Source of the DNA: an uncultured Clostridia bacterium
GTDB taxonomy: Bacteria > Bacillota > Clostridia > Lachnospirales > CAG-274
Assembly: GCA_949948985.1 (NCBI GenBank)
Contig: CATLIG010000022.1
Coordinates: 1-39,999, forward strand
Reading direction: 5' to 3'
DNA length: 39,999 nucleotides
The notes under the pieces were generated by a model. That model searched no databases and was not told where the DNA came from. It saw only the letters and a program-made list of their open reading frames with translations. Below, piece after piece: positions 1 through 39,999 of the stretch; position 1 is the first letter of the stretch; every line of letters begins with the position of its first letter. The position numbers and the translations under genes were made by a program.

Positions 1-2
1 GT

Positions 3-775
3 GACACCCGTATTTTTGACATTGTGACGGAGGACGGGAAGGAAAAAAGAGTCCTCAACAAAAAAGAAACCACGCTGGCAAGCCAGAAGCAGGAAGCAAT
101 CCGGGAAGCCTTTAAGGACTGGGTATTTCGTGATCCGGAGCGCAGGCAGGATTTATGTGCAAAATATAATGAGCTTTTCAATTCCACCAGACCGAGGGAA
201 TATGACGGTTCGCACTTAAAATTTTCCGGCATGACGCCGGACATTGTACTCAGACCACACCAGCTTAACGCTGTGGCGCATCAGTTATACGGGGACAACA
301 CGCTCCTTGCCCATTGTGTGGGTGCGGGAAAGACCTTTGAAATGATTGCGGCGGCAATGGAAAATAAGAGGTTGGGATTGTGCCAAAAGAGCTTATTTGT
401 TGTTCCAAACCATTTGACGGAGCAGTGGGCAAGTGACTTCCTGCGCCTGTATCCGGGGGCGAATATCTTGGCGGCAACCAAGAAAGATTTTGAACCCGCA
501 AACCGGAAGAAGTTCTGCTCCCGGATAGCAACGGGAGATTATGACGCTGTGATTATCGGTCACAGCCAGTTTGAAAAAATCCCGCTTTCCACCGAAAGGC
601 AGATGGCGATGATTGAAAGGCAGATAACAGAAATTGAAATGGCTATCGAATCTTTAAAAGCGGAGAATGGCGAGCGTTATTCCATTAAGCAGATGGAAAA
701 GACGAAAAAATCCCTGTCCGCAAGGTTGAGCCGCCTGAACGATTCCAGCCGGAAGGATAATGTTGTGACCTTCGA
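3..775 (+). pseudogene. SNF2-type helicase of an ICE, middle portion, interrupted by an insertion
   Basis: This is part of a very large DEAD/SNF2-like helicase (often fused to a DNA methylase) found in Tn1549-like and related conjugative elements. The frame is already open at base 3, so the GTG at 24 is not the real start and the gene begins outside the window. Visible are the [12 protein letters not shown] segment and a Walker A motif HCVGAGKTF (about 306-332). The ICE-derived sequence ends at ...NVVTF, and translation then runs into element DNA to a stop at 861-863. The missing continuation, EQLGVDRLFVDESHN, is found in frame at 37690, which fixes the breakpoint. GC is visibly higher than in the 36.9 kb that follows. 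The split separates Walker A from the DESH box, so the gene is almost certainly inactive while the element is present. Family identity is from recall; the break is read directly. Confidence 0.88.
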
Positions 776-778
776 CTC
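769..778. other. Left junction of the 36.9-kb element (attL)
   Basis: Target sequence ending TTCGA (771-775) meets element sequence CTCATATATAATAAG. The GA at 774-775 is the proposed 2-bp crossover shared with the right junction. The helicase reading frame departs from family sequence exactly here. Confidence 0.75.
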
Positions 779-784
779 ATATAT

Positions 785-839
785 AATAAGACTAAACAGA
801 GAATCCCGTATAACAAAGGGGTTTCTGCTTAGTCTTATT
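785..839. repeat. Imperfect hairpin at element left end
   Basis: The arm at 785-807 (aataagactaaacagagaatccc, read in two parts: aataagactaa and cagagaatccc) pairs with 818-839 (ggggtttctg and cttagtcttatt), with one substitution and about one bulged base. It starts only 9 bp inside the element. It lacks a clean U-run, so it could be a recombinase-binding or insulating structure as easily as a terminator. Confidence 0.6.
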
Positions 840-881
840 TGCGTTCTTGAAAATTTAATTTGAAAGATTTTCAAGAACGCA
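840..881. repeat. Perfect 15-bp inverted repeat
   Basis: TGCGTTCTTGAAAAT (840-854) is exactly complementary to ATTTTCAAGAACGCA (867-881), with a 12-nt loop. It follows directly on the hairpin at 785-839. An A-rich run follows on the plus strand, so it is not a classical plus-strand terminator. It may stop or shield transcription entering from either side. Confidence 0.75.
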
Positions 882-919
882 TAAAAAATTATTATTTTTT
901 CTTCTATTAATTACTTATC

Positions 920-935
920 TTTTCTTCGAAGAAAA
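920..935. repeat. 16-bp palindrome
   Basis: TTTTCTTCGAAGAAAA is a perfect palindrome, followed on the plus strand by ttattgttttatt. It could act as a weak plus-strand terminator insulating the switch segment from ICE transcription. Function is inferred. Confidence 0.4.
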
Positions 936-961
936 TTATTGTTTTATTAGACGACAAAACA

Positions 962-987
962 TTCGTAGAATATCACATTTTACGAAC
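962..987 (+). repeat. Inversion site, left (IRL)
   Basis: The arms TTCGTAGAAT and ATTTTACGAA flank the 5-bp spacer ATCAC, followed by C. This matches the reverse complement of 2378-2403 with one mismatch (G at 968). Ten-bp inverted arms around a short spacer are the usual core-site layout for tyrosine recombinases. Confidence 0.85.
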
Positions 988-1003
988 AATCTCAATTATA
1001 TTT

Positions 1004-1032
1004 ATAATATCATTTTTATGTAAATTTGTCAA
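1004..1032 (-). promoter_or_regulatory. Near-consensus sigma-A promoter inside the invertible segment
   Basis: On the minus strand, TTGACA (1032-1027), a 17-bp spacer and TATTAT (1009-1004) give a -35/-10 pair with a single mismatch to consensus and optimal spacing. Transcription would start near 997 and cross IRL leftward, where there is no gene, only hairpins at 785-881 and then antisense to the broken helicase. Inversion would aim it at the Tad operon with a leader of about 145 nt. Confidence 0.8.
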
Positions 1033-1175
1033 TCAAATAACAAATTAATTCAAAAAAATATATTATATTTGGAATATAAAGGCTAAAATTAACCGGTAAA
1101 ACAGATAAAAGTTGTCTGAAAAATTTTTTAAAGCAGTCAAAATTATGGTCATATGATGAAAGGAAGTATGGATTT

Positions 1176-2306
1176 ATGTCAAGAAAAGGTGAGAACATTT
1201 ATAAAAGAGCTGACGGACGCTGGGAAGGAAGATTTAAATACGGCTTTGATAAAAACGGCAAAGCGAAATATAAATCTGTATATGCAAAAACATATAAGGA
1301 TTGTAAAGAAAAAATGAATAATGAAAAAAATGTGAGAGACACAGAAAAAAACAATATAAAAATTTCATTGACGGTAAAAGAACTTTTATTGATATGGATT
1401 GAATGTATTTTAATAAATATAAAAAAATCGACAGCCGATACTTATATGGCAATTATTGACAATCATATTATTCCGTCTATGGGAAATATGTCTGTCAATA
1501 TGGTAAGTACAGAATATTTAAATAAATTTACATCAGAAAAAATAAATAACGGACGTCTTGACGGAAAAGGCGGATTATCAGCGAAAACAGTACAAAACAT
1601 AGTAGGTGTGATAAAATCAGCTTTTAAATATTCTGAAAAAATTTACGGTATAAAAAATCCGGCGGCTTTTATAACTATGCCTAAAACCCAAAAGAAGGAA
1701 ATAGAAGTTTTAAGTGATTTGGAAGTAATGAAAATAAAAGAATATTGCAATAAAAATCCCGATTATTTTACGGTTATATATGATTTATGTCTTTCAACGG
1801 GCATACGAATAGGTGAATTATGCGCTTTGCAATGTGAGGATATTGATTTCGAAAACGGTATTTTAACAATACGAAAGACTATACAAAGAGTTAAAAATAA
1901 TGATAATTCATCAGATTGTAAAACAAAAATTATAATATCTTCACCTAAAACAAAAAATTCTTTAAGAAAAATTCCTTTGCCTGAAGGATTAATAAAAAAA
2001 CTTCAGGAGTTTGTAGCATCAAAAGGAGAAAAAGATTTTATATTTTCATTTGACGGTAAAAAACCTCTCGATGTCAGAACAGTACAGAAGAAATTTGCTT
2101 GCATTTTGAAAAAATGTAAGATAAGGAAAGTAAAATTTCATATTTTACGCCATACTATGGCGTCTAAATGGGCGAACTCAAATTTTGACATAAAGGGTTT
2201 AAGTGAGATTCTTGGACATTCAAGCGTAAATATTACGCTTTCGCTGTATGTTCATTCTTCCGTTGAAACAAAAAGAAAGCATATGAATGAGTTATTTGTA
2301 GCCTAA
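1176..2306 (+). CDS. Tyrosine site-specific recombinase, candidate invertase
   Basis: This 376-residue tyrosine recombinase starts at ATG with AAAGGAAG upstream. The N-terminus (MSRKGENIYKRADGRWEGRF) is the arm-binding-like domain seen in Tn916-type and inversion-associated integrases. A core-binding SAM-like domain lies at about 65-160 and the catalytic domain at about 180-370. Catalytic residues are visible: Arg in TGIRIGE (about 210), HxLRH (HILRH, about 322-326), His in LGHSS (about 347) and Tyr in LSLYVHSS (about 358). The gene lies wholly between two inverted recombination sites. It probably flips the segment carrying itself and the outward promoter; the serine recombinases at the other end are better candidates for element integration. 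An alternative is that it is the element's integrase, but inverted flanking sites argue against this. Confidence 0.93.
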   Translation: MSRKGENIYKRADGRWEGRFKYGFDKNGKAKYKSVYAKTYKDCKEKMNNEKNVRDTEKNNIKISLTVKELLLIWIECILINIKKSTADTYMAIIDNHIIPSMGNMSVNMVSTEYLNKFTSEKINNGRLDGKGGLSAKTVQNIVGVIKSAFKYSEKIYGIKNPAAFITMPKTQKKEIEVLSDLEVMKIKEYCNKNPDYFTVIYDLCLSTGIRIGELCALQCEDIDFENGILTIRKTIQRVKNNDNSSDCKTKIIISSPKTKNSLRKIPLPEGLIKKLQEFVASKGEKDFIFSFDGKKPLDVRTVQKKFACILKKCKIRKVKFHILRHTMASKWANSNFDIKGLSEILGHSSVNITLSLYVHSSVETKRKHMNELFVA

Positions 2307-2377
2307 ATTTTTAAACCGTCAAATTTTCCGTCATAAATGTGTAATTTTGCTTTAAGTTTAGGAATATTTTATTAGTC

Positions 2378-2403
2378 GTTCGTAAAATGTGATATTTTAC
2401 GAA
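2378..2403 (-). repeat. Inversion site, right (IRR)
   Basis: The plus strand reads G, then arm TTCGTAAAAT (2379-2388), spacer GTGAT, arm ATTTTACGAA (2394-2403). The arms are perfectly complementary. The spacer is the exact reverse complement of the IRL spacer, so the pair is in inverted orientation. An outer complementarity, ATTTTGCTTTAA (2343-2354) with TTAAAGCAAAAAT (2411-2423), encloses the site and may form a larger structure in the tad leader. Only a weak promoter-like pair (TTGATA 2405, TATTAA 2428) is seen between IRR and tadZ. Confidence 0.85.
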
Positions 2404-2512
2404 ATTGATATTAAAGCAAAAATAATATATTAATATTATTTTAAAAAGATGTATTTTTATGTATGCCAATAGCAATATGTAAAATTTATATGATTATTGC
2501 GGGAGGAATTTT

Positions 2513-3562
2513 ATGGCAAAATTAAATATTATTATTTTAGACAGTGACAAAATATTTTTGGAGAAAATATCAAGTTATCTTATAAACAAAACAAATAATT
2601 TTACAGTTTCATTTTTTACAGATTTTGAAAAATTTAAAGAATTTATAGGGAACACAAAACAGGATATTATTCTTTTTTCAGACGAGTATATAAGCCGGAT
2701 AAAATTTTTTGAGAGCAGTGCGGTAAAGATATTAATAACTGAAACATCTGAAGCTGCGACGGACGAATATGCATCAATAAAAAAATATCAGAAACTTGAT
2801 AAATTTGTAAATGATATTTTGTTTACATATTCTGAAAAAACAGGCGACAGCAGTTTCATAGTATCTGATAACAAGGAAAAAAAGATTATTGCTGTTTATT
2901 CTCCTGTTGGAGGGAGCGGCAAAACAACGTTATCAATACTTCTTGCCAAAAACCTTTCTCTGAGTAGGGCAAAAGTGCTGTATCTGAACTTTGAACGGGT
3001 TTCTTCGATGGCAGGTATTTTTAACAATGACGGAATAAATAATATGACTGATATATTTTTTGCGGCGAAAACCAATAAAAAAAATATTCCCGCAAAAATC
3101 TTATCAAATGCGGTTCAGAATCAGGCAAGCAAAATTTATTATATAAATCCTGCTGAAAGCTGTACAGAATATGCTCAGATGACAGATGAGGAAATTATGG
3201 ATATTATTCACGCGGCGGAAGGGTTAAAGGAATTTGATTATATAATAATTGACTTTGTAGGAGAGTTTAACAAACGAGTATTTGAAATTTTAAAAAGGTG
3301 TAGGAAAGTTATATTTCCGTATTTAAATAATGAGCTTTCAAAGCAGAAGGTTACTTTATTTAAAAATGAAATGATAAAACTTAAATATGAGGAATCTATT
3401 TTAATTAATACAATATTTGTTGAAAATATGTCAGACAAAGGTTTTTCTGATGATGAAATTTTGAAAATTCCGTATAACGAAAATTATAAAAATATACAAA
3501 CCGCACTAAGAAATCATAACATCGGATTTAACGATTTAGAGCCAATTATAAGACAGTTATAG
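2513..3562 (+). CDS. tadZ: TadZ/CpaE-like ATPase, pilus localization factor
   Basis: A 349-residue MinD/ParA-superfamily protein. The N-terminal 110 residues look like an atypical receiver domain (KLNIIILDSDKIFLEKISSY start), as in CpaE/TadZ. A P-loop follows at about 130-140 (YSPVGGSGKTTLSILLAKN) and a Walker-B-like stretch YIIIDFVGEF at about 243-252. In this family the protein places the pilus machine at a cell site and is the first gene of clostridial Tad loci, which fits its position here. It starts at ATG after GGGAGG with good spacing, 15 bp ahead of tadA. It is the first gene downstream of the proposed switch, so a promoter brought in by inversion would transcribe it first. Confidence 0.9.
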   Translation: MAKLNIIILDSDKIFLEKISSYLINKTNNFTVSFFTDFEKFKEFIGNTKQDIILFSDEYISRIKFFESSAVKILITETSEAATDEYASIKKYQKLDKFVNDILFTYSEKTGDSSFIVSDNKEKKIIAVYSPVGGSGKTTLSILLAKNLSLSRAKVLYLNFERVSSMAGIFNNDGINNMTDIFFAAKTNKKNIPAKILSNAVQNQASKIYYINPAESCTEYAQMTDEEIMDIIHAAEGLKEFDYIIIDFVGEFNKRVFEILKRCRKVIFPYLNNELSKQKVTLFKNEMIKLKYEESILINTIFVENMSDKGFSDDEILKIPYNENYKNIQTALRNHNIGFNDLEPIIRQL

Positions 3563-3577
3563 AATTGAGGGATTTTT

Positions 3578-4813
3578 ATGTCGGAGAATACCAACGATTT
3601 GATTTATGAAATAAAATCTAAAGTTGCTGAACTTATGGATTTAACAAGGGATATTGATGATGATGAAATTAAGGAAATTATTTATAAGGTAATTACTGAA
3701 AAATCTCTTGAAGATTATCTTACTATTGCTGAAAAAAAAGACCTTTTTAACAATGTGTTTAATTCTATGAGAGGATTAGATGCACTTCAGCCTTTAGTTG
3801 ATGACCCGTCTATAACGGAAATTATGATTAATGGTCCTGATAATATTTTTATTGAAAAATCTGGTCGGCTGTATAGGGTGGAAAATACTTTTTCAAGTAC
3901 GGCAAGCCTTGAGAATGTTATACAAAATATTGTATCAAAAGTAAACAGAATAGTTAATGAATCTTCTCCTATTGTTGACGCGAGACTTAAAGACGGTTCG
4001 AGGGTAAATGTTGTACTTCCGCCTATTGCTCTTGATGGACCTACAGTAACAATAAGAAAATTTCCCGAAAATCCTATGACTATTTCTCAGCTTATCGCTT
4101 ATAAATCAATAACGCCGGAGGTTGCGGAACTTCTTGAACGTATGGTTAAAGCAAAATACAACATTTTTATAAGTGGTGGTACAGGTTCCGGAAAAACAAC
4201 TTTTTTAAACGCATTATCTAATTTCATACCGAAAGATGAAAGAATTATTACAATTGAAGATTCAGCGGAACTGCAAATAAAGGGTGTTGAAAATCTTGTG
4301 AGAATGGAAACAAGAAACGCAAATACCGATGGAAAAGGTGAAATAACTATGCGTGACCTTATAAAATCTTCTTTAAGAATGCGACCTGAACGTATTGTTG
4401 TGGGAGAAGTCAGAGGAGCTGAGGCTTTAGATATGCTTCAGGCAATGAATACAGGTCACGATGGCTCACTTTCCACAGGTCACGCGAATTCTACCGCCGA
4501 TATGTTAAGCCGTCTTGAAACAATGGTTTTAACGGGAGCAAATATGCCGCTTGACGCGATAAGGCATCAGATGGCTTCGGCTGTTGATATTATTATACAG
4601 CTTTCAAGGTTAAGGGACAAGTCAAGAAGAACTGTAGAGATAAGCGAAGTTCTGAACTATGAAAACGGTGAGATAAAAATGAATCCTCTGTTTAAATTTG
4701 TTGAACTTGGCGAGGATGAAAATAAAAAAATAATAGGCAATTTAAAAAGAACCGAAAATCCAATGGTTAATACGTTTAAATTCAAAATGGCGGGATTGTC
4801 AGACAAAGTATGA
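3578..4813 (+). CDS. tadA: TadA/CpaF-type secretion ATPase
   Basis: A 411-residue type II/IV secretion ATPase of the GspE/VirB11 superfamily that powers Flp pilus assembly. Visible are the N-terminal domain (DDPSITEIMINGPDNIF), Walker A ISGGTGSGKTTFLNAL (about 197-212), an Asp box IITIEDSAELQ, Walker B-type RIVVGEVRG (about 271-279) and a His box DGSLSTGHANS. Length is typical for the Tad family. GAGGG precedes the ATG. The neighbours are TadZ upstream and TadB/TadC downstream, the usual order. Confidence 0.95.
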   Translation: MSENTNDLIYEIKSKVAELMDLTRDIDDDEIKEIIYKVITEKSLEDYLTIAEKKDLFNNVFNSMRGLDALQPLVDDPSITEIMINGPDNIFIEKSGRLYRVENTFSSTASLENVIQNIVSKVNRIVNESSPIVDARLKDGSRVNVVLPPIALDGPTVTIRKFPENPMTISQLIAYKSITPEVAELLERMVKAKYNIFISGGTGSGKTTFLNALSNFIPKDERIITIEDSAELQIKGVENLVRMETRNANTDGKGEITMRDLIKSSLRMRPERIVVGEVRGAEALDMLQAMNTGHDGSLSTGHANSTADMLSRLETMVLTGANMPLDAIRHQMASAVDIIIQLSRLRDKSRRTVEISEVLNYENGEIKMNPLFKFVELGEDENKKIIGNLKRTENPMVNTFKFKMAGLSDKV

Positions 4814-4826
4814 AGGGAATGATAGT

Positions 4827-5645
4827 GTGGCTAAGAAGAAAAAAGATAAAAAGGCTGAAAAGGAACTGCGAAAAACGCAATGGGAACAGCAGCAAGCGGG
4901 AATTATCGACTATGACGTTTACATAATGAGCAAAAAAGAAAATATTATTAATATTATTTTTGCTTATTGTATTATTTTTATTGTTGGTATGATTTTTTAT
5001 CATAATCCTATTCTTGCGGCTTTGCTCGGATTGTTTGCTTTCAAATTTCCTAAAATAAGGACTAATTCCATCATAAAAAAAAGGAAAAGCAGTCTGACTA
5101 TACAGTTTAAGGACTTGTTATATTCCGTTTCATCATCAATGGAGGCAGGGCGTTCTATTGAAGCGGCTTTTAAAGACGCTTTAAGAGATATGGCAATTAT
5201 TTATCCTAATCCCGAAACGCCGATTATGAAGGAAACCGTTTTTATTGTAAGAAAAATCGAAATGAATGAGCCAGTGGAGCAGGCTTTGCTTGAATTTGCC
5301 AAACGTTCGCATATAGATGATATTGAAAATTTCGCCGATATTATCAGCGTTTGTAAAAGGACAGGAGGAAATCTTGCGGAGGTTGTAAGAAATACATCGC
5401 AGGTAATTGGAGATAAAATAGAAACAAAAAGAGAAATCGAAACCACTATTACAAGCAAGAAATTTGAAAGCAGAATTATGTCAGTTATGCCTATTGCTAT
5501 GGTATTTTTGCTTTCCGTATCATCTCCGGAGTTTATGGAACCTGTTTTTACAACGATTACAGGAAATATTGTTATGACTATTGCGATTTTTATGTTTACT
5601 ATTGCGTTTTTTGTTTCTGAAAAAATTGTTGATATTGAGGTGTAG
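4827..5645 (+). CDS. tadB: TadB-like inner-membrane platform protein
   Basis: A 272-residue GspF-domain protein starting at GTG (GAAGGGA 8 bp upstream). It has a lysine-rich N-terminus, two membrane segments at about 35-65 (IINIIFAYCIIFIVGMIFY), the cytoplasmic T2SSF helix bundle (SSSMEAGRSIEAAFKDA; CKRTGGNLAEVVRNTSQVI) and C-terminal membrane helices at about 215-265. It pairs with TadC to form the platform on which TadA works. It lies 13 bp after tadA and 3 bp before tadC, so translation is probably coupled. Confidence 0.92.
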   Translation: MAKKKKDKKAEKELRKTQWEQQQAGIIDYDVYIMSKKENIINIIFAYCIIFIVGMIFYHNPILAALLGLFAFKFPKIRTNSIIKKRKSSLTIQFKDLLYSVSSSMEAGRSIEAAFKDALRDMAIIYPNPETPIMKETVFIVRKIEMNEPVEQALLEFAKRSHIDDIENFADIISVCKRTGGNLAEVVRNTSQVIGDKIETKREIETTITSKKFESRIMSVMPIAMVFLLSVSSPEFMEPVFTTITGNIVMTIAIFMFTIAFFVSEKIVDIEV

Positions 5646-5648
5646 TTT

Positions 5649-6593
5649 ATGTTTATGACAGTTGCTTTCTGGATTGTAAAAGGTCTTAATTTATTATTTC
5701 TTGCTGGTGTGGGAGTAATTATTGTTGTTGCTTACAGTAAGTCAAAAGGTGTATATGATGAATATATTGAACCTCTTGACGAGGAAAAATTTAAAATGAA
5801 AAAATATTTGCCTGTCGGATTGTATTTAAGCGAAGCCTTTCCTTTAAGGAAATTTGCCTTTTCAAAAATGTCGGAGCCTTATTATAGATATACAGAAAAT
5901 GTAAAAAGAAATATTACAGAAATTTATACAAGCAGATATTCAGATTATTACTATGAAATACATACCGCAACAAAATATCTTGCCGGAATTTTTTCTTTTG
6001 CTGCTTGTATGCTTTTAAGCGGAGCCTGCTGTATTCAGAATGACGGAGATAATGTAAAATTATTTTTTGCCGCAGCGTTTATTTTGGGGATAGGATTTCC
6101 TTTTTTAATTGACAAGGGATTAAATGACAAAATTCAAGAGAAAAGACTTTCTATACAAATAGATTTTCCTGAATTTATAAATAAAATGCTGTTGCTTGTT
6201 AATGCCGGTCTTACCATAAATAAAGCGTGGGAAAAAATTGTTGCCGACAACAGAAAAGATACTCCACTTTACAGAGAACTCAGCATAACTATGGCTGAAA
6301 TAAGAGCGGGAAAAGGAGAAGCGCAAGCTTATGAGGAATTTGCGAGAAGATGTAAAATTAATGAAGTTATTAAGTGTGTGTCAATAATTGTATTGAACCT
6401 TAAAAAAGGCGGTTCACAAGTTGTTCCGGCTTTAAGAGAACAGGCTGACGATTGTTGGGAATTAAGAAAAGCGGCAGCAAAACAGCAAGGTGAAAAAACA
6501 AGCAGCAAGCTGATGATTCCTATGGCTATTATGCTTATAGGTATTATTATGGTAGTTGTGCTTCCGGCTGTGCTTAGTATGAGCGGAATTTAG
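5649..6593 (+). CDS. tadC: TadC-like inner-membrane platform protein
   Basis: A 314-residue second T2SSF-domain protein. An N-terminal membrane helix (VGVIIVVAYSKSK) is followed by a basic cytoplasmic stretch, two helices near 113-150, a T2SSF domain with EFINKMLLLVNAGLTINKAWEKI and LNLKKGGSQVVPALREQADD, and a C-terminal helix MIPMAIMLIGIIMVVVLPAVL. GAGGTG (5636-5641) sets the ATG at 5649. Partner of TadB. Confidence 0.92.
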   Translation: MFMTVAFWIVKGLNLLFLAGVGVIIVVAYSKSKGVYDEYIEPLDEEKFKMKKYLPVGLYLSEAFPLRKFAFSKMSEPYYRYTENVKRNITEIYTSRYSDYYYEIHTATKYLAGIFSFAACMLLSGACCIQNDGDNVKLFFAAAFILGIGFPFLIDKGLNDKIQEKRLSIQIDFPEFINKMLLLVNAGLTINKAWEKIVADNRKDTPLYRELSITMAEIRAGKGEAQAYEEFARRCKINEVIKCVSIIVLNLKKGGSQVVPALREQADDCWELRKAAAKQQGEKTSSKLMIPMAIMLIGIIMVVVLPAVLSMSGI

Positions 6594-6617
6594 CTTTGAT
6601 ATTGGGAGTATAATTTT

Positions 6618-7760
6618 ATGAAAAAAAATATACTATTTTTAAAAACACTATTTTTATTAACATTGCTGACATTAATAAATATTAACGTATATGCAAATGA
6701 CAACGTTGATATAAATGACGCTATGATAAAATCGGGTTATCAAGTTTTTCAAAATGATAATTTGCTTCAAGAATTTGAAGCGTACAAAAGTGCTTTGAAT
6801 TATGCTGAAAGATGGAAAAACGCTACGATTGTATATAAAGGTGTTTTGCGGCATAACTTTCCTGATATAAAAAAAGTTTCTGTTCAGGAAAACAAAGGAA
6901 ATTCAACTTTGAGTCTTCCAGCACTTGAAATATATCAAAACGGAAATCAGATTAATCAGATTGAAAATTTTGATGAAGCCTGCGGTTACGCAAATAGGTA
7001 TGCAAACAGTTTTGTATATGGCAAAATCATAATTTGGGATAATTATCCTAAATATTACTATTATCAGGGAACTGAGAAATTTACCTGTAAAAGTATATAC
7101 GAATATTTATCTGTAAAAAAGAAAAATGAAATTACATCTCCTTTGTATGTAGCAAACACAGAAGAAAAAGCCTATGAACTTATAAAAAGTTGTAATCATA
7201 AAATACAAAATGTTAAATGTATTGCGCAAAATCCTGAATTGCCGAGAGGATGTGAGGTTACAAGCCTTGCTATGATGCTTAATTATAATGGAATTAAAGT
7301 ATCTAAAATGGAACTTGCGAAAGAAGTAAAAAAAATACCTTATAAAGAAGATCCTAATAAAGGTTTTATAGGAAATATGTATAATATGAGGCAGTTTGGA
7401 TTTGGCGTATATCATACGCCTATAGCGGAACTTGCTGAAAAATACGTTCCCGGAAAAATTGTAGATATTACAGGCTCTGATTTCGAGGATATTTATTATT
7501 ACATACTAAAAAATAAACCTGTTTGGGTAATAAACAATACTTCATTTAATGCGTTAGGAGAGGATTCCTTTCGATATTGGGATACTCCATCAGGAAAAGT
7601 CAGAATTACATATTCGGAACATTCGGTACTTGTTACAGGCGTTGACGAAAGATATGTTTATATAAACGATCCTTTGACAGGAACATCAAGAGCATTAAAT
7701 AAAAATAATTTTATTAAAGGTTGGATTCAAATGGGCAGACAATGTGTTGTTGTTGGTTGA
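6618..7760 (+). CDS. Secreted C39-like cysteine peptidase within the Tad operon
   Basis: A 380-residue protein with a clear signal peptide (two Lys-rich positions, then LFLKTLFLLTLLTLININVYA). The mature N-terminus holds two related segments (about 35-75 and 97-140) sharing an 'ALNYAERWKNATIVYKG' / 'ACGYANRYANSFVYGKI' pattern. The C-terminal half (about 190-375) is peptidase C39_2-like: Cys in LPRGCEVTSLAMMLNYNGI (about 210) and His in YSEHSVLVTGVDERYVYINDPLTG (about 335). It should act outside the membrane. Being between tadC and the pilin gene suggests trimming or attachment of pilins or of the giant surface protein, but no substrate is proven. GGGAG precedes the ATG. Confidence 0.8.
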   Translation: MKKNILFLKTLFLLTLLTLININVYANDNVDINDAMIKSGYQVFQNDNLLQEFEAYKSALNYAERWKNATIVYKGVLRHNFPDIKKVSVQENKGNSTLSLPALEIYQNGNQINQIENFDEACGYANRYANSFVYGKIIIWDNYPKYYYYQGTEKFTCKSIYEYLSVKKKNEITSPLYVANTEEKAYELIKSCNHKIQNVKCIAQNPELPRGCEVTSLAMMLNYNGIKVSKMELAKEVKKIPYKEDPNKGFIGNMYNMRQFGFGVYHTPIAELAEKYVPGKIVDITGSDFEDIYYYILKNKPVWVINNTSFNALGEDSFRYWDTPSGKVRITYSEHSVLVTGVDERYVYINDPLTGTSRALNKNNFIKGWIQMGRQCVVVG

Positions 7761-7781
7761 TTAATTTCCTTTTGATAGATT

Positions 7782-7832
7782 AACAATCAGTTTTTTTGAG
7801 TAACTTAATTTTATCGCAAATTTCTGATTGTT
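7782..7832 (+). repeat. Inverted repeat downstream of the C39 gene
   Basis: AACAATCAG (7782-7790) and CTGATTGTT (7824-7832) are perfect complements; the loop begins with seven T. It may partly end transcription between the machine genes and the pilin gene. Confidence 0.45.
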
Positions 7833-7872
7833 TCTATATATGAAATAACTTTAGCAGCAAATAAAAATAGTA

Positions 7873-7920
7873 TATGTGTAAAAATTGTTTAAATAATATG
7901 TTTTTGGCATTTTACACATA
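7873..7920 (+). repeat. Inverted repeat in the pilin leader
   Basis: TATGTGTAAAA (7873-7883) pairs perfectly with TTTTACACATA (7910-7920) around a 26-nt loop. It ends 33 bp before the pilin start. A leader hairpin of this kind could protect the 5' end of pilin mRNA; an operator is the alternative. Confidence 0.5.
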
Positions 7921-7953
7921 GCTATAAAACATTTGGGAAAGGAGGGAATACCT

Positions 7954-8163
7954 ATGGTTAAGCTTTTCAAAGATTTTTGGTATGAAGAAGACGCAATGGG
8001 TACTGTTGAAATTGTTATTATTATTGCGGTTTTGGTGGCTATTGCTATCATATTTAAAGATTCTATTTATAATTTTGCGAGTGATATGATGAAAAAAGTA
8101 TTTACAAGTGATAACGCAAATGTCGAAAAAGATAAAGCTCCAGTTTATGGTGGCGGAGGCTGA
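7954..8163 (+). CDS. flp: Flp-type major pilin
   Basis: A 69-residue Flp1-family prepilin. The start is the ATG at 7954 because AAAGGAGG lies just upstream; the longer TTG frame at 7933 reads through that ribosome-binding site. Short N-terminal leader MVKLFKDFWYEEDAMG, then TVEIVIIIAVLVAIAIIFKDSI, the hydrophobic assembly helix, then a short polar tail ending in Gly repeats. Glu sits at +5 if cleavage is after Ala (DA|MGTVE), matching the same spacing in the two TadE-like proteins. It is flanked by strong hairpins on both sides, as expected for a gene needing far more product than its neighbours. Confidence 0.88.
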   Translation: MVKLFKDFWYEEDAMGTVEIVIIIAVLVAIAIIFKDSIYNFASDMMKKVFTSDNANVEKDKAPVYGGGG

Positions 8164-8178
8164 TAATTAAGTATAACA

Positions 8179-8203
8179 TCTTCTCTTTTTAATAAAGAGG
8201 AGA
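8179..8203 (+). repeat. Small hairpin after the pilin gene
   Basis: TCTTCTCTTT pairs with AAAGAGGAGA (one G-U), loop TTAAT. It overlaps by 2 nt with the next, larger hairpin, so the two would compete at their bases. Confidence 0.5.
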
Positions 8204-8243
8204 TATACAAGCACAGATGCTTAAGTATCTGTGTTTGTATATC
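8202..8243 (+). terminator. Strong intercistronic hairpin, partial terminator or mRNA stabilizer
   Basis: A 17-bp stem: GATATACAAGCACAGAT (8202-8218) with ATCTGTGTTTGTATATC (8227-8243), one G-U pair, 8-nt loop. Only a short TTTGC follows, so termination would be incomplete. It sits between pilin and tadE and would hold the 3' end of a short, abundant pilin transcript. Confidence 0.7.
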
Positions 8244-8262
8244 TTTGCAAGGGGGTATTTAT

Positions 8263-8865
8263 ATGAAAAAACATAAAGCAATGTTTACATTAGAAGCAAC
8301 AATTGTTGTTCCAACTATTCTGATTGCGATTTTTGCGGTGCTTTTTGCTTTTCAAGTCTTGTATCAGTATGTTGTTATTGAATATGCGGCGTCTTTTGGT
8401 GCTGAAAGAGGGGCTATGCTATGGGATTATGATTATAGTGGGGTTGACTTTGTAAAGGGGACGGTTGGTGAAAAAAACAATTTATATTTTGATTTGGATT
8501 TTTTCGATTGGGGTGGAGAAAAAAATGAAAAGACACAAAGAATAGAAATGGAAACTAAAAAGATTGCGGATTCTTTAACTCTTGTAGGCGGAGATATTAA
8601 AGTATCAGCAAAAACTAAAAACAGTATTATCGGAAACAGTATTGAGGTTACAGTTACACAAGATATTAATATTCCGTTTCAAAGTCTGATTGCCTATTTC
8701 AATAATGGAAATATGGGCTTGACTTCTAAAAGCTCCGCAAGTCTGTATGACCCTGATGAGTTTATAAGGAATTCAGATTATCTTTATGAGCTTGCTAATT
8801 CTATCATAAGTCAAGTAAAAAGTAATTTTGATAAAATAAAGAGTAAAAAGAGTGAAATGAAATAA
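8263..8865 (+). CDS. TadE-like pseudopilin
   Basis: A 200-residue protein with a short basic leader and a pilin-like helix (MFTLEATIVVPTILIAIFAV, Glu at +5 relative to a cut after Ala). The start at ATG 8263 is set by GGGGG at 8251-8255; the ORF opens slightly earlier. The extracytoplasmic part has no recognised domain. TadE-like proteins are minor pilins processed by the same prepilin peptidase; order after the pilin supports this. Confidence 0.82.
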   Translation: MKKHKAMFTLEATIVVPTILIAIFAVLFAFQVLYQYVVIEYAASFGAERGAMLWDYDYSGVDFVKGTVGEKNNLYFDLDFFDWGGEKNEKTQRIEMETKKIADSLTLVGGDIKVSAKTKNSIIGNSIEVTVTQDINIPFQSLIAYFNNGNMGLTSKSSASLYDPDEFIRNSDYLYELANSIISQVKSNFDKIKSKKSEMK

Positions 8866-8892
8866 ATTTGTTTTTGGAGAGGGCGTATTTGC

Positions 8893-11499
8893 ATGATAAA
8901 AAAGCATAAAGGTGGAATTAGTATTTTCCTCATAATAATTGTTATGTCAACAGTTATTTTCGGAGGGGTTTTCGTTGATTTGACAAGAGTGTTGGTTGCG
9001 AAAAACAGGGTTAGAACAGCAACAGAATCGGCAGTTCGTTCTACTCTTGCGGATTATAGTGATAAATTGGTTTCTGAATGGGGACTTTTTGGACTTAATA
9101 CTAATGATGTAGATATTAATGCAAACTTTAAAAAATATCTTGAAAGTAATCTTGATGTAAGCAATAAGGAAAATAAAGCTAATTTGATAAATTATGAAAT
9201 AGTAAACGCAAATGTTATATCAAATAAAAATTTAGGAAACCCTGATGTTTTTCAAGAAAAAATTAATGAATATTCAAAATATAGAGCGCCTGTAAATTTA
9301 TGTCTTGGAGTTATTGACAAATTTAAAGCTATTTTTTCAAAGGATAACTCTCCTGAAATCGGTATAGATGTTGCGGGAACTATTGAGAATAAAATCGGGG
9401 ATATGACGAAATCTTTTGGTGGACTTAAAGAAATAAAAACTAACCTTTCAAAAGAAGTAAGTGAATCGGGAGCAGGAAAAATAAATACTAATGGTTCGTT
9501 TAACAATATTGATATGGGAGTTTTTGATACTTTGAAAAATAAAGTTGATTCTTCTGTGGATGATTCTAAAAATAAAATTGATACGTATAAAAAAAGCGTT
9601 AAAGATTATCAAGAGGAGGGAAAGAATGAAACAGAAAATTATTCTCAAAAAATTATGAATAATATAAAAACAGACGGCAGTGAAAATGGAGTTATTGAAG
9701 ATACTGAAAAAACTAAAATTGAAGCTAATAAACAAGTATATAGTGAATCAAAAGATATAGAATACTATGATGATGACGAAAAGAAAAAAGAAAAAGAATT
9801 GGAAGAGCAGCAAAATGAGAAAATTAAAAAAGAAAAAGAACTTATTGATAATATTAATAAAAGATCAGATAACTCAAAAGCTAAAGGTGATAATCTTAAA
9901 ACTGAAACAAATAAATTGATTGACGAGGCAGAAACAGCCGCTGAAGATTATAATGCTGCGGTAAGAGAATATAAAAGCTATTGTAATATTATTGAGGAAA
10001 ATATGAAATCTGCAGGAATTAATAAATCTATTGATGAGATACTGTATTATGATATGCAAAAAGCGGAAAAAGATGTAAATAGAGTTACTGAAATCAGCAA
10101 TTCTATCGCTATGCAAGGTGAAACAGCTTTAAAAGAAGAGCAAGCAGCGATAAAAAAGACAATTAAATTATTGTCTGACTTTGAGAAAGAAGAAATTAAA
10201 ACAAAAAAAATCACCAATAAAGAAGAAATTAAAAAATTTATTAAAAATCCTGAAAATAATAAATACATAGAAATAAAATCTTTTATTTTAGGCTATTGCA
10301 GTGAAACAAAAGAAAGAAGTATTGACGAATATCTTCAAGAGATACAACAAGAATTAGGAAAAAAATTAATAGTAATTGAGTACAATTTAGAAAAAATAAA
10401 AGAATTAGATAAACTTTTAGAATCTGATTATGAAACAAAACAATTTGTTGTTAATAATAAGAAAAATATAAATAATGCTCTTTCTGCTAAAAGAAAAGTT
10501 GAGGAAAAAGTGAATATATATAATCAAAAAATTGAAAAAGTCGAGCAAATTAACGTTTATGAAAAAATGGAAGTTGAGGAAATAGACAATTTACCAAAAG
10601 AGGTTATAGGTGAAGGGGACACCGATGTCGATACTTCGGAATTTTTTGACAAAATAAATGAAATTAAAGATAAAATAAATAATATATTCAACGAATTAAC
10701 AAAAACAATGCCTTCTGCCTCTGCTGTTAAAAACAAAGATGATGAACTTAGCGGTATAAGCGGAAAAAGTTTTAATATTTTTAAAAAGCTGCAAGATAAA
10801 TTTAATGAAATTAAAAAAGTTGTTACAAATCCGGGAAATAAATTTTATCTTGTAGATTATATTATGAGCAAATGCACTTATGTTACGTCGCAAACGGGAC
10901 GTGAGCATTATTTTAAATGGGGAGAGGTTGAATATATTATTTACGGAAAAAAAAGTCAGGCTGAAAATATATTATATGCAGTAGGAGAAATTGCATTAAT
11001 TCGGCTTGCTATAAATGCGGTTAATTATTGGATAACAACTCCTGGTGAACTTATTACAAGAACTGTTTCAGCAGTTGTAAGAGGTCTTGCGAGGACAGCT
11101 TTAGATATGACGACAATGTTGTTGGATACTGGTACGGGAAGTGATAAAGGACTTATTGCGATTTGTCCGTCTTTAAGTAAATACAAGGTATTATCATACT
11201 CAGACCATTTAAGACTTTTGCTTCTTATAAAATGTAAGGAAAACGGAGGAGCCGACGCATTAAGAAGATGTATTCACGTTACAATGAAAGAAATGGGTGA
11301 AAATATAGCTGCCACAGACGGGGATAATGTCCTTGGTTCTTCTCAGTATCTAAGTGAATATTCAACAGAGATAACCGGCAGCGCGGAAGTTGACGTAGAC
11401 TTATATTTTATACCTTTGCTTTTGCCTGATTTTATGAATTTTGGTTCAATACATAAGGGTAAATATACAGTTTCAAGCACAATTACTTATGGTTATTGA
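8893..11499 (+). CDS. DUF5702-type TadG-like protein with long coiled coil
   Basis: An 868-residue protein with an N-terminal membrane helix (GGISIFLIIIVMSTVIFGGVFVDLTR) followed by the ATESAVRSTLADYSDKLVSEWGLFGLN segment typical of DUF5702 proteins in clostridial Tad loci. Residues about 200-600 are highly charged Lys/Glu-rich and predicted coiled coil. The C-terminal part (about 640-868) returns to globular family sequence, with the recognisable YKVLSYSDHLRLLLLIK stretch. It is anchored by the N-terminal helix with the bulk outside the membrane. Likely a pilus-base or tip-associated protein; DUF5702 function is not established. GGAGAGGG precedes the ATG. Confidence 0.78.
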   Translation: MIKKHKGGISIFLIIIVMSTVIFGGVFVDLTRVLVAKNRVRTATESAVRSTLADYSDKLVSEWGLFGLNTNDVDINANFKKYLESNLDVSNKENKANLINYEIVNANVISNKNLGNPDVFQEKINEYSKYRAPVNLCLGVIDKFKAIFSKDNSPEIGIDVAGTIENKIGDMTKSFGGLKEIKTNLSKEVSESGAGKINTNGSFNNIDMGVFDTLKNKVDSSVDDSKNKIDTYKKSVKDYQEEGKNETENYSQKIMNNIKTDGSENGVIEDTEKTKIEANKQVYSESKDIEYYDDDEKKKEKELEEQQNEKIKKEKELIDNINKRSDNSKAKGDNLKTETNKLIDEAETAAEDYNAAVREYKSYCNIIEENMKSAGINKSIDEILYYDMQKAEKDVNRVTEISNSIAMQGETALKEEQAAIKKTIKLLSDFEKEEIKTKKITNKEEIKKFIKNPENNKYIEIKSFILGYCSETKERSIDEYLQEIQQELGKKLIVIEYNLEKIKELDKLLESDYETKQFVVNNKKNINNALSAKRKVEEKVNIYNQKIEKVEQINVYEKMEVEEIDNLPKEVIGEGDTDVDTSEFFDKINEIKDKINNIFNELTKTMPSASAVKNKDDELSGISGKSFNIFKKLQDKFNEIKKVVTNPGNKFYLVDYIMSKCTYVTSQTGREHYFKWGEVEYIIYGKKSQAENILYAVGEIALIRLAINAVNYWITTPGELITRTVSAVVRGLARTALDMTTMLLDTGTGSDKGLIAICPSLSKYKVLSYSDHLRLLLLIKCKENGGADALRRCIHVTMKEMGENIAATDGDNVLGSSQYLSEYSTEITGSAEVDVDLYFIPLLLPDFMNFGSIHKGKYTVSSTITYGY

Positions 11500-11513
11500 T
11501 ATGAGGTGAGATT

Positions 11514-12437
11514 GTGAAAAAAGAAAAAGGTTCTTTGGCTATTGAGGCAACTATATCATTTACGGTTTTTCTTTGTTTTATGTTTGTTCTTATGACAATA
11601 GTTAAATTGTCTATGGTATATATTACATTAAATGATGTTACAAGTGAAACGGTTAAAAAGATTGCGGGAATGTCCTATCCTCTGTCATACGTCAATGATT
11701 TTGTTGATGCTGAGGCGGCAAATGTAAAGAACTTTGTTGATGAAAAGAAAGAAAGTATAACTGATTTAGCAAATAAAAACGGTGCTGAATCTATATTGCA
11801 GGAATTGGGATTTGACGGTGGGATAGAATCAATAATTGGCGAGGCGGAAACTGTTATGAAAAACTTTGCCGATAATATTTTAGGTAAATTAGAAAGTTTT
11901 AAAATAAATAAGCAAACTGAATTAGCCGCTAATATTTATTCTGGTTTACTTGATAAAACTAATATGCCAATTGATAAGTCTAAGGTTAATGTTAAATATT
12001 TTACACTGCCTCAGTCAGAAGCGGAATTTAAGTATTCTAAGCAGCTTGCTCCTGATTTGACTAGTCTTGATGAAAGCAGGCTTGATAAAGACGATGTTGT
12101 TTTAGTTGTTGAATATGATTATACAATAGCAATTCCTTTTTTTCCAGCCTATGATGTAAAACTTAAAAGTATGGCTGTTGAAAAGGCATGGCTCGATGGA
12201 GGAAATCACGTTGTACCGGCGAAAAGAGAAGGTATAAAAGTTGATGTGGAAACAAGCCCTATTGTTTATTATACTAATACGGGAAAAGGTCAAAAATATC
12301 ATAGAGAGAATTGTATGACTCTTGTAAGATCGGAGAAAAACGGGAATAAACGAATGACTATAGAAACTAATGCGGCAGAAGAAAAGGGATTAAAACCTTG
12401 TTTGCTATGCAAGCCATATGAACCTAAAAAAGAGTAA
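11514..12437 (+). CDS. TadE-like pseudopilin with C-terminal Cys-rich (Ada-type) motif
   Basis: A 307-residue protein starting at GTG (GAGGTGAG upstream). The leader KKEKG is followed by SLAIEATISFTVFLCFMFVLM, a prepilin-like helix with Glu +5 after Gly. The middle is helical. The last 55 residues carry IVYYTNTGKGQKYHRENCMTL...EKGLKPCLLCKP, the YHxxxC / PCxxCKP pattern of Ada-type metal-binding domains found at the end of many clostridial extracellular proteins. It may bind metal or form disulfides outside the cell. It overlaps no neighbour and sits between the DUF5702 gene and a prepilin peptidase gene. Confidence 0.75.
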   Translation: MKKEKGSLAIEATISFTVFLCFMFVLMTIVKLSMVYITLNDVTSETVKKIAGMSYPLSYVNDFVDAEAANVKNFVDEKKESITDLANKNGAESILQELGFDGGIESIIGEAETVMKNFADNILGKLESFKINKQTELAANIYSGLLDKTNMPIDKSKVNVKYFTLPQSEAEFKYSKQLAPDLTSLDESRLDKDDVVLVVEYDYTIAIPFFPAYDVKLKSMAVEKAWLDGGNHVVPAKREGIKVDVETSPIVYYTNTGKGQKYHRENCMTLVRSEKNGNKRMTIETNAAEEKGLKPCLLCKPYEPKKE

Positions 12438-12451
12438 GATTGGAGAATTTT

Positions 12452-13045
12452 ATGAATTATGTAATTTGTTCTGTATTTTTTCTTGTATTTGTATCAGGTT
12501 TTGTATTTGCGGATATTAAACTAAAATTAATAAATAAAAAAGTTTTGTATATACCTTTAATAATTATTATTGGACTAAATATATACTCAATGATTCTTTT
12601 TAAGGGAATGAGTATTTATTTTTCTGTTATGTATTTAGCGGCGGAATTTATATTGATGATACTTAGTTTTTGGGATATAAAAGAAAAAGAAATCCCTGTT
12701 ATATACATATACTGCCTTTTGTTGTGCTGTGGAATTATGATGCTGATAAATCCTTATTGCAATATAATAAACAATATAATTACAGGAGTAATAATTACAG
12801 GGGTATTAGCGCTATTTTACAGGCTGAAAAAAGAAAGCGTGGGACTTGGCGATATAGAAGTTATTGCCGCGTTATCTTTTTCATTTGGGTATCCGCATAT
12901 TTTTAATATATTATTTGCTGCTTTATTTATAGCAATGATTTTCGGAATGATTCTTTTGATTATAAAAAGGGCAAAACTAAAAGCAGAAATTCCTTTTATA
13001 CCTTTTTTGTGTTTAAGTGTTATTTTAAATATAATTAATTTTTAG
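12452..13045 (+). CDS. Prepilin peptidase, A24 family (first copy)
   Basis: A 197-residue polytopic membrane protein. The start ATG 12452 follows GGAG at 12442-12445; the ORF opens at a TTG nearer the preceding gene. The two catalytic Asp of A24 aspartic peptidases are visible: FWDIKEKEIP (about 70) and GLGDIEVIAALSF (about 134). It cleaves prepilin leaders at the membrane. A second, divergent copy lies at 14641-15168. Confidence 0.82.
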   Translation: MNYVICSVFFLVFVSGFVFADIKLKLINKKVLYIPLIIIIGLNIYSMILFKGMSIYFSVMYLAAEFILMILSFWDIKEKEIPVIYIYCLLLCCGIMMLINPYCNIINNIITGVIITGVLALFYRLKKESVGLGDIEVIAALSFSFGYPHIFNILFAALFIAMIFGMILLIIKRAKLKAEIPFIPFLCLSVILNIINF

Positions 13046-13063
13046 AGGGAGGATTTGATTATT

Positions 13064-14629
13064 GTGCAAAATCTCAATATTAACTATGAATATTCAAATA
13101 ATAAAAAAAATATTTCTGCTAAAGTTAACGATATTTCCGAAATTAAGGAAAGTCAGCTTAAAATGTTATTGAATAATGACATAAGCTGTTTATTGCCTGT
13201 CAAGTTTATGCAGACAGAAAAAATGGGGTCTTTGTATTATAATGCAGACAATATGTATGCTTTCTCGGAAATGTTTGGCAGAAGAAAAATGAACATCTCT
13301 GATTTTATTAGCTTTTCAAAAAGTTTTTTATATATGCTTGATGAAATAGAAGGATATCTTCTTTCCTCAAAAGGAGTGTTGTTAGATTGCAGATATATTT
13401 TTTATGATGAAATTGCGGAGGACTATAAATATGTGCTTATACCGATAGAAAATGAAGATTTGCGGGATGAGGAAATTTTGTTTTTCTTTGGTGAGGTACT
13501 CAAAAATTATTATGAAAATATATATGATGACTTTGCGAAAGAAGTTGCTGATATTATAAGAGGTAATGGGAAAATCAATGATATAAGCAGGCTAATAAAT
13601 AAATATGATTCAAAGTCAATATTGGGAAAAATAAAAAACAATATGGAAAATCAGACAGAAAATTCTCAATTTGAAGAAGATATTATATTATCAGACAGAA
13701 AAAATTCTCCATTTGGTATAAGTCCGCAAAAACCAAAAGTCAGAAATAAATCCCAAGTGGATAAGGTTTCCAAAGCTGATAAAATTACTGAAAACAAAGA
13801 AAAAAAATCATCGGTAAAAATTGTTGCCTTTATCGCTGTTCAGGTTTTGGGAGTGGCAATAATCGTGAAGATTGGTATGAGCGGGATTGAAATAAGCAAG
13901 ATTGTCGCTTTAGTTATACTTTTGCTTGTAGTTGATGTTATTGTCGCAAGAGAATTGTTTTTTAAAAATAAAGATGGTAAGGTTAAGGAGAAAAAGGTTA
14001 AATCGAAAAAAGAAAAGAAAATTAAAGAAGTTAAGAAAGAAGTTCCGTCTAAAATTGAAAATAAAATCAACAATATTCCTATCCATCCTAAAAATGTATT
14101 TGAATCGCCAATACAAAATAGAGAAGAACAATTTGTAGGCGGAGAATTTCAAAAAGAAATGCCTGATGAAATAAATAAACAGGAACAGGATAATAAAGAA
14201 TTTTTTCAAAATCAAAATTTTGCGCAGACACAGAAAGAAAATGACGATACAGAGGAAACAATTTTAATGCCGTTTCCCGCAAACGATATAGAAACAGAGA
14301 AAACAGTTTTAATGCAGCCGTTGGGTTACATAGAGGTCTATGATAAAGAAAACAATATTACCGACAAATATATAATAACTAAAGATAAAACTGTAATTGG
14401 GCGTATGAAAGCACAGGTTGATTTGCAGATTAAAAATTTAATGATTGGCAAAGTTCACGCAGAAGTAATTTTTGAGGGCAATAAACTTTATATTAAAGAT
14501 ATACATTCTTTGAACGGTGTTTATATCGGCGAAAACAAAAATAGAATTGAAAAGGATGTGCCTGTATTTATAAATTCTGGTGAAGTATTGTATTTAGCGG
14601 ATACTAAAATAAAAGTTTATTCTGCTTGA
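13064..14629 (+). CDS. FHA-domain protein with N-terminal DUF6382-like region
   Basis: About 521 residues. GGGAGG lies at 13047-13052; the TTG at 13055 is too close to it, so GTG 13064 is the preferred start. The N-terminal 190 residues resemble DUF6382. Two hydrophobic segments lie near 260-300 (VKIVAFIAVQVLGVAIIVKIG; KIVALVILLLVVDVIVA), then a Lys-rich stretch, then a linker with two Thr motifs (TEETILMPF, TEKTVLMQPL), then a C-terminal FHA domain (about 430-521; TVIGR...KVHAEV...LNGVYIGENK). FHA domains bind phosphothreonine, so this is the likely reader for the downstream kinase. The stop codon overlaps the next ORF's frame. Confidence 0.85.
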   Translation: MQNLNINYEYSNNKKNISAKVNDISEIKESQLKMLLNNDISCLLPVKFMQTEKMGSLYYNADNMYAFSEMFGRRKMNISDFISFSKSFLYMLDEIEGYLLSSKGVLLDCRYIFYDEIAEDYKYVLIPIENEDLRDEEILFFFGEVLKNYYENIYDDFAKEVADIIRGNGKINDISRLINKYDSKSILGKIKNNMENQTENSQFEEDIILSDRKNSPFGISPQKPKVRNKSQVDKVSKADKITENKEKKSSVKIVAFIAVQVLGVAIIVKIGMSGIEISKIVALVILLLVVDVIVARELFFKNKDGKVKEKKVKSKKEKKIKEVKKEVPSKIENKINNIPIHPKNVFESPIQNREEQFVGGEFQKEMPDEINKQEQDNKEFFQNQNFAQTQKENDDTEETILMPFPANDIETEKTVLMQPLGYIEVYDKENNITDKYIITKDKTVIGRMKAQVDLQIKNLMIGKVHAEVIFEGNKLYIKDIHSLNGVYIGENKNRIEKDVPVFINSGEVLYLADTKIKVYSA

Positions 14630-14640
14630 CAGGTGACTAT

Positions 14641-15168
14641 ATGTATTATTTGAAAATATTCTTAATTATTATATCATCAGGATTTGCGGCGTACAGTGAT
14701 TTTAAAATCCGTAAGGTCAGAAATAAACTTATTGTAATTACTTCTATAATGGGAACAATTATATCCATATTTTCAAAAGATATAAGTATTGTACAGATTT
14801 TATTGGGATTGGCTGCTCCGTTTGTGATATGTCTGCCGTTTTATTTGCTTAAAATGCTTAAAGCGGGAGATATAAAACTTTTTATGATGATTGGAACGGT
14901 TATGGGTTTTGATTATATAATCAGGTGCATGGCTTTGAGCGTACTTACAGGAGGAGTTATTTCTATATTTGTTACAATAAAAAGAAAATGCTTTATAAGG
15001 AGAATGAGATATTTACTTGAATATCTGAAGAGTTTGTATTATTTGCAAAAACCAACGGTTTATATGAATGATAATAAATCGGAAGGTTATTTTCCCTTTG
15101 CTGCCGCGGTATTTTCGGGAGTGATTATTGGTACGATTATTGATTTCACAGAAAAGATTCAGGGGTGA
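14641..15168 (+). CDS. tadV: Prepilin peptidase, TadV/CpaA-like (second copy)
   Basis: A 175-residue A24 peptidase. The start ATG 14641 follows AGGTG. Catalytic Asp residues are in AAYSDFKIRKVRN (about 20) and LKAGDIKLFMMIGT (about 76). It has about five membrane helices. It is closer to the short CpaA/TadV form than the copy at 12452. Having two peptidases in one operon may reflect substrates with Ala versus Gly before the cut. Confidence 0.85.
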   Translation: MYYLKIFLIIISSGFAAYSDFKIRKVRNKLIVITSIMGTIISIFSKDISIVQILLGLAAPFVICLPFYLLKMLKAGDIKLFMMIGTVMGFDYIIRCMALSVLTGGVISIFVTIKRKCFIRRMRYLLEYLKSLYYLQKPTVYMNDNKSEGYFPFAAAVFSGVIIGTIIDFTEKIQG

Positions 15169-15947
15169 TTTATATTTATATTATAAAAAGTTCTGCCTAT
15201 TCCGCAAAAGGGAATTTTAGAGAAAATAATGAGGATAACTATTACGTTAATGGAAAATATCTTCCGGAATGTCATATTGACGGTGGTTGTAATATTGTAC
15301 TTAAAAATTGTGGAGAAGTTCTGTTTGCTGTATTTGACGGTCTGGGAGGAGAATTCAATGGAAAGTTGGCTTCTTATACTGCTGCTGAAACAATGTATGG
15401 GTTAAGAGATAACTTTAGTTTTGAGAATTATTTTGAAACAGCAAATGAAAAAATTTGTTTATTGCGTGATAAGAATCTTAACAAAATGATTGGAACAACG
15501 GTGTGTATAGTTTACATAAAATCTGGTATGGTTACAATAGCCAATATAGGTGACAGTAAAATTTTTTTAATAAGAGAAAATATTATAAGTCAGCTGAGCG
15601 AGGATCATACGGCTTTAGCCTATATGCTTAAATTAGGAACAATTACAAAAGAAGATATACAAAAATTCAAATTTAAAAATTCTCTCTCTCAATGTCTGGG
15701 GATAAGAAAATCTGATATGATTATAAATCCCCATATTGCCGGACCGGAAGAAGTTGAAAATAATGATAGATTTCTTATTTGTTCTGATGGGGTGAGTAAT
15801 AGTATTGATAAAAGTAAAATTTGTGAAATTGTAAATAAATACAAAGGTAAAAATATAGCAAAATATATTGTTGAGCAGGCAATATTAAATGGTTCTAAAG
15901 ATAACGCTACCGCTGTTTCTGTTAAGGTCTGTAAAGGGAAGGATTGA
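15165..15947 (+). CDS. PP2C-family protein phosphatase
   Basis: A 260-residue PPM-type Ser/Thr phosphatase. Motifs in order: KGNFRENNEDNYYV (RxxNED), LFAVFDGLGGEFNG (DGxGG), GTTVCIVYI, ANIGDSKIFLI, SEDHTALAYML, DRFLICSDGVSN and KDNATAVSVKV; these supply the metal-binding Asp/Glu set. It should reverse phosphorylation by the kinase at 16119. The GTG 15165 start overlaps the previous stop by 3 nt. It has no clear separate ribosome-binding site, so the start is uncertain by a few codons and may rely on coupling. Confidence 0.87.
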   Translation: MIYIYIIKSSAYSAKGNFRENNEDNYYVNGKYLPECHIDGGCNIVLKNCGEVLFAVFDGLGGEFNGKLASYTAAETMYGLRDNFSFENYFETANEKICLLRDKNLNKMIGTTVCIVYIKSGMVTIANIGDSKIFLIRENIISQLSEDHTALAYMLKLGTITKEDIQKFKFKNSLSQCLGIRKSDMIINPHIAGPEEVENNDRFLICSDGVSNSIDKSKICEIVNKYKGKNIAKYIVEQAILNGSKDNATAVSVKVCKGKD

Positions 15948-15951
15948 TGTT

Positions 15952-16116
15952 ATGTCTTTAAACGAACTGCTGTTTTATGGAGGAATAGCCGTTGTTGTTT
16001 TAACTTTAATATCGGCAGTTATATTTTTTGTTTTATTTTATGTAAATAAAATTAAACTGAATGCTAAATTTGACAAAGAATATGGTGAGAAATCTAAAGT
16101 AGGAAAGAAGAGATAG
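15952..16116 (+). CDS. Small single-pass membrane protein
   Basis: 54 residues starting MSLNELLFYGG, one strong membrane helix (IAVVVLTLISAVIFFVLFYV), then a basic tail. AAGGGAAGGA at 15935-15944 fits ATG 15952; the frame is open earlier but overlaps the phosphatase. It lies 2 bp before the kinase gene, inside the signalling block. No family is recognised; it could be a kinase or phosphatase membrane partner. Confidence 0.65.
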   Translation: MSLNELLFYGGIAVVVLTLISAVIFFVLFYVNKIKLNAKFDKEYGEKSKVGKKR

Positions 16117-16118
16117 GT

Positions 16119-18830
16119 ATGTCTGAAATCATAGCAGGTACATATGAATTAAAAAATAAAATAGGTTCCGGCGGCGGGGGAGTTGTCTATTTAGCAGAAC
16201 ATCTTCGATTGGGCAAAAAAGTAGTTTTAAAAGCTGATAAGCGTAAAATAACAACCCGCCCTGAAATATTGAGGAGAGAAGTTGACGCTTTAAAAGATTT
16301 AAAGCATACATATATACCGCAAGTGTATGACTTTTTTGTTGAAGATGAAACTGTATATACAGTTATAGATTATGTTGAAGGAGAAAGTTTAGACAAGCCT
16401 TTAAAAAGAGGTGAAAAATTTTCACAGCCGCAGGTTATAAAATGGGCTTGTGAACTTTTGGAAGCATTGTGTTATTTACATAACCCTGTTCACGGAACAC
16501 CGCCAAAGGGAATTGTTCACAGTGATATTAAACCGGCGAATATAATGTTTAAGTCTGATGGGGATATTTGTCTTATTGACTTTAATATTGCTTTGGCTTT
16601 GGGTGAAGAAAATGTTGTAGGATTGAGCGCCGGATATGCTTCACCCGAACAATATGGTCTTGATTTTTCAACAGATTCTGTATTTACGGAAAGCAGCAAG
16701 TCTAAGAAAAAATCTACTAAAAACAAAATGACAACTGTTAATGATACGGATGAAACGGTTGCTATGAAGAATATTGATGAAACGAAAACTTTAAAAATGC
16801 CGACGTCTGAACATTCTAAAAGTGGGTCAAGATATAATTCATCATTAAAAAAAATAGTAGTTCCTGATGCCCGTTCAGATATATATAGTTTAGGAGCCAC
16901 ATTGTATCATTTGTTATCAGGAAAAAGACCCCATAAAAACGCTGTGGAGGTTGAATCTCTTTCAGGTGATGACCTTTCTCCGCTGATTATAAAAATAATT
17001 ATGAAAGCAATGAATCCTAACCCTGATTTGCGTTATCAGAGTGCGGAAGAAATGTTATACGATTTTACCCATTTAAGAGAAAATGACCAAAGAACAAAAA
17101 AGAGAAGGAAAATTATTTCTGTCGCAAGCGTACTGTTTTCCTTATTTTTAGTTGGAGGTACATTTACATCATTTGTAGGATTATGCCGAATGGAAACAAC
17201 GCAGAAATCACTTGCGTTTGCGGAATATTCACAGAACGCTTTAGAGGCAGGCGATGTTGATTTGGCAATAAAATACGCCCTTGACGCACTTCCGGAAGAA
17301 AGCTTATTAAATCCTTCTTATACCGCACAGGCTAAAAAAGCTCTTGCAGATTCATTAGGAGTATATGATCTGTCTGATGGCTTTAAACCGCATAAAATAG
17401 TAGAACTTCCATCTGAAACTTTAAAAATAGCATTATCTCCTGATGGAAAAACAGGAGCAGCTGTGTACTCGTCGGCTACAACTATATTTAGCACCGAAAC
17501 AGGAGAGATTATGGCAACATTGCCGATAGTAAAATCTGCACTTTCAGACATTAAATATGTTAACGATGATGTAATTATTTATGCTGGTGAAAAAGGAATA
17601 ACCGCTTATAACATAAATACAAACAATGAAATATGGGAAGGCAAACAGGCAACACATATTGCTATATCAGCAGACGGACAGACGGTTGCGGGAATATATA
17701 GAGATGAGGATTTTGCAACAGTTTATGACATAAACGGAAATATAAAAGCGACAGTTTCTTTTAAAGGAAATAAACAACATATACTTGAAAATGACACATT
17801 CAGCGACCCTGAATATAATCTTATGACGTTAAGCGCAAATGGACAATATCTTGCTGTAAATTTTGAAAATGGCGGTTTGAGAATTTATGATATGGAAGAT
17901 TTAGAAAATGATATTGAAATATATGATAAATCAGATTTTAATCATTTTGAAGGTGGATTTTGCGGAAAGTATTTTGCGTATACCGCTTCTGATACAAAAG
18001 GAATATCAGAATTTGCGATTATAGATATTTCAGAATTGGTACAGACTGTAGGCGCTGATTTGGATTATCATATGGACATACTTGTTAATGAAAAAAATAT
18101 TTATTTATGCGATAAAAATACTATTGTATCAATAAATCCTATTACAGGAGAGCAAAAAGAAACAGCATATACAGATTCTGATATTACAGTATTCGCGAAT
18201 GATGGCGTTAATACAATAGCTGCCACTAAAAAGAATAATTTTGTTTTTTTTGATGAAATAGCAAGTAAGACAGAAGAATATAATATGGGACAAGCCGCTT
18301 GTAACTTTGTCGATATTTCAAAAAATTATGCTGTTGCGGCAGGAAATGATACACAGGTTATAAGAATACTTAAGAAAAAACAATATGAGTCGGCAAATAC
18401 ATACAGTTATGATGAAGAATATGTTCACGATGAAGCAAGAATAAATAAAGATGAATCTAAAATAATGCTTTTTAGTTACAAAGGTTTTAGAATATGCGAT
18501 ATAGATGGAAAGGTGATAAAAGATGTATTAATTCCAAACGCTGAAAAAGTTTTTGACCAACAATATATTAAAAACAGCGGTAATTTGGCAGTTATGTATA
18601 AAGATGCTTTCAGATTGTATTCAGGTGAAACAGGAGATTTACTTTATGAAGAAGAAGGCTTGAAATCAGTTTTATATACTCCTTATGGTGTGAATATTTT
18701 TAATGGAACAGATATTAAACTGATTGATTCAGACAGCGGCAAAATATTGGCATCAGGAAAAGGTAGCGGTAATTTCGGTCTTATTGCGGAATATTTGTTG
18801 ATGAAAAATTTCTTGATGGAGGAACTTTAA
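16119..18830 (+). CDS. Membrane Ser/Thr protein kinase with extracellular beta-propeller, frameshifted near the end
   Basis: 903 residues before a premature stop. Kinase domain about 8-330: glycine loop GSGGGGVVYLAEH, catalytic HSDIKPANIM (about 132-141), LIDFNIAL (DFN in place of DFG), GLSAGYASPEQYG activation segment, and a Ser/Thr-rich insert (about 188-245) with DETVAMK and ETKTLKMP motifs. One membrane helix at about 330-356 is followed by a long WD40/PQQ-like propeller outside. The reading frame is lost at a TTT run (18794-18796): adding one T restores ...AEYFVDEKFLDGG... and the same propeller to 19306. The kinase part is intact. It may sense an extracytoplasmic ligand and phosphorylate the FHA protein. 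The frameshift may be real, programmed, or a sequencing error. Confidence 0.88.
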   Translation: MSEIIAGTYELKNKIGSGGGGVVYLAEHLRLGKKVVLKADKRKITTRPEILRREVDALKDLKHTYIPQVYDFFVEDETVYTVIDYVEGESLDKPLKRGEKFSQPQVIKWACELLEALCYLHNPVHGTPPKGIVHSDIKPANIMFKSDGDICLIDFNIALALGEENVVGLSAGYASPEQYGLDFSTDSVFTESSKSKKKSTKNKMTTVNDTDETVAMKNIDETKTLKMPTSEHSKSGSRYNSSLKKIVVPDARSDIYSLGATLYHLLSGKRPHKNAVEVESLSGDDLSPLIIKIIMKAMNPNPDLRYQSAEEMLYDFTHLRENDQRTKKRRKIISVASVLFSLFLVGGTFTSFVGLCRMETTQKSLAFAEYSQNALEAGDVDLAIKYALDALPEESLLNPSYTAQAKKALADSLGVYDLSDGFKPHKIVELPSETLKIALSPDGKTGAAVYSSATTIFSTETGEIMATLPIVKSALSDIKYVNDDVIIYAGEKGITAYNINTNNEIWEGKQATHIAISADGQTVAGIYRDEDFATVYDINGNIKATVSFKGNKQHILENDTFSDPEYNLMTLSANGQYLAVNFENGGLRIYDMEDLENDIEIYDKSDFNHFEGGFCGKYFAYTASDTKGISEFAIIDISELVQTVGADLDYHMDILVNEKNIYLCDKNTIVSINPITGEQKETAYTDSDITVFANDGVNTIAATKKNNFVFFDEIASKTEEYNMGQAACNFVDISKNYAVAAGNDTQVIRILKKKQYESANTYSYDEEYVHDEARINKDESKIMLFSYKGFRICDIDGKVIKDVLIPNAEKVFDQQYIKNSGNLAVMYKDAFRLYSGETGDLLYEEEGLKSVLYTPYGVNIFNGTDIKLIDSDSGKILASGKGSGNFGLIAEYLLMKNFLMEEL

Positions 18831-19306
18831 TAGGTGCAGGAAAAATTAAAGAAGACTATTATTTTGCTGTTTTAAAAGACGAAATATGCATAATTTATGA
18901 CGGAAAAGGAGAAAAATTATTTGAAGTTTCGGCAGAGAAACAAAGCGAAACATTTTTTATTGATACGAAAGTAATTATATCTCCTTTGCATGGTACTCCT
19001 GCGGTTTACAGTCTTGAAACAGGGCAAAAAATTACTGACTTAGAAAAAGACGCTTATTTAACATATGTAACAGAACTTAATGATTATATAATCGGAGAAT
19101 ATTATTTATCAGTATCAGATGAAAGATACGGTATTTTAATGGATAAAAACACATTTGAAACATTGGCATATTTACCTGATTTGACAGACATAGATATTAA
19201 CAAGAATGAGTTGATTTTTGATTTCCATAAGGGGACACTGCGCAGGTCGCGCATTTATCCTATAAATGAATTAATTAATATTGCAAAAGAAGGTGATATG
19301 GACTAA
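18782..19306 (+). pseudogene. Detached C-terminal propeller segment of the kinase
   Basis: In the -1 frame relative to 16119, an open stretch reads GIFVDEKFLDGGTLIGAG... through DEICIIYDGKGEKL to a stop at 19306. It has no start codon with a ribosome-binding site near the break. Content (repeated blades such as TPAVYSLETGQKITDL) continues the propeller, and an intact gene would encode about 1062 residues. Confidence 0.8.
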
Positions 19307-19389
19307 AGTGGGAAAATCTTATCAATAGGGAGGAATGCTTAAAAAATTATAATTAAATTATAACAATTTTATAAGGGAGGCGATTTTTA

Positions 19390-22300
19390 GTGAAAAATCG
19401 TTTAAAAAAAATATTAGCGGGTTTATTGTCACTAATATTGCTGATGACTTCCGTAAATATTGTTTTGGCAGATACAGAAACAGTGGAAGAAAATGTTGAG
19501 GATTCTTATGATTTGTCTGTATCAGAAGAAGAAAATGATGATACTTCACAATTATCTTTGGAAGAAGAAAATGATGATGATTCTGTAAGTCTTATTGAGT
19601 CTGAAAACAATAAAGAAGAAAACGATACTGACTTGGAATCTTTAACGCCTTCTGAAAAATCCGAAACAGACAATGAAGTATCTTACTCAGAAAATAGCGA
19701 TATTGATTTAGCATCGTTGTTCCCGCTGCCGGAGGTTAAAGCAAATGTTGATTTAACTTGCTTTTTGCCGAAAGAACTTGAAAATATTAAGGTATCTGAA
19801 ATATTATCAAGAATGGTCAACCCTGAAACATCTGAAACTATAAAAGTTGATAAAGATGCCGTTACTGTTTGGCATTATGAGGATAAAGACCAGTATATAA
19901 AAAAAGGTATGAATGATACTGTTAATTTAGATGAACTCGTCAGCAGTTATAGAATTGAGATTGTGGCAAATTCAGGAAATCAGCTTAACGCAGAGCCTTC
20001 AAGTACCAGATATATATTAAGTGTATCTAAAAATTATTCAAATGATTGCTTTATATATAATTGGTATAAGCAAGACAGTGACAAAAACAGGGAATATCTT
20101 TCTGATTATTCTGGTGAGAGAAAAAATAGCGTTGGTCTTCCATATAATTATAGCGCTGAGAATAATTATTATTTAAATTTGACTTTAAATAAAGATTATA
20201 AAGATCTAAACATAAAAATTTATGAAGGTGAATATACTGACGCAAGCGAAGCCACAGCAAGTGGAAAAGAGATAACAGGGCAGATATTTAACGTTTCCGA
20301 TATGGAAGGAAAAGCTGATACCGGTTATAAAGTAAACTGTAAAAATACAAATTCAGGAGAAAAACAAGTAATTACCGTTGTCTTTGAAAGAAACGGACAG
20401 GTTGTTGATTTAAAAAATATCTCTTTGAATTTGTATAGAAGTACAGTCTACAATCCTTATTCTGTCAGATTATATGAAGAAAATACAAATACATTAATTA
20501 ACAATTCATCATCAAGCAAAAAGAAATATTGTGTTACACATAAATTGTTTGCTGATGATGAAGGAAATGATGCAACTGAACATAATTACATTAATGTAGA
20601 TAATTATATATGTTCTCAAAAATATAATAAGGATAATGACTATTTGTTAAAGCTATATGAGGGTTGGGTTTCTTCTTCTGATAATTATGATTCTGATATA
20701 ATAAAAGCTTATGTTTATGATGGTTATTATAATAGTACCGCAGAAGCTGAATCTTCCGGCAAAGATATTACAACAAAAGTAATTGGGAAAGACTGTGAAG
20801 GCTATAAAGCGAAATGGCTGCAAAATGAGGATGTCAAATTTTTGACTATGGTATTCAAAAATGATAAAGATGAAGTTTTGGATATCATATGTATGGTCTT
20901 AAGCTTCAATTTGGAAAATGATTTTAGTAATACTTACAGACTATATGACAGTAATGGACAAACTATTCAAATGGAATGGGAAAATTCTTTTTCTGATGAA
21001 AAAGCAAAACAACTGACATTTAAAATACACAAATCATATTATAGTAAAGATGATAATTATTATCTTAATTTACAGAATAATGATGGTGTTGATGTGAGCT
21101 TATGTGAGGGTACTTACAAAACAGTTGATGAAATTAAAGCAGTTCAGAAACTTCCTTTAGAGGATATTCCTCAAACATCAGAGAAAGGCTATAAAGCAAA
21201 ATGGACAAGTTTTTACAGCGGAAAAGAATTTACTTTGGTTTATGAGAAAAACGAGGAAATTGTCAGTTTTGAAAGTTTAAAAATCGTTGTTTCTGAAGGT
21301 GATGATGACCTTAACGATAACATTGATTCTTGTGCTTTATATTATAAAGCTCAAGAAAAGGATAGTTATGATATGGAAAAAGCCTATAATTATTCTTGGA
21401 CAACTAAGTTTAATTATAACCAAATAAGTAAGTCTTATTATAATGAGAATGATTATTATTATTTTTGTATGCATTATAATAATGAATATAAAAATTATTG
21501 GTGGAATTCTGTACCTATAAGCAATGATATTGAAAGATATGTTTATGAGGGTACTTATAAAACCGATGAAGAACTTAAAACCGCTAAAAAACTTGAGTTA
21601 AAAGAAATTCCTGGTAAGACATTACAAGGCTATGAAGTAAAAGCTTCAGAACTTGAAAAAGGAAAAGAACTTACAATAGCGTATGTAAAAGGAAAAGGTG
21701 AGAATGAAAATATTGTTAAAATAGAAAATAAATCTATCTGTATCAATATAAAAGATGATCTTTCCTCTTATTATACTTTATACAATTCAGAAGCTGAGCG
21801 GCTTTGTGATGGAAAAACTGAAGTTGTTACAGAAAAGACGGAAGAAATAGGTTTAGAAGAATCAACTTCCATTCCCGTCAAACAGCTTAAATTTAACTTA
21901 GGTGAGTCTATATATGATAAAGAAGCTTTTTATTATTTTGCGGTAAATGGAAGCGGCTCTATGAGTAAAGATGTTACTGTAAACGTTTATGAAGGCTCTT
22001 ACAAAACGCCAGAAGAATTTGAAGCTGCACAAGAAACAGCAAAGGAGTTAAAAAAAGAATTAATATCATCAGATTCATCAATAGAAGGCTGTAAAGACAA
22101 ATGGGCTGGTTTTGAAAACGGCAAAGAAATTACCATAGTCTACAAAAAAGGTAGCAATGTGCTTAAAACAGATCCTCTCACATTGATTGTCAGTAATTAT
22201 GAAGATATTAATAGTTCTTATTATTTATATGATGAAAATAAAACTTCTTACAGCGGCTTTGTAACTTCTGAAAATGAGTCGGGGGATACAACTGATTCCG

Positions 22301-25300
22301 CAAATAAAATTAATAAGCTTAATTTCTCAATAGGTTCATCCATATGTGATAAAGAAGCTAAGTACTATTTTTATATATATGACAGAAGTGGAAATGTCGA
22401 TATAAATGTTTATGAGGGAACACATAAAAATTCTGAAGAACTTAAAATCGCTAAAAAACTTGATAAAGTAAGTTTTCCTGATTCGGAAAATGTGGATTAT
22501 TATAAAGACAAATGGGCAAGTTTTGATAATGGTAAAGAACTTACTGTGGTTTATACAAAAAAAGGTAAGGAAGATATTCTGAAAAAGGAAAATATTCTTA
22601 AAATTGAAAATCTTACGCTTATTGTCAATATTAATAATGACCTTAAAACGGATAGTTGTTATTTATATGACGAATCATATAAGAATATCAGCAGAACTAA
22701 TGGAAGCGGGTACTTCTATTCTGATGATGAGGGAGTTAAAACAGCTGAATTTTCAATAAAACCTTCAGAGTATAATAAAAATAATAATTATTATTTAAAG
22801 TTAAATCGTACTCAAATAAGTAATGATATTACAATAAGTGTCTATGACGGCTGTTATAAAACCGCTGAAGAACTTAAGCCGGAAAATAAGCTTGAGTCTG
22901 AAAAGGTAGATTCAGAATACGCTTACAAAGCAAAATGGCTGGGATTTCCAAATGGAAAGCAGTTTACGGTGGTTTATGAAAGAAGTGGCAAGGCTGTTCA
23001 GTTGGAAAACTTATCACTTATCATAAATGCCCAAACAGGTAAAATCACAGGTGATGAATATTTAAAATATTCTTATGGTGAAAAGACAGAAGAAATTATA
23101 AATAACAGAATAACTGAAATAACCTATGATTTAGCTGATAAAGATTATTCTATAGAAGATAGTTATAATCTTATTATGAAGTATGAAAAAGCTGAAAAAT
23201 ACAGCCACCCTTATGATGATAAAGACAGCTATGACATTTCAATTGATAAAGTTGTTAAAGGCTTTTATGATTCAGCAGAAGCAGCCGCTAATTCCCCTAA
23301 CATACGAGATGAGTTGTTTGACTCAGAAAAAGGCTATAATTCATCTTATAATGGAGAAGGAACTGAATTTACGATAATTTATTGTGATAACAGAATTGAT
23401 AAATTCAGAGTTAAAGTCACTAATACAAAAGAGGAAGAATATTATAAAGAATTGATAGAAAAATATTTTCCTCTCCCTATAAGCATTGATGGAGCGAAAG
23501 ATAAATTCTTTAGAGTTGAAAAGTTAAAGAAAAGTGGCTCCGAAGAAACCCTTGATGCTTATATGATTCCATATAAGCACGATACTTATTATAATCATAT
23601 GTATCAGACATTTTTTGTAAATGATACGGACGCTGATTTATCAAAGTTAGTTCCTAATGTTTTTATAAGTAAATATACGACTTTATATGACGCTAATGAC
23701 AATATTATAGAAACCGTTAAGGAACAGGAAGAACAGGATTTGCCCGAGCAGAATTTTACAAACAATAATATTCAATATATTGTAAAAGCGGGAGACGTTA
23801 AATATGGACAGAGGAATTATTTCATTAACGTTGTAAAAAAACAAAAAGGAGCAAAACTTTTTGTGAACGGACCTGATGAAAGGCAAATATTATTTGGACT
23901 TCCTAAAACTGAGGAAATTGGATATGAGGACTATCACGATATTTTTATAGCCAATATAGGAGATGAGCCTCTTAAAAATATTAAGGTGACTTTAGAAAAT
24001 CCTCAGAATGTTAAACTTGATGACTATTGGACTATAGGCAATAATGGAAACGACACTCTTTCCGCCTTTGTGGCAACTTCCGCATCCGCCATAAATATAA
24101 ATAGTAATGATGCGGAATTGTTTAATGTCGGAAAAATAAGAATTATTCCAAATGGCGAAGGTTCAGTCAGCGGCACAATAAGAGTTTCGGCTGATGGTCA
24201 GGAAGATAAACTTATTAAATTAGTGCCTCCGAAAACTCCTGAAATAATAACTGAAAGAATACCGGCGGAAGAACAAAGTTTAGGTCCTGTAAAATACGCT
24301 CTTTTTTCAGGAATAATCAGAACAAACAATATATATGAAAATGTTGATGTTCATTTTAAAGCTATAAGTGGTCTTCCAGAAGGTCTTGATATTCTTGATA
24401 ACGGAGAAATATTCGGAGTTCCAAAAGAAGCTGGAGAATTTAAAGTCATCGTAGAAGTTAGTTATGATTACAAAGGTTTTGAAAGTCAGCAAAAAGAAAT
24501 TACTATTGTAGTTGCTGAAAACACCGATGACAATATAGAAGCTATAGAAAAGGAATTTCGCGACTCAATGATAGCTATATATCTTGGTGGTGAAAATAAA
24601 ACCATAGATGTCAGCAATATTACTGAAGACTTAATTTTGGAATTTGGTGGGGACAATTTTTTCATTCCTCCCGAATATTTAGAATCTGAAGGCATTGAAT
24701 TTGGCGTATGGATTGATGGTGAAAAAATACCCGAAGATCAATATACGGCTAAAGAAGGCAGTATGAAGATTACCCTCGCTAATCAGACAATTACAAATAG
24801 ATACAATGGTAATCACACAATTACCGCGGGTTATCATAGAAAAAGTGAAAGAAGTATACAAAGAACAGCACAAAACTTTAAAACAACCGGCGGAAAAGAC
24901 AAACCATCTGGCGGAGATAAACCGTCAGGTGGTAATAAACCATCAGGTGGTTCCAGCAGTTCTGGTGGAGGAAGCAGTAAACGTCCTTCATCAGGAGGCG
25001 GAAGTTCAAATTCAAAATCTCCTATAGTTTTGTTTGATTCAAATGGTGGTTCGGAAGTAGACACAACAGTTGTTAAGGATAATAAAATATATTGGCTTGC
25101 AACACCGAAAAAAGCTGGGTATGAATTTGAGGGCTGGTATACAGACGCTGCTCTTACAAAACTTTTTGATAAGGATACGGCAAAAATAACATCAAATATA
25201 AAACTTTATGCTAAATGGGAACCTGTTCAATGTAAAGTCTGGTTCAACACAAACGGAGGAAGTGAGGTAGAATCAATAGAAATACAAGGAGATACTGCAA

Positions 25301-26010
25301 TTTCTGAAATCCCTGCAACTGAGAAATCAGGTTATAAATTTGCAGGTTGGTATATTGATGAAGCATTAACAAAACCATTTGATATAAACAGTAAAATAAT
25401 ATCAAATATGACGCTTTACGCTAAATGGGATTTGATTATTCCTGATGAAGCACCAGAAAACGCAAGTGGATTTACAGATATTATTTCAAGTGCTTGGTAT
25501 TATGATGATGTTAATTGGGCATATAAGGAAAATTTAATGGTTGGTTATAATAATACTGTATTTGCTCCAAATAATTTGATGACAGCAAGTAATGCCGCTG
25601 TTGTTTTCTCAAAATTATCCGGAGATGATTTAAGTCAATACAATAACAGTACACCTGTTAAAGGTATTGAAGAAAATGAGTGGTATACACCATATTTGAA
25701 GTGGGCGAACAGTATAGGCATTATCAGTAGCGGAGAATTTGCTCATAATTCTGAAATTTCTCGTGAAAATATGGCTGTTATGATTGTTAAATTCCTTAAC
25801 TATATTAATGCGGAAGTAGATACTACAGGTTCGGATATAATATTTGAGGATAATGAAATTATTTCTGATGAGGCAAAAAATGCTGTACAAGCATTATTCC
25901 GACTTGGAATACTTGCTGGACGTGGAAATAATGTAATTGACCCCAAAAGTTATATAACTCGCGCTGAATTTTCAGCATTAGTACACAGAATGAAAATGCT
26001 GAACAAATAA
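19390..26010 (+). CDS. Giant repeat-containing SLH surface protein
   Basis: 2206 residues, GTG start 9 bp after AGGGAGG. Signal peptide MKNRLKKILAGLLSLILLMTS followed by VNIVLA; then an acidic Ser/Glu/Asp-rich region to about 110. About eight degenerate repeats of some 140 residues (277-1310), each with a Y-E/D-G-x-Y-K-T-x-E-E core, a GYKAKW-like and a GKEFTxVYxK strand. A He_PIG-like Ig segment lies at about 1617-1715, an X2-like segment at about 1724-1817, and a Gly/Ser/Pro linker at about 1832-1875. Two InlB-type beta-grasp repeats (FDSNGGSEVD...GWYTD...LYAKWE; about 1877-2015) precede three SLH domains (about 2022-2206) that bind cell-wall polymers. It is probably an adhesin or pilus-linked scaffold, last gene of the operon. 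Confidence 0.9.
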   Translation: MKNRLKKILAGLLSLILLMTSVNIVLADTETVEENVEDSYDLSVSEEENDDTSQLSLEEENDDDSVSLIESENNKEENDTDLESLTPSEKSETDNEVSYSENSDIDLASLFPLPEVKANVDLTCFLPKELENIKVSEILSRMVNPETSETIKVDKDAVTVWHYEDKDQYIKKGMNDTVNLDELVSSYRIEIVANSGNQLNAEPSSTRYILSVSKNYSNDCFIYNWYKQDSDKNREYLSDYSGERKNSVGLPYNYSAENNYYLNLTLNKDYKDLNIKIYEGEYTDASEATASGKEITGQIFNVSDMEGKADTGYKVNCKNTNSGEKQVITVVFERNGQVVDLKNISLNLYRSTVYNPYSVRLYEENTNTLINNSSSSKKKYCVTHKLFADDEGNDATEHNYINVDNYICSQKYNKDNDYLLKLYEGWVSSSDNYDSDIIKAYVYDGYYNSTAEAESSGKDITTKVIGKDCEGYKAKWLQNEDVKFLTMVFKNDKDEVLDIICMVLSFNLENDFSNTYRLYDSNGQTIQMEWENSFSDEKAKQLTFKIHKSYYSKDDNYYLNLQNNDGVDVSLCEGTYKTVDEIKAVQKLPLEDIPQTSEKGYKAKWTSFYSGKEFTLVYEKNEEIVSFESLKIVVSEGDDDLNDNIDSCALYYKAQEKDSYDMEKAYNYSWTTKFNYNQISKSYYNENDYYYFCMHYNNEYKNYWWNSVPISNDIERYVYEGTYKTDEELKTAKKLELKEIPGKTLQGYEVKASELEKGKELTIAYVKGKGENENIVKIENKSICINIKDDLSSYYTLYNSEAERLCDGKTEVVTEKTEEIGLEESTSIPVKQLKFNLGESIYDKEAFYYFAVNGSGSMSKDVTVNVYEGSYKTPEEFEAAQETAKELKKELISSDSSIEGCKDKWAGFENGKEITIVYKKGSNVLKTDPLTLIVSNYEDINSSYYLYDENKTSYSGFVTSENESGDTTDSANKINKLNFSIGSSICDKEAKYYFYIYDRSGNVDINVYEGTHKNSEELKIAKKLDKVSFPDSENVDYYKDKWASFDNGKELTVVYTKKGKEDILKKENILKIENLTLIVNINNDLKTDSCYLYDESYKNISRTNGSGYFYSDDEGVKTAEFSIKPSEYNKNNNYYLKLNRTQISNDITISVYDGCYKTAEELKPENKLESEKVDSEYAYKAKWLGFPNGKQFTVVYERSGKAVQLENLSLIINAQTGKITGDEYLKYSYGEKTEEIINNRITEITYDLADKDYSIEDSYNLIMKYEKAEKYSHPYDDKDSYDISIDKVVKGFYDSAEAAANSPNIRDELFDSEKGYNSSYNGEGTEFTIIYCDNRIDKFRVKVTNTKEEEYYKELIEKYFPLPISIDGAKDKFFRVEKLKKSGSEETLDAYMIPYKHDTYYNHMYQTFFVNDTDADLSKLVPNVFISKYTTLYDANDNIIETVKEQEEQDLPEQNFTNNNIQYIVKAGDVKYGQRNYFINVVKKQKGAKLFVNGPDERQILFGLPKTEEIGYEDYHDIFIANIGDEPLKNIKVTLENPQNVKLDDYWTIGNNGNDTLSAFVATSASAININSNDAELFNVGKIRIIPNGEGSVSGTIRVSADGQEDKLIKLVPPKTPEIITERIPAEEQSLGPVKYALFSGIIRTNNIYENVDVHFKAISGLPEGLDILDNGEIFGVPKEAGEFKVIVEVSYDYKGFESQQKEITIVVAENTDDNIEAIEKEFRDSMIAIYLGGENKTIDVSNITEDLILEFGGDNFFIPPEYLESEGIEFGVWIDGEKIPEDQYTAKEGSMKITLANQTITNRYNGNHTITAGYHRKSERSIQRTAQNFKTTGGKDKPSGGDKPSGGNKPSGGSSSSGGGSSKRPSSGGGSSNSKSPIVLFDSNGGSEVDTTVVKDNKIYWLATPKKAGYEFEGWYTDAALTKLFDKDTAKITSNIKLYAKWEPVQCKVWFNTNGGSEVESIEIQGDTAISEIPATEKSGYKFAGWYIDEALTKPFDINSKIISNMTLYAKWDLIIPDEAPENASGFTDIISSAWYYDDVNWAYKENLMVGYNNTVFAPNNLMTASNAAVVFSKLSGDDLSQYNNSTPVKGIEENEWYTPYLKWANSIGIISSGEFAHNSEISRENMAVMIVKFLNYINAEVDTTGSDIIFEDNEIISDEAKNAVQALFRLGILAGRGNNVIDPKSYITRAEFSALVHRMKMLNK
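20221..23400 (+). repeat. About eight tandem coding repeats of 390-495 bp
   Basis: Repeat cores start near 20221, 20716, 21105, 21543, 21990, 22411, 22843 and 23263. Protein identity between units is moderate (for example YEGTYKTDEELKTAKKLE and YDGCYKTAEELKPENKLE), so the array is old rather than freshly expanded. Confidence 0.75.
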
Positions 26011-26060
26011 TGTAAAGTAAATACCAGTTTTTTCTTTGATTGTAGTAAGTAATTAATTTT

Positions 26061-26141
26061 AATACAGCAATTCCTATAAATAAAGTATATAGTAAAATTT
26101 TAAGTAAACTAATCTTTATTTTTAGCAGGAATTGCTGTATT
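26061..26141. terminator. Long inverted repeat between convergent genes
   Basis: AATACAGCAATTCCT (26061-26075) pairs perfectly with AGGAATTGCTGTATT (26127-26141) around a 51-nt AT-rich loop. It lies in the 202-bp gap between the end of the Tad block and the end of the minus-strand NTPase gene, and could end transcription from both sides. The long loop is unusual for an intrinsic terminator. Confidence 0.5.
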
Positions 26142-26212
26142 ATTTATATGTATTTGGTAATTATATTTTGTTTAATTATAGAAGTTGTTAATTACGATAT
26201 TAGGGTAGGGTA

Positions 26213-28483
26213 TTATGAATTTATTTTAAATTTTGTGCAAACACCAAAAACCGACATATTTTCAATTTTTCCCATTATCTGTTTTTCATATTCGGCATTT
26301 TTTCCAATAAATTTTTTTATAGCATAAATATCACAAATGAGTTCTGTGTACTCTGTAATTGTATCCAATTTTTTCTCTTTTGAAAGAAAATTAAATTCTT
26401 CTCTGCTATTGGGAATTATATTAGGTTTAAAATATTTCGCAAAAGTTTCAAGAATGTCAATCGCTTCGTTATATCGTTTCATACTTGCATAAACCGTAGC
26501 TATTCTTCTTGCAAGACAGTAACCGTCATAGCTGTATAATGTTCCGCATTCTTCATAGAGTTTATAGGCTTTTTGATAACATTCCATTATTATCAGTTTA
26601 TTTGTTTTTGGATTGTCTTGCAGTTTAAAACTTCCATACATTGAATACAAATTTCCCAATAAGTGCTTTGTTTCAGGATTTACATTTTCCTTTATTATGC
26701 TTATTCCTTTTTCGATAAATTTCAAAGCGGTATTAAAATCATTTTCATATTTTGTAATAAGGTAAATCGCCTTGAACATATAATACAAACCTTTAAATCT
26801 AATATTATCAATCAGATTATTTTTTATGTAATATCTGTATTCGGTAATCACTTTTTTCATTATAGGTAAATCGTTATATTTATCGGCATAAGAAAAGACT
26901 TCACCTATAAAATCCAAAAACAGTTCTGTATTATCAACAAAAATTTTATTTATCATATTTTCTATAAAATCAAACATTTCATTGTAATAAAACTTATCCA
27001 AACCATAAGTTAGACATTCAAGTCTGAGACTTTTTATAAGATTTTTGCAAGCTGATACAGACGGTTTAAATTCCTCAAAAACCATATCCCTCATTATTTC
27101 ATTTATGTAAAGCAATCTGTTTTCATTTCTGATAAATCCCAATTCTACAAGTGTATTTATATCATTTGCTGTTTCCTCACAAATCCACTTTGCAAACCTT
27201 GATAAATCAACACCATTGACAGATACAAAACAGAAATTTGTCATTATATATTTTTGCTTTTCCGATAAATCAAATAATCTGAAAAGTGTCTGTAAATGGT
27301 TGTAGTAAACTGCTTTTTTTGTTTTACCGTCTTTCTTTACCGAAAATTTCTCATCATTATGAAGATTTACATTGTTAATACTCAGCTTTTCAAGAAGAAC
27401 ATTGGGGCTTATAAGACCATTTTTTAATAATCTTCCAACAAGCTCAATGGAGAAAGTATGCTTATGTACTTTGCCGATTATTTCAACAAGAACATTTTTA
27501 TTTTTGTCGGATACTTCATAGAAATGATTGATAATGCTTAATAGCATTTCGTCATTATCCAATTCCGCAAGCTTTATTTTTTCAAAATCGGAAAATTCAC
27601 TTCTTGATGTAAAAACGATTTTGTAATCGTTATTTATGAAATCATCAAACAAGGGCTCATTCTCTATTGTGGTATCGAAATTATCAATAACAACCAAAGT
27701 ATCATCTTTTAATGTCTTCAGAAAATTAAAATGTTTACAAAATTTTATATCAGTATTATCATCTTCACTGTCATTCAAAAATATTATATTAGCAATTACA
27801 TTCTTTAGATTTTCTGAATATCGCAAATATAAAATGTTGGTGTAATCATTTTTGCATTTATGAATATAGTTTCTTACGAATTCACTTTTTCCAATTTCGC
27901 CTATCCCCTCAATGAATACACAGTTATTTTCATTTAAAAGATTTTTCAGCTTTTCGGTTTCCTCATTTCTGCCAACAAAATATTTACAAGGTTTACTTGC
28001 CGTACAGCCTGTTATTATTTCGTTTATATTTGATGATTTTGCTTTAACAGGAACGATATTTCTTCCCATTGAAAATATCAAAACTTCAGAAATGAAAATT
28101 GCCAAATTATCCATATCTTCTTTATATAAGCCAAGAAGTTTATTTTTTATCGGTTCGCTTATTGTAACATCTTCTTTTACAAGACAATAAATTTCCTTTG
28201 CGGTATTATAAAAGTCAACCGTCACTTTGAAATAACTATTTTTTATATCATTATAAAGTTTTGTAATATCATTTGTGTAAAATTTCCCTATGTCAGTATC
28301 TATGTTTCTGCTGCCGTTAAACCATCTGCTCACAGCCGAATCATCATAATGAAAATATCTTTCGTTTGAATAAGTTCTGAAAACATCTGTCATTATAAAA
28401 TCTTTTTTTCTTCCCGCTCTGTAAAATGATTTTAGACCTTCATACATTACAGAAATAATTTTTGCAAATCCGCAGTAACTCAT
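26213..28483 (-). CDS. STAND-type NTPase with helical/TPR-like C-terminus
   Basis: 756 residues, starting MSYCGFAKIISVMYEG with AAGGTGAT upstream. The N-terminal 150 residues are of unrecognised type, with HYDDSAVSRWFNGSRNIDT suggesting a small helical binding domain. Next comes YFVGRNEETEKLKNLL leading to Walker A IEGIGEIGKSEF (about 191-202) and Walker B LVVIDNFD (about 250), the NB-ARC/STAND layout. The C-terminal 400 residues are helical with TPR-like repeats. STAND proteins are signal-activated switches used in regulation and in phage defence. Convergent to the Tad operon and adjacent to the oriT-like region, it may regulate the element or be a cargo defence gene; sequence does not decide. 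Confidence 0.75.
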   Translation of the reverse strand: MSYCGFAKIISVMYEGLKSFYRAGRKKDFIMTDVFRTYSNERYFHYDDSAVSRWFNGSRNIDTDIGKFYTNDITKLYNDIKNSYFKVTVDFYNTAKEIYCLVKEDVTISEPIKNKLLGLYKEDMDNLAIFISEVLIFSMGRNIVPVKAKSSNINEIITGCTASKPCKYFVGRNEETEKLKNLLNENNCVFIEGIGEIGKSEFVRNYIHKCKNDYTNILYLRYSENLKNVIANIIFLNDSEDDNTDIKFCKHFNFLKTLKDDTLVVIDNFDTTIENEPLFDDFINNDYKIVFTSRSEFSDFEKIKLAELDNDEMLLSIINHFYEVSDKNKNVLVEIIGKVHKHTFSIELVGRLLKNGLISPNVLLEKLSINNVNLHNDEKFSVKKDGKTKKAVYYNHLQTLFRLFDLSEKQKYIMTNFCFVSVNGVDLSRFAKWICEETANDINTLVELGFIRNENRLLYINEIMRDMVFEEFKPSVSACKNLIKSLRLECLTYGLDKFYYNEMFDFIENMINKIFVDNTELFLDFIGEVFSYADKYNDLPIMKKVITEYRYYIKNNLIDNIRFKGLYYMFKAIYLITKYENDFNTALKFIEKGISIIKENVNPETKHLLGNLYSMYGSFKLQDNPKTNKLIIMECYQKAYKLYEECGTLYSYDGYCLARRIATVYASMKRYNEAIDILETFAKYFKPNIIPNSREEFNFLSKEKKLDTITEYTELICDIYAIKKFIGKNAEYEKQIMGKIENMSVFGVCTKFKINS

Positions 28484-28681
28484 TTTTCATATCACCTTAT
28501 TTAAAAAAATGGAACAAATAATTGGCAAATCTATGGCAACAATCATTTAAAAATGTGATTTATACTTTTATTATACCGCAAGACAGCCAATATTTATAAA
28601 TTTATTTATATGTAATAGTTTACCATAATCATATATGTTTTTACAATATGGTATCAACTCATTTTTTTAAATCTCAAAGTT
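28484..28681. other. Intergenic region upstream of the NTPase gene
   Basis: About 200 bp of AT-rich sequence. A minus-strand TATAAT (28575-28570) is a possible -10 for the NTPase gene, but no convincing -35 is seen. No short gene is supported here. Confidence 0.4.
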
Positions 28682-28845
28682 TGTAATTAGTGAAAAAACT
28701 AATATGCAAGCATAGCAAAGTGCCGTCCATTTGTGGATTTTTGAAAAACTGAAATTTCAGTTTTTCGCAATCACTAAATGGTGGCTACCTTTGCATTCTT
28801 GTTAAGGCAATGCCTTAAAATCTATTTGGGGAAAAATCCCCAAGC
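28682..28845. other. oriT-like region with nested palindromes
   Basis: A perfect 24-bp palindrome, GAAAAACTGAAA then TTTCAGTTTTTC (28743-28766), is the core of an imperfect inverted repeat extending symmetrically to GCAAAG (28715) and CTTTGC (28794). Two further dyads follow: TTAAGGCA-A-TGCCTTAA (28802-28818) and TTGGGGA-AAAA-TCCCCAA (28826-28843). It lies just upstream of mobC and the relaxase, the usual place for an origin of transfer. The nick site cannot be named by eye. Confidence 0.68.
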
Positions 28846-28913
28846 CCCTATGATGAGATTTGAAAAATAAACATAGCAAAAATGCGGAAACAAAAAATAA
28901 AAGGAGTGTTTTT

Positions 28914-29342
28914 ATGGATAAACATTTAAGAAATAAGAAGATAACTTTAAGACTTACGGAGGAGGAAAAAATTTATATCGACAAAAAGAAAGAGATGACA
29001 ATTTATGAACATTACAATGATTTCATTCTTGCGGCTGTTACTCATTGCAATATCTTCACAGTTGATACTAAACCTATGCTGGAAGCTTCAAGTCAGATTT
29101 CTAAAATAGGAACAAACATAAATCAGATTGCGAAGGCTGTAAATATTTCGGGAAATCTATACAAAAATGATGTGAAAGATTTACAGGAAAAAATAAAAGA
29201 AATTGAGAAAATCATTCACGACATTATTGGCATATCTGAAAAAGGCAGGGATGGTGATTTTAATAATGGCATATTTGAAAATACGCTGCCTAAAAAGTGC
29301 GGGACATCTGGGCGAAGCGATAAACTATATAACGAATTTTGA
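28914..29342 (+). CDS. mobC: MobC-like relaxosome accessory protein
   Basis: 142 residues, starting at ATG 28914 with AAAAGGAG upstream (the frame opens earlier at 28860 without such a site). The N-terminus has ribbon-helix-helix character (KKITLRLTEEEKIYIDKKKEM) and the C-terminal half the MobC signature IGTNINQIAKAVN. MobC proteins bind oriT and help the relaxase. It overlaps the relaxase gene by 77 nt. Confidence 0.82.
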   Translation: MDKHLRNKKITLRLTEEEKIYIDKKKEMTIYEHYNDFILAAVTHCNIFTVDTKPMLEASSQISKIGTNINQIAKAVNISGNLYKNDVKDLQEKIKEIEKIIHDIIGISEKGRDGDFNNGIFENTLPKKCGTSGRSDKLYNEF

Positions 29343-30873
29343 TAAGACAGAACAGGGAACTTTAATATCTTCATATATGTGCAGCAGTGATTGGGCATAT
29401 GCAAAAAAAGATTTTCTTGATGTATGGTCGCTTGCTATGAAACGTGGAAACAATTACGCATTTCATATAATTCAATCTTTTTCGCCCTATGATGACGTTA
29501 TTCCGCAGCAGGCGTTGGAAATCGGAAAGGAATTTATGAAACGGGCAATTCCAAATTACCAGTATGTCATAAGTACACATTCTGACAGAAGACATATTCA
29601 CAATCATATTATTTTTAACTCTGTTGATTTGATAAAACACAGAAAGTATCACAGCAACAAAAATACACTTGAAAACTTACGGAAAATAAGCGATATGATT
29701 TGCGAAGAACATAGTTTGTCGGTTATCACATCAACAAAACTTCCGCAGAGAATTATTTTGCGGGGTGATATTGATAACGCAGTAAAACAATCTGATTGCT
29801 ATGAAGATTTTTTAAAAATTATGCAGTCTTATGGCTATGAAGTTAAAATCGGAAAATATCTGTATTTTAGAAAACAGGGAAATAAAAATTTTATAAATAC
29901 ACAAACACTTGGAACCGCTTACATTGGAAAAAACATAATTTCAAAAATTTATGGTACAGACGATATTCAAAATCATAATATTGCACCGCATCTTAATCAT
30001 ATTATTAAAGGTTCTTATCGGAAATTACTCAAAAATTCCATAGATTATGCGCTTAAAAAATCTTCTGATTTTGAGGACTTTTTAAAGAAAATGAGTGAAC
30101 AAGATTATGAAATTAAATGCGGCAAACATCTTGCATTTCGGCATAATACGGGAAAAAGATTTATAAGGGTTGAGAGTTTGGGAGATTTGTACAGCGAATA
30201 TATGCTCCGTTTGTACTTTAAGAACAATGAGGAATATGAAAAAATAAAAAATGAAATTCAGCCTGTTATAAATAAATATGCAGAACAGGAAAAGGAATTT
30301 CACAGCCGATATATAAATTCCCTTAATGTCAATATTGGAATAAAAATGCTTAATTATCTTAAAGAAAACAAAATTGGCAATTATGCCGAATTGCTTGAAA
30401 AAATTGATAATGCGTCAGACAGGGAGAAAAAATTTTTAAGAGAAAAAGAAAAAGCGGAAAATTCAATAAGGGCAATTACGGAGGGTTTGAATGTTTTAAA
30501 AATTTATCATAGGTATAAAGATATTTACGATAAATATAACTCTTTATCAGATGAAAATTTTGAGAAAACGTTTTTTGGTCTTAACAGACGAGTTGAACTC
30601 GAAAAATTTAATAACGCATTGGCAATATTGAACAGTTTGCGAAAATATGATAATTCAATTCCAACTATTGATGAATTTGAAAAAACTATAGAAAAGAAAA
30701 AAGAGCAGATTAATTTTTACGAAAAAAATATTTTAAGGTCAAGAGCCGATTTGAAAAATCTTGAAACGATAAAATCAAACTTATTAAGTATAGATAATTT
30801 ATTTACGGAAAAATCGCAGAAACAAGAGGAAAGAACACAAAAATACAGAAAATATAATGACGTTTCACTTTAA
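29266..30873 (+). CDS. Relaxase/mobilization nuclease (MobP type)
   Basis: 535 residues from ATG 29266, which begins the family-like MAYLKIRCLKSAGHLGEAINYITN; earlier in-frame starts lie within mobC coding sequence. A candidate catalytic Tyr is in AINYITNFDK (about 22), and the three-His motif is THSDRRHIHNHIIFN (about 104-118). The region from about 170 to 370 has two copies of an ALKKSSDFEDFLKKMSEQDYEIK-like segment; the C-terminus is a coiled coil. It should nick at the adjacent oriT-like region and pilot the strand during mobilization by a co-resident conjugative element, plausibly the ICE it sits in. Confidence 0.88.
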   Translation: MAYLKIRCLKSAGHLGEAINYITNFDKTEQGTLISSYMCSSDWAYAKKDFLDVWSLAMKRGNNYAFHIIQSFSPYDDVIPQQALEIGKEFMKRAIPNYQYVISTHSDRRHIHNHIIFNSVDLIKHRKYHSNKNTLENLRKISDMICEEHSLSVITSTKLPQRIILRGDIDNAVKQSDCYEDFLKIMQSYGYEVKIGKYLYFRKQGNKNFINTQTLGTAYIGKNIISKIYGTDDIQNHNIAPHLNHIIKGSYRKLLKNSIDYALKKSSDFEDFLKKMSEQDYEIKCGKHLAFRHNTGKRFIRVESLGDLYSEYMLRLYFKNNEEYEKIKNEIQPVINKYAEQEKEFHSRYINSLNVNIGIKMLNYLKENKIGNYAELLEKIDNASDREKKFLREKEKAENSIRAITEGLNVLKIYHRYKDIYDKYNSLSDENFEKTFFGLNRRVELEKFNNALAILNSLRKYDNSIPTIDEFEKTIEKKKEQINFYEKNILRSRADLKNLETIKSNLLSIDNLFTEKSQKQEERTQKYRKYNDVSL

Positions 30874-30888
30874 CAGGAGGAAAAAATT

Positions 30889-31209
30889 ATGAGAAAGGCT
30901 TGTAAAATACTTACTGAAAAAGAGTACGAATATATAAAAAATTGTATTCAAAATATCGCTGTTAATGTTGAGTCATATAGATTTATCCTTAGCGAGCAAA
31001 TGAACCTTATCAGCGATATAAACTCTGTACTTTTAATGCAGCACAAGGCACAAGAAAATCTTATTGCCCAAAATGATAAAATCACAAAAAATTGTATTTC
31101 TTTAACAGAGCAGATTGCCGAAAAAAATATAACTATTGATAACCTCATGAAACAGATTGAGGAAATAAAGTCGGCAAAGAGTTACAGCAAGGAGTGGGGA
31201 AAATGGTAA
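30889..31209 (+). CDS. Small coiled-coil protein of the mobilization module
   Basis: 106 residues with AGGAGG 15 bp after the relaxase stop. Entirely helical; the last 60 residues form a coiled coil (LTEQIAEKNITIDNLMKQIEEIK). No family is recognised. Operon position suggests a relaxosome or segregation accessory. It overlaps the next gene by 7 nt. Confidence 0.65.
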   Translation: MRKACKILTEKEYEYIKNCIQNIAVNVESYRFILSEQMNLISDINSVLLMQHKAQENLIAQNDKITKNCISLTEQIAEKNITIDNLMKQIEEIKSAKSYSKEWGKW

Positions 31210-31817
31210 ACAGAACAAAAGAAAAGCAAATTTCAATACGATTGTCAGAGGAAGAACTTGAAAAGCTGAAAGCCAATATTGAAATTTCAGGACTTAATCA
31301 GAGGGATTATATTGCTGGCTGTATTATTAATGACAGCAAAAATATTTTTCTTGAAAAAGATATTGACAGGGCAAACGTAAGAATTAAAGAATTGGAATAC
31401 TCATTTCAAGAGGTTTGTAAAAGCAATAATACAAAATACAAAAATTTGAAAAATGAGTATGACGAGTTAAAGGAAACAGCATTTAATATCCAAAATCAAG
31501 TCAAAAAATACAAAGCAAAATTTGAGGAAAAAGAACAAAACTATAACAAGCTGCTTAATGCCGCAATAAATTTAAAGGCAAAGCTGAAAAAGGAAGCTGA
31601 GGATAAAAACGAGGATATTGAATATTCCGAACAAGCATTAAAAATTCTTATAATCAATATTTTTATTTTAATTTTATATGTTGTTATTATATCAGTAATT
31701 GCGCTTATAAGACATTTTGATATATTTGCGTTTGCGTATATCCCTGTACCTATATTTTTTGTTTGGAATATCATTGTAATTTACAGGATTATAAAGTATT
31801 TTTCAGATGAAGAATAA
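31203..31817 (+). CDS. Ribbon-helix-helix protein with coiled coil and two membrane helices
   Basis: 204 residues. ATG 31203 is set by GGAG at 31191-31194. The N-terminus KEKQISIRLSEEELEKLKANIEISG followed by NQRDYI is an RHH/MobC-type DNA-binding domain. Residues 55-140 are coiled coil, and two membrane segments follow (about 145-165 and 172-192). A DNA-binding domain tethered to the membrane by a coiled coil is unusual and could bring oriT DNA to the conjugation channel. Confidence 0.65.
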   Translation: MVNRTKEKQISIRLSEEELEKLKANIEISGLNQRDYIAGCIINDSKNIFLEKDIDRANVRIKELEYSFQEVCKSNNTKYKNLKNEYDELKETAFNIQNQVKKYKAKFEEKEQNYNKLLNAAINLKAKLKKEAEDKNEDIEYSEQALKILIINIFILILYVVIISVIALIRHFDIFAFAYIPVPIFFVWNIIVIYRIIKYFSDEE

Positions 31818-31837
31818 CAAGGAAAGCCGGTGATTAT

Positions 31838-32062
31838 ATGAAAAAGAGAAATACACCAGATAAATCACAACTTGTGAATATTGAGGATATAGTGATTGAT
31901 GAAAACAAAAGTAAAGAAGAACGCATAGAGGAGTTTTACAGGCAAATAAAAAATCCTTATCACTTTTTATGCGGAGATGTAATTGTGAATGTTATGTTTA
32001 CAAAAAACGGAAAAAGTTTTGAAGATACATTAAAATACTTTTTAAAATCAGAAATGTCATAA
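31838..32062 (+). CDS. DUF6870-like small protein
   Basis: 74 residues: NIEDIVIDENKSKEERIEEFYRQIKNPYHFLCGDVIVNVMF then KNGKSFEDTLKYFL. The KEER..EF.RQIKNPY..xCGD pattern is recalled from small proteins encoded next to serine recombinases in clostridial mobile elements. Function is unknown. AAGGAAAGCCGG lies upstream. Confidence 0.6.
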   Translation: MKKRNTPDKSQLVNIEDIVIDENKSKEERIEEFYRQIKNPYHFLCGDVIVNVMFTKNGKSFEDTLKYFLKSEMS

Positions 32063-32134
32063 TTTCTATATTTCCAATAAATGCTATATAATTTTTCAAA
32101 ATTGATTTACTCAAAAAATGAACAAATTTGATTG

Positions 32135-32153
32135 TCTGTACATATTATACAGA
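32135..32153 (+). promoter_or_regulatory. Dyad upstream of the SOD-like gene
   Basis: TCTGTA, 7-nt spacer, TACAGA; it ends 25 bp before the SOD-like start. Possible repressor operator. No clear promoter was matched to it. Confidence 0.3.
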
Positions 32154-32178
32154 TAAGAAAATCCAGGAGTGTGCAAAA

Positions 32179-32646
32179 ATGATATACAATAAAAATTCAG
32201 CCATAGCTGAAGTAAACGGAAACGTTGAGTATCCCGAAATACATGGATATGTAAGCTTTGATGAAACGGACAAAGGGGTTATGGTTACAGCAGCAGTTCA
32301 CGGACTGCCTTATGGTAATGACTGTGAATCGGGCATATTCGGTTTTCACATTCACAATGGCACAAGTTGTACGGGAAATAGTACAGACCCTTTTGTGGAT
32401 GCTAACGGACACTATAATCCACAAAATTGTCCTCACCCATATCATGCGGGTGATTTGCCTCCTTTGTTCGGCAATAAGGGTTCAGCCTATATGTCGGTTA
32501 TAACCGATAGATTTACAATTAAGGAAATAATAAATCATGTGGTTATTATTCACAGGAATCCGGATGATTTTACAACGCAGCCTTCAGGCAATTCAGGAGA
32601 AAAAATTGCCTGCGGAAAAATAGTTGCCTGTGAGTCAAATAGTTAA
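32179..32646 (+). CDS. Cu/Zn superoxide dismutase-like protein
   Basis: 155 residues, ATG 32179 after CAGGAG. The Cu/Zn-SOD ligand set is present in order: FHIHNG (two His), NGHYNP (His), CPHPYHAGDLPPLF (His, His, Asp) and VVIIHRNPDDF (His), plus GEKIACGKI near the end and Cys residues for the usual disulfide. No signal peptide is seen, so it would be cytoplasmic. In the family the enzyme removes superoxide. It is a separate transcription unit between the mobilization and recombinase genes, so probably cargo that helps survival in air. Confidence 0.82.
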   Translation: MIYNKNSAIAEVNGNVEYPEIHGYVSFDETDKGVMVTAAVHGLPYGNDCESGIFGFHIHNGTSCTGNSTDPFVDANGHYNPQNCPHPYHAGDLPPLFGNKGSAYMSVITDRFTIKEIINHVVIIHRNPDDFTTQPSGNSGEKIACGKIVACESNS

Positions 32647-32699
32647 AATTTATTCAATTTTTAAAAAATTAAATTTCGTACAACAAAAGAAAAAATATG

Positions 32700-32728
32700 T
32701 TGACAAGAGCAAACCTTAATGCTATCAT
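32700..32728 (+). promoter_or_regulatory. Sigma-A promoter for the serine recombinase triplet
   Basis: TTGACA (32700-32705), 17-bp spacer, TATCAT (32723-32728). It lies 75 bp upstream of the first recombinase start. Confidence 0.75.
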
Positions 32729-32802
32729 AGAGTCAGACTAAGCAGAAACACTCTTTGATGTATTACGGTTTGCCTGTTAATATATTCAAGGAGGTTTTCT
32801 TT

Positions 32803-34443
32803 ATGAAAAATGAATCTATCAAAACTTACAATACTGATATTTATGTACGTTTATCTCGTGAAGACGGCGATAAAATCGAAAGCGACAGTATTGTAAATCA
32901 AAAAGAACTTATCAAAAATTTTCTTAAAGACAAGCCCGAATTTAAACTTCATCAGATAAGGATTGATGACGGTTTTACGGGAGTTAATTTTCAGCGCCCC
33001 GCTTTTACAGAGATGCTGGCGGATATTAAGGCGGGCAAGGTCAATTGCATTGTAGTAAAAGATTTGTCACGTTTCGGGAGAAATTATATTGAAGCAGGCA
33101 AATATATCACAAATATATTTCCGTTCCTTGACGTGAGATTTATCGCGATAAATGATAACTTTGATACAGCTGATATTAACAATTCATCTGAACTTATATT
33201 TTTCCATTTCAAAAATTTAATTAATGATGCTTATTGTGCTGATATTTCTGTTAAAACAAGAAGTCAGCTTGATATCAAGCGTAAAAACGGAGATTTTATA
33301 GGGGCATATACCTGTTATGGCTATTTGAAGTCACCCGAAAATAAAAACAAACTGATTATTGATGAAAGTGTCAGAAATGTAATAAAAGACATTTTTTTAT
33401 GGAAAATAAACGGAATGAGTGCGTTAAGAATAGCCGAAAAACTTAATTCTCTTGGCATAACACCGCCTATGGAACACAAAAAAGAACTTGGCATAAATTA
33501 TAATTCGCCTTTGCGTAAAAAGATAAAAGCTGAATGGAACGCTAATTCTGTACTTAGAATACTCCAAAACCGTATTTATACAGGTGTTCTTGAACAAAGC
33601 AAGACAACAACACCTAATTATAAAATCAAAACAAGGATATACAAAAATCCCGATGAATGGGTAGTTACGAAGAATAACCACGAACCTATTATTGACGAAA
33701 AAACATTTAATGATGTTCAGAAACTTATGTGTGAAGATACAAGAGTAGCGCCACAAAATGAACAGCTTTATCTGTTTTCGGGGTTTTTAAAATGCGGTGT
33801 CTGCGGCGGCAATATTACAAGAAAAACCGTTCCTATAAAAGGCAGGAGATATACATATTTTATTTGCTTAAATTATAAAAACAACTGTAACTGCACCAAC
33901 AAAATGAATTTTAAGGAGCAGAGTCTTGAAAGGGCGGTCTTAAAAACTTTAAATTTAAGATATAAAGCTTTTTTGGATATGCAGGGTATGATTGATTATG
34001 TGAGGTCACTTCCGTTTCATACTGCGGAAGTTAAGAAAATTGAAAATCAGATAGAAAAATATAAAAACAGTATAGAAAATGATAATGCTATGCTTGTTGA
34101 TTTATATGAGGATTTGAAAAAGAACCTTATTGACGAAAAAGACTATAAATCAATAAAACAAATATATGCAGACAGAATTGAAACATCAGAAAAGGCTGTT
34201 AAAAATCTGAAAAAAGAAATAGATATTATCTCATCAGGAAATAAAAATTCGTTTAGTATTTATGAAAGTATCGCAAATAACGGTGGTTTTACAGAATTAT
34301 CACGAAAAATAATTGTTTCACTCATAGACAAAATATATCTTAACGGCAAAAATGACATAAGTATAGTATTCAAGTTTGACGAAGACGCAAGGCTTATGGA
34401 AAATTATATCAGCAAACTTCCAAAAGAAACGGGGGTATGCTGA
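32803..34443 (+). CDS. Large serine recombinase 1 of 3
   Basis: 546 residues from ATG 32803 (AAGGAGG 8 bp upstream; the ORF opens earlier at 32755). N-terminal catalytic domain with the nucleophile in DIYVRLSREDGD and the VVKDLSRFGRNYIEAGKYI helix; recombinase domain with GYLKSPENKNKLIID; zinc ribbon FLKCGVCGGNITRK...CLNYKNNCNC (about 330-370), then coiled coil. It ends 1 bp before the next recombinase. Likely works with the other two to integrate and excise the element. Confidence 0.93.
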   Translation: MKNESIKTYNTDIYVRLSREDGDKIESDSIVNQKELIKNFLKDKPEFKLHQIRIDDGFTGVNFQRPAFTEMLADIKAGKVNCIVVKDLSRFGRNYIEAGKYITNIFPFLDVRFIAINDNFDTADINNSSELIFFHFKNLINDAYCADISVKTRSQLDIKRKNGDFIGAYTCYGYLKSPENKNKLIIDESVRNVIKDIFLWKINGMSALRIAEKLNSLGITPPMEHKKELGINYNSPLRKKIKAEWNANSVLRILQNRIYTGVLEQSKTTTPNYKIKTRIYKNPDEWVVTKNNHEPIIDEKTFNDVQKLMCEDTRVAPQNEQLYLFSGFLKCGVCGGNITRKTVPIKGRRYTYFICLNYKNNCNCTNKMNFKEQSLERAVLKTLNLRYKAFLDMQGMIDYVRSLPFHTAEVKKIENQIEKYKNSIENDNAMLVDLYEDLKKNLIDEKDYKSIKQIYADRIETSEKAVKNLKKEIDIISSGNKNSFSIYESIANNGGFTELSRKIIVSLIDKIYLNGKNDISIVFKFDEDARLMENYISKLPKETGVC

Positions 34444-34444
34444 T

Positions 34445-36073
34445 ATGGCGAGAAAAAGCAGAAAAATATCAAACAACGGTATAGCGAATGAGACAGCTAA
34501 AAATACTGTTACGGAAAACAAGACAGCTATTTATTTGAGATTATCGGCTGAAAACAATGGGGATACAATAGACAATCAGGAAATATATATACGCAAATAT
34601 TTGGAAAAAATCAGCGGAATAAATGTTGTAAAAACATATAAAGATAACGGTTTCAGCGGAACGAATTTCAATCGTGATGGCTGGGAAGAATTGATGAGCG
34701 ACCTTTACAGTAAAAAAATAAACTGTATTGCGGTAAAGGACTTTTCGAGATTAGGCAGAAATTTCCTTGAAACAGGTAATCTTCTTGAAAAAGTATTTCC
34801 GTTTATGAATGTTCGTTTTATATCTGTAAATGATAATTATGACAGCGAGAATACTGTTTTCAGCCGTTCTATGCTTGAAGTATCGTTCAAAAATCTTATG
34901 AATGAACTGTTTGTCAGAGATATCGCTAAGAAAATCAAGACAAATCTTGATACAAGAAAAGCTATGGGTTATATTGCCGTTGGCAGCGTTCCATATGGTT
35001 ATGATGTTTCGGCAGACGGGAAAAGTCTTGTTTTAAATCCAGAAACTGCACCTATTGTGCGTAAAATTTTTGAGTGGAGATTATTAGGAAAGGCAAAATG
35101 TGAAATAGCAAGATTTTTTAATGAACTTGCGATTATATTGCCCGGAAGATATCGTTTTTTGAAGTCAGACGGCAAAAAATTTAAAAGGCAGGAAAATTCA
35201 AAATGGATTTATCAGAACATAACCGATATTTTAAGAAACAGGGTTTATATGGGAGATTTAGTGCGTAACAAAGCAACATACAGCATATTCAGAAAGAAAA
35301 GAGAGCATAAAAATGACGTAAGCGAATGGATAATCATAGAAAACGCACATATAGCTATTATTACAAAAGAAATGTTTGAAAAAGTACAAACGCTTGAAAA
35401 TCCTAAACCAAACAAGCCAACGCCGAAATATCCGTTAAAAGGTAAAGTTTATTGTGGTAAATGTGGTTATCATCTGAAAAGAAACTATTATAAAAGCCTT
35501 TCCTGCCAGACTCATTATACCAAAATAAAGGAAAATTGCAATATATGTGTTCGTGATACTGAGGTTTTGACAGTTGTAAGGGAAACTGTAAGTAAATATG
35601 CAGAAGTTTTTACAGATAAAACAGCATATTTAAAGAAGTTTACAAAATCTGGACAGTTGTCAGCAAAAATTAAAGAACTAAGGAATGAAGAAGAAAAATT
35701 GAAATACAAACAATCTGAAAATGAAAGGTGTATAGCCAATTTGTATGGAAATTTCAAAAGAGGTTTAATTTGTATGGAAAATTTTGTAGTATTCAGAGAA
35801 AAATATAAAGCTGATAACGCTAAAATAGATACAGAGCTTAAAAACCTTGAAGAAGAAATAAAAAGATGTTATAACACTGATAATGTTTGTGCCGCATATA
35901 AACAGAAAGTGGAAGATTTAAATAATTGCCTTGATGATGATTATAGGCTTATATCACTTGTTGATAAAATTGAGGTTTTTTCTAAAGAGAAAATAAAAAT
36001 ACATTTCAATTTTCTTGACGGCTTTGAAAAGCTTCTTGAATACGATGAAATTTCGGAGGTGACAGAATTATGA
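34445..36073 (+). CDS. Large serine recombinase 2 of 3
   Basis: 542 residues from ATG 34445 (GGGGG at 34431-34435). Catalytic AIYLRLSAENNGD, AVKDFSRLGRNFLETGNLL, recombinase domain with GYDVSADGKSLVLNP, zinc ribbon KVYCGKCGYHLKRN...ENCNIC, and a coiled-coil C-terminus. It overlaps the third gene by 4 nt (ATGA), so translation is coupled. The lower identity between the three copies indicates distinct roles, not a recent duplication. Confidence 0.93.
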   Translation: MARKSRKISNNGIANETAKNTVTENKTAIYLRLSAENNGDTIDNQEIYIRKYLEKISGINVVKTYKDNGFSGTNFNRDGWEELMSDLYSKKINCIAVKDFSRLGRNFLETGNLLEKVFPFMNVRFISVNDNYDSENTVFSRSMLEVSFKNLMNELFVRDIAKKIKTNLDTRKAMGYIAVGSVPYGYDVSADGKSLVLNPETAPIVRKIFEWRLLGKAKCEIARFFNELAIILPGRYRFLKSDGKKFKRQENSKWIYQNITDILRNRVYMGDLVRNKATYSIFRKKREHKNDVSEWIIIENAHIAIITKEMFEKVQTLENPKPNKPTPKYPLKGKVYCGKCGYHLKRNYYKSLSCQTHYTKIKENCNICVRDTEVLTVVRETVSKYAEVFTDKTAYLKKFTKSGQLSAKIKELRNEEEKLKYKQSENERCIANLYGNFKRGLICMENFVVFREKYKADNAKIDTELKNLEEEIKRCYNTDNVCAAYKQKVEDLNNCLDDDYRLISLVDKIEVFSKEKIKIHFNFLDGFEKLLEYDEISEVTEL

Positions 36074-37578
36074 AATATACGGCAATTTATTTAAGATTAT
36101 CTTCCGATGATGACGATATTGGTGGCATCAAAACCGAAAGCACAAGTATTGAGGGACAGAGAAATATAATACGCAGCTTTATAAATAATAATTCAGAATT
36201 GAGCCATACTGAAACAAAAGAATATGTTGACGATGGTTATAGCGGGTGCGGCTTCAATAGACCGGCAATTACAGAACTCCTTGAAGACTTGCGTAAAGGT
36301 GTTATAGGCTGTATTATAGTCAAGGATTTATCACGTTTTGGAAGAAATTTTGTTGAAACGGGAGAATATATTGAACAGATATTTCCTCTTTTGAATGTAC
36401 GTTTTATCGCTGTAACAGATAATTATGACAGTTACAAAAGTCAGGTTATGGAAATGTCAGTACCTCTGAAAAATCTTATGAATGAAATGTACAGTGCCGA
36501 TATATCAAAAAAGATAAAGTCAACGTTGAAAATACATAAAGAAAAAGGATATTTCAGCGGCAAACCGCCTTTGGGATATATATTGAAAGACCATAAACTC
36601 TACATTGATGAAAAATCTGCCGAATACGTCAGATATATTTTCAGCCTTGCCGAAAACGGTATGACAATTACTGAAATCATAAAGAAGCTGAATAAAGAAA
36701 AAATTCCGACAACATCAGAATATTTCGGTTACAGTAAAAATACATTATGGGTAAGAGATACCGTAAAAAGAGTATTGCAGAACACTGTATATATTGGAAC
36801 TGTTACAAGAAACAAAAATACAAATATAAGACCAAGAACAGAAGTCAGTAATGATAAATCTGAATGGCTTGTGTTTGAAAATTCACATCAGCCGATTATA
36901 TCAAAAGAAACTTTTGAAAAGGTTCAGAAAATGTTCACCAATAAAAAGAACGGAAACAGGGGCGGTAATTATTATCCCGAACTTAAAGGAAAAATTAAAT
37001 GCAGTGCTTGCGGCAGAACAGTCAGCAGAATGAATAAATACAGAGTTAAAGACAGTTCCCTTAAACGCATTTATTGTGTTTGTGGAACACAATTATTTGA
37101 AGATTGTCTTAATGAAAAAGTGGACATAATTGATATAAAAGAAGTAATTGTTAAGCAGCTTCAAACACTTATGCAGTTTGCAGATATAAATTTAAGTGCA
37201 GTAAAATCCGAATATAAAGAAATCAGCAGCGATAAGACCGTAAAGGAACTTGAAAAGCAGATTGAAACGGCTAATAATTGCAAATTGCTGTTATATACAG
37301 ACTATAAAAGTGGTATTCTTTCGATTGAGAAGTATTTACAGAAAAGAGAAGAAATTATAAAATTAATAAACAGTTTGCAAGCAAAATTAGATAGTTTAAT
37401 GTCAGCGGTACAGTTACCACCTGATATTGAAACGGCAGAAAATATTATTAATAGCTATAAGGATAAATCGGTAGCGATTGAGGACATAATTCAAAAGTAT
37501 CTTAAAGAGGTTAAAATTTTCTCAAAGGATAGATTTGAGATAGTGTGGAATCTTCCTGATATTTTCAATCAAAAATAA
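36070..37578 (+). CDS. Large serine recombinase 3 of 3
   Basis: 502 residues. Catalytic AIYLRLSSDDDD, IVKDLSRFGRNFVETGEYI, recombinase domain with GYILKDHKLYID, zinc ribbon KIKCSACGRTVSRM...YCVCG, coiled coil, and a short C-terminus. It is the last gene of the element, 112 bp from the right junction. Sets of three tandem serine integrases are known on some Gram-positive mobile elements. Confidence 0.93.
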   Translation: MKYTAIYLRLSSDDDDIGGIKTESTSIEGQRNIIRSFINNNSELSHTETKEYVDDGYSGCGFNRPAITELLEDLRKGVIGCIIVKDLSRFGRNFVETGEYIEQIFPLLNVRFIAVTDNYDSYKSQVMEMSVPLKNLMNEMYSADISKKIKSTLKIHKEKGYFSGKPPLGYILKDHKLYIDEKSAEYVRYIFSLAENGMTITEIIKKLNKEKIPTTSEYFGYSKNTLWVRDTVKRVLQNTVYIGTVTRNKNTNIRPRTEVSNDKSEWLVFENSHQPIISKETFEKVQKMFTNKKNGNRGGNYYPELKGKIKCSACGRTVSRMNKYRVKDSSLKRIYCVCGTQLFEDCLNEKVDIIDIKEVIVKQLQTLMQFADINLSAVKSEYKEISSDKTVKELEKQIETANNCKLLLYTDYKSGILSIEKYLQKREEIIKLINSLQAKLDSLMSAVQLPPDIETAENIINSYKDKSVAIEDIIQKYLKEVKIFSKDRFEIVWNLPDIFNQK

Positions 37579-37602
37579 ATATTTTTTGTCAAAGTAATAA
37601 AT

Positions 37603-37654
37603 AAACATCTTGAATACGGCTGAATATCAGCTTTTCGAGATGTTTTGTTTTTTT
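37603..37654 (+). terminator. Intrinsic terminator after the recombinase triplet
   Basis: Outer stem AAACATCTTGAA with TTCGAGATGTTT (one G-U), inner stem GCTGA-ATA-TCAGC, then TGTTTTTTT. Strongest terminator in the window; it keeps recombinase transcription from entering the helicase remnant. Confidence 0.85.
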
Positions 37655-37684
37655 GAAAAATTTTTAGATTTTACTTGACAGACG

Positions 37685-37694
37685 GGTTTGAGCA
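37685..37694. other. Right junction of the 36.9-kb element (attR)
   Basis: Element sequence ending ...GGGTTT meets GAGCAGTTGGGCG of the helicase gene. GA at 37690-37691 matches GA at 774-775. Confidence 0.75.
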
Positions 37695-37890
37695 GTTGGG
37701 CGTGGATCGGCTGTTTGTGGACGAGAGCCATAATTATAAGAACCTCTTTTTATACACAAAAATGCGGAACGTGGCGGGCATCGCACAGACGGAAGCGCAG
37801 AAATCTTCGGATATGTTTGCCAAGTGCCAGTATATGGATGAACTGACCGGAGGGAAGGGCATCACATTCGCAACAGGTACGCCCATAAGC
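37690..37890 (+). pseudogene. SNF2-type helicase of the ICE, second fragment
   Basis: 67 codons in the same frame as the left fragment: EQLGVDRLFVDESHNYKNLF...AGIAQTEAQKSSDMF...GGKGITFATGTPIS. It holds the DESH (Walker B/DEAH-like) box and the ATGTPIS motif. The family continues with Asn-Ser-Met after GTPIS, but here sequence changes at about 37891 to an unrelated end followed by a stop at 37897-37899. The gene is thus interrupted a second time. GC is again higher than in the element to its left. Confidence 0.86.
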
Positions 37891-37905
37891 GCACCATAAC
37901 TATGG

Positions 37906-39462
37906 TTATATACTAAATTTAATATCAATACCACTCTCGTCCGAAACGTAGACAACATCAATCATTGTAATAGCAATATCGTGCTTTTCATCAACAGTCA
38001 ATTCTTCCCAGCGGTTCATGGGCTTTTCAAGCGGTTTTGTATCTATCTGTTTGTGCTTTCTGCTTTTGGTCTGTAATTTTTCTTCAAGAGAGATTTTTTT
38101 GCTGTGCAAAATTTTTACTCTTTCGTTGATGTAGTCAAAAAGCACACTGTCGGCATTAGCGAGTTTGTCCATAAGTTTTTTTATTTCATCATCAATACGA
38201 ATTATTTCAGCTTTGATATTTTCTGTTTCTTTATCAGGTTTTTCGCTTTTCTTTTTGGCGATTTTAATACTTTCAAGCCTTTCTTTCATAGCCTCAAAAA
38301 CCGCTTTATCGACATCGTCAGGTCTTAATTTAAGCATTTTCTTTATACAGCTATTTGTTCTGTAATAACCGGAATCAATGTAATACCTCCAGCAGATTGT
38401 ATGACTGACATTCCAGTTATAGACAATATTTAAAGCATATCCGCAGTAAGCACATTTGACTAAGCCTACAAGCCAGGAGTTTTTTGCTGTTAAGTTGTTG
38501 CTGAATTTACTGTTGTGAGATTTTTTATCCTGCACCGCAAGCCAGGTTTCAGAATCAACAAGTCCCTCGTGATAGCCGACTTTTATGTAGTCACATCCGT
38601 CCGTTCCGGTGTGTCTGAACAGACCGTTTACACCGTTAAAAGCCGACACATCATCAATTATTTCATAGCCTTTTGAGGAAAGATAACTATATACTTCTTT
38701 ATCAGCACGAACATACAGCGGACTTTGCAGAAGTCTTGAAAAATGGCTTCTGTCCATATTTGTCCTGCCTGTTTTTGAACGCTTTGACGGCTGTGTAATA
38801 TCAATATTATTTTTCTTGAAATAATCAATTACATCAGCAAGTGAAACATCATTTTTCTTATATAAATCATAAGCCTTTATAATAACTTCCGCTTTGTCTG
38901 ACGGAACAAGTACCGAACCTGTTATGCCGTTTATTGTTCTTCTTTCGGGAACGTAGCCGTAATAAATTTTACCGCCCTGATAAAAGCCTGTTTCTCTCGC
39001 TTTTGTGTTGTAAGCGTCCGCAACTCTCGCCGCTATTGTTTCTCTCTCAAACTCGGCAAAATTAAGAAGATTATTTCTCATCATTCTTCCCTCTTTGGTC
39101 GCTGTATTAAAAGGCTCCGAAAGAGAATAAACGCTTATTCCAAGGTTGTCAAGTTCGTTTGTAATATTGAGATATTCACGCATATTACGGCTGAACCTGT
39201 CGTATTTTTTAACGACTATTCTGCTTATCTCTCCGTCTTTTGCGTCTGACATCATCTGCTGAAAGGCGGGTCTGTGAGCAATATCTTTTCCGCTTTTGCC
39301 ATCATCGCAGTATATGCGGTAATTCTCATTTTCACCTACATACTTGATACATTCTGCTTTTTGTGCGTCTATGGAAAGAGAGTTATTGTCTTTGTCCTTG
39401 TCACTGACTGAACGGCGAACGTAAATCGCTGTAATTCCGTTTTTATTTACTTTATTTTTCAT
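37906..39462 (-). CDS. Large serine recombinase of the second element
   Basis: 518 residues from ATG 39462, with GGAGGT 7 bp upstream (the frame opens at a TTG slightly earlier). Catalytic AIYVRRSVSDKD, VVKKYDRFSRNMREYLN, EFERETIAARVADAYN, recombinase domain with KIYYGYVPERR, zinc ribbon LVKCAYCGYALNIV...CIKKM, and coiled coil near 410-480. It is clearly of a different lineage from the three at 32.8-37.6 kb (RRS and YDRFSRN signatures). Likely responsible for this element's insertion. Confidence 0.92.
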   Translation of the reverse strand: MKNKVNKNGITAIYVRRSVSDKDKDNNSLSIDAQKAECIKYVGENENYRIYCDDGKSGKDIAHRPAFQQMMSDAKDGEISRIVVKKYDRFSRNMREYLNITNELDNLGISVYSLSEPFNTATKEGRMMRNNLLNFAEFERETIAARVADAYNTKARETGFYQGGKIYYGYVPERRTINGITGSVLVPSDKAEVIIKAYDLYKKNDVSLADVIDYFKKNNIDITQPSKRSKTGRTNMDRSHFSRLLQSPLYVRADKEVYSYLSSKGYEIIDDVSAFNGVNGLFRHTGTDGCDYIKVGYHEGLVDSETWLAVQDKKSHNSKFSNNLTAKNSWLVGLVKCAYCGYALNIVYNWNVSHTICWRYYIDSGYYRTNSCIKKMLKLRPDDVDKAVFEAMKERLESIKIAKKKSEKPDKETENIKAEIIRIDDEIKKLMDKLANADSVLFDYINERVKILHSKKISLEEKLQTKSRKHKQIDTKPLEKPMNRWEELTVDEKHDIAITMIDVVYVSDESGIDIKFSI

Positions 39463-39489
39463 AAAATCGACCTCCAAAAAATATTTAAC

Positions 39490-39546
39490 AAGCCGATTTT
39501 ACGTTACTCTTGAATAAAGTATAGCATAATCGGCTTTTAATTTCAA
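39490..39546 (-). promoter_or_regulatory. Promoter with overlapping operator-like dyad for the recombinase gene
   Basis: Minus strand: TTGAAA (39546-39541), 17-bp spacer, TATACT (39523-39518) with extended TGC. A perfect 9-bp dyad, AAGCCGATT (39490-39498) and AATCGGCTT (39528-39536), has one arm in the spacer and one in the leader, so a bound protein would block transcription. Confidence 0.65.
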
Positions 39547-39560
39547 TCATACAGAAAAAT

Positions 39561-39692
39561 TTATTCGATATTTTTTGATTTAGGTTTTAAAATGTCGTAA
39601 ATTCTGTTAATTTTGAGTCTTTTAATATTCTCCGAAACATTTTCAGGAACAGTTATTTTGACTTTAATGTTGTTTGTTATATCCTTTTTCAT
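39561..39692 (-). CDS. 43-residue small protein upstream of the recombinase
   Basis: MKKDITNNIKVKITVPENVS then ENIKRLKINRIYDIL and a basic end. GGAGG lies 7 bp before the ATG. Small proteins of this size (TnpW-like) accompany recombinases in clostridial transposons, but the match is not strong enough to name it. Confidence 0.5.
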   Translation of the reverse strand: MKKDITNNIKVKITVPENVSENIKRLKINRIYDILKPKSKNIE

Positions 39693-39705
39693 ATAAATTC
39701 CTCCA

Positions 39706-39885
39706 TTAATACTTGTTTTTCTTCGTGTAAAATACTCTTGACGCTATTTCTGTAAAAATAATTATGATAGTTAGAAAAATCGTATTTATATTTAAAAATT
39801 GCTTTATATCAATTAAATCTGATAAATATATAACCGCTGTGATTGTAAGAACGCTTATAATCGACTGTAACGCAATGTCATTAAG
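39706..39885 (-). CDS. Possible small membrane protein or remnant, no standard start
   Basis: 59 codons between stops: two hydrophobic segments (SIISVLTITAVIYLSDLI; TIFLTIIIIFTEIASRVF) and a basic end. No ATG, GTG or TTG starts the frame, so it is either decayed or starts at a rare codon (ATT). Its stop lies just before the ribosome-binding site of the 43-residue gene. Confidence 0.3.
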   Translation of the reverse strand, partial: LNDIALQSIISVLTITAVIYLSDLIDIKQFLNINTIFLTIIIIFTEIASRVFYTKKNKY

Positions 39886-39913
39886 TTAAGAAAAATTAAA
39901 TGATAAAATTTAT

Positions 39914-39950
39914 AAGAGTGAGGCTTATTAAAAGAACCCCACTCTTTTTT
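39914..39950 (+). terminator. Plus-strand terminator-like hairpin
   Basis: AAGAGTGAGG and CCCCACTCTT form a stem with one mismatch, followed by TTTTAT. No plus-strand gene is seen just upstream. A TTGACA at 39982 may begin a promoter for a gene outside the window. Confidence 0.5.
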
Positions 39951-39999
39951 ATAAAAAAATCGGAAAAATAAAAAAAACACTTGACAAATCAGTAAAAAT

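Follow-up and report, generated by a model that had tools for sequence, protein, structure and literature searches.

A candidate self-inverting promoter cassette ahead of a Tad operon belongs to a widespread family with integrase-type recombinases

The stretch of DNA analysed here, which we call the window, is an entire 39,999-base contig from the 3.29-Mb, 235-contig genome of an uncultured Clostridia bacterium. Near its left end, a recombinase gene lies between two inverted sites and is followed by a Tad operon, with the following features:

776–37686 (ends approximate): mobilizable element of about 36.9 kb, inserted at TTYGA in a SNF2-type helicase gene
830–891, plus strand: long hairpin followed by a T-rich stretch, a possible rightward terminator that the terminator scan did not flag
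962–986, plus strand: left recombination site, a 10-5-10 dyad with crossover spacer ATCAC at 972–976
1004–1032, minus strand: outward promoter at the recombinase 5' end, TTGACA-17-TATTAT with a TG preceding the -10, pointing away from tad (OFF-like)
1136–1151, plus strand: GTCA-N8-GTCA motif before the recombinase start, a candidate arm-type and/or autoregulatory site
1176–2306, plus strand: tyrosine recombinase, 376 aa, PF14659 and PF00589
2318–2333, plus strand: second GTCA-N8-GTCA motif just past the recombinase stop, a candidate arm-type site
2379–2403, minus strand: right recombination site, an inverted copy of the left one with spacer GTGAT at 2389–2393
2513–3562, plus strand: tadZ-like ATPase, first gene of the operon (AAA_31, 3.3e-10; TadZ-like ARD, 1.6e-5, below cutoff)
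3578–4813, plus strand: tadA-type secretion ATPase (T2SSE, 3e-61)
4827–5645 and 5649–6593, plus strand: tadB and tadC (T2SSF)
6618–7760, plus strand: C39-type peptidase
7933–8163, plus strand: small Flp prepilin-like ORF, recognised by eye without a family test
within 8245–12437, plus strand: TadE-like pseudopilin (by eye) and a further gene without a family match
8893–11499, plus strand: Tad/DUF5702 protein
12440–13045 and 14626–15168, plus strand: prepilin peptidases
13055–14629, plus strand: FHA protein
15165–18830, plus strand: PP2C phosphatase and Ser/Thr kinase
19390–26010, plus strand: SLH-domain protein, 2206 aa

The operon is of the Tad/Flp type, with a TadA-type ATPase, TadB and TadC, a Tad pseudopilin-type protein and prepilin peptidase; the receiver domain of TadZ falls just under its cutoff, and the Flp prepilin and TadE were identified only by eye. 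The first-pass annotation had set this operon on a mobilizable element, which is confirmed in outline. The SNF2-type gene is interrupted near 776 and 37686. The two fragments of that gene (left ...VVTF, right ...FEQLGVDRLF) are contiguous in an intact relative, L196, and a contig of genome G028 with a similar SNF2-type gene stops at the same TTCGA. As cargo, the element carries the candidate switch, the Tad operon and genes for MobC, a relaxase and three large serine recombinases. The same SNF2-type gene is split once more near 37890, by a second insertion that brings a further serine recombinase. Short matches to window DNA occur in 24 plasmid records, and three of the five shown are annotated as TadA/CpaF-type ATPases. 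As a homologous tad operon in genome G010 (tadA 90% identical in amino acids) has no such recombinase in the preceding 6.3 kb, we regard the recombinase cassette as an add-on to tad.

The sequences at 962–987 and 2378–2403 are inverted copies that match at 25 of 26 positions, and the two 25-bp sites are identical but for one base. The left dyad reads TTCGTAGAAT-ATCAC-ATTTTACGAA, with 9 of 10 arm pairs complementary, and the right dyad reads TTCGTAAAAT-GTGAT-ATTTTACGAA, with all 10 complementary; the spacers at 972–976 and 2389–2393 are exact complements. The first-pass annotation had described two such 26-bp inverted sites with one mismatch, each a 10-bp dyad around a 5-bp complementary spacer, and had placed a tyrosine recombinase gene between them; each of these observations holds. 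In the best 25 of 58 inverted pairs found in positions 1–4200, this pair ranks first and has the highest complementarity, some of the weaker pairs being longer (30 nt at 73%). The best inverted 26-mer pair in 60 Markov-1 sequences modelled on 781–2600 matched at 19–23 positions and never at 25, and we thus rejected a chance inverted repeat. We also rejected action in trans on other sites of the same genome, as its 3.29 Mb hold no further copy of the site at up to three mismatches. Likewise, the repeats are not the att sites of the 36.9-kb element, whose ends lie elsewhere. The exact site sequence had no match in viral contigs.

Just inside the left site, the outward promoter is one of two overlapping 11/12 matches and the best of 31 scanner matches in positions 1–3500; shuffles of this AT-rich stretch average 15.7 matches. 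The minus-strand TTGACA-17-TATTAT promoter directed away from tad that had been described earlier is therefore borne out, and so is the claim that inversion would put it about 145 bp ahead of tadZ: the computed start after inversion falls near 2368, 145 nt before the tadZ ATG. Paired inverted sites with an identical crossover sequence, and an internal promoter that in one orientation only would read into its target, are what the sequence offers as marks of an inverton. The first-pass annotation had counted a strong constitutive promoter in 2404–2512 as evidence against a switch. There, no plus-strand promoter passes our scanner, but relaxed rules return TTGATA-15-TATATT (10/12, poor spacing) and TTGATA-17-TATTAA (9/12) at 2405, a candidate weak constitutive promoter upstream of tadZ. 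Across 2300–19500, promoter-like sites number 94, versus 86 in shuffles, and terminator-like sites 7 versus 6, in neither case an excess. On the other side of the cassette, the hairpin at 830–891 may possibly be a terminator that insulates the switch against upstream transcription.

In the recombinase, R211, H322, R325, H348 and Y358 are invariant across 38 aligned proteins, and we take them to be the tyrosine-recombinase catalytic signature (Arg, His-x-x-Arg, His, Tyr). A structure model (mean pLDDT 86) gives an N-terminal domain with strands at 8–10, 16–24 and 30–37 and a helix at 40–58. These three strands and helix are predicted to form an arm-binding domain, and the same elements make up that domain in the Tn916 group (PMC8138268); the Pfam matches of the recombinase include no arm-domain family. 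The nearest solved protein, by profile and by fold, is the integrase of Tn1549, which takes the top six Foldseek matches (TM 0.62–0.66 on the query). The cassette is not itself an element of the Tn916/Tn1549 kind: complete inverted sites enclose the integrase gene alone, and the ends of the surrounding element are not those of the cassette. The recombinase resembles an integrase of the Tn916/Tn1549 type that is put to use here as an invertase, and we read the family as integrases that became invertases. A single-sequence search for it in viral contigs gave 0 of 8 candidate stretches.

We found relatives of this recombinase in 13 of 48 genomes of the family (E 1e-60) and in 57 of 392 genomes of the order (E 1e-50). 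From part of these relatives we compared 96 loci in 49 genomes, which include five more distant integrases (25–28%) near the intended ones. A flanking inverted 24-mer pair matching at 20 or more of 24 positions was present at 61 of the 96 loci (39 genomes), and at 21 or more at 56. Among 600 mismatched left-right pairs drawn from different loci, 2 reached 20/24 and none reached 21/24. The remaining 35 loci fell below 20/24, some of them cut by contig ends. Distant integrases (22 loci in eight genomes, a subset of a longer list from which a twenty-third locus, the truncated G028 ortholog, was excluded) never exceeded 18/24. The site pairs keep near-fixed distances from the gene, the middle half beginning 207–242 bp before the start and ending 92–112 bp past the stop, and 44 of 69 cassettes measure 1400–1470 bp. 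Relatives on Enterococcus plasmids (30–34% identity) likewise carry site pairs; such a pair reaches at least 21/24 in 10 of 12 matches from plasmid and phage records together with G010:C5, and of the 13 loci from viral contigs, only 3 reach 20/24. The first-pass annotation could not have seen that the candidate Tad switch is no one-off and belongs to a widespread family of cassettes, nor that the Tn1549 integrase is the nearest fold to its recombinase.

The spacers behave as a code. The 5-nt spacer is identical within the pair at 46 of the 48 loci with clear dyads, an agreement that is somewhat inflated as the loci were selected for paired similarity; the other 14 of the 62 loci considered had no clear dyad. 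Strand exchange within a 5-nt crossover would demand such identity. Between loci, a contrast that the selection does not inflate, there are 37 distinct spacers among the 48, and loci drawn at random in pairs have a spacer in common in 1.2% of draws. Mismatches within a locus fall mostly in the outer arms. At L035, where the automatic alignment took the wrong centre, the spacer AAAGT was read from the site. Genomes with several cassettes mostly use different spacers, the exception being G036, where ATAAA is common to two loci and TGAAA to two, on one side or on both.

Promoters, neighbour orientations and GTCA repeats were counted in 56 of the 61 site-positive loci, near-duplicates having been removed. 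An outward promoter of at least 10/12 lies in the first 85 bp inside the left site in 40 of these 56 cassettes; the same threshold is reached once among the 56 when this DNA is read inward, once at their right ends and in 76 of 1120 dinucleotide shuffles. A perfect 12/12 outward promoter occurs in 14 of 56 cassettes and in none of the 1120 shuffles. Where present, these promoters are directed out of the segment, away from the recombinase. Upstream of the gene, 39 of 56 cassettes have a GTCA-N7-9-GTC repeat (0.1 expected), and 37 have one downstream (0.5 expected). From their position, we propose these repeats as arm-type sites, perhaps also with a part in autoregulation.

These promoters bear on an arrangement without any switch, in which recombinase and tad are co-transcribed from a recombinase promoter and orientation is irrelevant. 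The recombinase does read toward tad in the assembled orientation, which is the commoner one in the family, and no terminator-like site was flagged in 2306–2512. However, the strongest promoter match near the gene (11/12) points the opposite way, as an outward promoter of at least 10/12 does in 40 of 56 cassettes. In L046 and L049, moreover, hairpins with T runs lie, by eye, between recombinase and right site, and co-transcription leaves the paired sites and the spacer code unexplained. We give this arrangement very little credence.

The cassettes stand beside genes of many kinds. The neighbour of L038 is the type VII secretion protein EssC (1209 bits, against a cutoff of 778), that of L037, whose left site is cut off by the contig end, is a giant subtilase-LRR protein, and L035 has an LRR protein 0.8 kb away. 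Nucleotidyltransferase and Alg14-like glycan genes adjoin L044, a VWA-FHA protein adjoins L048, and chemoreceptors adjoin L132 and L150. At L051 (relatives L052 and L053), a nonribosomal-peptide-synthetase-like gene is followed by a 2708-aa ORF. At L011, a sugar transferase is found on both sides of the cassette as inverted copies that are 92% identical. L040 comprises two adjacent cassettes with different spacers, and L033 is one cassette flanked on both sides by parts of others.

If these cassettes invert, then the same flank may be found on either side of the recombinase. A flank with an Xre-type gene, recognised by eye, is common to L178/L113 and to the identical L185/L186. It is 80% identical over 554 bp, reaches into the site and adjoins one side of the recombinase in the first pair and the other side in the second. 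Nucleotidyltransferase genes homologous to each other adjoin the promoter side of L044 and the opposite side of L164, a cassette with outward genes at both ends. A third pair, L038/L039 of genome G004, was rejected as an inverted allele, as the shared flank stops about 370 bp short of the site and the other flank differs.

Assemblies offer a second kind of evidence. Genome G334 is assembled in 50 contigs, of which C22 and C16 have CGCAGTTTAACTAAAAC at their end and start, respectively. This sequence is the 17-bp core common to the left and right sites of one cassette and the sole overlap between the two contigs in the query. Contig C12 of this genome starts at the 13-bp shared core of another cassette, through which, unexpectedly, the neighbouring contig also runs. 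An assembler would be expected to stop at such cores if the sample held both orientations. We tallied contig ends near recombinases, drawing for this test alone on an additional set of loci: 2 of 12 fall at a shared core, both in G334, and 10 of 12 elsewhere. Contigs of cassette length (1400–1470 bp) make up 8 and 15 of the top 120 homologs of two cassette recombinases, or 23 of 240, versus 0 of 120 for a control integrase (Fisher p = 6e-5), a range that was picked after the lists were seen. These lists hold the longest contig of each cluster in the top 120 rows per query, and the count was confined to contigs under 2 kb and proteins of at least 360 aa. Together, the core breaks in G334 and the cassette-length contigs fit assemblies broken by mixed orientations; cassette-length contigs alone would also fit repeats in several contexts.

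Cassette-length contigs are also what one would expect if the segment were a minimal mobile element in several contexts, with its inverted ends serving as transposon ends from which the integrase excises or moves it. The closest solved protein is the integrase of Tn1549, in whose circle 11-bp inverted repeats enclose a 5-bp crossover (PMC5871717), and similar cassettes sit in many contexts and side by side. Nevertheless, each end of the cassette is a complete two-arm site and not a half site, and the end spacers are inverted complements in 46 of 48 loci, so that recombination should invert the segment and not excise it. Cassettes in opposite orientation beside the same flank, and contigs in G334 that break at the core common to both sites with orthologous flanks in place, also argue against such an element, and we hold it to be improbable.

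We return to inversion of the segment, for which orthologous loci give a one-sided picture. An ortholog in G028, with the operon start 94–95% identical, has the same right site and recombinase end beside tadZ; this and the window, both OFF-like, are the only two assemblies readable at the locus. In genus g78, orthologous loci show one orientation throughout and no inverted allele. No inversion was seen between Enterococcus raffinosus plasmids, three at each of two loci, and the E. gilvus and E. faecalis loci each lack another record that covers most of the stretch. Within the family, 29 of 56 cassettes are OFF-like, with a gene leading out of the recombinase 3' side only, and 8 have one on the promoter side only; 12 have outward genes on both sides, 5 on neither, and 2 are unassigned. 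The 29 OFF-like against 8 ON-like cassettes indicate an orientation bias and not an even mix (p = 0.0008). The earlier claim that the cassette's own recombinase flips the promoter finds good support in dozens of sister cassettes, but the sole readable ortholog shows the same orientation.

Shared orientation in the window and G028 and dominance of the OFF-like form would also be expected of a frozen switch: the family inverts, this copy does so rarely or not at all, and tad is silent or driven by a weak promoter outside the segment. The loss of the other site in L185 and the weak TTGATA-based candidate at 2405 point the same way. Yet the sites, the spacer, the recombinase signature residues and the promoter are all intact here, and a dead switch should decay, whereas the two 25-bp sites are one base apart. 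We consider a frozen copy unlikely, if less so than a mobile element.

Our preferred reading is that inversion of the segment 962–2403 switches tad ON and back to the OFF-like state of the window; on the sites and signals described above, we judge this likely. In this model, the recombinase encoded within the segment would recognise the 10-bp arms as its core site, with the GTCA-N8-GTCA repeats probably serving it as arm sites, and strand exchange within the 5-nt spacer would invert the segment. With the promoter in the ON orientation, transcription would begin near 2368 and proceed into tadZ; in the OFF orientation, it would leave the segment in the direction of the element's left end. As strand exchange needs spacer identity, each cassette would have its own address and would flip without cross-reacting with paralogs whose arms are alike. 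Flipping of Tad in this species is a prediction of the model.

More broadly, and with somewhat less assurance, we favour the view that these cassettes form an autonomous class, widespread and unrecognised, in which conjugative-transposon-type integrases between complete sites, with 5-nt addresses of their own, make up transferable, self-inverting promoter cassettes. They would be plugged in before Tad, type VII secretion, giant surface proteins, peptide synthetases, glycan genes and chemoreceptors, and here one would travel with Tad on a mobilizable element. If this is true, then Clostridia-type bacteria own a standard plug-in part that can make an operon bistable without a separate master recombinase, the spacer is the address that keeps several switches of one genome apart, and an integrase type known for moving elements performs a regulatory job. 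Whether Tad pili, type VII secretion and chemoreceptors undergo phase variation then becomes directly testable by mapping of existing reads. In the openly licensed literature, titles and abstracts gave no case of inversion with Tad pili or tight adherence and no such cassette under Tn916 or integrase with promoter inversion, and we found no relevant report there on self-inverting integrases with type VII secretion and related topics. An inverton survey states that invertible regions containing or overlapping genes were discarded, and such cassettes would therefore have been missed there; its view that invertible loci are far less common outside Bacteroidales may, if the class is real, need revision (PMC8748976).

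How, then, does the cassette compare with known switches? In the Hin switch, a promoter reads out of one end of the segment, and what is controlled is flagellin, whereas the cassette here adjoins Tad. The two are alike in that the H segment of Salmonella has its recombinase gene inside (PMC5903667). Hin, however, is a serine recombinase with a Fis-bound enhancer (PMC3798978). The cassette is not of this type, its recombinase matching the tyrosine recombinase family PF00589. Recombinases of the fim type lie outside the segment they invert. As is predicted here, the fim switch and the RecV-dependent cwpV and flg switches work by a tyrosine recombinase that inverts a short segment ahead of surface genes, but those segments are described as 154–314 bp long (PMC5903667), whereas ours is 1.4 kb, with the recombinase inside and a predicted arm-binding domain. 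Besides Hin, the same account names one Providencia locus as having its recombinase within the invertible segment. In Providencia stuartii, an 844-bp putative segment encloses a recombinase ORF beside a fimbrial locus; it differs from the present case in being, as described there, one locus with 14-bp imperfect repeats and a recombinase of unstated type, and neither a cassette family nor Tad enters that description (PMC5903667).

Two further groups share part of the design. Inverton group 139 with invertase group 35, from gut Clostridia, is likewise linked to tyrosine-type recombinase/integrase genes, but the genes of invertase group 35 are given as proximal and non-intersecting, whereas the recombinase here lies inside the segment; as far as that description goes, this clostridial group may overlap our cassette family (PMC11892184). 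In Bacteroidales, invertible promoters are also found on conjugative elements, with the difference that the invertase gene is described as lying upstream of the invertible region (PMC8748976). Closest in machinery are the Tn1549 and Tn916 integrases, which provide the nearest solved structures and fold and have the arm-binding domain of three strands and a helix that is predicted here. The Tn1549 circle, with AT-rich, imperfect 11-bp repeats around its 5-bp crossover (PMC5871717), has the geometry of each site here. Those integrases move conjugative elements, whereas here two complete sites enclose this one gene, and its predicted task is to invert the segment. In sum, it is very likely that the switch is real and of a known general kind but of distinct build, a self-contained and addressable cassette with an integrase-type recombinase.

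The SNF2-type gene of the window is interrupted twice, at 771-775 / 37687-37691 and at about 37890. At the first position, TTYGA, the gene is interrupted by the mobilizable Tad element, which carries the switch cassette and the Tad operon. Its other genes include:

32128-32646 of the window, Cu/Zn superoxide dismutase gene

The interruption near 37890 is a separate serine-recombinase element.

The window's own genome holds a second cassette (locus L051, G000:C28, sites 1281-2700), whose sites match perfectly (25/25) around the spacer AAATC. It precedes a gene of peptide-synthetase-like type and an ORF of 2708 aa, and related loci are present in two other genomes, G029 and G004.

Among the other recombinase loci compared, the cassette of the identical loci L185 and L186 retains the right site only, and is perhaps a locked switch. 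At L042, the two site spacers differ by one base (TGAAA vs TAAAA), and for each of them that genome has a further cassette with a matching spacer; exchange between paralogous cassettes may have occurred here. At L055 (G028:C255), sequence recognised by eye as Illumina-adapter-like lies at the contig end (2965-3015).

A YpsA/SLOG-family gene adjoins several cassettes, assigned by family test for L033 (2206-2706) and by motif for L007, L042, L043 and L014. Past some cassettes, the first gene has a TnpB/Cas12f1-like domain (PF07282):

L043, 440-1816, PF07282 gene
L166, 5318-6670, PF07282 gene

The L011 cassette has a sugar transferase gene on either side (476-1281, 2638-3442), the two copies being 92% identical and in inverted orientation, and could be an either/or switch between these paralogs. 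Similarly, the L164 cassette is flanked by a Glf-like gene (recognised by eye) and a nucleotidyltransferase-like gene, each reading away from it, and possibly switches between the two.
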